Source of the DNA: a virus
Strand: one strand, 5' to 3'
DNA: 37,206 nt
Virus record (IMG/VR): IMGVR_UViG_3300031269_000041
Location: 1-37,206 of that record
Below, piece after piece: positions 1 through 37,206 of the stretch (within the stretch, counting starts at the first letter, position 1; every line of letters begins with the position of its first letter). A program made the translations under genes and the position numbers. The notes under the pieces are model-generated. The model made no database searches. It had not been told where the DNA came from and saw only the letters and a program-made list of their open reading frames with translations.

Positions 1-263
1 ATTGAGGGTAAGTGCATCAAGACCAATGATCCACTCATCAAGCCTCAAGATATGATTTCAGGAGTTATCACATGGATGAACTAAGAGAAAAAATATGCCT
101 TAGCCTTTGTGACCTAACTGGGGTTGCGAGCAACCCATGGAGAAATACGCATAGGGTTATCTGTGCTGATATTCAAAGCGGCAATAATGTTGTTTTGGAT
201 GAACTTAGCACCCTGCTTCATGGGGGGGGATCATCTTGATGTCGATGTTATCATCGCCCAACC
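1..263. repeat. Left copy of terminal overlap (contig closes on itself)
   Basis: These bases match 36944-37206 at a constant offset of 36943. Two places differ: the two central bases of a short palindrome (GA at 128-130 here, TC in the right copy) and a G run at 222-229 that is 8 G here and 7 G on the right. The overlap carries the end of the 607-aa gene (to 84) and the start of the methyltransferase gene (from 72). Reading the genome as circular or circularly permuted joins the early operon without a break. Confidence 0.95.
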
Positions 264-678
264 TCCATGCACTCACTTTGCCCTGTCTGGGGCTAGATGG
301 TGGGAGGGCAAGGGGGAGGAGGCTATCCTTGAGGGTCTTCAGGTTGTTGACGCTTGCTTTAGGATAGCGTTCATATGCAAACCAAGGGTGTTCATGCTGG
401 AGCAACCAGTGGGTAGGCTGATTAGATGGATAGGCCAGCCAAGGATGAGGGCTCACCCTTGGGAGTTTGCTGGTTACGCTGATGACCCTTCCTCAGAAGG
501 CTACACTAAGAAAACATGCATATTTGGAGAGTTCAATATTCCAGATAAAAAACCATGGGAAGGTATTATAGACAGGAAGAAAATACACTATGCGTCCCCT
601 GGAAAGTCCAGAAGAAACATAAGATCAGCGGCTCCACAAGGAATGTGGAGAGCTTTGCACCAATCAAACAAAGGATAA
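72..678 (+). CDS. Short cytosine-C5 DNA methyltransferase (frameshifted in this copy)
   Basis: The ATG at 72 overlaps the end of the 607-aa gene (stop 82-84). Read with the 7-G version seen at the right end of the contig, the frame runs unbroken to 678 and gives about 201 aa. Visible motifs are a motif I-like CDLTG near residues 13-17, the catalytic motif IV PPC at 64-66 followed by THFALSG, and an LEQPVGRL segment resembling the ENV/LEN-P-GRL region. In this family the PPC cysteine attacks cytosine C6 for methyl transfer from S-adenosylmethionine. The protein is about half the usual length and shows no clear target-recognition domain. In this copy the eighth G at 222-229 shifts the frame, so only codons after it continue to 678. 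It is followed after 6 bases by the Sak4-like gene. It may protect phage DNA from host restriction (inference). Confidence 0.75.
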
Positions 679-684
679 AAGATC

Positions 685-1401
685 ATGGCTTTTAATTTCA
701 AGATAACGACAACAAAGCAAGCGGCTCAACACCAGGGGATCAAGGTGTGTGTCTATGGAGGGGCTGGAGCTGGGAAAACCAGACTGTGCGCAACATGCAC
801 ACCAGAAGACCACAGCAAGACACTCATCATCAGCGCTGAGAGCGGGCTCCTCTCCTTGAGGGGAGTTGAGATCCCAGTGGTCCAGGTGAGCAAATTTGCT
901 GAGCTGGAGGAGGTCTATCAGTTCCTCAAGGCTGGAGAGCATAGGTTTGAGTGGGTGTGTCTGGACTCCATCAGTGAAATTGCTGAGCAATGCCTCAAGC
1001 ATTACAAGGAGCTTCATGGTGATGGGGCTAATGGATGGGCAATATATGGATCACTGTTCAGCGAGATGGATAGCATCCTCAAGCGCTTCAGGGATCTTCC
1101 TATGAACGTCTACATGAGCGCGAAGATGGAGCGAGACAAGTCTGATGATGGGACGCTCCTTTACTTGCCCATGATGCCTGGGAACAAGCTCACAGCTCAG
1201 CTCCCATTCCTCTTTGATGAGATGTTCTGTCTCCACTCATTCAGTGAGACCACTGATGATGGTGTTGTGATCCACAGGAGGTTCCAGACCTTCAGGGATC
1301 TCAAGTATGAGTGCAAGGATAGGTCTGGGGCTCTTGACCCCTGGGAGGATGCTTCCCTCTCCCACATTGCCAACAAGATCAACTCCCACCTGGAGGGGTG
1401 A
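685..1401 (+). CDS. Sak4-type RecA-like ATPase (AAA_24), single-strand annealing
   Basis: The protein has 238 aa. A Walker A motif GGAGAGKT is at about residues 25-32, a Walker B-like WVCLDS at 90-95, and a conserved YMSAKMERDK segment near 150 is typical of the phage nucleotide-binding AAA_24 family. Members such as Sak4 are single-strand annealing recombinases that act with an SSB and an exonuclease, and both kinds of gene follow here. The ribosome site is AAAGGAT, 9 bases before the ATG. The stop overlaps the next ATG by one base (TGATG). The annealing role is inferred from family and context. A purely regulatory ATPase is the alternative. Confidence 0.8.
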   Translation: MAFNFKITTTKQAAQHQGIKVCVYGGAGAGKTRLCATCTPEDHSKTLIISAESGLLSLRGVEIPVVQVSKFAELEEVYQFLKAGEHRFEWVCLDSISEIAEQCLKHYKELHGDGANGWAIYGSLFSEMDSILKRFRDLPMNVYMSAKMERDKSDDGTLLYLPMMPGNKLTAQLPFLFDEMFCLHSFSETTDDGVVIHRRFQTFRDLKYECKDRSGALDPWEDASLSHIANKINSHLEG

Positions 1402-1583
1402 TGCACTGGATAGCATCCATGATTTTTGCTCCCATCTTCATCCCCTTCCTTGCCGCTGAAAGGGCTGTAAGGATGGTGAAGATGAGATTCAATAGGGACA
1501 ACCGCTGTCCTTTCTGTGAAGCCCCTCAAGGGGATGATACATGCTCAGCTTGCTCCACTGGAGCCGCTGGCCAAACGACTTAA
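1401..1583 (+). CDS. Small membrane protein with zinc-ribbon tail
   Basis: This 60-aa protein has not been recognised. An N-terminal hydrophobic stretch (residues 2-18, rich in I, F, A) is followed by a basic linker and a four-cysteine knuckle CPFC-N8-CSAC in the last 25 residues, typical of a small zinc ribbon. The ATG at 1401 overlaps the previous stop by one base, so it is translationally coupled to the Sak4-like gene; an in-frame GTG at 1398 is possible but less likely. Conserved knuckles and tight coupling suggest a real gene. Function is unknown. Confidence 0.6.
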   Translation: MHWIASMIFAPIFIPFLAAERAVRMVKMRFNRDNRCPFCEAPQGDDTCSACSTGAAGQTT

Positions 1584-1639
1584 ATAGAGTTCCTAAACCG
1601 ATCCCTTCACATGGTGTGATAAGGATCAAAACACAAACA

Positions 1640-1656
1640 TTGCCGCTCAGCGGCAA
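1640..1656. promoter_or_regulatory. Perfect 8-bp dyad just upstream of the SSB-like gene RBS
   Basis: TTGCCGCT-C-AGCGGCAA is a perfect dyad with a one-base centre. It lies immediately before the AAAGGAT ribosome site of the DUF669 gene. As RNA it would form a compact hairpin ending 2 bases before the Shine-Dalgarno sequence. As DNA it could be an operator. No T tract follows, so it is not an intrinsic terminator. Confidence 0.5.
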
Positions 1657-1669
1657 AGGATAAAACGCA

Positions 1670-2152
1670 ATGGCTAGACTCAACAAACCAATCAACTCCA
1701 GCGATCAAGACGACTCAAACGACTTCAGCCCCATCCCCCCAGGTTGGTACAACGTGGAGATCAATGAGGCTGAAATCAAAACATCCAGCTCAGGTGATTA
1801 TGATGCTGTGAACGTCACATTTAGGATCATCGGTCCGACAAATGGAGGCAGGTTGATCTGGAACTGGTTCAACTATGACAGTGCAAAAGTCCCAGAGGAG
1901 CGACGTGGGGACAGGATGAAAAAGGCTATCCAGATTGGGCGCTCAGAACTCAACCGTATGTGTAGAGCCGCTGGACTTCAGGGGGAACTTGAAGACACTG
2001 ATGATTTGCTCAACCGCACACTTCAGTTGAAGATTGCGATTGACAAGAAAGACTCTGATAGAAACGCGGTTAAGGGATACAAGGCTGTTGATGGTGAGAA
2101 CAATGAGGGACCATCCAACACCAAGCCCGCTGGAGCACCTCCATGGATGTGA
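1670..2152 (+). CDS. DUF669-type single-stranded DNA-binding protein
   Basis: The protein has 160 aa. The start resembles DUF669 proteins: an acidic, Ser-rich N-terminus, then PIPPGWYNVEI and a beta-rich core with VTFRIIGP and GRLIWNWFN, followed by a helical part containing ELNRMCRAAGL. DUF669 members accompany phage recombinases and act as SSB-like proteins. The tail ends in GAPPWM, similar in style to the protein-docking C-terminal tips of SSBs. The ribosome site CAAAGGATAAAA is the same as that of the Sak4-like gene. A transcription terminator follows at 2189-2234. Family assignment is fairly firm; DNA binding is inferred. Confidence 0.75.
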   Translation: MARLNKPINSSDQDDSNDFSPIPPGWYNVEINEAEIKTSSSGDYDAVNVTFRIIGPTNGGRLIWNWFNYDSAKVPEERRGDRMKKAIQIGRSELNRMCRAAGLQGELEDTDDLLNRTLQLKIAIDKKDSDRNAVKGYKAVDGENNEGPSNTKPAGAPPWM

Positions 2153-2188
2153 TCCACTGAGCATGAGCACTGAGCCGTAAACTTTAAC

Positions 2189-2234
2189 AGCGCGCTGGAG
2201 ATGAGCCCTGAGCCGTTCCAGCGCGCTTTCTTTT
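2189..2234 (+). terminator. Intrinsic terminator after the SSB-like gene
   Basis: An 11-bp stem (AGCGCGCTGGA at 2189-2199 with TCCAGCGCGCT at 2217-2227) is followed by TTCTTTTG. The position directly after the DUF669 stop suggests partial termination inside the early operon, giving more SSB-like protein than downstream nuclease and helicase. Confidence 0.8.
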
Positions 2235-2245
2235 GAGATACAGAC

Positions 2246-3460
2246 ATGACGAAACTAAACTTAGACACAACGGTTAAAAGGATCTTCAAATCCTATGAGG
2301 TCAATAGGAAGGACTGGAGGAGGGATCACCTGGGAGCCTCCATCATTGGCAAGGCTTGCGAGCGCGCTACATGGTACGCCTTCAGGTGGGCTCATAAGCC
2401 TAATTTCCCAGGGAGGATATTGAGGATGTTCAACACTGGTGAGAGGGAGGAGGAGCGCCTCACATCAGACCTCATCAGCATTGGTCTCATGGTGCATGAG
2501 GTTGATGAAAGCACGGGTGAGCAATTCAAGGTTGTGGGACTTGATGGACACCTGGGAGGCTCCATGGATGGAGCGGCAAAGGGCTTTGTTGAGGCTCCTG
2601 ATTCATGGCATGTGCTGGAGTACAAAACATCAAGCGACTTTGCATTTAAGCGCCTGGACAAGCTGGGTTGCCTTGGCGCAAAACCTGAGCACTATTATCA
2701 GATGATGGTTTACATGGGGGGGGCTGGACTCAAGAGAGCCGCTTACCTTGTGCGCAATAAAAACACAGATGATCTTTACCTTGAGTTCATCAAGTTCAAT
2801 GCGGGTGAATACAACAAGATCATGGAGAGGGCAAAGAGGATCATACAGGCTGAAAACCCACCTGAGCGAGTGGGTGAGCACATCTCAAAAATGCCTTGCA
2901 AGTGGTGCAACTACAATGATCTTTGTCTGGGTTATCGTAAGAAAAAACCAACCATGACACTCCCTGAGTTCAATTGCAGGACTTGCGCTCACAGTGAGCC
3001 CATCTTGATTGATCCAGACCAAAAGCCCACAGTCTCCATGAGGACTAATTTTGAGAGCAAGGGTGGACCATGGGCTTGTCATGCCATGGGGAGGGACATG
3101 ACACCTGAAAGGCAACGCTCAGGGTGTGAGCTTCATCTGTTCCATCCACACCTCCTGGAGCCGTTGAACACTGTTGATGGTGAGTGGTCTGAGCATCACA
3201 TCAATGGGATTCAAATGAGTGTTTCATACACCAAAGATGAAGGCTCCACATTCAACCTCATCAACCACATCTCCACAGATGAGGGCAAGGCGCGCTTGAG
3301 GGTGATAGGGTCAAGGCTGGAGATGTCCCAGGGCTTGTCTGAGGATGAGGCAAACACCATCATGGGTGGGTGGATTGTGGGAACCAGTGAGGAGCTTGCT
3401 GGGAGGGTAATAAGCCTTGACGGGGATCAGCCTATCATCATCAGTGGGGATGAGGAATGA
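2246..3460 (+). CDS. PD-(D/E)XK exonuclease, Cas4/RecB-like, with zinc-binding tail
   Basis: The protein has 404 aa. The nuclease core shows GLDGHLGGSMDG (residues 98-109, metal-binding D108) and the LEYKT motif (E125, K127), with helix glutamates EREEER at 66-71. One cysteine (C38) and a distal CKWC-N5-C set near 217-226 match the four-cysteine Fe-S arrangement of Cas4/AddB nucleases. A second cysteine cluster (CRTC, WAC, GCELH, about 243-300) forms a zinc-binding region often attached to phage exonucleases of this type. It would resect double-strand ends for the Sak4 annealing protein. An 8-G run lies at 2715-2722 without disrupting the frame. It overlaps the CsrA gene by 4 bases. Confidence 0.8.
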   Translation: MTKLNLDTTVKRIFKSYEVNRKDWRRDHLGASIIGKACERATWYAFRWAHKPNFPGRILRMFNTGEREEERLTSDLISIGLMVHEVDESTGEQFKVVGLDGHLGGSMDGAAKGFVEAPDSWHVLEYKTSSDFAFKRLDKLGCLGAKPEHYYQMMVYMGGAGLKRAAYLVRNKNTDDLYLEFIKFNAGEYNKIMERAKRIIQAENPPERVGEHISKMPCKWCNYNDLCLGYRKKKPTMTLPEFNCRTCAHSEPILIDPDQKPTVSMRTNFESKGGPWACHAMGRDMTPERQRSGCELHLFHPHLLEPLNTVDGEWSEHHINGIQMSVSYTKDEGSTFNLINHISTDEGKARLRVIGSRLEMSQGLSEDEANTIMGGWIVGTSEELAGRVISLDGDQPIIISGDEE

Positions 3461-3639
3461 GTGGACAAGGGCTCACAATCACCAGGAAAGAAGATGAACA
3501 GATCATTCTCATTCTCCCCAGTGGGGAGGAGGTGATCATCACACTTGTTGAGGCTCACAGGAGCAACGCACGAATAAGGATCAAGGCTCCCCAGGATGTT
3601 GAGATCATAAGGCCAGATTACCAAGGAGGTACACAGTGA
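3457..3639 (+). CDS. csrA: Phage-encoded CsrA-family RNA-binding regulator
   Basis: The protein has 60 aa, the size of bacterial CsrA. It aligns by eye along its whole length: LTITRK (6-11) with the CsrA start LILTRR, EEVIITLVEA with strand 2/3, and ARIRIKAPQDVEIIRPD (38-54) with the hallmark VRIGVNAPKEVSVHREE. R10 and R52 correspond to the RNA-binding R6 and R44 of E. coli CsrA. A two-residue Pro-Ser insertion sits in the first hairpin. CsrA dimers bind ANGGA motifs, usually at ribosome sites, and block translation or alter mRNA stability. Its ATG overlaps the exonuclease stop and its own end overlaps the helicase GTG. It could reprogram host carbon metabolism or tune phage mRNAs (inference). 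Confidence 0.85.
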   Translation: MSGQGLTITRKEDEQIILILPSGEEVIITLVEAHRSNARIRIKAPQDVEIIRPDYQGGTQ

Positions 3640-5123
3640 AGATCAGGACGCAAGATGAGTATTGGGTGGGTGTCCCATTCCCCCCTAGAAATTGGCAAGA
3701 TGAGGCATTACACACAGTGATCCAGGCTATCCAGCCTGGAAACAGACCTATCGTTAGGGCTGTGACTGGAGCTGGTAAAAGCTACTTTCTCAGTGAGGTC
3801 TCCAGGTGTTTCATCCCCTCCAGGATGGAGAGGGTGATCATCACTACACCCACAGTGAAACTGGTTGATCAGCTCCACGCAACCCTCACAAAACACCTGG
3901 GGAGGGGAAGGGTTGGAAGGTTCTACACGAAAGCAAAGGACACGAGACAACCATACATTGTATGTTGCATCCCCAGTGCTGTGAGCCTTGCTGAGGAGCT
4001 TCACAAGCAAGGTGTGAGCGTTGCCTTGTGGATTGCTGATGAGGCTCACAGGACTGAAACTGGAACCATGCTGGACGCTGAGGAGGCTATGGGTCCTGAT
4101 AGGGCTGTGGGCTTCACTGCTACACCATTCAGAAGTGATCCTGGTGAGGCTCTCTCACTGTGGGATGAGATTGTCTGGAACTATGGACCCGCTGAAGCGA
4201 TCAGGGATGGTGTGGTTGTACCCTGGGAGCTGAGGTTCTGGACTGGAGCTGAGGATCTTGACATTGATGAGGTGTGCGCTCAGATGATCGCTGGAGCCGT
4301 CCAGCGCGCTGAGGGGCCAGGCGTTGTGAACGCCATCACCATCCATGATGCTGAGGAGTTCTCAACCCTCCTGGGAGGATATGGGGTGAGAGCTGAGCCC
4401 ATCCACTCAAAGCTCCATGAGAAGGAACAGGAGCGGCTCATCAAGATGCTTGAGGGAGGCAAGATTGATTGCCTTGTTCATGTCTCATTGCTCCAGGAGG
4501 GAGTTGATTTTCCCTGGTTGATGTGGCTGTGTTTGAGGCGTCCTGTGAAATCAAGGGTGAGGTTCATTCAGGAGGTTGGAAGGGTCTTGAGATCATACAA
4601 GGATAAGCTCAAGGCAATCATCTATGATCCTCATGATCTATTTGCATCCTTCAGACTCGACTACAACGCAATCCTTTCAGGTGATGTGGATGAGAATGAT
4701 GTTCCTGTTGAAGCTATGATGAGGGAGGTGAGCGTCTATGTTGATGAGCTGTTCTCAGCTCCCCTCCAGCGCCTTGAGGCAAGACCAAGGTTCATGGGCT
4801 CAGTGAGCGCATACCTGAGACAGCTATCAGTTGCTTTTGATGCTGCTGGACGCACTGAGAGAGCAACCTCAACACACTGGAGAAAGGACAAGGCGACTGA
4901 TCGCCAAGTAAAGGCAATCTGGCGCATGAAGTTTGTGCTGAAGATGAATCACTCTCAGACCATCCCTGATGGTCACAGGATGGCGCTTGCTGTGGCTGTG
5001 GAGAGGAGGGAGGAGCTTACAAAAGGTGAGGCTGGAGACCTCCTCAATGTGCTCAAGTCCCTCCAGGGAGATCCATCATGGCCAGACCTTTGCAGCATCA
5101 TGGTGAGCGCTCAGGTTGCATAA
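3636..5123 (+). CDS. Superfamily 2 DNA helicase (DEAH)
   Basis: The protein has 495 aa and a GTG start at 3636, chosen because a perfect AAGGAGGT lies 7 bases upstream; the start overlaps the CsrA stop. Helicase motifs appear in order: RNWQDEAL (Q-motif-like, 18-25), Walker A TGAGKS (44-49), Ia ITTPT (69-73), DEAH (135-138), TATPFR (161-166) and motif VI QEVGRVLRS with the arginine finger near 315. A C-terminal 100-residue region with TDRQVKAIWRM is common in phage helicases of this family. It would unwind or remodel DNA during phage replication or recombination. It is the last gene of the rightward operon. Confidence 0.88.
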   Translation: MKIRTQDEYWVGVPFPPRNWQDEALHTVIQAIQPGNRPIVRAVTGAGKSYFLSEVSRCFIPSRMERVIITTPTVKLVDQLHATLTKHLGRGRVGRFYTKAKDTRQPYIVCCIPSAVSLAEELHKQGVSVALWIADEAHRTETGTMLDAEEAMGPDRAVGFTATPFRSDPGEALSLWDEIVWNYGPAEAIRDGVVVPWELRFWTGAEDLDIDEVCAQMIAGAVQRAEGPGVVNAITIHDAEEFSTLLGGYGVRAEPIHSKLHEKEQERLIKMLEGGKIDCLVHVSLLQEGVDFPWLMWLCLRRPVKSRVRFIQEVGRVLRSYKDKLKAIIYDPHDLFASFRLDYNAILSGDVDENDVPVEAMMREVSVYVDELFSAPLQRLEARPRFMGSVSAYLRQLSVAFDAAGRTERATSTHWRKDKATDRQVKAIWRMKFVLKMNHSQTIPDGHRMALAVAVERREELTKGEAGDLLNVLKSLQGDPSWPDLCSIMVSAQVA

Positions 5124-5126
5124 AAG

Positions 5127-5173
5127 AACAGCCCTCCCATCCCAAGATAAATCAAGGGTGAGGAGGGCTGTTT
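5127..5173. terminator. Convergent-end hairpin terminator
   Basis: AACAGCCCTCC (5127-5137) pairs with GGAGGGCTGTT (5162-5172), an 11-bp perfect stem. On the plus strand it is followed by TTTCCC; on the minus strand by TTCTTTTA. It sits between the last rightward gene and the last leftward gene, so it can stop transcription from both sides. Bases 5174-5196 hold nothing else visible. Confidence 0.8.
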
Positions 5174-5196
5174 CCCAGTGGAGAGGGAGGCATACT

Positions 5197-5712
5197 TTAA
5201 CCTGAAGGTGAATATAAGAGCAACCTCAACGCGAGCACGATACCCAGCGTAAGTCCAGCTCCCAATCCAGCGTATACCCAGCGTTGTCTCTGTAATGACT
5301 TTACATCCTCCCTGAACTCCTTGAGTTCAAGGGACTTTTTTTTGCTGTCCTCCTTGTACACCTTTGCCGCGTCCCTCCATTGATCGCGCTCATTTCGATA
5401 GCGATCAACCCAGCCCCCCATTGTGTCCACCTTGCCCTCACACCTGTATTGATCAGCGCGTGAGTCTTTGGACTCCTTGAGGAGGTCTCCCCACAGTATC
5501 GCTTGAGCCTTACACTTTGATGCTGTGGTCTTTTTGACGCACGTTTTAGCCTCCCCGCAAACTGTGGGCTTACTTGTCTTCTGTTGGTCTGGTTTGGTCT
5601 GTGCGCTCAAAGTGGTTGTCAAGCCACAAGCCAAGATCATCACCATCCCCATCATGAGCGACATGATCAGCAATCTTGGATTTAGTTTCAACTTCAGTGA
5701 TGTTGTCTCCAT
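5197..5712 (-). CDS. Candidate unimolecular spanin (u-spanin-like lipoprotein)
   Basis: The protein has 171 aa. The start at 5712 is chosen because AGGGAG lies 6 bases upstream (a second ATG is at 5715). A short basic N-terminus and hydrophobic run lead to a lipobox I-L-A-C with the lipidated cysteine at about residue 29. The middle is charged and coiled-coil-like (RNERDQWRDAAKVYKED and the following KEFREDVKSLQR). A C-terminal membrane segment (about 145-167, YAGLGAGLTLGIVLAL) ends in a short tail. A lipid anchor for the outer membrane plus a C-terminal inner-membrane anchor is the u-spanin design of phage T1 gp11, which fuses the two membranes at lysis. The gene starts 143 bases inside the preceding gene in another frame. 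Confidence 0.6.
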   Translation of the reverse strand: METTSLKLKLNPRLLIMSLMMGMVMILACGLTTTLSAQTKPDQQKTSKPTVCGEAKTCVKKTTASKCKAQAILWGDLLKESKDSRADQYRCEGKVDTMGGWVDRYRNERDQWRDAAKVYKEDSKKKSLELKEFREDVKSLQRQRWVYAGLGAGLTLGIVLALRLLLYSPSG

Positions 5713-5992
5713 CATCAGCTCCCTTGTGTGGTGTGTGTGTTGTGTTGATTGGTTCTGGGCGCTCAGGGCTCCCAGGAGGCTCCTCAGCGTGTTTGCTTTT
5801 TGTGTCCCTTGCCCTGAGACCAATGAGCCCAAGGAGGAGCCCCAGGAGCCCCAGGATGATTGGGATGACTGATGATCCATCTATCATCTCCCTCCAGTCT
5901 GGACGCACCATCAGAATCACAGCTCCTATGATGAGGGTGAGGGATATTGATATGAGTGCTATGGGGATGTTTTCAGGTGATAGAGGATTCAT
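5570..5992 (-). CDS. Two-span membrane protein, holin candidate
   Basis: The protein has 140 aa from the ATG at 5992, which has an AGGAGG-type site directly upstream; an upstream in-frame start at 6037 lacks this. Two membrane segments (about 10-29 and 42-59, the second very Leu/Gly-rich, LGLLGLLLGLIGL) are followed by an 80-residue acidic, His-rich soluble tail. The small size, two spans and place in the lysis block fit a holin or holin regulator. It overlaps the previous gene by 20 bases and the u-spanin-like gene by 143 bases. The dual-coding 5570-5712 segment encodes the hydrophilic tail here, suggesting the tail is under weaker constraint. Confidence 0.5.
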   Translation of the reverse strand: MNPLSPENIPIALISISLTLIIGAVILMVRPDWREMIDGSSVIPIILGLLGLLLGLIGLRARDTKSKHAEEPPGSPERPEPINTTHTPHKGADDGDNITEVETKSKIADHVAHDGDGDDLGLWLDNHFERTDQTRPTEDK

Positions 5993-6485
5993 CCTCCTCC
6001 TCCTTTTCTTCGGGTGTAGGGAAGGGAGGCAGCTCATCTATGTCTGATATTGCCGCAAGACCATCAAGATCAGCAACGATTGTATCAAGCTCATTGATCA
6101 CATCAACAAAATGAAGTTCAGCAACCTCCTCCCTTCCAGCCTCCTTTAGGATCAGATATGTGGTGAGCCTCACCTTGAGTGAGACAACCTGAGTCTTAAA
6201 GGACTCGATTGAGAGGAGTATTTTGTTTTGCCTCAGCGCTCTTTTCTGTTCTCTCTTTTCGAGTCTTTTGATCCTTGCCTTTTGAGTGCTCACATCCTTG
6301 ATTAATGTTGAAAGATTCCCCTGGACAAGCGCTGTGTATATCTCATCCATGTTCTTTTTATCTACTGAGTGAACCTCATCTTTTTTGTTTCTTCTGATCA
6401 CCCACTGAGCGCTCAGACCTATAAGGATTGTACCTATAGATCCAATGATTGCCGCTCCCCCTGGTCCCACTATAGGATCACTCAT
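5973..6485 (-). CDS. Single-span membrane protein with coiled coil
   Basis: The protein has 170 aa. One membrane segment (about 10-29, AAIIGSIGTILIGLSAQWVI) is followed directly by RRNKK, so by the positive-inside rule the rest is probably cytoplasmic. A strongly charged coiled coil (about 60-95, with KARIKRLEKREQKRALRQ) and an acidic EEKEEEDE tail follow. The topology argues against a classical i-spanin. The ATG overlaps the previous stop by 8 bases. It lies in the lysis block, but no function is assigned. Confidence 0.5.
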   Translation of the reverse strand: MSDPIVGPGGAAIIGSIGTILIGLSAQWVIRRNKKDEVHSVDKKNMDEIYTALVQGNLSTLIKDVSTQKARIKRLEKREQKRALRQNKILLSIESFKTQVVSLKVRLTTYLILKEAGREEVAELHFVDVINELDTIVADLDGLAAISDIDELPPFPTPEEKEEEDESSIT

Positions 6486-6882
6486 GATCCCTCCCTGGGA
6501 GGTTGTTGAACTCCCAGTAATAGCGAATAGATGAGATCATGGTTGAGGCAAACATGATGCTATAAGTGTATATGCCAGTGTTCATCAGACTGAAGCTAAA
6601 CTCATCCTGTTCCAGCACTGAGACAAGGAAAAAGCAAGCTATCCCAGCCCATCCAGAAGCGGTCACAACTCCAGCCCATAAGACCATCCCAGGAGGGAGG
6701 GCTTTTGAGCAAAGCATTACACCAATGAGCCCTACAACCGCAAAGAATGAGCCCCACACAAAGTTCCCCCCAGTCTCAACCATGAGCTTGTATGAGGTGT
6801 TCATTGGCTGGAACACCAGCACCCACAACCCCCATCCCATCAGGAGCCTTGCTGTGAGCCTTATAAGCAATGCGTGCCTCAT
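6478..6882 (-). CDS. Four-span membrane protein of the lysis block
   Basis: The protein has 134 aa from the ATG at 6882, which overlaps the previous stop by one base (TGATG). Four hydrophobic segments are visible: LLMGWGLWVLVF near 14-25, FVWGSFFAVVGLIGVM near 42-57, MVLWAGVVTASGWAGIACFFLVSV near 67-90, and IYTYSIMFASTMISSI near 104-120. No known domain is recognised. A pore or accessory lysis protein is plausible from context only. Confidence 0.5.
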   Translation of the reverse strand: MRHALLIRLTARLLMGWGLWVLVFQPMNTSYKLMVETGGNFVWGSFFAVVGLIGVMLCSKALPPGMVLWAGVVTASGWAGIACFFLVSVLEQDEFSFSLMNTGIYTYSIMFASTMISSIRYYWEFNNLPGRDHE

Positions 6883-7253
6883 CAAAACTCCTCAGCGGCT
6901 TCAGGGTCTTTCTCAACCTCAACATCCTTGGGAGGCTTGAGGTGGATAGGCATAGCGGTTGATCTCCTGGAGCCCCTCACCTTCATTTCAAAAGGGTTGA
7001 GCGCATCAGCAAACTTGCTCCCAACGTTGCCTCCCACAAGTGCAACAATCACAGTGATGGTGATGTTGCTGAATGCTCCAGCCTCCAGCTTGCCCATGTA
7101 GGCAAGCATAAAACAGGGCAACCACACACCAGCATAGACGTAAACCATTTTACGTCCACCCAGTGCGGTAATTGCCCTACGAATCACAGGATTGCTCTCA
7201 TCTTTAGATGAGTCCACCTCCTGTGAAGTGTTCGATTTTGAGTCTGTAAGCAT
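6882..7253 (-). CDS. Two-span holin-like membrane protein
   Basis: The protein has 123 aa. The start at 7253 is chosen over an upstream in-frame ATG at 7382 because GAGAGG lies 7 bases before it and the upstream part is only the shadow of the endolysin gene. A hydrophilic N-terminus (1-33), two membrane segments (about 35-53 and 60-80) and a basic then acidic C-terminus resemble class II holins. It directly follows the endolysin and overlaps it by 50 bases, the usual holin position. Which of the three small membrane proteins is the true holin cannot be settled from sequence. Confidence 0.55.
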   Translation of the reverse strand: MLTDSKSNTSQEVDSSKDESNPVIRRAITALGGRKMVYVYAGVWLPCFMLAYMGKLEAGAFSNITITVIVALVGGNVGSKFADALNPFEMKVRGSRRSTAMPIHLKPPKDVEVEKDPEAAEEF

Positions 7254-7839
7254 GTAGGCACCTCTCCAGTGGTCTGTTGTTTTTAACAACACCCTCACCA
7301 TATGTCCCATCGCCCAACGTACCGTAAGCATTGCCCTCAATCGTGGGGATGGAACCATCCCCCTGGACTCCATCAAGTGCAATCATGATGTGATCACCTG
7401 ATGGTCTGGAGGTTCGTGGGGTGTCAAGGATCAGGATGTCTCCCCTTTGAACGTCCTTGGGATCAAGGCGCTCAGGAGGTTCAACACCACAGTTCTCCCA
7501 TCTTCTCTCACTTGCCAGCCTGGGACAAGAGGGGAAGCAGGAGGATGCGATTGAGGGCTTGAGCTGTACATCAACACACCTCTCACTGTCCAGGAAGTCC
7601 CCCACTTGCATGAAGCAAGCTCCAGCGAAGATCCCACACCACATCATCCCTTTGCTCTCCTGGTAGCGTCCACCCTCCCCCCTTGCGAGCATCCAACCCC
7701 ACCCAACAAGGTGAAAGAACCTCTCAATTTCCATGATGTCTCCAGGGTGTCCCTTTTGGGTATCCCTGATGGTGTCCTCCCAGGACAGCTCAGCGGCAAG
7801 GATCGCCGCCTCAATAATCTGTTTGCGTGTGTAGCTCAT
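7204..7839 (-). CDS. Endolysin, CHAP/NlpC-P60-like cysteine peptidase or amidase
   Basis: The protein has 211 aa. The catalytic-type cysteine is in MMWCGIFAGAC (C68), the histidine in SGDHIMIAL (H150) and the third polar residue in PTIEGNAYG (E168 or N170). The order C-H-E/N and the VQRGDILIL strand preceding the histidine are hallmarks of CHAP domains. It would cleave amide bonds in peptidoglycan at lysis. No signal peptide is seen, so release depends on a holin. It lies between the tail fibre and holin-like gene. An insertion between the cysteine and histidine (about 85-128, several Cys) is longer than in minimal CHAP domains. Confidence 0.75.
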   Translation of the reverse strand: MSYTRKQIIEAAILAAELSWEDTIRDTQKGHPGDIMEIERFFHLVGWGWMLARGEGGRYQESKGMMWCGIFAGACFMQVGDFLDSERCVDVQLKPSIASSCFPSCPRLASERRWENCGVEPPERLDPKDVQRGDILILDTPRTSRPSGDHIMIALDGVQGDGSIPTIEGNAYGTLGDGTYGEGVVKNNRPLERCLHAYRLKIEHFTGGGLI

Positions 7840-7860
7840 GCTCTCTCTCCATGGTGTGTG

Positions 7861-7881
7861 TGAGGCTCACTGAGAGCCTCA
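7861..7881 (-). terminator. Hairpin between fibre and endolysin genes
   Basis: TGAGGCTC (7861-7868) pairs with GAGCCTCA (7874-7881). No clear T tract follows on the minus strand, so it may be an RNA-stability or attenuation hairpin rather than a full terminator. Confidence 0.35.
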
Positions 7882-7885
7882 TTGA

Positions 7886-8833
7886 TTAATATACAGCAAG
7901 ATCAATGTTGAACTCAGCCCCACTGGGAGCGGTGCTCAGCCTTGGGTTGACCCATGTTGAGCCGTTCCAGTATTTCACAGTGAGGATCAGCCTGTTGTTT
8001 GCTGAATCGTATGTGAGGCTTGAGTCAAACACAGTCCCATCAACTGAGCTGATGCTGTGTGTGACTGTGCCTGATACGTTTGCGCTGATTGCATTCATCA
8101 CAAACGTCCCTGAAGGGGCTCCACTTGTAACAAAGTTCCCTGAGATGTTGTATGCGGTAACTGATGAGTTTGTGAGAGATCCTGAACCTTCAGTGAAGTT
8201 GAATGTTCCCCTATGCTTAACGAGGTTCCCTTTGTAAAGGGATGAGTCTCCAGGGAATAGGATGGAGAAGTTCCCCCCAGGTGGGTTAGACCGATCAACC
8301 CTATATGCCTGGGTTGACACCCCAGCAATCTGAGCACCAACACCCTCCACCCTGAGACACCTTGCTCCATCAAGTCCAGATTCATCATCAATGTCTATCT
8401 CAACCCCTGATGTCTGGCCTATGCGATACACTGAACGGATTGCAAAGTCTGATTGACTGATTGTGATCGCTGAAACAACCGCGCGATGGTGCACCCTGTG
8501 TTGCCCTGAGCTGTCCACAGTGACCTCATATTCACCATGATCACCCCATGCAATGTGGTTTGTGAGGTTGACCTTGGGAGAGCTTAGATCCCCAGCCCCT
8601 CCATTATGGATGTGGTTTTCATTGAAGTGATTCAACCACTCAACCCATAGAAAGGTTATATAAAACAACCAGTTCAACCAGTTGTAAGGGACCGTCTCCT
8701 CATGCTCAAAACCATCCTGTTGTTTTGAGATGTTGGGAGGGACGTTCTCATTAGTCGGATCTGACTTTAAGCCCGCTGGATCTGGAGTGTGATTGGTTGC
8801 CCATTGAGGGCTATCTGTTGGTTTTACTGGCAT
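7886..8833 (-). CDS. Tail fibre or spike protein
   Basis: The protein has 315 aa. The N-terminal 65 residues (TPDPAG, then VPYNWLNWLFY with many aromatics) resemble the virion-attachment region of phage tail fibres. Residues 75-180 include HIHNGGAGDLSSPKVNL, typical of a fibre shaft start. The C-terminal 140 residues are Ser/Thr/Gly/Asn-rich beta sequence, as expected for a receptor-binding trimer tip. The position at the end of the baseplate cluster supports this. No enzymatic motif or chaperone gene is evident. Its stop is close to the lysis block. Confidence 0.65.
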   Translation of the reverse strand: MPVKPTDSPQWATNHTPDPAGLKSDPTNENVPPNISKQQDGFEHEETVPYNWLNWLFYITFLWVEWLNHFNENHIHNGGAGDLSSPKVNLTNHIAWGDHGEYEVTVDSSGQHRVHHRAVVSAITISQSDFAIRSVYRIGQTSGVEIDIDDESGLDGARCLRVEGVGAQIAGVSTQAYRVDRSNPPGGNFSILFPGDSSLYKGNLVKHRGTFNFTEGSGSLTNSSVTAYNISGNFVTSGAPSGTFVMNAISANVSGTVTHSISSVDGTVFDSSLTYDSANNRLILTVKYWNGSTWVNPRLSTAPSGAEFNIDLAVY

Positions 8834-9399
8834 TACACAAGCCTTGAAAGTTGACCCTGATCAAGCCCTTGATCGGGTGTGTCTAGTTTGAATGGATTAG
8901 AGTGAGTCTCCACAACTCCTGTAACCTGAACTCCAGCAATGGTGGACGTTTGCATTATTTGCTGAAGCTCACCCACCACAAGGGCTCCCAGTGAACCTCC
9001 TGAGAACTCAAAAGAGACCGTTGCTCCAGGGTGCTCCCTGATGATTATCTCATCAGCCTGAGTGAGTCTGTGGAGGATGTTGAGGAGCTGTTCTGGTGTA
9101 CCACTGGAGGTGTTGCGCGCGATACGTGCAACAATGAATCTGATGAAGTTGAGGTCACTCAGTGAGCCCCTCCTCTCACCAATGAGAGCGCCCCACTGGT
9201 CAAGTGTGATTCCCACACCCTCCAGTGTCTCACCATCCCAGATGATGCGGTTGTTGATCATCTCATTGAGTTCAACCTCAACCTCCTGGACTTGCTCCAC
9301 AATCATTGATGCAATGAGGGGGAACAGCGCGCTCTCCTTGAACTGGATGAGGAGCCGCTCAAGGGCTCTCTCAACCATGTTTGTGATCATCTTTATCAT
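8833..9399 (-). CDS. Baseplate wedge protein, DUF2612 / Mu gp48-like
   Basis: The protein has 188 aa. The segment TLEGVGITLDQWGALIGERRG (about 57-77) followed by FIRFIVARIARNTSSGTPEQLL matches the pattern of DUF2612 and YmfQ-like tail proteins, which connect baseplate J to fibres. It overlaps the baseplate J stop by 4 bases and abuts the fibre gene, the standard position for this subunit. Confidence 0.7.
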   Translation of the reverse strand: MIKMITNMVERALERLLIQFKESALFPLIASMIVEQVQEVEVELNEMINNRIIWDGETLEGVGITLDQWGALIGERRGSLSDLNFIRFIVARIARNTSSGTPEQLLNILHRLTQADEIIIREHPGATVSFEFSGGSLGALVVGELQQIMQTSTIAGVQVTGVVETHSNPFKLDTPDQGLDQGQLSRLV

Positions 9400-10586
9400 A
9401 CTTGCACCACTGTTGTTCTGGTTGAGTCAAAGCGCGCTTGTGAGGTCTCACCAACCACAAGGTTAGCTGAGGATGATGGGGGATCTGTGAGCCCCACTTT
9501 GACAACAACTTGAGACACCTCATCCAAGTCCTCAACCGTTGTTGAGTTCACAGACCTTGTGAGCCTCCAGGTGTTCACATCATCGGCAATCTGGAGGAGG
9601 TTCCCCTCAGCAAGTGCATCATTCTCGATTGCCTCAAGCTCACCTGAGCTGAGGGTCTTTGATGAGGACACCTCCACAATCATCCACACATCAAGCTCAG
9701 TTGCCCTGGAGAACACCACTGTGTGTGGTTTGCCCTGGGAGTCAACAATGGTCTTAGCGCGCTGATCTGGAGCTGGGGCTGTGGTTGTCGTTTCAATCCC
9801 AGCGCCTTTGAGCGTCCATAGCTTGTCTGCAACCTCCTGATCATCTCCACCAAGGACAACAACCTCAATGCTGTGGGGTGGTCTCCCAGAGCCATCAGTG
9901 AGGCTGGTTGCATTTTCATACACCTGGACAGATTGAACCTCATCAACACCCTCAAGGATCTTTGAGAGGATTGCTCCCACAGTCGCAAATCCAGCAACCT
10001 GGAGAGAGGTTCTCATCCTGACCCTAAGCTCAGAATCACTCTCAACCGCTCTACCCTGCAGAGCGTCCTCAGCGTTGCTCACTGAGTCCCATCCTGAGAC
10101 CGCTGTAACCTTGACTGTGAGAGATCCTGAGCTTGCCTCAATCGCTCCCTTGTTGATGCTCCTCACATCAACTGTTGTTGCTCCCAGTGCTGGGATCACA
10201 ACATCAGCAATGGTCTCAAAGATCTCACCAGTCTGAGCCTGTGCAATCTGTGTACCTGATGGGATGAGCGTCCCATTGCTACCATTGACAATCACAGATG
10301 TGATTGATGGTGTAGCTGGTAGCCTTGTGAGTCCTATGATGTATGCGAGGTTGTCCAGGAGGACTCCCTCAGCGCTATTGGGGTCAAGCATCCAGTAGGC
10401 AATCTGAAGCTGTTCCCAGACCTCAGCAAGTGCCTCACTGAACACGCCAATGAGGAGCCCCACGAATGACTTTGGGGATGTCTTGACGCCATCCCCAAAC
10501 GCTCCCTTTGCAGCGGTCTCAAGGCTCCCCTTGATGTCAATGAGCCGCTTATGTAAATAGCCTGATACGCTGAATCCAAAAGACAT
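9396..10586 (-). CDS. Baseplate J-like protein
   Basis: The protein has 396 aa. It shows baseplate J features: a helical N-terminus ending SAEGVLLDNLAYIIGLTR (about 71-88), then SGTQIAQAQTG, the ESDSELRVRMRTSL segment (about 183-196) and repeated beta modules. The P2 gpJ/Mu gp47 family forms the wedge arms of contractile-tail baseplates. It lies between an orphan 391-aa gene and the DUF2612 gene; in Mu and P2 relatives it normally directly follows the gpW/gp25-like gene. Confidence 0.88.
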   Translation of the reverse strand: MSFGFSVSGYLHKRLIDIKGSLETAAKGAFGDGVKTSPKSFVGLLIGVFSEALAEVWEQLQIAYWMLDPNSAEGVLLDNLAYIIGLTRLPATPSITSVIVNGSNGTLIPSGTQIAQAQTGEIFETIADVVIPALGATTVDVRSINKGAIEASSGSLTVKVTAVSGWDSVSNAEDALQGRAVESDSELRVRMRTSLQVAGFATVGAILSKILEGVDEVQSVQVYENATSLTDGSGRPPHSIEVVVLGGDDQEVADKLWTLKGAGIETTTTAPAPDQRAKTIVDSQGKPHTVVFSRATELDVWMIVEVSSSKTLSSGELEAIENDALAEGNLLQIADDVNTWRLTRSVNSTTVEDLDEVSQVVVKVGLTDPPSSSANLVVGETSQARFDSTRTTVVQV

Positions 10587-10595
10587 GAGATCACC

Positions 10596-11771
10596 TTATT
10601 TTTTTGTGGGGAATGTGAACGGAAATGGAGGGACCCCATTAGGGTATTTCATCAGCAAGGCATCAGTGACTTTCATAAAGGTGATGGTGGGTGATGCTGG
10701 ATCTTCAGCAAACAACTGGAGGTAATACTCCCTTGCATTATACGCTGATGCCTCCCTCCCAAGGTTGCCCTTGAGGTGTCCTTTCATCGCACCTCCATTG
10801 CTCACCTCTACAGGATACCACTTGAACTTTGATCCCACTGTGAGTTCATTGTCCTGAGTGAGCGTTTTCCTGAATACAAGCTCAAGATCATACAGCCTGG
10901 AGCCCGCTGAACTGAAGCAATCAACATAACCCTCATCATGATCTGGGTTCCCAGAAGTGTTCTGAGTGCTGGTAGCTGTCGTTTCAATCCACATCATGCC
11001 TTGAGTGTATGTGTCTCCCACATCATCTGGATCAAGGATGTTGCCCATCTTACAGATAAAGTCTGGGTTTTTGGATGATCCCTGAGACATCATAATGTCA
11101 AGAGCCTCCTCATCCTCATCAAAGCAAAGGAAGATGTCTGAACCATTCACGCTCTCTGATCCACTCTGGATCATTGTGATCCCCCTTGGATAGTCTGTGT
11201 TTGGCAGGAAGATGTTAGCCTTTGATGTGCTGTTTGCTGGGAGCGCTGATGATGTGCCAAAATCACCACCAGTGTATGTCAATTCAGTTGAATCGTTAAA
11301 TTTCATATCAAATGTATCTGATGCGTAATCTGGATTAAACATAACGTTTAAGCCAAATCCTGAAGATGTGATGTATCCTGTGTTGTCTGGTTCAATGGCA
11401 CAGTTTTGAAAGTATGGATAAGATGATGTGCTTCCAGGTATGATGAAATAGTTTGCTGCTGGAACGTTGGATGAGCTATCATAACCTGAGAAAAGAAACA
11501 GCCACTCACATCCAGCGGTTGTGTCCCTAACGATGAAAGCATAACCGCTCCTTGTTCCGTTAGAGAACTTGCATATGTCAGAGACCTTATAGCGGGCTGG
11601 GAGCGCTTTGTTGAATGGGTAGGACTTACCATCACCATTCCTTATGAGGTCTCTAAATGCAATTGCCCAGACATTTGCTCTGGACTCAACATCAGAATCA
11701 ACCTCACCCCTTGAGGTGTCTAGCTTGAAAAGCAGATCAGGTGTGTAAAAGTAAAAGGCATGTTCAGCCAT
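10596..11771 (-). CDS. Unknown 391-aa protein within the baseplate cluster
   Basis: No family is recognised. It has no signal peptide or membrane segment. The sequence is rich in Asn, Ser, Tyr, Asp and Phe with little helix, consistent with a beta-rich structural protein; there are six cysteines. Local base use is more AT-rich (for example 11280-11420) than in neighbours. It separates the gpW/gp25-like gene from baseplate J, an unusual place, so it may be a phage-specific baseplate decoration, a receptor-binding protein or a recent acquisition. Confidence 0.65.
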   Translation of the reverse strand: MAEHAFYFYTPDLLFKLDTSRGEVDSDVESRANVWAIAFRDLIRNGDGKSYPFNKALPARYKVSDICKFSNGTRSGYAFIVRDTTAGCEWLFLFSGYDSSSNVPAANYFIIPGSTSSYPYFQNCAIEPDNTGYITSSGFGLNVMFNPDYASDTFDMKFNDSTELTYTGGDFGTSSALPANSTSKANIFLPNTDYPRGITMIQSGSESVNGSDIFLCFDEDEEALDIMMSQGSSKNPDFICKMGNILDPDDVGDTYTQGMMWIETTATSTQNTSGNPDHDEGYVDCFSSAGSRLYDLELVFRKTLTQDNELTVGSKFKWYPVEVSNGGAMKGHLKGNLGREASAYNAREYYLQLFAEDPASPTITFMKVTDALLMKYPNGVPPFPFTFPTKK

Positions 11772-11780
11772 GATTTAACC

Positions 11781-12365
11781 TCAAGGTTCTGGTGTGGAGT
11801 TAAGTGGTGTGGAATGGGGCTTCACATCATACAAGTCCAGCGTGTTTGTGATGATGGACATCTTAGCCCCCCCTAACGCTGGGTGGTTGTCTGATGTGTA
11901 AAGATTGTCCAGGGGAAGTGGTCTGAATATCAGCTCATAAAGATCAACCTCAACAGGAGGCACAACAACAGGAGGAGGAGGCTCCTCAACCCTTGTGATC
12001 CTTGTAACTGTTCCCAGTGGGAGTGAGGACTCAATCTCCCCATACTCAGTGGTTGCTGTGAACGCAACTGAGAGAGCCCTGGTGATGCGGTTAACTGATG
12101 TTGTGTATTCAATGATCTCAACAACACCATCAACCTGAGCTATCACCCTTTTGATCTCAGCGTCCCTCACAATCTGTGGTTGTTTGCCCAGTATCCTCCC
12201 CAGGTAATCTGTTCCCACAGACCTATCAAGGAACCATTCACCTTTCCACATCAGGAGTGAGATCCTCAACTCCTGTTCAATTGCGGCAAGGCCATCAACA
12301 GGAACAAGATCACCATTAATAAAAGCTATGTCGTGAGTCTCTATGTTTAGTGCAAAATCTCTCAT
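11781..12365 (-). CDS. Baseplate wedge protein, GPW/gp25-like (Mu gp46 type)
   Basis: The protein has 194 aa. Residues 1-120 match the gp25-like/DUF2634 pattern: LAAIEQELRISLLMWKGEW (about 25-43), LGRILGK, then EIKRVIAQVDGV. The C-terminal 65 residues carry a proline run (EPPPPVVVPP) and a less ordered tail, an extension beyond the family core. These wedge proteins bind the baseplate hub and the tube end. It overlaps the spike gene by 4 bases. Confidence 0.75.
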   Translation of the reverse strand: MRDFALNIETHDIAFINGDLVPVDGLAAIEQELRISLLMWKGEWFLDRSVGTDYLGRILGKQPQIVRDAEIKRVIAQVDGVVEIIEYTTSVNRITRALSVAFTATTEYGEIESSLPLGTVTRITRVEEPPPPVVVPPVEVDLYELIFRPLPLDNLYTSDNHPALGGAKMSIITNTLDLYDVKPHSTPLNSTPEP

Positions 12366-13057
12366 ATCTTGATGCTCCCTAGCTTTAAAGCCACAGCATC
12401 AAGAGCACTCTCCACAGCCTCAATAGCGGCAAGCGCTGGAGGGGCAAAGGGAGCGGGTGTGTTGATCGCCGTAACTGCAACCTGAGCCGACTTGAGCGCG
12501 CTCATAAGGCTACCAACTTGCTTTATCACATCCTCAACAAGCTGGACAAGCTCAGCGGTATCTGAGCCCAGTGAGACCTTGCCTCCAGGGGTGATGGTGA
12601 GCCCCACAGAACCATCCCTCAAACCTATCCAAAGATCATCACCTGGGGCTTTGCCATCCTTGGCTTTTGGATCGCTGAAGCTCCCCACAAGCGCGATGCA
12701 ATCACTGGTGTGAAGGAACCTCCCATCACCAGGATCAACGCAACCCCCATTGCTCTTGAACACGTCCATGGACCGTCCTGAGAAGATGAGGAACACCTCA
12801 TCACCTTTCTGAGGAGCCGCATGAATCGCAAAGCCTCCAGCGCTCCAGAAGTGAACAGGAACATTGGGGATCTCAGCGCGCTCCTCCAGCTCTCCTGATG
12901 TCTTCTTTTGCTTGATGCAAGGCTTGATTGTTGCGCTCATGGTGGACCCATCAAAGGAGACAATCTCTCCAGGGAGAGGGAAGTTTTTCCCCATCATCAC
13001 ACCAGTGATTGCATCCCTGAGAGCTTGTGTGGGATCTGGTCTTGATTCATTTATCAT
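12362..13057 (-). CDS. Baseplate spike protein, gp138/gpV-like
   Basis: The protein has 231 aa from the ATG at 13057, which forms an ATGA overlap with the hub gene stop; an in-frame start 30 bases upstream is less economical. Residues 15-120 form an OB-fold-type domain of the Gp138 N-terminal class (LPGEIVSFDGSTMSATIKP, then GDEVFLIFSGRSMD). DGSVGLTITPGGKVSLG near 155-171 resembles the start of a beta-helix needle, and the tail is Ala-rich helical. It would form the trimeric spike at the tube tip. Confidence 0.75.
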   Translation of the reverse strand: MINESRPDPTQALRDAITGVMMGKNFPLPGEIVSFDGSTMSATIKPCIKQKKTSGELEERAEIPNVPVHFWSAGGFAIHAAPQKGDEVFLIFSGRSMDVFKSNGGCVDPGDGRFLHTSDCIALVGSFSDPKAKDGKAPGDDLWIGLRDGSVGLTITPGGKVSLGSDTAELVQLVEDVIKQVGSLMSALKSAQVAVTAINTPAPFAPPALAAIEAVESALDAVALKLGSIKI

Positions 13058-13866
13058 AGTGGTTTGACCTCCATCACGCTCAACCATTGCCCTGAGTGTG
13101 TGTCTCCTGAGAACTTGTGTTTAAGGATCACATAAGCTCCCTTGTATTCGTTTGAGTTTAGGTCCAGGGCTCTCCCTGGACGCGCTTGATGTATGAGAAG
13201 CGCCGTAACCTCCAGCTTACCTCCCTCCAGGGATTTAGGTGAGCCCACAAGCCCAGTGCTGGAATCGAGATAAACAGCTTCCCTGGGTGTTGCTGAGCCC
13301 TCCTTGAGAGCCTGGATCTCCTCATCCTGAATGCTCCAGGTGTACCCATTGCGCTCAAAGAGTGAGTCAAGCTCATTCGCTGATGATCCAGAAAGAACAA
13401 CCCCTTGAACCTTTGTGGTGATTGCCTTGAGGGAGTCCACAAAGCCCTCACCTATCTTGAGCCCTCCCAGTGATCCCTTTACAGCGCTGAGGATCTTCTC
13501 AGGTGTTGCTCCCTTTGGGATAGTTGCCTGGATTGTGGCTGTTTTCATTGCCTCAATTCCATCACCACACTCAATGTCTGTAACCCACTCAGACCCCTCT
13601 TTGTGTGAGGATACAGCAGTGATGTCTCCCCTGAACAGCATCCCAATATCATTGAGGTATCCAGCCTCAAGGATAAATTTCATCTTCTCTTTGATGAAGC
13701 TCCTGGACTCCCTTGAGAGGTTATACACCCTCAAGGTGATGGTGTTTGCTGTGCGCTTTGGGGTGTGCTCTCCACTGAAAGCAACCCTCAGATCACTCCA
13801 CTCCCTCCCCTCCTTGCCCTCCTCACCTATCGTGAGGCTGTATCTCCTTATGTAAAGATCATTCAT
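13054..13866 (-). CDS. Baseplate hub protein, gp27/gpD-like
   Basis: The protein has 270 aa. The N-terminus (LRVAFSGEHTPKRTANTITLRVYNLS, about 26-51) and a central beta segment with FRGDITAVSSHKEGSEWVTDIECGDG fit phage hub proteins of the gp27/gpD class, which join tail tube to spike. It is ATGA-linked on both sides with the plug and spike genes, the usual order in Pam3-like baseplates. Confidence 0.7.
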   Translation of the reverse strand: MNDLYIRRYSLTIGEEGKEGREWSDLRVAFSGEHTPKRTANTITLRVYNLSRESRSFIKEKMKFILEAGYLNDIGMLFRGDITAVSSHKEGSEWVTDIECGDGIEAMKTATIQATIPKGATPEKILSAVKGSLGGLKIGEGFVDSLKAITTKVQGVVLSGSSANELDSLFERNGYTWSIQDEEIQALKEGSATPREAVYLDSSTGLVGSPKSLEGGKLEVTALLIHQARPGRALDLNSNEYKGAYVILKHKFSGDTHSGQWLSVMEVKPL

Positions 13867-14216
13867 CTGAGAGCCTCCAGCTCATCCCCAGTCACATAGA
13901 TGAGTCTGAAATTACCCTCAAGCCCCACATCACCCAGTGTGGGCTCCATGAGGCTCTCATCTTCTGGGATGAGGATGAGGTCTCCATCAGGGAGGAGAGG
14001 GTTGCTGAACCGCTCCAGGAGGCTCCAGCGCGCAACCAATGCAATCCCAGCAACCAGAATCTCATCAGATGAACCATCATAGACGTTCATATAATAGCGC
14101 TGAGCGCGATTGTTCCAGGCAATGAAAAGCCTGAAGCTCCTCCCATCAAGCGAGTAAACAGCATCAATGGGGAGCGCTGGTTCTGATGGTGTAAATGTGA
14201 TTGGAATCTCAAGCAT
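13863..14216 (-). CDS. Baseplate plug protein (Pam3 gp18-like)
   Basis: The protein has 117 aa. It starts with EIPITFTPSEPAL, then YSLDGRSFRLFIAWNNRAQRYYMNVYD (about 21-47), and has a conserved RFSNPLLPDGDL segment; the pattern matches the phage baseplate plug family (DUF6983). In Pam3-like phages the plug closes the tube end at the hub. It is coupled by a 4-base overlap to the hub gene. Confidence 0.75.
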   Translation of the reverse strand: MLEIPITFTPSEPALPIDAVYSLDGRSFRLFIAWNNRAQRYYMNVYDGSSDEILVAGIALVARWSLLERFSNPLLPDGDLILIPEDESLMEPTLGDVGLEGNFRLIYVTGDELEALR

Positions 14217-14219
14217 GTA

Positions 14220-14792
14220 TCAGCTCCCAAAGGTGAGTTTATATAGTTCTGATGAATCCTTTTCAGCCTTTGCTTTTGCTTTTTTCGTGGCTTTTCTGGA
14301 CCCTTTTCCCTTTGGCTTTTTGGTTCCATGCTTAACCGATGAATCAGGATCGCCAAGGGTTGTTGTTTTGCGCTGAGCAACCTGGAACTCCTGGAGGCTC
14401 ACTGAGACCTTGAGGGCAACACCAGACTCAGCATCCTCAAGAGTCCCAACTGATGTGATGAGCATATCCTCATAAACCTTGAGACCGCTCACAACAGTGA
14501 GCCCTTGCCTTGCCTTTGCAAGCAACACAAGCGCGCTCCATTGCTCCCTTGCCCTACCGACAGCGGCTCTCTCAGCTCCAGTCACAATGTCAGACCACAT
14601 CACCTCCATGGTGAGTTGATCAGGCATAACAACCGCATGATCAGGTATGTCTGAGCCCTCCTCAACAGGATTGTTGAGAACTTGAATGGTTGTGGTGTGA
14701 TTCTCAGTGATGGAGGCATCAACAACAAGATCCCCCAGCTTGCTCCCCTGAGCCCTCCTCACAAGTATTGCTGTTTCTTCTGATTCTGCCAT
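14220..14792 (-). CDS. Baseplate adaptor, Dit-like
   Basis: The protein has 190 aa. Residues 15-65 (LGDLVVDASITENHTTTIQ, then PVEEGSDIPDHAV) match the N-terminal Dit-like domain of myophage baseplate adaptors. Residues 85-140 finish the core. The last 45 residues are very basic (KKPKGKGSRKATKKAKAKAEK), an extension that might touch DNA or tape measure protein. It follows the tape measure gene, as expected. Confidence 0.7.
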   Translation of the reverse strand: MAESEETAILVRRAQGSKLGDLVVDASITENHTTTIQVLNNPVEEGSDIPDHAVVMPDQLTMEVMWSDIVTGAERAAVGRAREQWSALVLLAKARQGLTVVSGLKVYEDMLITSVGTLEDAESGVALKVSVSLQEFQVAQRKTTTLGDPDSSVKHGTKKPKGKGSRKATKKAKAKAEKDSSELYKLTFGS

Positions 14793-14804
14793 GATGGGCG
14801 CTCC

Positions 14805-16523
14805 TTAGTAGAGGTAACCTGTTGTAAAGTTTTGCTTTATGTCCCTTGCTTGCTTGTCCATCTCATCCTTTTGATGGCTTCTGATGCGCCTTGCGAGATC
14901 ATCGCTGGACTCCCCTGGCCTTTGGACGACTGTGATGGGGCTCCCAGTGTAGTTTGAGTTCACTTCAGGTGTTCTGGGGATGGATGATGCACCGCTCCTT
15001 GTGTCCCTGGATACAGAGCCTCCAGCCCCAATCATTGAGGCTCCTTGATTGAACATGTCCACCTTTGCCTTGATGTCTTTTACAACGCTCAGCTCAAGCC
15101 CTGGGATGATGCTTGCTCCCTCCAGGAGGCTCCCCAGGAGAGAGCTGAACTTTGTGCTGATCTCAACAATGGTCTCAAAAGCATCATCCTTGATCCCCTT
15201 CCATGCTCCTTTCGCTTCAGCCTCAAGATCATTCCATCCATCAACCATTCCCCAGATTGAATTATAAACCTCATCCTTGAACAGTGGCCAGATCTTAAAC
15301 ATGTATAGAAAGAAGTCCTCAGCAGACTTACCAGCAATCTCCCAAGCATCTTTTATTATGTAGATCGCTTTTCCGAGATCAGGATACTTCTTAACAAGCT
15401 CACCAACTGCACTGTTTTGACCCTTGAAAAACTTGTCAAAATCTTCAATCAAGTATCCAATCAGCGCAACCAGTGCAGCGATAGCGATAGGGATCAAAAG
15501 CACCTTTGCTTGAGCAAGGAGCGCGCTTGCACCAAGGAGCCTGTAAGCCATCACAAGACCCCTTATCACCTTGATAAAGCTCAGTATTCCGCCTATCGCC
15601 TGATAGGCTATGAACGTCGCCATGATGAATTGTAGTATCCTCATCGTGCGTTCAAGTCCACCAAGCCATGAGATGAGGGTCTGGACAAGTCCCACAACGG
15701 ACTTGATGCCTTTACCCATCAGCTTGAGAGCATCCACAGCAAGCATGATGCCTTGCTTGATCCTGAGCTTTAGGAGCCCCTTTGTCTCCTTTGTCCAGTT
15801 GAGGGTTGCCTTTGCAATCTCAAGAGCTTCAGGGATCAGCTCAAGAGCAACCGCATCCTTTACAGCCTTTATGGTGAACTTGATCTTATCAATCGTATCA
15901 TTGAACTCCTCAGCTTTTTGAGCGGTCTCCTGAGAGAGCACAAGACCAAGCTCCCTGGACTCCTCCCTCATTGCCCTGATTGCTCCTGATCCAGCATCAA
16001 GGAATGATGCCATCCTGATCCCCTGTTCCCCCAGGAGCTTCATCCTGAGTGATGCTCTTATAGCTGGATCTTTGACACCCTTGAGACCATCAGACACAGC
16101 CTCCAGCTTTTTATCAATGGGGAGCTTTGCAAACTTGTTTGCATCAATGTTGAGCGCTCTCAGGGAGAGCCTCAGACCCTTGTTTCCCTGAGCCGCTTCA
16201 ACGCTGTTCTTAGTCAGATCCTTGAGGATGTCGTTAAGCTGTTCACCTGATGCACCGCTGAGACCAGCGGCATACTGAAGCTCAAGGAGTTCCTGAGCTG
16301 TGAGTCCGATATTTCGAGCCGCCTTTGTGACCTCATCAATCCCCTCAGCGGTCGTTTTGACGAACTTGTACACACCCACAGCTGCTCCAGTGGATACAGC
16401 CGTGATCACCTTGAGGGAGGTCTTGAGTTTATCAACACCTCCCTCAGCGTCCTTGAGTGGCTTTGAGTCAACGTCAAAGCCCCATTTTGTGATCAGTTCC
16501 CTGATGATCTGCTTTACAGCCAC
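14805..16523 (-). CDS. Tail tape measure protein
   Basis: The protein has 572 aa from a GTG at 16523. An in-frame TTG at 16574 would add 17 residues but overlaps the chaperone extension; GGAG lies before the GTG, and the family usually starts near IRELITKWGFD. Helical repeats, a hydrophobic central block with several membrane-like segments (for example FIMATFIAYQAIGGILSFI) and a disordered C-terminus are typical. At about 0.15 nm per residue it would specify a short tail near 85 nm (rule of thumb, inference). Confidence 0.8.
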   Translation of the reverse strand: MAVKQIIRELITKWGFDVDSKPLKDAEGGVDKLKTSLKVITAVSTGAAVGVYKFVKTTAEGIDEVTKAARNIGLTAQELLELQYAAGLSGASGEQLNDILKDLTKNSVEAAQGNKGLRLSLRALNIDANKFAKLPIDKKLEAVSDGLKGVKDPAIRASLRMKLLGEQGIRMASFLDAGSGAIRAMREESRELGLVLSQETAQKAEEFNDTIDKIKFTIKAVKDAVALELIPEALEIAKATLNWTKETKGLLKLRIKQGIMLAVDALKLMGKGIKSVVGLVQTLISWLGGLERTMRILQFIMATFIAYQAIGGILSFIKVIRGLVMAYRLLGASALLAQAKVLLIPIAIAALVALIGYLIEDFDKFFKGQNSAVGELVKKYPDLGKAIYIIKDAWEIAGKSAEDFFLYMFKIWPLFKDEVYNSIWGMVDGWNDLEAEAKGAWKGIKDDAFETIVEISTKFSSLLGSLLEGASIIPGLELSVVKDIKAKVDMFNQGASMIGAGGSVSRDTRSGASSIPRTPEVNSNYTGSPITVVQRPGESSDDLARRIRSHQKDEMDKQARDIKQNFTTGYLY

Positions 16524-16527
16524 AGCC

Positions 16528-16968
16528 CTAACTCCATTGCGGCTCCTTGGTTTGCTCTTGCTTTTCCCTAGCAACTTGAGCGCTCAAGGAGTCAATTTCC
16601 TGTTTGATGTCAAGGGCTGAATGTACATCCATCAAGGTTGATAGGGTGTGAAGCTCCATGATCTCAGTGTATGTGGTGAGACCATAAACAATGGGTCTCC
16701 ACACCCACCAATTAAGATCACGAGACTTGATCAGCGCCTTGATCTTTAGCTCCCCTGATCTTTGACTTGATTGTGTATCTTCTCCAGCTCCTCCTCTGAG
16801 AGTCCCAGACTCACCTCCTCCATCGCTGAGCTGCTTGAATCCTCCTGATAGGTGCTTTCTTCCAGGAGTGAAGGGCTGTTCCCATCCTCCCTCCAGATCT
16901 CCTCCAGCTTGCCCTTGAGACCCTTCACCGATTTCATCTTGTTCATGAGCGCGTTGAAGGATCTTGTA
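16528..16968 (-). CDS. Probable -1 frameshift extension of the tail assembly chaperone
   Basis: After the chaperone stop (16746) the -1 frame stays open to a TAG at 16530-16528. The gap 16575-16745 would otherwise hold no gene, yet it encodes a coding-like Trp-rich stretch (NWWVWRPIVYGLTTY). A T7 run at 16974-16968, read as GAT TTT TTT in the zero frame, is an ideal X-XXY-YYZ slippery site and would give a 146-residue extension. The -1 frame is also open further upstream, so openness alone does not fix the slip point. Such fusions (lambda gpG-GT type) chaperone tape measure assembly. Confidence 0.55.
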   Translation of the reverse strand, partial: YKILQRAHEQDEIGEGSQGQAGGDLEGGWEQPFTPGRKHLSGGFKQLSDGGGESGTLRGGAGEDTQSSQRSGELKIKALIKSRDLNWWVWRPIVYGLTTYTEIMELHTLSTLMDVHSALDIKQEIDSLSAQVAREKQEQTKEPQWS

Positions 16969-17576
16969 AAAAAATCCTGATAGTGGAACCTCAAGCTCCA
17001 GACGATCACCTCCATCATCCCATACTCATTGAGCATGAAGTCTCTATCCACGTCCATCTTTGCCCAGACTGGAGCTTTTCCAGTGCGGTTGAGCACCACA
17101 TCAGTTGTGCAAAGGATGTCCTTGATGATCACACCAACTCCAGCCTCATCAACGCGCTTGAACAGACTGCTCACAGCGCGCTCAATCCCAGCTCCCTCAA
17201 GGGCTTCAGCTTGCTCAATCGTTACATCACCATCAGACCCCATGAACGCTGATACAGCGGCCCCAAAAGGTCCACCCACAATCCTCCCCAATCTGATGAG
17301 GAGCTGTGTGGAGTAAATGGGATTGAATGCTCTCACCCTCACCCTGAGATCCCCAGTGGGGAATGTGAACACTTTCACCTCCCAGGGCTTGCGAGGTTCT
17401 GGGGCGGGCTCCTCAATGGGAGCTGATGTGGGCTCATCTGGAAGCTCCTGAGAGCCCTCCTCCTGGATGGGAGCATCATCTGGGATGTTCCCATCCCACA
17501 TATCTTTGATGGGCTCCACAGCATCCTTAGCGCTTGCTGGTAAGGTGATCCCTTTTGATTTCGTCTTGCTTGTCAT
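16746..17576 (-). CDS. Tail assembly chaperone
   Basis: The protein has 276 aa. An acidic, Pro-rich N-terminus (30-62) leads to a folded core (about 65-215; KVFTFPTGDLRVRVRAFNP). It then has an acidic tail. The position between the tail tube and tape measure genes, with a downstream -1 open frame, is the defining context of myophage tail chaperones. The size is larger than lambda gpG (140 aa). No enzyme motif is visible. Confidence 0.7.
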   Translation of the reverse strand: MTSKTKSKGITLPASAKDAVEPIKDMWDGNIPDDAPIQEEGSQELPDEPTSAPIEEPAPEPRKPWEVKVFTFPTGDLRVRVRAFNPIYSTQLLIRLGRIVGGPFGAAVSAFMGSDGDVTIEQAEALEGAGIERAVSSLFKRVDEAGVGVIIKDILCTTDVVLNRTGKAPVWAKMDVDRDFMLNEYGMMEVIVWSLRFHYQDFFTRSFNALMNKMKSVKGLKGKLEEIWREDGNSPSLLEESTYQEDSSSSAMEEVSLGLSEEELEKIHNQVKDQGS

Positions 17577-17610
17577 GTTCTTAATTCCGTTCCACTGGAA
17601 GTGTTAAAGT

Positions 17611-17639
17611 GAGAGCCCCAGGGCAATCCCAGGGCTCTC
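17611..17639 (-). terminator. Hairpin after the tail tube gene
   Basis: GAGAGCCC (17611-17618) pairs with GGGCTCTC (17632-17639), and GGG with CCC extends the stem inside. The hairpin lies just beyond the tube stop. The minus-strand tail is weakly T-rich (ACTTTAAC). It probably trims transcription or stabilises the 3' end of the abundant tube mRNA. Confidence 0.6.
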
Positions 17640-17645
17640 GATGGA

Positions 17646-18065
17646 TCAAACGTTTGAGCCCACGTAGTGATCCAGGACTGGGCAAAGGAAGGCCCACTGG
17701 ACGTTCCCTGTTTCAGCTTCATAAGCCTTGTCACTGATCTTCTGGAGTCGTGTGGACTCAGCAAAGTGAAGGCTTGTTCCATTAGCATCCTCCACACCCA
17801 GTGGAGCCTCACCCGCTCCAAGCTTCTCTTGAGCAAGTGCAATGCCCATAAAGTAATCATTGGAAGGGCTGGAGCCCAAGAGTGTGAAAGTCACAAGACC
17901 AGATTTATCACTGGAGAGGTTGAAACACCAGTCTCCCTGGACTCCCACTGTAAGTGTTGCAGCTTCAGACCTTCGAGCCGCATTGATCATAGTTCCTGGA
18001 GCGTATCCTGTGACAATGTGTGTCCCATGAATTGCGCTCACCTCTCCTGGTGCATAACTTGGCAT
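17646..18065 (-). CDS. Tail tube protein (DUF3277)
   Basis: The protein has 139 aa. The start YAPGEVSAIHGTHIVTGYAPGTMI and the later VTFTLLGSSPSNDYF (about 58-72) match DUF3277 tube proteins of KPP10/Pam3-type myophages. Rings of this subunit form the inner tube. It lies downstream of the sheath gene and carries its own hairpin after the stop, as expected for a highly expressed gene. Confidence 0.8.
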   Translation of the reverse strand: MPSYAPGEVSAIHGTHIVTGYAPGTMINAARRSEAATLTVGVQGDWCFNLSSDKSGLVTFTLLGSSPSNDYFMGIALAQEKLGAGEAPLGVEDANGTSLHFAESTRLQKISDKAYEAETGNVQWAFLCPVLDHYVGSNV

Positions 18066-18123
18066 GATTGAACTCCTATGTTCATTTTTTGTATTGGATC
18101 AGTTTTGTATATAAGGGCTCAGA

Positions 18124-19485
18124 TCATGCGATCAGTTTACCGCTGTATGATGTCTTGTTGATTGCTCCAGCAAGGTAGAACTCAAAGGTGATTGTGGGTA
18201 GTGATCGTGTTGCCCTCTCAGCGCTTGTCATGGTTCGCACATCCACAGCATTGATCACAGGAGCGGGCTCATCTGTGAACAGTTGAGTGTTGAGACCCTT
18301 TGCAAAGCGATCTCTCAGGATGTTGGTGAAGATCGCTTTTCCAGCGTTTGTCATGGGGATTTTGCTTCCACTCTTTGACGCCTCAACCTTTGCCTGGAAT
18401 GATGCCTCCTCAAGTCGTGTGGTTGTCCAGTCAATCCCCAGGAGGACATCCATCCACTCTCCTGATGATGCCTTGCAATCCTCACCAGTCACAGTGAGAC
18501 CTCCAGCTACATCAGCAAAGAATCCATTCTTTGCCTCAAGGAATGCGCGCTCACCACTCGTGATGGTTGCTGGGGTGATTCCAGGCATAGGCACATTATT
18601 GTAAACTGTAGAGCGCTCATCAGCGTTCACTGAGAGCCTGTTCCCATGAAGGGCAACGTTGGGAAACTCCCAAAAGCGATCAGTCCAGAAGATCCCTCCA
18701 TCCCTGGAGAGGGTCTGTGCAGCGCTCAGAACATCATCAGTCGCACTGGTAATGCAATCAGCATCACTGGTGAGACCCATGGGGAGCTTGCGCCTTGTCT
18801 GGCACCATGCAAGGAGAGCCAACACATCAGCCTTTGTGGGATTGAGTAGAGCCACACCATAGAAGTCTGAGTTCTCCAGGAGGCAAGCATCCAGAGCCTC
18901 AGCAACGGTCTCAGCGCTTGCTGTGTTTGCCGTGGTGTTTGCAATGGATTGAGATCCATCCACAGTTGATGTGAATCCCACACCTGGGAAATCACTTGTG
19001 ACGATGTATTCACCCGCTCCCCCATCAGTCACAGTCACAGGAAGGGGTGAGTTGTTGATCTCCAGCTTGATCAGATCCCTGATCTGTGAAGCTGAGGGTG
19101 TGCCTGATGGAGCTGTGATCCTCACCTCAAATGTGACCCCAGTTGGGAGCTTGTAAGCATAGGTGTAGACAGCCTCAGCGGTTGCTGTTCCCACAGTGAT
19201 TGTGTCCACCTGAGCGACACCCACAGCGCGCCTCCCAACCATCACTTTCTGAGGAGTGAGATCCATCCCCAGGAGGTTTGAAACAGCAATTTTCTCAGCG
19301 TCCTTGTCTGTGAATCCAGCGTCTTGCATCCCCTTGAGGATGTCCGCTCCAGCTCCAGCAAAAAGCTGTGTGCGCTCAGGAAAACGCGCGTGCTCTCCCA
19401 GAACCAGCAAGGTTCCAAAACCAGCGGTTGAGAGGTTGACTGTTCCAGAGATGATCTGGACGTTTTCACGATCAGTGATTCCCAT
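18124..19485 (-). CDS. Tail sheath protein (DUF3383)
   Basis: The protein has 453 aa. The start (NVQIISGTVNLSTAGFGTLLVLGE) and the C-terminal domain with TNAGKAIFTNILRDRFAKGLN and DVRTMTSAERATRSLPTITFEF match DUF3383-type sheaths. A Thr/Val/Gly-rich inserted region (about 95-195, with VTDGGAGEYIVTSDFPG) looks like an exposed surface domain. Contraction of this polymer drives the tube through the host envelope. Confidence 0.82.
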   Translation of the reverse strand: MGITDRENVQIISGTVNLSTAGFGTLLVLGEHARFPERTQLFAGAGADILKGMQDAGFTDKDAEKIAVSNLLGMDLTPQKVMVGRRAVGVAQVDTITVGTATAEAVYTYAYKLPTGVTFEVRITAPSGTPSASQIRDLIKLEINNSPLPVTVTDGGAGEYIVTSDFPGVGFTSTVDGSQSIANTTANTASAETVAEALDACLLENSDFYGVALLNPTKADVLALLAWCQTRRKLPMGLTSDADCITSATDDVLSAAQTLSRDGGIFWTDRFWEFPNVALHGNRLSVNADERSTVYNNVPMPGITPATITSGERAFLEAKNGFFADVAGGLTVTGEDCKASSGEWMDVLLGIDWTTTRLEEASFQAKVEASKSGSKIPMTNAGKAIFTNILRDRFAKGLNTQLFTDEPAPVINAVDVRTMTSAERATRSLPTITFEFYLAGAINKTSYSGKLIA

Positions 19486-19500
19486 GAGGGGCTCCTTTAT

Positions 19501-20040
19501 TTAAGTTAAATCAATGTCCAGACTTACGCTGGACTTGTTGTTTTCATCGCTCAACACATCACCCTCAAAGGTAACATGATCTATCACTCCAGGAGATGTC
19601 CTGTATTCAACACCATAAGAGAACTGGAGGGTAAGGGTTGCCCTTTTTTCATTCCTTGTTGAGAGGAAGGTTGTGGAGTCGATTGAACCTAACTCACGTT
19701 GATATGCAACTCCACCATTGAAAAGAGTGGGCTTGTGATACTCCTGGAGCGCTCTCCTGATTGCATCAACATCCTCATCTGAGCCCTCACCATACAGTGA
19801 GAGCGTTACTGTAGCAATCCTCTCCCCAGTGTGGAGAGCCTCCTCACCATCCATCACCTGAGCATCACGATCACCCACCCTTCTTGCAGGAGTTACCCTC
19901 ACTGAGCACCATGGAGCTGATGGGTTAGGCGCTCCCTTGCTGTCTCCAGTTCTGGGCTGATCGTGATCAATCACTGTGTGTGATGGGAGGATCTCCTCAA
20001 TGTAATCCCCTATTGCATCTTTTGCGGTTGTAAAGCTCAT
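19501..20040 (-). CDS. Neck/tail terminator protein, LIC_12616-like
   Basis: The protein has 179 aa. Features of the phage neck terminator family are the APWCSVRVTPARRVG segment (about 43-57), ERIATVTLSLYGEGSDEDVDAIRRAL (about 73-98) and a C-terminal beta region with QFSYGVEY. It caps the finished tail for joining to the head. Its ATG overlaps the upstream stop by 4 bases. Confidence 0.65.
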   Translation of the reverse strand: MSFTTAKDAIGDYIEEILPSHTVIDHDQPRTGDSKGAPNPSAPWCSVRVTPARRVGDRDAQVMDGEEALHTGERIATVTLSLYGEGSDEDVDAIRRALQEYHKPTLFNGGVAYQRELGSIDSTTFLSTRNEKRATLTLQFSYGVEYRTSPGVIDHVTFEGDVLSDENNKSSVSLDIDLT

Positions 20041-20390
20041 GGTTCATCTATCCTGATTGCGAGAACCTCCCAGTGAGGTAGCGTGTGTTCAATGGGCTCA
20101 CAGTTCATCACCTCATAATCAAGCCCATTGATGCTGATCACATCAGCGGGTGTCATGAGCTTTTCATTGAGCTTCCTCAGCTCAGTGTTGCTGATGATGA
20201 GTTTAGGGTCTCGTGTGCGCTGAGCGTCGCTCAAGGACACTGTGGATTCAGATGATGCGGGCTCAGGGTATCCCTGGATGATGAACACTTCATCATCACC
20301 AGGGACAAATTTCCTGGAGACGTATTCACCAGGAGCCCCCCTTGTGACTGGGAGAGCCCTTGCTCCCAGGATTGATCCTCTACCTCTCAT
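20037..20390 (-). CDS. Head closure / head-tail joining protein (inferred)
   Basis: The protein has 117 aa. The sequence is beta-rich with a basic start (MRGRGSILGARALPVTRG), and ends with INGLDYEVMNCEPIEH, similar in style to neck proteins that contain an oxidised/beta-barrel fold. The assignment rests on size and position between the connector genes and tail terminator, with ATGA overlaps on both sides, rather than on a clear motif. Confidence 0.5.
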   Translation of the reverse strand: MRGRGSILGARALPVTRGAPGEYVSRKFVPGDDEVFIIQGYPEPASSESTVSLSDAQRTRDPKLIISNTELRKLNEKLMTPADVISINGLDYEVMNCEPIEHTLPHWEVLAIRIDEP

Positions 20391-20851
20391 GATTTGTCCT
20401 CCATCCTCACCTGATACGATACAGCGTTGCGCGCTGTTCCTGTGTCAATGAGAGGATTGTCTGAGCCCTTTTGCTCAATGGTTGATTCTGCGTTACCTGG
20501 ATCACTGAATGATGTGATTGCCTTTTGGAGTTCAGCCTTGAACTTGATCCCCACCTTGTTGAGCGCTCCCTCAACTGTGGAGCGTCCCTGGATGATTGCC
20601 TCCAGCTCCCTCTTGAGCATTGCCTCAATCTCTGGAGCCACAGCATCAGTGGTCTCACCCACAACAGGACGCTCAGGGATGTCCACAGTTCCAACCTCAT
20701 TGAGCCACATGTAATCAGCAACGCTCAGCTCACCCTGATCACCTGGACTTTCTCCAGCGAAAAAGCCCACAGCAACATGAGGGGCTTTTCTCATGAGATC
20801 CATTTGACCCATGATGCGCTTGTAACCCTTGTCCTTGTCTATTGTGTCCAC
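20387..20851 (-). CDS. HK97 gp10-like / virion morphogenesis protein
   Basis: The protein has 154 aa. The pattern is that of HK97 gp10-like and Mu gpG-like proteins: VAVGFFAGES, MWLNEVGTVDIPERPVVG (about 49-66) and, near the C-terminus, NPLIDTGTARNAVSYQV (about 131-147). These small proteins act in the neck or tail completion. It is coupled to the next gene by a 4-base overlap. Confidence 0.7.
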   Translation of the reverse strand: MDTIDKDKGYKRIMGQMDLMRKAPHVAVGFFAGESPGDQGELSVADYMWLNEVGTVDIPERPVVGETTDAVAPEIEAMLKRELEAIIQGRSTVEGALNKVGIKFKAELQKAITSFSDPGNAESTIEQKGSDNPLIDTGTARNAVSYQVRMEDKS

Positions 20852-20886
20852 TTGAGACCTCCTGTGAGCGCGCTGAGCACGTTTGT

Positions 20887-21264
20887 TTAGAGCCCTGGAT
20901 TCATCCTATACCTTCCCCAGTATCGCTCCTCTACAGCCTTGAGGGTCTCCTCAGTGGAGCGGTATGTCTCAGCAATCCTTGAGGAGCGCTTTGAGCTGAT
21001 CGTGGGATCAGTCCTTTCAGCGTCCTGTATTGCGTACACAAACACACCCAGCTTGACGCTTGAGGGGATGGATTCATCAACACCAAAGCCATCAACAAAG
21101 GGGTTGTTGATAAACAGATCAGCTTGTTCCATCGCTCCCTCAAGGGAGAGGTTTAGGATGAAGTCATCTGTGTTGTCTCCACTGGGGAGCTTTGCGTATT
21201 GCTTGAACTCAGTGAGCAACGTTGCAATGTCTGGATCTGGCAATCTGTCTTGTATCGCTCCCAT
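20887..21264 (-). CDS. Head-tail connector, gp6-like
   Basis: The protein has 125 aa, mostly helical, with LPSGDNTDDFILNLSLEGAMEQADLFINNPF (discontinuous core of the gp6-like adaptor family: acidic helix, then helix with ADLFINN). These adaptors form a ring below the portal. The location after the capsid gene and before the gp10-like gene fits. Confidence 0.6.
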   Translation of the reverse strand: MGAIQDRLPDPDIATLLTEFKQYAKLPSGDNTDDFILNLSLEGAMEQADLFINNPFVDGFGVDESIPSSVKLGVFVYAIQDAERTDPTISSKRSSRIAETYRSTEETLKAVEERYWGRYRMNPGL

Positions 21265-21325
21265 GGGAGTCCTCCTTGAGCCCCTCTCCTGGGGCTTGTG
21301 TTCATTGAATCAGCTCAGGGAGTCC

Positions 21326-21778
21326 TCACTCCTCTTGATCGCTCACCACAAGAGAAGCATCAGCGCTGATCTCCTCATTGCTCAACTCACCTGTGAGCGC
21401 GCCTTGGGACTCCTCAAGCCAAAGCTGGAGAGCAATGGTGTTCTCCTCCTTTGTTGGGTAAGTGGTCTCACCCTCAGCTTGCAGCGCATACACTTTTTTC
21501 AGTGCAGCCCTGATCTCATTCCCATTCCCACCCTCAAGGGCTTTGTTCACCTCCTCAGTGAGTGTGAATGAGGTTGCGATTGATCCCCCTGATGGGTTTA
21601 TGGGATCAACGTTTTTTGCACCTCCAGCCTCATCAATGGGATCTCCCAGGTGTCCATCACCATAAACGCGCTTGATTGCATCAACCGCATGATTACCCAG
21701 CCACTTTGTTTTACCAGCAAAGAAGCGCTGATCTGAGTAATTGAATGTGACAAGGATAGGGTAAAGTCGCTTTGACAT
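21326..21778 (-). CDS. Unknown 150-aa protein after the capsid gene
   Basis: No family is recognised. It begins MSKRLYPILVTFNYSDQRFFAGKTKW, has a Gly/Asp-rich centre and an acidic C-terminus (ELSNEEISADASL). Place and size allow a capsid decoration protein, head completion protein or a connector accessory. A terminator after the capsid gene separates the two, so it would be made at a lower level. Confidence 0.55.
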   Translation of the reverse strand: MSKRLYPILVTFNYSDQRFFAGKTKWLGNHAVDAIKRVYGDGHLGDPIDEAGGAKNVDPINPSGGSIATSFTLTEEVNKALEGGNGNEIRAALKKVYALQAEGETTYPTKEENTIALQLWLEESQGALTGELSNEEISADASLVVSDQEE

Positions 21779-21804
21779 GAGTTGTCTCTCTTGGTTTGGA
21801 TCAG

Positions 21805-21845
21805 GTTAAAACAAAAGCCCCTCCCTCATTGAGAGGTGAGGGGCT
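21805..21845 (-). terminator. Intrinsic terminator after the major capsid gene
   Basis: AGCCCCTC (21816-21823) pairs with GAGGGGCT (21838-21845), with CCTC/GAGG extending inside. On the minus strand TTTTGTTTT follows (complement of 21807-21815). It lies just beyond the capsid stop and likely allows partial read-through, giving capsid excess over tail genes. Confidence 0.85.
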
Positions 21846-21871
21846 AGAAAATGAATGAACTGAGGTTGAGA

Positions 21872-23452
21872 TCAGGCTGGTGCTGAATCGAAAGAACCAA
21901 CAACCATAGCTTCTGGACGGTAGTATGCGAGCATCAAGCGTTGCTCCATGAGGAGCTGGATCATGTTGCGCATGAAGAAATCATTGTGTGATTCAGACAT
22001 GCGCACATTGGTTTGCTCACGATCAAACAACTCAACAGCAAGCTGGAAGTTGCCCACAAGGAAATCACCCTCATTAATGGCTGTGGTTTCGACGAAAGGA
22101 ACACGCCACACTTGACCATTCACAAGGAGGTACATGTACCCCTTGTTGTCATTCTTCAGGAGTTCAAGATCCTCAATGTCTTGAGGGTTGAGGATTGCTC
22201 CTGTTGATGGGTATTCAGCAAGACGCCCCTTTGTCATGGCGCGACGCAAAGCATCATACTTTGTATCTCCAGTCTCTCCAGCGCTCCAGGAGTATGATTG
22301 AGCATTTGCATGAGTCATCATCCCCTGAAGCTCATTCCCAGCGCCAGAACCATAGAGGAGGTGCCAATCTTCATTGGTCAACATGCCAGCCGTCAAGCGA
22401 CCATCAATGTATGAGCGCAAGCGAGGTGCGTCCTCCATGATTTGACGTGTGATGGGCAAGCCCTTTGCGATGGTTTTCACATTGGCGCTCTTGAGAGCCA
22501 TTGTGATGTCTCCATCAGGCTTGCGCTCACCTTCAGGTGTAGCGGCAATGAGATCAGAACTCACGCGCGTGAGGGCGACTGTGTAGGCGTTTGAGAATGC
22601 TGTTGTGACAGTGAGCGTCCCTCCATCACCTGAGCGACTCACTCCACCTGAAGCGATTGTTTTCACTTCAGTGTTGCTCCCATCAGATACAGTGATCACT
22701 TGACCTGGTGTGAATCCACTGATCACATCAACCACAAGGGTTGTGTCTGTTCCAGCAATCGCGCTTGTGAGCTTTGCTGAGAGATTGAAGAAACCAGTTT
22801 CTTCAATCCATTCAACACCATTAACGCTGGTTGGTGATGTGCGAATGAGATCGCGTACATGCTCCATCCTGAAGGGCTTGTTCACGATGTCTGGGAGTCG
22901 CACTGGACGCACAAGGACACCCGCTGAGGAGGTGTCACTGGTGAGCCCTTTCTGTTCACGAAAGGACTCGATCTCCTTGCAGAGCTGAGCTGTGAGGAGG
23001 TTTGAATCAGTACCCTCAGCAATCATAGCCTGGACTTCTTTTGATGCGAACATGGAGCCGATATTCACAGGATCACAGCTTGTTGATCCCTTGATCCTCA
23101 TGTTCTCATACTGCTGAGACTTGACGAACAGCTCACCAGGGCTCATGAATTTGACACCATCAGTGTCTGTGTCTCCAGCCTGATAGCTGGGGCGTTGCAT
23201 ACGCTTGATGAGGGTCTCATGTTGAGAGATCAGATCAGCGTTTTGCTCACCAAAAGACTGTAGCTTTTCCTCAAAGGAGGTGATCAGCGCAGCGGTTGAA
23301 TCACTGGTCCCACCATTAGACTTGATCTCAGCGGTTTGTGTCTCAATCGCGCCTTTCATCCCCTCCATCACTTCATTGAACTTCTTAATCAGCGCAACGT
23401 TATCATTGTTGAGGTTGTCGTTTTGGCTTTGTGTCTGGTTCTTTTGGCCCAT
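21872..23452 (-). CDS. HK97-fold major capsid protein with E-loop insertion
   Basis: The protein has 526 aa. Residues 1-100 are a polar, helical, scaffold (delta)-like region. The HK97 core follows: GVLVRPVRLPDIV (178-190), VEWIEETGFFN (213-223), EGERKPDGDITM (307-318), VKTIAKGLPITRQIMEDAPRL (325-345) and GSGAGNELQGMM. Between FFNLSAKL and the EGERKP segment there is an extra region (about 229-302) of beta type: TTLVVDVISGFTPGQVITV, GGTLTVTTAF. This falls in the E-loop. The scaffold-like region is probably removed by the protease next door. Confidence 0.9.
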   Translation of the reverse strand: MGQKNQTQSQNDNLNNDNVALIKKFNEVMEGMKGAIETQTAEIKSNGGTSDSTAALITSFEEKLQSFGEQNADLISQHETLIKRMQRPSYQAGDTDTDGVKFMSPGELFVKSQQYENMRIKGSTSCDPVNIGSMFASKEVQAMIAEGTDSNLLTAQLCKEIESFREQKGLTSDTSSAGVLVRPVRLPDIVNKPFRMEHVRDLIRTSPTSVNGVEWIEETGFFNLSAKLTSAIAGTDTTLVVDVISGFTPGQVITVSDGSNTEVKTIASGGVSRSGDGGTLTVTTAFSNAYTVALTRVSSDLIAATPEGERKPDGDITMALKSANVKTIAKGLPITRQIMEDAPRLRSYIDGRLTAGMLTNEDWHLLYGSGAGNELQGMMTHANAQSYSWSAGETGDTKYDALRRAMTKGRLAEYPSTGAILNPQDIEDLELLKNDNKGYMYLLVNGQVWRVPFVETTAINEGDFLVGNFQLAVELFDREQTNVRMSESHNDFFMRNMIQLLMEQRLMLAYYRPEAMVVGSFDSAPA

Positions 23453-23455
23453 GGC

Positions 23456-24187
23456 TCATCTCTCCGAAAGGAAGTTGTTGAAATTATCCAATGCGGCAAA
23501 AATAGAGCCGCTTTCTTTTAATGTAAGGCTCTCGCCATAACCCTTATTCTTACCTGAGAGCACAGATGAGCGCAAGCCCTCAAGCTCAGTGATGCGTGAG
23601 CTTAGGAGAGCCTCAAGTTCACTCACTTGATCTGGAGACACCTCAGACGATGTAAAGGACTTGATCAGTGCATCAAGCCTCACAGCTTTTGATTGTTCAA
23701 CTGATGTTGAGCTGTTTGCTCCCCACGTAACAGGGCTGATCTCCCACAGCTTGAGCTGTGTGAGGAGCCTCACCCTCATTGCTTCAGACATCCCCTCACC
23801 CATCCAATCAATGAAATGAGACTTCATGACATCAAAGCCAAAGCTCATCTCATCAACAGCATGATCCCTGATAAGCTCAAGAGCCTCATCACCCCTCATG
23901 GTTTTGGATACACGACTCTTGAACAGGAGCCCTTTTGAGTCCTCCTGGAGTAGGAAAGGACGCCCAATCACCTCATGTCTCTTATGTTGCCACAACAGCT
24001 TGACCCTTGACTTGCCCTCACCAGGGGGATTGAAATCATGCTGGATGGTGTGCGCAAAAGCTCCTTTCTGGATCACATCACGATCGGAATCAAGGCTATC
24101 AAAAATTGCCGCATATCCTGTGATGATCCTCTTGTCAACATCAGCTTTGATGTCCACATCTGATGTCACTTTATTCAGTCTTGACAT
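23456..24187 (-). CDS. HK97-type prohead protease
   Basis: The protein has 243 aa. The start at 24187 (AGAGAGAAG site before ATG) is preferred to an in-frame ATG 168 bases upstream that lies inside the minor head gene. Motifs are ITGYAAIFDSLDSDRDVI (22-39), LWQHKRHEVIG (65-75, H68) and DEMSFGF (112-118, S115), then ISPVTWGANSST. This is the prohead maturation serine protease family (U35). The last 70 residues form a helical, scaffold-like tail. It acts on the capsid delta region. Confidence 0.88.
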   Translation of the reverse strand: MSRLNKVTSDVDIKADVDKRIITGYAAIFDSLDSDRDVIQKGAFAHTIQHDFNPPGEGKSRVKLLWQHKRHEVIGRPFLLQEDSKGLLFKSRVSKTMRGDEALELIRDHAVDEMSFGFDVMKSHFIDWMGEGMSEAMRVRLLTQLKLWEISPVTWGANSSTSVEQSKAVRLDALIKSFTSSEVSPDQVSELEALLSSRITELEGLRSSVLSGKNKGYGESLTLKESGSIFAALDNFNNFLSER

Positions 24188-24197
24188 ATCTTCTCTC

Positions 24198-25241
24198 TTA
24201 CTCAAGTAGGTTGTAAATAATCGCACACCTGCAGCCTGGATGAGCTGGAGCTGTGAACGTGTTTGGGATTCTCTTTGTCGCTCCAGGGAACGTCTCCTCA
24301 AGACCAATAACAGCCTCATGGAGTGGACCGCAATGAGGGCACACCCTCTCATCAACTGAAGTGTACCACATCTTGATGATGGTAGCTGAGCTGAGCGCTC
24401 CCCTCTTGGCTTGCCTCATTTGCTCAAGGGCTCCTTGATTGAATGCAAGGCTCATCTCAGTGCGCGCTATGCGCTCAGCGCGTATCCTGTGAAGCCTGGA
24501 GGCATAGTTGAGGGACTGCTTATCAGCATCAGTGGGGCTCATCCCACCATCCACAAGGCTTGTCCTGTGTCGCTGAACAGCCTTAGCCTGATTGTCAGTG
24601 AGCCCCACAGTTGCCCTGATGTAACGTCCAGCGGCTCTAGCTCCCATGGGTGAATCATTGACCACATATTTGATCATGGACTGAAGCGCTCTATGTTGCT
24701 GGTTGCTCAGGTTTACAGCAAGTTCACTCCCCCTGGAGGTGATCCAGGCTCTCAGCGTTGCAGCCCTTTCATCAAACCTGATGCGCTTGCCCAGAGATGT
24801 CTCCACTGAGTCCCTCATGTAAGCTGAGGAGGACTCCATTGCACTCATCCAGGCTGGAGCAAGCTTCTCATTGATCAGCTCAACATAAGCATCCTGAAGA
24901 GCCTGGAGCTGATTTGCATCAAGGCTCCCATCCCTGAGAGCCCTCTCAATCTGATCATACTTGAGATCCCTCCTGGAGCTGTTCCAAGTCCTCACAAGGA
25001 CGCGCTGGAGCTGTGGCTCCTTGGCGCTCAGAAAAGCTCTGATCACCCTCTCAACACCTGAGTTGTTCAAGGGGATGAGTGAGAGGTTCTTTGGGAGCCT
25101 GTTCCTGGAGGTGTCCACAACGGGTGTGATGTTGCTCCCCAGTGTAGGGTTGCTTATGGGGCTTGGCGTGTTTGCACCATAAGGATCTTTGGTCCCATGA
25201 TCGCTCGCACAGCCACAACCGCTTGAGAAAATAATACTCAT
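24198..25241 (-). CDS. Minor head protein, Mu gpF / SPP1 gp7-like
   Basis: The protein has 347 aa. The ATG at 25241 is used; an in-frame upstream start at 25292 overlaps the microprotein. Family features are RIARTEMSLAFNQGAL (about 255-270), WYTSVDERVCPHCGPLHE (about 292-309, CPHC) and AHPGCRCAI near the end. The cysteines may form a zinc site. These proteins bind the portal and enter the procapsid. A Cys-Gly-Cys cluster near residue 8 is an additional oddity. Confidence 0.85.
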   Translation of the reverse strand: MSIIFSSGCGCASDHGTKDPYGANTPSPISNPTLGSNITPVVDTSRNRLPKNLSLIPLNNSGVERVIRAFLSAKEPQLQRVLVRTWNSSRRDLKYDQIERALRDGSLDANQLQALQDAYVELINEKLAPAWMSAMESSSAYMRDSVETSLGKRIRFDERAATLRAWITSRGSELAVNLSNQQHRALQSMIKYVVNDSPMGARAAGRYIRATVGLTDNQAKAVQRHRTSLVDGGMSPTDADKQSLNYASRLHRIRAERIARTEMSLAFNQGALEQMRQAKRGALSSATIIKMWYTSVDERVCPHCGPLHEAVIGLEETFPGATKRIPNTFTAPAHPGCRCAIIYNLLE

Positions 25242-25318
25242 TTTGCGTCCTTGTAATTCTCCCAAGCAATCAGCGCGATACACAGGAGGCAAAGCGCAAT
25301 CTGGGTGGTATCATTCAT
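25238..25318 (-). CDS. 26-aa membrane microprotein between portal and minor head genes
   Basis: The ATG at 25318 overlaps the portal stop by 8 bases, and its TGA overlaps the next ATG (ATGA). The product is 26 aa with one hydrophobic stretch (TQIALCLLCIALIAW, 5-19) and a polar tail ENYKDAK. Nested coupling on both sides suggests translation is used to couple portal and minor head genes, and perhaps a real small membrane peptide. No Shine-Dalgarno sequence is clear. Confidence 0.45.
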   Translation of the reverse strand: MNDTTQIALCLLCIALIAWENYKDAK

Positions 25319-26795
25319 CGTCAAAAAGTGTGTCAACAAAAGCTCCAGCGGGCACAAGTCCAGTAGGTAGATAACCCTGATCCCATCCTGGGAACTCATC
25401 AAGACCCAGACCCAGGAGGGAGTTGATGGTTTTCATGGGTACACCCTTGCTCCACAACTTATCAGCAACCTCCATCTTTGAGGCTAGATTCTGGAGCAAC
25501 ACGCTGATGTGTGAAACATCGTAGGTGAGCCTCCAGTCCTTTCCAAACTGATGAGCAATGCTCATTGTGAAAACACCCTGGAGATCCTCCAGGAGTGGAG
25601 TGATGGTGTCCTCCCAGAAGATCAGCCTTGCAATCTGGATGTTGGCAAGGGTTGCGTTGTCATAGATCCCCACAAGAGGAGGAGGAGTCTGGAACGCTGA
25701 ACAGATCTCCTCCCTGGTGAACTTCCTGGACTCCAGAAAATCCATCTCAGCGGGTGTCATGCTCATTTGCATCCAGCGGGCTCCACCTCCCAACACCCAA
25801 GGAGTCCTTGCATTTTTAGAGCCCTGATGCTGATCCTTAACCTGAGCCCTTGCCTCCTCCCACTGGGAGCGCGTCAAGGACTTGTCAAAGGAAAACACAC
25901 CATCAGTGATCGCTCTATTCTGGAGGGCAATCTTGTTGAACGTCACAGCCTCATTGTCTGTGTCCACAGTGCGCGCGATTGCCTGCAATGGAGACATACC
26001 CCAGAACATGTCTGATGGGTCTGTAAACATGGAGTGGATCACCTCTCCAGGCTCCAGCCTCCTCTTGTTGGTCCCCTCCTGGAACTGGTAGTGGGAGATG
26101 AAGTCCTCACCCTTTGTGGAGTCTCCTGGGATGGGGCTCACTGTATGAGGGAACATGTTCCAGATCTCCACTGGTACGCCCCTCAAGTAAACCTTGGATG
26201 AGATCGCATTACCTGAGAGGTAGAGGCTCATCACAACGCGCTCAATGTACTGTTGTCTTGAGGTGAATGGATTAGGGTTGTCAATGAGAGCCTGGAGGGG
26301 AGACTGTGACTGATGCTCCCAGGTGTCTCCTGATCTCTTTTCTGCCCTCCAGCGCGCTGATGCTGCACTCTTTGCAAGTCGATAGATGCAAGCAAACACC
26401 CAGGAGGATGCTTTCATCCCCTCCCTGGTTGCAGCTTCAGAGTCCCACTCCTTAAACTTGGCTCTCCCCCTCAAGTTGGGAGCCATCAGCTCAGCTCCAT
26501 TGTATTGCTTGATCACATCCCCAGCTCCATGAATGATGGGGGATTGAGACGATGATGAGGGAGCCGCATTGATTCCATGGTCAAAAGGTCTTGACCTTGA
26601 GCCCCTTGCCTTTTGAGTAAGTTCATCATCGGTAGGGATGTGAACTCTATGCCTTGCAGGTAAATCAGCATCTATGGACTTTTGCATTAAGTCAGAAGTG
26701 TGATCATTAATCTCACCCGCAATCCTATCCCACTTTTTCTCAGGGCTCAGTGTTTCACTGATCACCTGTTTCGTCTTATCTATAAATCCCATCAT
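25311..26795 (-). CDS. Portal protein (HK97 family)
   Basis: The protein has 494 aa. Family segments include SSWVFACIYRLAKSAASA (about 129-146), the LYLSGNAI motif (about 192-199), WGMSPLQAIARTVD (about 265-278), and DFLESRKFTREEICSAFQTPPPLVGIYD (split, about 353-380), the classic portal helix. The N-terminal 110 residues are longer and disordered. It forms the dodecameric DNA channel. Its ATG overlaps the large terminase stop. Confidence 0.9.
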   Translation of the reverse strand: MMGFIDKTKQVISETLSPEKKWDRIAGEINDHTSDLMQKSIDADLPARHRVHIPTDDELTQKARGSRSRPFDHGINAAPSSSSQSPIIHGAGDVIKQYNGAELMAPNLRGRAKFKEWDSEAATREGMKASSWVFACIYRLAKSAASARWRAEKRSGDTWEHQSQSPLQALIDNPNPFTSRQQYIERVVMSLYLSGNAISSKVYLRGVPVEIWNMFPHTVSPIPGDSTKGEDFISHYQFQEGTNKRRLEPGEVIHSMFTDPSDMFWGMSPLQAIARTVDTDNEAVTFNKIALQNRAITDGVFSFDKSLTRSQWEEARAQVKDQHQGSKNARTPWVLGGGARWMQMSMTPAEMDFLESRKFTREEICSAFQTPPPLVGIYDNATLANIQIARLIFWEDTITPLLEDLQGVFTMSIAHQFGKDWRLTYDVSHISVLLQNLASKMEVADKLWSKGVPMKTINSLLGLGLDEFPGWDQGYLPTGLVPAGAFVDTLFDDE

Positions 26796-28327
26796 GCTCT
26801 CCCAACAAAGAAAGGTTCATCTGTAAATTGTCCAGCATATGTGAGGATCAGCGCATCAGCGTAATCAGGTGATTTATAACCCTCAAGTCGCCTGGACATT
26901 GCTTTCTTACTCTCCATCAAAACCCTACCCCTTGAATCTGTCTCAGCAAGGGGTAGCGAGAGTTCAGCAATGAGTTGAGGATGGTCTGGGAGTGAGATCA
27001 TTTCGTTTGGGTCTGAGCCCACTCCCTCATGTATATAGCGGTAAGTGTTCTCACACAAGCGCCTCACATACATCCACAGCTCAGCTTTGAGGTTAGCGTA
27101 TTTCTGTGTACCTGTGCGCTCATCAGGATACTCTCTGTTTGATGCTGAGTCTCCCACATTGATCCCTGAGTGGTTGAACTTCCTCCTTTCCCTGTTGAGT
27201 TCACCCTCAACACCCGCACCAATGCCGATAACATCATAATAGAGATCAGATGATCCCCACACATCCATGAGTTGTGTTGCCCACATTGCAACCTTTGTTG
27301 TGTCGTTTAGATTTGTGTGCTGAGGTTGCTTGATCCATGGTCCATTCCTTGGGATGAAAACGCTGAGATCCTTCCCTCCTTTTGCCACATCAAGCCCTGA
27401 GACTATCCCCTTGCCCACCTTTTGAGGGTTGGGGAGTTCAGCATTGACGCAGGCAACCACGTACTTTGAAGGGATTGCAATCCCTTCCACTGAGGCTGTG
27501 TAGTCAATGTCAATCTCCTGAGCCACAGTCACAGCATCATAGAGGAGACACATCATGTTGTACCACTCCTGATCCTTCCTGGGATCTCTTGTCCAGTGCA
27601 TCCTAAACTTACGATAAGCTGAGTTGTTTACCTTGCTGTGGAAGCTATTTCCTATGCCATTTGCGGTTGATCCATAGATGATGCAATTAGAGTTCTGAGA
27701 GAGCCCCTTATCCACCTTGCGAGCGCGTTGCACAAAAGCCCACTCATCAGCAAAGTACAGTGAGGAGCGTCCACCTCTCCCCATCTCATCTCCAGCTTCA
27801 CCCAAGATTGATGAACCGTTGTGAGGGTTTTTGATGGTGAGCAACTTATCATGCACCCTCCTATCAAAGCCTTCAGGTATCATCCAGGCTGGGAGGTTAT
27901 TGATGATGAACCTGATCTTTTCAAAGATGGAATCAGGGCTCTCACGCTTGTCTACAAGCTCCTGCTTTCGTGACCCAAACTTAGCAACAGTTCCCCTCCT
28001 GAATAGCCAAAGCCACACAGCAAAAGAGGCACAAAGCCAAGTGAATCCCATATCCCTTGACTTCTCAACAACACCATGAGTCTTACCTGTGAAGCGCTCC
28101 AGCAACCACTCAATGAACTCCACCTGGAACTCAAAGAGATCCATGGGGATGCTTGAGGGCTTGCCCTCATCAGCTAGCCTGGGATCTGATGTCCACACCC
28201 AGTGGTTGATGAAGTGGACTGGGTCACGCCTGCAACGCTCCCAGTCCAGCTCCTTAAACTCATGATCATCAAGACACAGATCAAGATGATCCCATCTTTG
28301 ATCTAAGCCTTTGCGTAAGTTCAGCAT
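26792..28327 (-). CDS. terL: Terminase large subunit
   Basis: The protein has 511 aa from the ATG at 28327 (a GTG is 3 bases upstream). The ATPase has a Walker A-like VVEKSRDMGFTW (about 86-97), Walker B LYFADEW (190-196) and coupling motif YGSTANG (about 218-224). The nuclease has GLDVAKGGKD (D313), YYDVIGIG (about 364-371) and DYADALIL near the end, the three-acidic-residue RNase H pattern. It packages DNA into procapsids. It overlaps the small subunit gene by 47 bases. Confidence 0.92.
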   Translation of the reverse strand: MLNLRKGLDQRWDHLDLCLDDHEFKELDWERCRRDPVHFINHWVWTSDPRLADEGKPSSIPMDLFEFQVEFIEWLLERFTGKTHGVVEKSRDMGFTWLCASFAVWLWLFRRGTVAKFGSRKQELVDKRESPDSIFEKIRFIINNLPAWMIPEGFDRRVHDKLLTIKNPHNGSSILGEAGDEMGRGGRSSLYFADEWAFVQRARKVDKGLSQNSNCIIYGSTANGIGNSFHSKVNNSAYRKFRMHWTRDPRKDQEWYNMMCLLYDAVTVAQEIDIDYTASVEGIAIPSKYVVACVNAELPNPQKVGKGIVSGLDVAKGGKDLSVFIPRNGPWIKQPQHTNLNDTTKVAMWATQLMDVWGSSDLYYDVIGIGAGVEGELNRERRKFNHSGINVGDSASNREYPDERTGTQKYANLKAELWMYVRRLCENTYRYIHEGVGSDPNEMISLPDHPQLIAELSLPLAETDSRGRVLMESKKAMSRRLEGYKSPDYADALILTYAGQFTDEPFFVGRA

Positions 28328-28817
28328 CACTCATATCCTTGTGTTTATCTTCATCTACTCGCTTGCCAAGTCCAGCAACCCTGAGCTGGATCTCTTGAGG
28401 CACAGTCACACCCGCACGATTGAGAGCCTCAATGGTTGCCCTCACATTTGGTGAGGTAGAGTCTGGGTCCACTGTGTGCTCAATGAGGGTGAGAGCAAGC
28501 TCCTCAGCGCGATCAATGAACACGCCCCTTGCCTTTTCAATCGCTGCAAGCCTTGCCTCAAGCTGAGCATCCTCAGCGGCTCTCACCTTATCTCTCTTGA
28601 GCTTGCGCTGATAAGCGTCGTGATCCTTTGCGCGTTGCACCCATTGATATTTAGAACTCCACACCTCAAGGACCTTCTTATATCCTTCAGGACGCCCCAT
28701 CATGTGAGCCACAGCCTTAGCTGATCTCTCTCCAGGCTCAAGGATGTAATACACCTCAAAAGCCTCATATGATTTGGGGGATTCATCCTCCATCATGTGC
28801 CATGACTTTCCATTCAT
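28281..28817 (-). CDS. terS: Terminase small subunit
   Basis: The protein has 178 aa. An N-terminal helix-turn-helix-like region (about 15-60, with ERSAKAVAHMMGRPEG) is followed by WVQRAKDHDAY and a long charged helix (72-110), which is typical of small terminases that recognise the packaging site and form rings. Its GGAGAG ribosome site lies only 10 bases after the T run of a strong terminator, so late transcription must read through that terminator or start very near it. Confidence 0.8.
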   Translation of the reverse strand: MNGKSWHMMEDESPKSYEAFEVYYILEPGERSAKAVAHMMGRPEGYKKVLEVWSSKYQWVQRAKDHDAYQRKLKRDKVRAAEDAQLEARLAAIEKARGVFIDRAEELALTLIEHTVDPDSTSPNVRATIEALNRAGVTVPQEIQLRVAGLGKRVDEDKHKDMSDAELTQRLRSKMGSS

Positions 28818-28826
28818 GATCTCTCC

Positions 28827-28860
28827 AAAAAAAGGGAGGAGGAGCTTGAGCCCCTCCCCC
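28827..28860 (-). terminator. Intrinsic terminator directly before terS
   Basis: On the minus strand a GC-rich stem of 11-12 bp (28834-28845 with 28850-28860; the A.C mismatches of the plus strand become G.U pairs in minus-strand RNA) is followed by seven T (28833-28827). It ends the transcript of the replication genes. The terS ribosome site begins immediately after the T run. Confidence 0.85.
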
Positions 28861-28874
28861 TGGTTGAACCAGGA

Positions 28875-29657
28875 TCAGTCCTGGATAAATTGATCAAGGC
28901 TCCTCTGTCCAGCGTTGAACGCCTTGAGATCCAGCCCTTGTGATGCTGCAAAGAGCACCCTTGCATAATGTAGGGCTTGCTTGTGATCTTCACAATATCC
29001 CACAAAGCGTCTCCCAGACATGATCACAGAACTCCCCACATCAGCGCTCTCCATTGCTGGTTCACACACCACATTACCCTTGTATGAGGTTGCGCTGAGG
29101 AGCTGATTGATGAACGCACTTGGTGAATCTGTGGACAACACAAGGGTGTTGCCCTTGAGGGGCTCCTGAGCGCTCTCCTTTGATATCCAGATCCCATTAG
29201 ATGGAGGCTCCCAGTGAGGCTCAAAACCATCACGACTGTGAGCCATGATGATCCCATCACCCCACAGTGATCCTGTGTCCTTGCGTGCGAGGTTATTAAC
29301 CCACATCCCAGCTCTCACAAAGCTCTCACCAAGTGTGATCTCAATGCTCCCCAGTGCCTTCAGGTGAGTGAGAAATATTGCCCATCCCTCACAGTGCTCA
29401 CTGAGGCTGTGGAGCCCATCAGATGAGCTGAGGACATCCCTGAGTGAGTTCACTCCCCACATCATCATGTTGGGCTTGTACCCAAGGAGCTTGATGGGAG
29501 GGGCGTCCTGATAGTTTGCGCAGATCACAGACCATGAATCAGATCCACTAGGATCACTCATGATGTGTGCATCACCTATTTGATTCATGTCCCATGGAAC
29601 AGTCTCAACCTTGAGACCATCAGGAAGGATCACGATGGGCACATCTTTCTTTAGCAT
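28875..29657 (-). CDS. Degenerate beta-class DNA methyltransferase-like protein
   Basis: The protein has 260 aa. The C-terminal part, NVVCEPAMESADVG then SGRRFVGYCED (about 195-224), follows the pattern of beta-class N4/N6 methyltransferases (D-P-F-x-G-S-G-T, then GR-F-I-G-I-E-x-D). Here DPF-GSG is replaced by EPAMESA. The motif IV DPPY appears replaced by DPSG (35-38). The order IV then I also fits the beta class. So the fold may persist with catalysis lost or altered. It lies between RusA and the terminase genes. Assignment is by eye and moderate; otherwise it is an orphan. Confidence 0.45.
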   Translation of the reverse strand: MLKKDVPIVILPDGLKVETVPWDMNQIGDAHIMSDPSGSDSWSVICANYQDAPPIKLLGYKPNMMMWGVNSLRDVLSSSDGLHSLSEHCEGWAIFLTHLKALGSIEITLGESFVRAGMWVNNLARKDTGSLWGDGIIMAHSRDGFEPHWEPPSNGIWISKESAQEPLKGNTLVLSTDSPSAFINQLLSATSYKGNVVCEPAMESADVGSSVIMSGRRFVGYCEDHKQALHYARVLFAASQGLDLKAFNAGQRSLDQFIQD

Positions 29658-29672
29658 TACATCTCCACTGTA

Positions 29673-29700
29673 ATATTATTTGAACAAAAGAATACATCAA
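29673..29700 (-). promoter_or_regulatory. Candidate sigma-70 promoter before the methyltransferase-like gene
   Basis: On the minus strand TTGATG (29700-29695) and TAATAT (29678-29673) are 16 bp apart in an AT-rich gap (29658-29752). The predicted start falls only a few bases before the GGAG ribosome site of the gene, which weakens the call. Confidence 0.35.
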
Positions 29701-29752
29701 GGATCAAGCTGTTAGAGACCCTCACTGTACCCAGTGAATACCCAGATTACAA

Positions 29753-30286
29753 TTAGAGCACTGAGAGCACAAATGATTTGACCCTCTCGTGATGCTCCTC
29801 CCTGGTAAGCGGGCTCACTTCGACGATCACCCCACACTTGAGCAAACAAAACGGTTTTTGCAACCTCTCCTCATCTGTGAGGGTGTTCAATATGATCTTA
29901 TCAGCGTCCATGCTCATCACCTTGCGATCATCAACCCATATACAGCCACAGCCTTTGATCTTTTGACCTCTCAGGAGCTTGCCCCTTGTGGGTAGCTCCA
30001 CAGCTTTCTTGGTCACAACGTCCACCCCATTGAGAGCATCCATGATGCCTCCAGCGAGGTTGTCTATGTCTCCCACCCATCTCCCATCATCAAAGATGAA
30101 CAGGAGCTTGAGGAGGACATCCCCATCATACTTCTGAGTGATGCTCTGTTCAGCGATGAATGCAACCCTTGCTTTCCATTCCTTCATCCTGGGAGGTGTC
30201 CTCATGGTCTTGTTCTTTCCCGCTATGGGTCTGAGCTTGCTGACTGGTCTTGTTGGCACGAAAAAAGTTGTTTTGTGATCACTCAT
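29753..30286 (-). CDS. rusA: RusA-family Holliday junction resolvase
   Basis: The protein has 177 aa. The RusA core GDIDNLAGGIMDALNGV (72-88) contains catalytic aspartates D73, D75 and D83, and WVDDRKV (117-123) the conserved DD. RusA dimers cut four-way junctions. A 25-residue insertion (about 91-115) separates the two motifs and makes the protein longer than E. coli RusA (120 aa). Its ATG overlaps the preceding small gene (TAATGA). It would resolve branched replication intermediates before packaging. Confidence 0.88.
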   Translation of the reverse strand: MSDHKTTFFVPTRPVSKLRPIAGKNKTMRTPPRMKEWKARVAFIAEQSITQKYDGDVLLKLLFIFDDGRWVGDIDNLAGGIMDALNGVDVVTKKAVELPTRGKLLRGQKIKGCGCIWVDDRKVMSMDADKIILNTLTDEERLQKPFCLLKCGVIVEVSPLTREEHHERVKSFVLSVL

Positions 30287-30438
30287 TATTCTTCTCCACT
30301 TCTAAAGGCTCCCCATTGCTCAAACAGGCTCACCCTCTCCCTGATTGCAAGCTGTGAAGCCACATCAAGCCCATTGAACTGATGTCCATTATCCCTAAGC
30401 TCCTCAGAGCCCTCCTGAGCTGTTCCTTTTAGTTCCAT
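30286..30438 (-). CDS. Small 50-aa protein upstream of rusA
   Basis: An ATG at 30438, with AGGGGA 8 bases upstream, gives 50 aa ending in TAA that overlaps the rusA ATG. The sequence is charged and helical (LDVASQLAIRERVSLFEQWG, about 24-43). No family is recognised. Start signals and coupling to rusA support a real gene. It could be a partner or regulator of the resolvase. Confidence 0.55.
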   Translation of the reverse strand: MELKGTAQEGSEELRDNGHQFNGLDVASQLAIRERVSLFEQWGAFRSGEE

Positions 30439-30590
30439 GAGTGTTCCCCTATGTTAAGCCCATCCAGCGTCTCTCCGTTAGGATCTGATACCTTCCTGGG
30501 TGTTATTTGATTGATTTCTATTAAGGGTTTGTTCTGTTCTATTGTTTTTTCTTTGTCCCAGGTTTTATGTCTCAAACGATTTACCCTCAC
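30429..30590 (-). CDS. Possible 53-aa protein at the left edge of the origin
   Basis: A GTG at 30590 opens a frame of 53 codons that ends 10 bases inside the next small gene (overlap 30429-30438). The sequence is polar (KTWDKEKTIEQNKPLIEINQ and PRKVSDPNGETLDGLNIGEH). No clear ribosome site is seen, and the first decamer repeat lies within it. It may be genuine because it is translationally linked downstream, but it could be chance. Confidence 0.3.
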   Translation of the reverse strand: MRVNRLRHKTWDKEKTIEQNKPLIEINQITPRKVSDPNGETLDGLNIGEHSWN

Positions 30591-30971
30591 AGCCCTGGGA
30601 CTCTCCCCTCCCCCCCCTAAAGGGGGGAGAGGAGAGCCCAGGGTGAGTGATGCGGTGACACATACAGGTTGAGACATAAGATGAGCCGCCTGTAATGCGG
30701 GTGTGCGTATGTCTCACGGATTTGAGACATAAAACACCTGAGACATAAGCCCATTTTTGATGATTTCTCAATGATTTCAACCACTTGTTTATGTCTCATT
30801 TTTATGTCTCACGTTTGAGACATAAGATTCCTGAGACATAGAATTGAGACATAAGCCCATATCAGCCCCTTTTCCAAAACCGCTGAGACATAAGCTCAAC
30901 CGCTCACAGTGCGGGTGAGACATACCCTTGAGACATAAAAACAGCCCCTTGAAACATAGCCTGAGACATAA
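30565..30971. repeat. Array of sixteen TGAGACATAA decamers (probable replication origin)
   Basis: Eleven exact copies begin (lowest plus-strand base) at 30565, 30670, 30723, 30739, 30789, 30802, 30816, 30845, 30884, 30929 and 30962. Variants are at 30656, 30707, 30832, 30916 and 30950. Those at 30565, 30707, 30789 and 30802 are inverted. Several neighbours are 12, 13 or 16 bases apart, and 30802-30825 forms a head-to-head pair. An AT-rich stretch (30749-30808) could be the unwinding element. Apart from its left edge, the block has no credible gene and lies directly behind the primase-helicase gene. Iteron arrays of this type bind initiator proteins in phage P4 and plasmids. The origin role is inferred. 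Confidence 0.85.
30593..30643. other. Long GC-rich hairpin beside the iterons (ssi-like candidate)
   Basis: CCCTGGG plus a C-rich arm (30593-30617) pairs with GGGGGGAGAGGAGAGCCCAGGG minus its ends (30622-30643), about 21 bp with one bulged A and one mismatch and a four-base TAAA loop. No T tract follows on either strand. In RSF1010, primase RepB' starts on hairpins (ssiA, ssiB) next to the iterons, so this could be the priming site. A terminator-like or mRNA-stabilising hairpin is the alternative. Confidence 0.6.
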
Positions 30972-31008
30972 ACTCATGGTGAGCCCATCCCTTGCCGCTT
31001 GCGCGCGC

Positions 31009-33432
31009 TCATTGTCCATCATCGGGCTCCTGGGTGAATCCTTTCGGCTCCTTGTCCATGACATACACCCTTGATGTTTTGCCCTTGCTCTGAACCTCCT
31101 CCCTCTCAGGGCCGTCCTGGTAGACCCAGACCTCCCTTGACTCCACCTCAAGGATTGCTCCTGAGTCTGAGTGTTTGAAATGTGTGGGGAGGACTGGTGT
31201 GAGATCCCACACACACTCTCCATCGTCTTTTGAGATGTCTTGACCCAGTTGCATCCCCTCAACCACCATGAACCCATCAGACCTGTGGTTGGGCTTTTCC
31301 ACATCATCTGGGAGGTCCCATCCATCAGTGAGCCTGATGTATCCCTTGCTCATCAGCTCATTGATTTTCCTGGAGATGGAGGAGCGGCTCCCTAAGCCTA
31401 ATGTGTTGCTGTAGGTCTCGCAAAACGCGCGCGATGTAAGGAGCCTCCTCTCCTCCCTTCCAAGTCTATCCAGCTCCCTCAGAACAACGCTGGTTTGTCT
31501 CCCAGCCTCCAGATCCCACCTTTGCCCAATCACCTCCCCAGCAATCCTAACCTCAGCATCAGCACGAACAAAGATCCCCTCATCACCCTCAAATCTAACG
31601 ACCATGGGAGGAGGTGTCTCATCAATGCGCACCTCAAAGAAAACCTTACGCTCAGGAGCGTCCTCACTAATCTTGCTGATCACCATCCCTGATGAGTAGT
31701 AACCTCTGAGCGCTCCAGCTCCCCTGATGCAATTGAATGGATCATCCTCAAGCTCCCTCTTTGTGATCTTGGATGTGTGGTGAAGCATGATTATTGCCGC
31801 TTCAGGATTCACACGATCACGCATAGCATCCACCCTCTTGAGAAACTTGATCATCTCCTGGTTGTCATTCTCAGTGTTTCCGCTGAATACGTTCACAAGA
31901 GGATCAATCACAATCACATCAGGGCTCTCCCCATCTTGAGCCCAAAAGCTCTCCAGGAGGTCAACAGCTTTGCTCACCCCAGTATCATCAAGAGTGAGGT
32001 GAAACTTGTTGGTGATCTTGAAATTGTTCCTGAATTGCTCCTTGTGCTGAGGCTGTATGGGGAGCAACCTGAGCCGCTTTTTGAGCACGCGCTTTGACAT
32101 CTCCATGTTGAGATAAGCTACCCTCCTGGGAGCTGGAACTTTCATCCCCATCCAGTCCCATCCCATCGCAAGATGTAGGCACATATCTTGACACAGGAGG
32201 CTTTTCTGGGACTTGGGGGGACCAGCAATGAGGAGGAACTCCCCTGGAGCTACAATTCCAGGCTCAAGGAAATCATCTGGGATGGGTGTTGGATCATTGA
32301 TGAGATCCACCACATCCAACACCTCAGCGTCCTTGCTCTCCAGGAGCAACCCAGCCCCCTCCAGCTCCTTGAAAATGAAGCGCTGAGCCTGGAGCCCTTG
32401 CCGCTCCCTTGAACGGTTGATGGACTCCACAATGCTTGTCACAAACCTGAGCGCGTTGGTGTAGTCGTGTGAGGACTTGTTCTCAGTGATGTCCTTGAAC
32501 AAGGGTGGGTGATGCTGGGTTGCATCATACTTGAGCACCTCAAAGAGGGTTCTCTCCAGGCTCTCACCTCGCTCCAGGCAAGCTCCCACAATCATCTTGA
32601 GGGAGTTGTTCCTCCCTCCAGAACCTCCCAGCTTGCTCTCACCCTTGAGGTAATCCCAATCTGATGGGGGAGCCCCTCCAGATGAGCCCTCCATGTTGCC
32701 CTCCCATCCTGAGAACAGATCCTCCTCATGGATGTCCAGGCTCTCTCTCAGGTATGAGATGGAGTATCGCTCACCATCATTGCTCACAATGTCAACAGGA
32801 CGCTGATCATTCTTAATCTTGAGGTTGAGGCTCCCAGGAACCCTCAACACGCGCGCAAGGTCAAAAGTTGAGTCAAGGTGCCAACCTCTCATTTTCCACG
32901 CGCGTTGAAAGTGAGCCTGAAAACGCTGGACAAGCCCCATTGCCTGTGTGCGTTGTCGCTCCCTCTCGTGATCCCCTTCAGTTGTCCCATCACTGATGAA
33001 CTCCCAGACCTCATCAAACAACCAGTAACAGTGGAGTCCTCCCCCTGAGTGAATGGTGATCGTGGGCTCAATGGGGAGCGCATCATCCAGCGCTTCCAGT
33101 GCCTCCTCAGTGGAGCTGGGGAGTGATTTGGATGCGTGCACACCTGTTGATAGGTCCACATCAATCCACACACCAGGGATCAGGCTCACATCACTTTCAG
33201 TCCCCCTCCCACTCCTGATTCCAGGCTCCATGAGCCCTATTGAGTAATAGATGTTCTGATCTCTCCACACCTGGAGCTGTTTCTCCAGCGCGCTCCTGAA
33301 TGAACCATCCTGGAGACCGCTGATGGGGAGGAACTTTGAGCGCCTTGATGGGAGCGCAAAGAGAGCAAGCTCTCCCTCCTCAGCGTGCTCATACACCTCC
33401 TCAAAGAACTTGATTGCTTCATCTGTTTTCAT
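31009..33432 (-). CDS. Fused primase-helicase replication initiator (AEP primase + RepA-like helicase)
   Basis: The protein has 807 aa. Residues 1-230 carry primase motifs of the archaeo-eukaryotic/RepB type: VWIDVD (88-93, D91 and D93), HSGGGLHCYW (128-137, H134) and LARVLRVPGSLNLK (192-205). Residues 385-600 form a RecA-like helicase: Walker A AGPPKSQKS (403-411), YLNMEMS (440-446), Walker B VIVIDP (506-511) and MLHHTSK (549-555), as in RSF1010 RepA. Residues 645-703 look like a winged helix (RSSISRKINELMSKGYIRL). This gives synthesis, unwinding and possible origin binding in one chain, like P4 alpha (777 aa). The gene ends 38 bases from the iteron array and overlaps the repressor gene by 14 bases. 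Confidence 0.85.
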   Translation of the reverse strand: MKTDEAIKFFEEVYEHAEEGELALFALPSRRSKFLPISGLQDGSFRSALEKQLQVWRDQNIYYSIGLMEPGIRSGRGTESDVSLIPGVWIDVDLSTGVHASKSLPSSTEEALEALDDALPIEPTITIHSGGGLHCYWLFDEVWEFISDGTTEGDHERERQRTQAMGLVQRFQAHFQRAWKMRGWHLDSTFDLARVLRVPGSLNLKIKNDQRPVDIVSNDGERYSISYLRESLDIHEEDLFSGWEGNMEGSSGGAPPSDWDYLKGESKLGGSGGRNNSLKMIVGACLERGESLERTLFEVLKYDATQHHPPLFKDITENKSSHDYTNALRFVTSIVESINRSRERQGLQAQRFIFKELEGAGLLLESKDAEVLDVVDLINDPTPIPDDFLEPGIVAPGEFLLIAGPPKSQKSLLCQDMCLHLAMGWDWMGMKVPAPRRVAYLNMEMSKRVLKKRLRLLPIQPQHKEQFRNNFKITNKFHLTLDDTGVSKAVDLLESFWAQDGESPDVIVIDPLVNVFSGNTENDNQEMIKFLKRVDAMRDRVNPEAAIIMLHHTSKITKRELEDDPFNCIRGAGALRGYYSSGMVISKISEDAPERKVFFEVRIDETPPPMVVRFEGDEGIFVRADAEVRIAGEVIGQRWDLEAGRQTSVVLRELDRLGREERRLLTSRAFCETYSNTLGLGSRSSISRKINELMSKGYIRLTDGWDLPDDVEKPNHRSDGFMVVEGMQLGQDISKDDGECVWDLTPVLPTHFKHSDSGAILEVESREVWVYQDGPEREEVQSKGKTSRVYVMDKEPKGFTQEPDDGQ

Positions 33433-33763
33433 TCAGATCCCCATCATGCTCAAGCGCAAGACCACGAAAGAACCAGGGACACAACTTGACCCTGGAGACC
33501 CTCTCATCAATCGCCTGCTCAGCGGCAAACTGGTTAACCAGTCGCTCTATGTCCACAGCCCTCCTCCCATCAACTCCCACCTTCATCCAGTGATAGAATA
33601 TGGAGCGGCTCACCCCTATCAGGAGCGCAAACGATGTCACCCCTCCCACAATACGCGCGCAAGCCTCCAGCTCTCTCCTGATGAGGCTCCTCTCCTCATC
33701 AGTGATCTCCTCAGTTTCTTCATCAAGACCACACTGTGTGTGTGCCTCATACTTTCTTTTCAT
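33419..33763 (-). CDS. YdaS/Cro-like helix-turn-helix repressor
   Basis: The protein has 114 aa. The ATG at 33763 is chosen because AGGAG lies 6 bases upstream, while the ATG at 33769 touches it. A helix-turn-helix is at about 40-61 (GGVTSFALLIGVSRSIFYHWM), followed by VDGRRAVDIERL (64-75) and VKLCPWFF (92-99), the YdaS-type Cro signature (rhythm: GG..FA..IGVS...HW......RA..IER). It would bind the divergent control region and regulate both operons. It is cotranscribed with the primase-helicase gene. Confidence 0.75.
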   Translation of the reverse strand: MKRKYEAHTQCGLDEETEEITDEERSLIRRELEACARIVGGVTSFALLIGVSRSIFYHWMKVGVDGRRAVDIERLVNQFAAEQAIDERVSRVKLCPWFFRGLALEHDGDLNENR

Positions 33764-33818
33764 GATCATCTCCTGTGTTCATGCGCCTTTTGCGCTTTTT
33801 TTGAATATGTCCAGCATT

Positions 33819-33847
33819 TTTATACATTTGAGCTTGCAATGTGTCAA
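33819..33847 (-). promoter_or_regulatory. Near-consensus leftward sigma-70 promoter
   Basis: On the minus strand TTGACA (33847-33842) and TATAAA (33824-33819) are separated by exactly 17 bp. The start should be near 33812, about 50 bases before the repressor ATG. It would drive the repressor and replication genes. Confidence 0.75.
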
Positions 33848-33863
33848 ACTCTATTGCACATTG
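33835..33863. promoter_or_regulatory. Overlapping inverted repeats, candidate repressor operator
   Basis: CAATGTG (33837-33843) is inverted as CACATTG (33857-33863), and TGCAAT (33835-33840) as ATTGCA (33853-33858). They cover the -35 element of the leftward promoter, as expected for an autoregulating Cro-like protein. Four tandem TGTTC units follow (about 33866-33885). A weak rightward promoter (TTTTGA, 16 bp, TATACA near 33799-33826) may lie alongside. Confidence 0.5.
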
Positions 33864-33941
33864 ATGTTCTGTTCTGTTCTGTTCCACACAACGCCCATGA
33901 GGGCCTTTGCCCCACTGGGGCTCAACCAAGAGGTTTACAGC

Positions 33942-35117
33942 ATGACTATTTCAAAACGCTCAGCTCAATCCATCCTCAACCGCTTCACTGAAGCTGATGC
34001 ACTGATCCTCAACCGCTCAGACATCCCACGCTCAACCCTCAAGGGCTGGATGGATAAGGGCTTGTTTGTTGATGGCGCTGAGGGGACAGTCTACCCCACA
34101 GACGCGCTCCTTGACTCCATGAGCGCGCTCAACATTGAGCTTCCCCAGGATTTCAACTTTCAGATCATTCAGGTTGAGAATGAGCTTGATCCTGAGTATC
34201 GAGCATCACTTGGGCGCGCTCCACTGAATGAGGCTCTCCAGGCTCAACTGGAGGAGCGGCTCCACATGCTCCAGTGCGTTGCATCAATTGGATCTGAGCC
34301 CACTACACCTGAGCCCGCTCCTGAGACACTTGAGGGTCAACTTGCTGAGCAAGTCCAGGAACATGCTCTTGAGCATTACAATGAGGCTGGATGGGATATT
34401 GTTTATGAGACCATGACAATCACTGAGATTGCTGATCAGCTTGAGGACGCTGGAATCAAGACCCTTGATGGAGCGCTCAAGCTCATTGGTGGGACGTCTA
34501 AGATCCAGGCTGATCATCGCGATGATGCGAGGGTTGCTGGAGGGCTTGAGCCCCTCCAGGATACTTGTGAGCCCATTGATGTCACAGATGATCAACGCGC
34601 AACTCTCAAGAGCCTGATGCAAGCTGATGAGTCTTCATGGGACTTCTACAGCCACAATGTGACAGATGAAAACCTCAAGGAGCATAAGGCTCACGAGGTC
34701 TCCCTCAAGACTTTTTGCGCTGATGTCCTCAACATCACTGTTGAGCAAGCTCATCAGATCTCATGGGAGGCTCCAGAGCCATCACCACAGCCCCTTGTTG
34801 TGCCCACTGAGTCCGCTCCAGTGATCGTCAAAAAGGTGAAGGTGATGAAGCCTAAAGCACCTCGCAAGGTTAGAGCGTTCAAGGCTCAGGATGATTACAC
34901 ATCATGCGAGTGTGGAGACAAATCATGTGACGAAAAGGCAACCTCTCAGGATGAGATTGATGAGTTGTTTGGATGGAGGAATGTGATGAAGGGTCCACAG
35001 TATGCGCGCGTAAAAATCCAGGTGCCTCAATCAAACTGCAAGGCTTGCCGCAAGCTCAAAAGCGCCAAGTACGCAAAGAAGAAAAAAGCCCTCAAGCAAG
35101 CAAAAGCTACAGCCTGA
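33942..35117 (+). CDS. Early DNA-binding-like protein with zinc cluster, unknown function
   Basis: The protein has 391 aa from the ATG at 33942 (AGAGG upstream). The in-frame sequence before it overlaps the repressor gene and is not credible. The N-terminus (residues 1-55; SAQSILNRFTEADALIL, then IPRSTLKGWMDKGLF) looks like a helix-turn-helix. The middle is acidic. A basic KKVKVMKPKAPRKVRAFKA stretch and a cysteine cluster (CECGDKSC, CKAC) lead to a Lys-rich end. It is the first rightward gene, a place for regulators. Function is unknown. Confidence 0.65.
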   Translation: MTISKRSAQSILNRFTEADALILNRSDIPRSTLKGWMDKGLFVDGAEGTVYPTDALLDSMSALNIELPQDFNFQIIQVENELDPEYRASLGRAPLNEALQAQLEERLHMLQCVASIGSEPTTPEPAPETLEGQLAEQVQEHALEHYNEAGWDIVYETMTITEIADQLEDAGIKTLDGALKLIGGTSKIQADHRDDARVAGGLEPLQDTCEPIDVTDDQRATLKSLMQADESSWDFYSHNVTDENLKEHKAHEVSLKTFCADVLNITVEQAHQISWEAPEPSPQPLVVPTESAPVIVKKVKVMKPKAPRKVRAFKAQDDYTSCECGDKSCDEKATSQDEIDELFGWRNVMKGPQYARVKIQVPQSNCKACRKLKSAKYAKKKKALKQAKATA

Positions 35118-35138
35118 TCCATCAACATAAATCATAGA

Positions 35139-35183
35139 TGAGGGACTGCACATCCCTCACCATTTACAAGCCCCATGAGGGGC
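35139..35183 (+). terminator. Paired small hairpins between early genes
   Basis: TGAGGGA (35139-35145) pairs with TCCCTCA (35153-35159), and GCCCC (35170-35174) with GGGGC (35179-35183). Neither is followed by a clear T tract. They may attenuate transcription or protect the upstream mRNA. Confidence 0.4.
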
Positions 35184-35203
35184 ATCAAAGCTAAGGAAGT
35201 TCC

Positions 35204-37027
35204 ATGAGCAATCGAACCAGAAACATAAGCTCTGAGATCATCATAATCGATGATTTGATGAGTTCACCAGACCTCAACCTCAAGAGGGATTTACCATCCA
35301 TGACATCAGCCCTCATGAGGGCAACCCTCCACCTCCTCAATGGAGGGATCAAGCTGATGGATACAGATGAGGGCAAGGCTCTTGAGGCAATTTGCCTTGA
35401 ACACAAAGGAGTTGAGAACTCACCATTCATTGATCTTGGTGATGTTGCATTCATCTCCCACCTCATTGAGATGAGGGTGCATTCGTGCGGAAAAGGTGGA
35501 TCTATAATCAGGGAGGTGCTTTGCTCAGCAAGGAGGATCAAGTCTTACGCTCAAAGCAAAAGCATCATAGCTGAGCTTGATCCAGCGCTCCTCAATGGAG
35601 GAGACCGCTTTGAGCACCTTGGAATGATGTATGTGGTGATGCGCTCTCAGGTGGGGGTTGATGATTGCCTGATCATCACAAGGTGTGGAGCATCCATCTC
35701 AATCCCAAGGACTGAGAGCGTTATAGCGTTCAACCCAATAGAACTCCCCCACCTTCATGGGGGAGCCCTGGAAGCTATTGAGGAGGAGGTAAAGAACATC
35801 CACAACGCTTGTGTGTCTGTTATCCCTGAGATCATCAGGAAGTCTCCTGAGAGTGCTGTGAGCCTCCTCACCATGGACACCATCACCCAGCTCATGCCTG
35901 AAGAGCTTGAGCCCTCATCTCAGTTCGTCTCTGATGAGCATGATGTTGATCCACTTGCTGTGATGATACACCTCCAGGACAAGCTCAACATGAGCATTGT
36001 TCATGCCTTGCCTCCAGCGTTGCTCAAGAGAATTGGGGAGGACTCAACAACAATCCCACACCATCCATCCATCATTGGTCTGGGATCACTCAGTGAGGAG
36101 GCTCTCAGCGCGCTGGGTGTGCCCATAGCAAAGGGCTTTGTTGCTGGGATTGATCTGAGGATGAATGTTCTCATTGCTCAGCTCAACTCAAAGGAACATC
36201 TCAGTGAGGAGAGCGCATCAAGGATCACAACTGATCTCCACATGTGCCTTGCTGCACGCAAGGCCATCAGGGAGTTCCTCTGTTACGCAGATGATTTTGT
36301 TTTCCCTGGAGGGCTCGCAAGCTCCAGGGTGTGCATGGACTTGATGGCTGTCTATATGATCTGTGTTGATGTTGCTGGGGCCACCTGTGAGGCAATCAAG
36401 ACACTGAGGAAGGTCTCACCCCTCAACCATCCTGTTGATGTCTCCAGGGTGCGCGATGCTTTCCTTGAGCGCTGGTTCAACACGGTTATGAGGCTGAATC
36501 CTGGAGTCTCCATCATTCCAGCTCAGCGCCTACATGTGATGATCTTCGCTGATAAGGCTGTTTCCATCTTCATGGAGTCTGGACTTGTCAAGCCCTCAAA
36601 CACTGGCAAGGCGACCATTGAGACCATTGATGGAGAGCCCTCAATGATGGATAATTGGGACATCTCAACGCACAATGGGAAGATGAAGATCTACAACCCA
36701 TTTTTTGACTCCACTGTTGAGGTTGATGTGAGGACAAACACCTACACTGGAGTTAGGTCTGTGTTCGTCCTGGTGAATCCCCTCTCACGCTCCTGGAGTC
36801 GTGTTGGTGATGTGAATGCTCATGGTGAGGTGTTGCTCCTTGATCGTCTCCCCAGACCTCTCACGCCTCCTGATGTGAACATCATCAAGGTGTGTCTTGA
36901 GGGGCCAAGGTGGATATTGGAAAACAGTGATCTTGAGCTTGAGATTGAGGGTAAGTGCATCAAGACCAATGATCCACTCATCAAGCCTCAAGATATGATT
37001 TCAGGAGTTATCACATGGATGAACTAA
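35204..37027 (+). CDS. Unknown 607-aa early protein
   Basis: No domain is recognised. The protein is soluble, without signal or membrane segments, mixed helix and strand, with Cys in VHSCGKGGSIIREVLCSAR (about 92-110) and CLIITRCG, and a strand-rich C-terminus (about 470-600). The ribosome site is AAGGAAG before the ATG. Its last 84 bases are repeated at positions 1-84, and its end overlaps the methyltransferase gene start. A location between an early regulator and recombination genes suggests DNA metabolism or host takeover, without proof. Confidence 0.7.
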   Translation: MSNRTRNISSEIIIIDDLMSSPDLNLKRDLPSMTSALMRATLHLLNGGIKLMDTDEGKALEAICLEHKGVENSPFIDLGDVAFISHLIEMRVHSCGKGGSIIREVLCSARRIKSYAQSKSIIAELDPALLNGGDRFEHLGMMYVVMRSQVGVDDCLIITRCGASISIPRTESVIAFNPIELPHLHGGALEAIEEEVKNIHNACVSVIPEIIRKSPESAVSLLTMDTITQLMPEELEPSSQFVSDEHDVDPLAVMIHLQDKLNMSIVHALPPALLKRIGEDSTTIPHHPSIIGLGSLSEEALSALGVPIAKGFVAGIDLRMNVLIAQLNSKEHLSEESASRITTDLHMCLAARKAIREFLCYADDFVFPGGLASSRVCMDLMAVYMICVDVAGATCEAIKTLRKVSPLNHPVDVSRVRDAFLERWFNTVMRLNPGVSIIPAQRLHVMIFADKAVSIFMESGLVKPSNTGKATIETIDGEPSMMDNWDISTHNGKMKIYNPFFDSTVEVDVRTNTYTGVRSVFVLVNPLSRSWSRVGDVNAHGEVLLLDRLPRPLTPPDVNIIKVCLEGPRWILENSDLELEIEGKCIKTNDPLIKPQDMISGVITWMN

Positions 37028-37206
37028 GAGAAAAAATATGCCTTAGCCTTTGTGACCTAACTGGGGTTGCTCGCAACCCATGGAGAAATACGCATAGGGT
37101 TATCTGTGCTGATATTCAAAGCGGCAATAATGTTGTTTTGGATGAACTTAGCACCCTGCTTCATGGGGGGGATCATCTTGATGTCGATGTTATCATCGCC
37201 CAACCT
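36944..37206. repeat. Right copy of terminal overlap
   Basis: These bases repeat 1-263 with the two differences noted for the left copy. This version has 7 G at 37165-37171 and TC in the palindrome centre, and keeps the methyltransferase frame intact, so it is the better reading. Confidence 0.95.
37015..37206 (+). CDS. Start of cytosine-C5 methyltransferase gene (intact frame, cut by window end)
   Basis: The same gene as at 72-678. The first 64 codons are open without a shift, from MDELREKI through the motif I-like CDLTG to the A-Q-P that begins the catalytic PPC. The ATG overlaps the end of the 607-aa gene. Continuing at position 264 of the window gives the full protein. Confidence 0.75.
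   Translation, partial: MDELREKICLSLCDLTGVARNPWRNTHRVICADIQSGNNVVLDELSTLLHGGDHLDVDVIIAQP

Follow-up and report, generated by a model that had tools for sequence, protein, structure and literature searches.

The window (the whole 37,206-nucleotide stretch of viral DNA that was analysed) is highly likely to carry a self-contained replication module, in which an initiator protein is paired with its own origin and would bind the iterons, melt the DNA, load the helicase and prime synthesis. Judged by sequence comparison, the repeat array beside the initiator gene is very probably the protein's own replication start and would be read by that protein. On the evidence of profiles and structural models, the initiator is an AEP primase with the fold of S-2L PrimPol and RSF1010 RepB', joined to a RecA-type, RepA-like helicase and a winged helix. 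The same plan, with repeats that appear to change in step with the domain predicted to read them, recurs in more than 500 uncultured and integrated phage sequences, a phage of Wolbachia included.

Domain composition of the predicted initiator

The gene and its domains are as follows.

31009..33432, minus strand: initiator gene, 807 aa (AEP primase, RepA-like helicase, winged helix and beta-rich C-terminal part; 87% identical orthologue in L001, the closest relative)
32728..33432, minus strand: AEP primase domain, residues 1-235 (motif I VWIDVD, motif II SGGGLH, then LDSTFDLARVLRVPG)
31597..32322, minus strand: RecA-type, RepA-like hexameric helicase domain, residues 371-612 (Pfam AAA_25, E 2.6e-25; phrog_13004, E 2.4e-54)
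31264..31545, minus strand: winged-helix domain, predicted DNA-binding, residues 630-723 (AlphaFold2 model, pLDDT 84-96 over most)
31348..31386, minus strand: recognition helix, residues 683-695 (modelled at high confidence; holds the covarying R683, S684 and S687)
31105..31263, minus strand: beta-rich C-terminal part, residues 724-776 (LPTHFK..SGAiLeVE..VWVYQDG; conserved family-wide)

The motifs VWIDVD, SGGGLHCYW, GPPKSQKS, VIVIDP and LHHTSK are all present in the protein. Residues 1-235 matched the PHROG phage primase/polymerase families (phrog_2478, E 1e-17), and the hhhDhD and sxH motifs of the AEP superfamily occur there as WIDVD and SGGGLH. The superfamily fold was recovered in a model of this domain (six-sequence alignment; pLDDT about 85 over residues 1-235): Foldseek matched it to 6zp9 (E 1e-7) and to RepB' (3h20, E 1.5e-6), and VIA to S-2L PrimPol (Z 18.4; 2.2 A, 172 residues) and RSF1010 RepB' (Z 12.7). 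The primase motifs and RepB'-type fold proposed in an earlier, sequence-only reading of this DNA were thereby recovered, with S-2L PrimPol the closer of the two structures. No Pfam match to PriCT was obtained in the initiator at E 0.1, and residues 237-365 were modelled at low confidence.

A direct sequence search of the protein against the PDB gave no match. When a helicase profile (A11, 12 relatives) was used instead, RSF1010 RepA (1g8y) was the top match of all chains (E 2e-5), followed by T7 gp4, in agreement with the RepA-like helicase of the sequence-only reading. The features of an RSF1010 RepA-type helicase are present beyond this profile similarity, with GPPKSQKS and VIVIDP as Walker A and B and LHHTSK as the HH motif. 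The family phrog_239 ('DNA primase/helicase') matched residues 394-795 (E 1.8e-25). AAA_25 was the sole Pfam helicase domain to pass; no SF3, D5 or DUF927 helicase domain was matched in the initiator.

The C-terminal winged helix, also anticipated from the letters, was recovered in an AlphaFold2 model of residues 604-807 (39-sequence alignment). Structure comparison placed it among common winged helices (MarR, Fur, MCM WH), at Z about 6 and without any closely related solved structure; the winged-helix proteins returned by Foldseek matched weakly, none with E below 0.2.

An iteron array, AT-rich gap and hairpin 3' of the gene

Directly downstream of the initiator gene lie the following elements.

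30565..30971, no strand assigned: iteron array of 16 sites in both orientations, 407 bp
Array starts 1-8: 30565(-), 30656(+), 30670(+), 30707(-), 30723(+), 30739(+), 30789(-), 30802(-)
Array starts 9-16: 30816(+), 30832(+), 30845(+), 30884(+), 30916(+), 30929(+), 30950(+), 30962(+)
30749..30788, no strand assigned: repeat-free AT-rich gap within the array (about 64% AT, hand count); candidate melting or DNA-bending segment
30586..30647, minus strand: pyrimidine/purine-arm hairpin, 62 nt, near the far end of the array, with the iteron at 30565 beyond it

The sequence-only reading had described 16 decamer copies in both orientations within about 400 bp, together with an AT-rich stretch and a long hairpin. 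All of these were found, with one qualification: the figure of 16 holds only if degenerate copies are counted, since 11 copies are exact TGAGACATAA, three have one mismatch and two (30656 and 30950) have two. With at most one mismatch allowed, TGAGACATAA matched 18 places in the window, 14 of them in the array, against a mean of 3.0 and a maximum of 7 in shuffles of the window. The density of repeats is similarly distinctive: when 400-bp windows were compared genome-wide, one 8-mer occurred in as many as 13 non-overlapping copies at the array, and the next-best place had 4.

As single-stranded DNA, the hairpin is predicted to form 27 pairs; the 96-nt stretch around it folds at -30 kcal/mol (z -5.9), and none of 200 shuffles folded as well. 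An intrinsic terminator was considered for this structure and rejected, the terminator scan being silent there and no T-run following the hairpin. A search of Rfam gave no match. The repeat-free gap resembles the gaps of relatives that bear IHF sites; in the window's own gap the exact IHF consensus is absent and only 1-mismatch matches occur. The reported lack of a DnaA box was confirmed: there is no exact TTATNCACA in the window, and 1-mismatch matches occur at chance level, none of them inside the array.

Cumulative GC skew had been named as a check on the place of the origin. Its minimum falls near 34 kb; because this coincides with the flip of gene direction, skew cannot locate the origin, and it was rejected as an origin marker that follows gene direction.

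The array and hairpin could alternatively form a packaging (pac/cos) site for the terminase. Repeats near terS are typical of such sites, and the small terminase gene (28281-28817) is about 1.8 kb from the array. Packaging is nevertheless a very improbable explanation. The 264-bp direct terminal repeat (1-264/36943-37206) lies away from the array, the arrays of relatives adjoin the initiator with a RuvC-like resolvase rather than terS as the next gene seen, and the repeat tracks the DNA-binding domain of the initiator.

Concerted change of the repeats in the closest relative

Whole-protein and helicase-fragment queries of IMG/VR returned a single relative, L001, a 37,446-bp contig with an initiator orthologue that is 87% identical. 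Every one of the 16 array sites has an orthologous site in L001, where the decamer takes the form TGAGACAATGA in place of TGAGACATAA. The 7-bp core TGTCTCA is 95% identical between the two arrays and the 3-bp flank 6% (both values pooled with one spurious site); the flank is altered at 16/16 orthologous sites, while identity over the rest of the array DNA is 66%. In the hairpin block the two differ little beyond two single-base indels. That 16 sites have switched flank together indicates one reader. The initiator itself differs by S687A in the recognition helix and by N715H and R717N in the wing loop.

A search for the same decamer in related phages had been proposed with the sequence-only reading. 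The core was kept in L001, and the twin decamers also occur exactly in 22 other viral contigs; these hold only 2-3 copies each, with no winged-helix relative in the loci examined, and are probably chance.

The comparison also bears on whether the array is an operator, with the decamers mainly controlling transcription through the initiator or through a small Cro/YdaS-like HTH protein, whose gene (33419-33769) overlaps the start of the initiator gene. Initiators often autoregulate, which adds to the case. An operator is nonetheless improbable: the recognition segment of the HTH protein, SRSIFYHWMK, is the same in the window and L001 despite the switch of the repeat flank, and it is the initiator's own helix with which the repeat covaries family-wide. 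In addition, the array sits at the 3' end of the gene, away from the promoter, and sixteen sites with a hairpin, and with IHF sites in relatives, are more than an operator needs.

A family of predicted helicase-winged-helix initiators

Searched against IMG/VR, the aligned winged-helix and C-terminal sequences retrieved at least 548-563 loci. Named members are found in Shinella (two modules on a single replicon), in Eleftheria (one module) and in Wolbachia phage WO; among 50,697 phage records, the winged-helix domain was found in WO only, at the thresholds used. The N-termini of the family differ. Among 147 full-length proteins, 74 matched the N-terminus of a TOPRIM-type relative (a type that matches NCBIfam PRK07078), the AEP type of the window was found in the window and L001 only, and the remainder have another N-terminus. 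The primase end is therefore exchangeable. In one scan of genome contigs, the AEP part alone was matched, in Bacillota.

Gene, iterons and hairpin keep one order across the family. In relatives the array follows directly after the initiator gene, and the next gene seen is the RuvC-like resolvase. A similar layout recurs in the family, in which copies in direct and inverted orientation are followed by a gap, one final copy and the hairpin. In phage WO (KX522565 gwv_1128; HQ906665 RepA), an array of AAGTTGGCA/AAGATGGCA and an exact IHF-consensus site are found directly 3' of the gene.

Repeat sequence covaries with the recognition helix

Covariation between repeat and protein was assessed over 131 alignment columns and 34 loci, and again after collapsing to 21 classes; three loci had their repeat register assigned by hand, and six were left out as ambiguous. 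All of the information about repeat positions 7 and 8 is contained in column 684 (z 10.2 and 10.9), which ranks first by far of the 131 columns and keeps first place after collapsing (z 7.3 and 7.1). Column 687 was first for repeat position 6, and second after collapsing. Both columns sit where the modelled recognition helix begins. The pairing of residue 684 with positions 7-8 is R with GC, S with CC and D with GG. When a tree was built with the helix columns left out, it required at least five changes at residue 684 and at least four at positions 7-8; the independent pairs for 684 agree, their number being too small for a sign test.

The window clade, which is too diverged for its repeat to be set in register with the others, played no part in deriving the two-residue rule. 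Applied to the window repeat, the rule failed because the register is ambiguous, and the CC seen with S elsewhere is not visible beside the window's S684. A case outside the derivation is provided by the second Shinella module, which has the helix KD..R and the repeat AGTTGGGA, as the rule predicts; the first module on the same replicon has the helix KH..R and the repeat AGTCAGG. Because the two modules differ in both helix and repeat, one cell holds two different initiator-repeat pairs.

Taken with the concerted flank switch relative to L001, the family covariation supports the proposal that the initiator reads its own decamers, and the C-terminal domain may set iteron specificity. An alternative is that the array is an origin with its iterons read by a separate protein, either host DnaA or another phage protein, and that the fused protein acts as helicase and primase only, in the manner of RSF1010 RepA and RepB' beside RepC. 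The iterons of RSF1010 are indeed read by RepC and not by the RepA-type helicase (PMC4234260), and the matches of the C-terminal fold to solved structures are weak. A separate reader is still unlikely, to about the same degree as an operator, given that the array has no DnaA box, that it is the helix columns of the fused protein that hold the repeat information, and that the pairing of helicase-winged-helix with array is kept in relatives with different N-termini.

Arrays, IHF sites and hairpins across the family

The repeat measure was 6.5 just 3' of the gene, compared with 2.7 in shuffles, 3.5 within the gene and 3.4 further downstream. The first k-mer statistic was raised in the gene controls too, and the within-locus rank was for that reason preferred as the better test. 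Of 46 non-redundant loci ranked in this way, 38 had their strictly highest repeat density 3' of the gene; in 6 that stretch shared the top density, and in 2 another stretch exceeded it. Arrays did not exceed 10 shuffles in about 14 of 154 loci, mostly in one Rhizobiaceae-type clade. The repeats differ by clade and include AGTTGGCA, AGTTGGGA, AGTTTGGA, AGTTTCCA, AGTTGCCA, AAGCTGCC, CAGAATCC, CAGATTGC and AGTTAGG, among others.

IHF sites were called with the consensus WATCAANNNNTTR. Exact sites were found in 11 of 46 arrays, all within the repeat-free gaps, compared with 0.4% of shuffles, 0/46 genes and 0/42 stretches further downstream. IHF sites are well known in replication origins (PMC10797057). 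Pyrimidine-arm hairpins were present at 71 of 148 loci (14/1480 shuffles; 0/147 gene controls) and purine-arm hairpins at 32 of 148, many of the family's hairpins lying 8-11 nt past the last repeat.

A model for initiation

The data support the domain identities, the array, the hairpin, the gap and the repeat-helix covariation. Binding, melting, loading, priming at the hairpin and the use of a host polymerase are steps that we infer, and they could proceed as follows. The C-terminal winged helix would bind the decamer iterons 3' of its gene, as the covariation suggests, and several copies of the initiator would assemble on the direct and inverted sites. Bending of the DNA within the repeat-free gap (in many relatives through IHF) would open this AT-rich segment, and the fused RepA-like ring helicase would thereby be loaded without a separate loader or DnaA. 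The helicase would then unwind through the hairpin, whose single strand would form an ssi-like priming signal; near it the N-terminal AEP domain would make the first primer, to be extended by the host polymerase. The scan of window ORFs showed no DNA polymerase.

A broader reading, which we consider evenly balanced, is that the family represents a large group of initiators that load themselves, with a RecA-type (RepA-like) ring helicase in place of one of the AAA+/SF3 type. In such a class the fused winged helix would read the iterons by a simple rule linking residues to bases (684 and 687 to positions 6-8), the origins of different phages and of prophages sharing a cell would be mutually orthogonal, and AEP and TOPRIM primase modules would be swapped at the other end. 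For hundreds of phages, integrated or uncultured and with Wolbachia phage WO among them, the analysis predicts an origin and an initiator. It also raises two testable questions: whether a RecA-type replicative helicase is loaded by a fused DNA-binding domain, and whether origin specificity is fixed by two or three helix residues. If the readable code is true, it would offer orthogonal initiator-origin pairs for plasmid building.

Comparison with known replication systems

The PrimPol-PV1 supergroup (PrimQH, all3500) combines AEP, PriCT, RepA-type helicase and WH domains (Kazlauskas et al. 2018, PMC5862659); it occurs in mobile elements and prophages, and its WH was suggested to serve in origin recognition (PMC5862659). 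The window protein has the same order of AEP, RecA-type RepA helicase and C-terminal winged helix, but PriCT was not found in it (Pfam, E 0.1). The PrimPol-PV1 paper (PMC5862659) describes no origin, iterons or hairpin, and the word 'iteron' is absent from its main text. The suggestion in the sequence-only reading that this phage had itself made the fusion does not stand: relatives of the helicase-winged-helix half are numerous, and a catalogue published in 2018 already lists AEP-RepA-WH proteins (PMC5862659).

The position of the array, directly downstream of the initiator gene, is shared with the self-loading initiators SaPI Rep and SCCmec Cch2. In SaPI Rep, the C-terminal domain reads iterons directly downstream of its own gene, and SaPI5 Rep also has a primase domain (PMC7581432). 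The ATPase of these proteins is of the D5/Primase_Cterm or DUF927 type, whereas that of the window protein is RepA-like and RecA-type, a separate sequence family.

Phage P4 alpha, to which the module had been likened, has an SF3 helicase. Its primase (TOPRIM), helicase and origin-repeat-binding winged helix lie in one polypeptide (PMC4234260). The likeness holds for function only, P4 alpha being built from TOPRIM and SF3 domains and the window protein from an AEP and a RecA-type helicase. Other single proteins with AEP, helicase and winged helix are pRN1 ORF904 and the replication protein of phage BIP-1; immediately 3' of its gene, pRN1 has an essential stem-loop, to which BIP-1 has a predicted counterpart (PMC4234260). 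Both differ from the window in their SF3 helicase and in having a stem-loop of about 100 nt in place of an iteron array.

RSF1010 resembles the window in its primase fold (RepB', Z 12.7), helicase (RepA, E 2e-5), iterons and hairpins. Its functions are split over three polypeptides, RepB', RepA and RepC, of which RepC reads the iterons, and it has priming hairpins (PMC4234260); in the window, primase and helicase are fused with the winged helix. The RepA/ATPase of Wolbachia phage WO belongs to the same helicase-winged-helix-C-terminal family as the window protein, to which it is about 18% identical, but its N-terminus differs from the window AEP. In PMC9203015 the origin spoken of is the bacterial one, and no origin for the phage WO genome was found there. 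As far as the literature was searched, the cis arrays and hairpins of the family, the IHF sites, the apparent recognition code and the candidate WO origin are new.

Recombination genes are also encoded in the window, namely Sak4-like, SSB-like and Cas4-like genes.

Genes and domains around the probable origin

The C-terminal part of the initiator that follows the winged helix is beta-rich and conserved (residues 724-776), with the motif VLPTHFK..SGA.L.VE...VWVYQDG. The start of the initiator gene is overlapped by a small gene for a Cro/YdaS-like helix-turn-helix protein, which is 77% identical between the window and its closest relative, L001, and has the same recognition segment in both. A Holliday-junction resolvase gene lies close to the probable origin in the window, in L001 and in many relatives: the window and L001 have RusA, and a RuvC-like gene (LALDLGT.TGWAL, identified by eye) is found 3' of the hairpin in many relatives.

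29753-30286: RusA gene
31105-31263: beta-rich C-terminal part of the initiator
33419-33769: Cro/YdaS-like gene

Other members of the initiator family

Two modules of the family are present on a single Shinella replicon, and they differ in both recognition helix and repeat.

Shinella 4870-7236: L009, helix KH..R, repeat AGTCAGG
Shinella, stop at 3516: L200, helix KD..R, repeat AGTTGGGA

Weak arrays were observed in one Rhizobiaceae-type sub-clade (L032, L055, L058, L060, L062 and similar loci), with few copies and CATATGA-like palindromes, though the helix is KH..R; these origins may be degenerated or different. In Wolbachia phage WO, a repeat array and an exact IHF-consensus site lie directly 3' of the RepA/ATPase gene, making this array a candidate origin.

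L011 7410-7620 and L201, 3' of the RepA stop: phage WO array, repeats AAGTTGGCA and AAGATGGCA

Remainder of the phage genome

The assembly is terminally redundant or circular, as it carries a 264-bp direct terminal repeat. Consecutive genes for a methyltransferase, a Sak4-like annealing protein, an SSB-like protein, a Cas4-like exonuclease and an SNF2-type helicase form a recombination module, and the tail sheath protein gene identifies the phage as contractile-tailed.

1-264 and 36943-37206: direct terminal repeat
124-5123, other strand: recombination module
18124-19485: tail sheath protein
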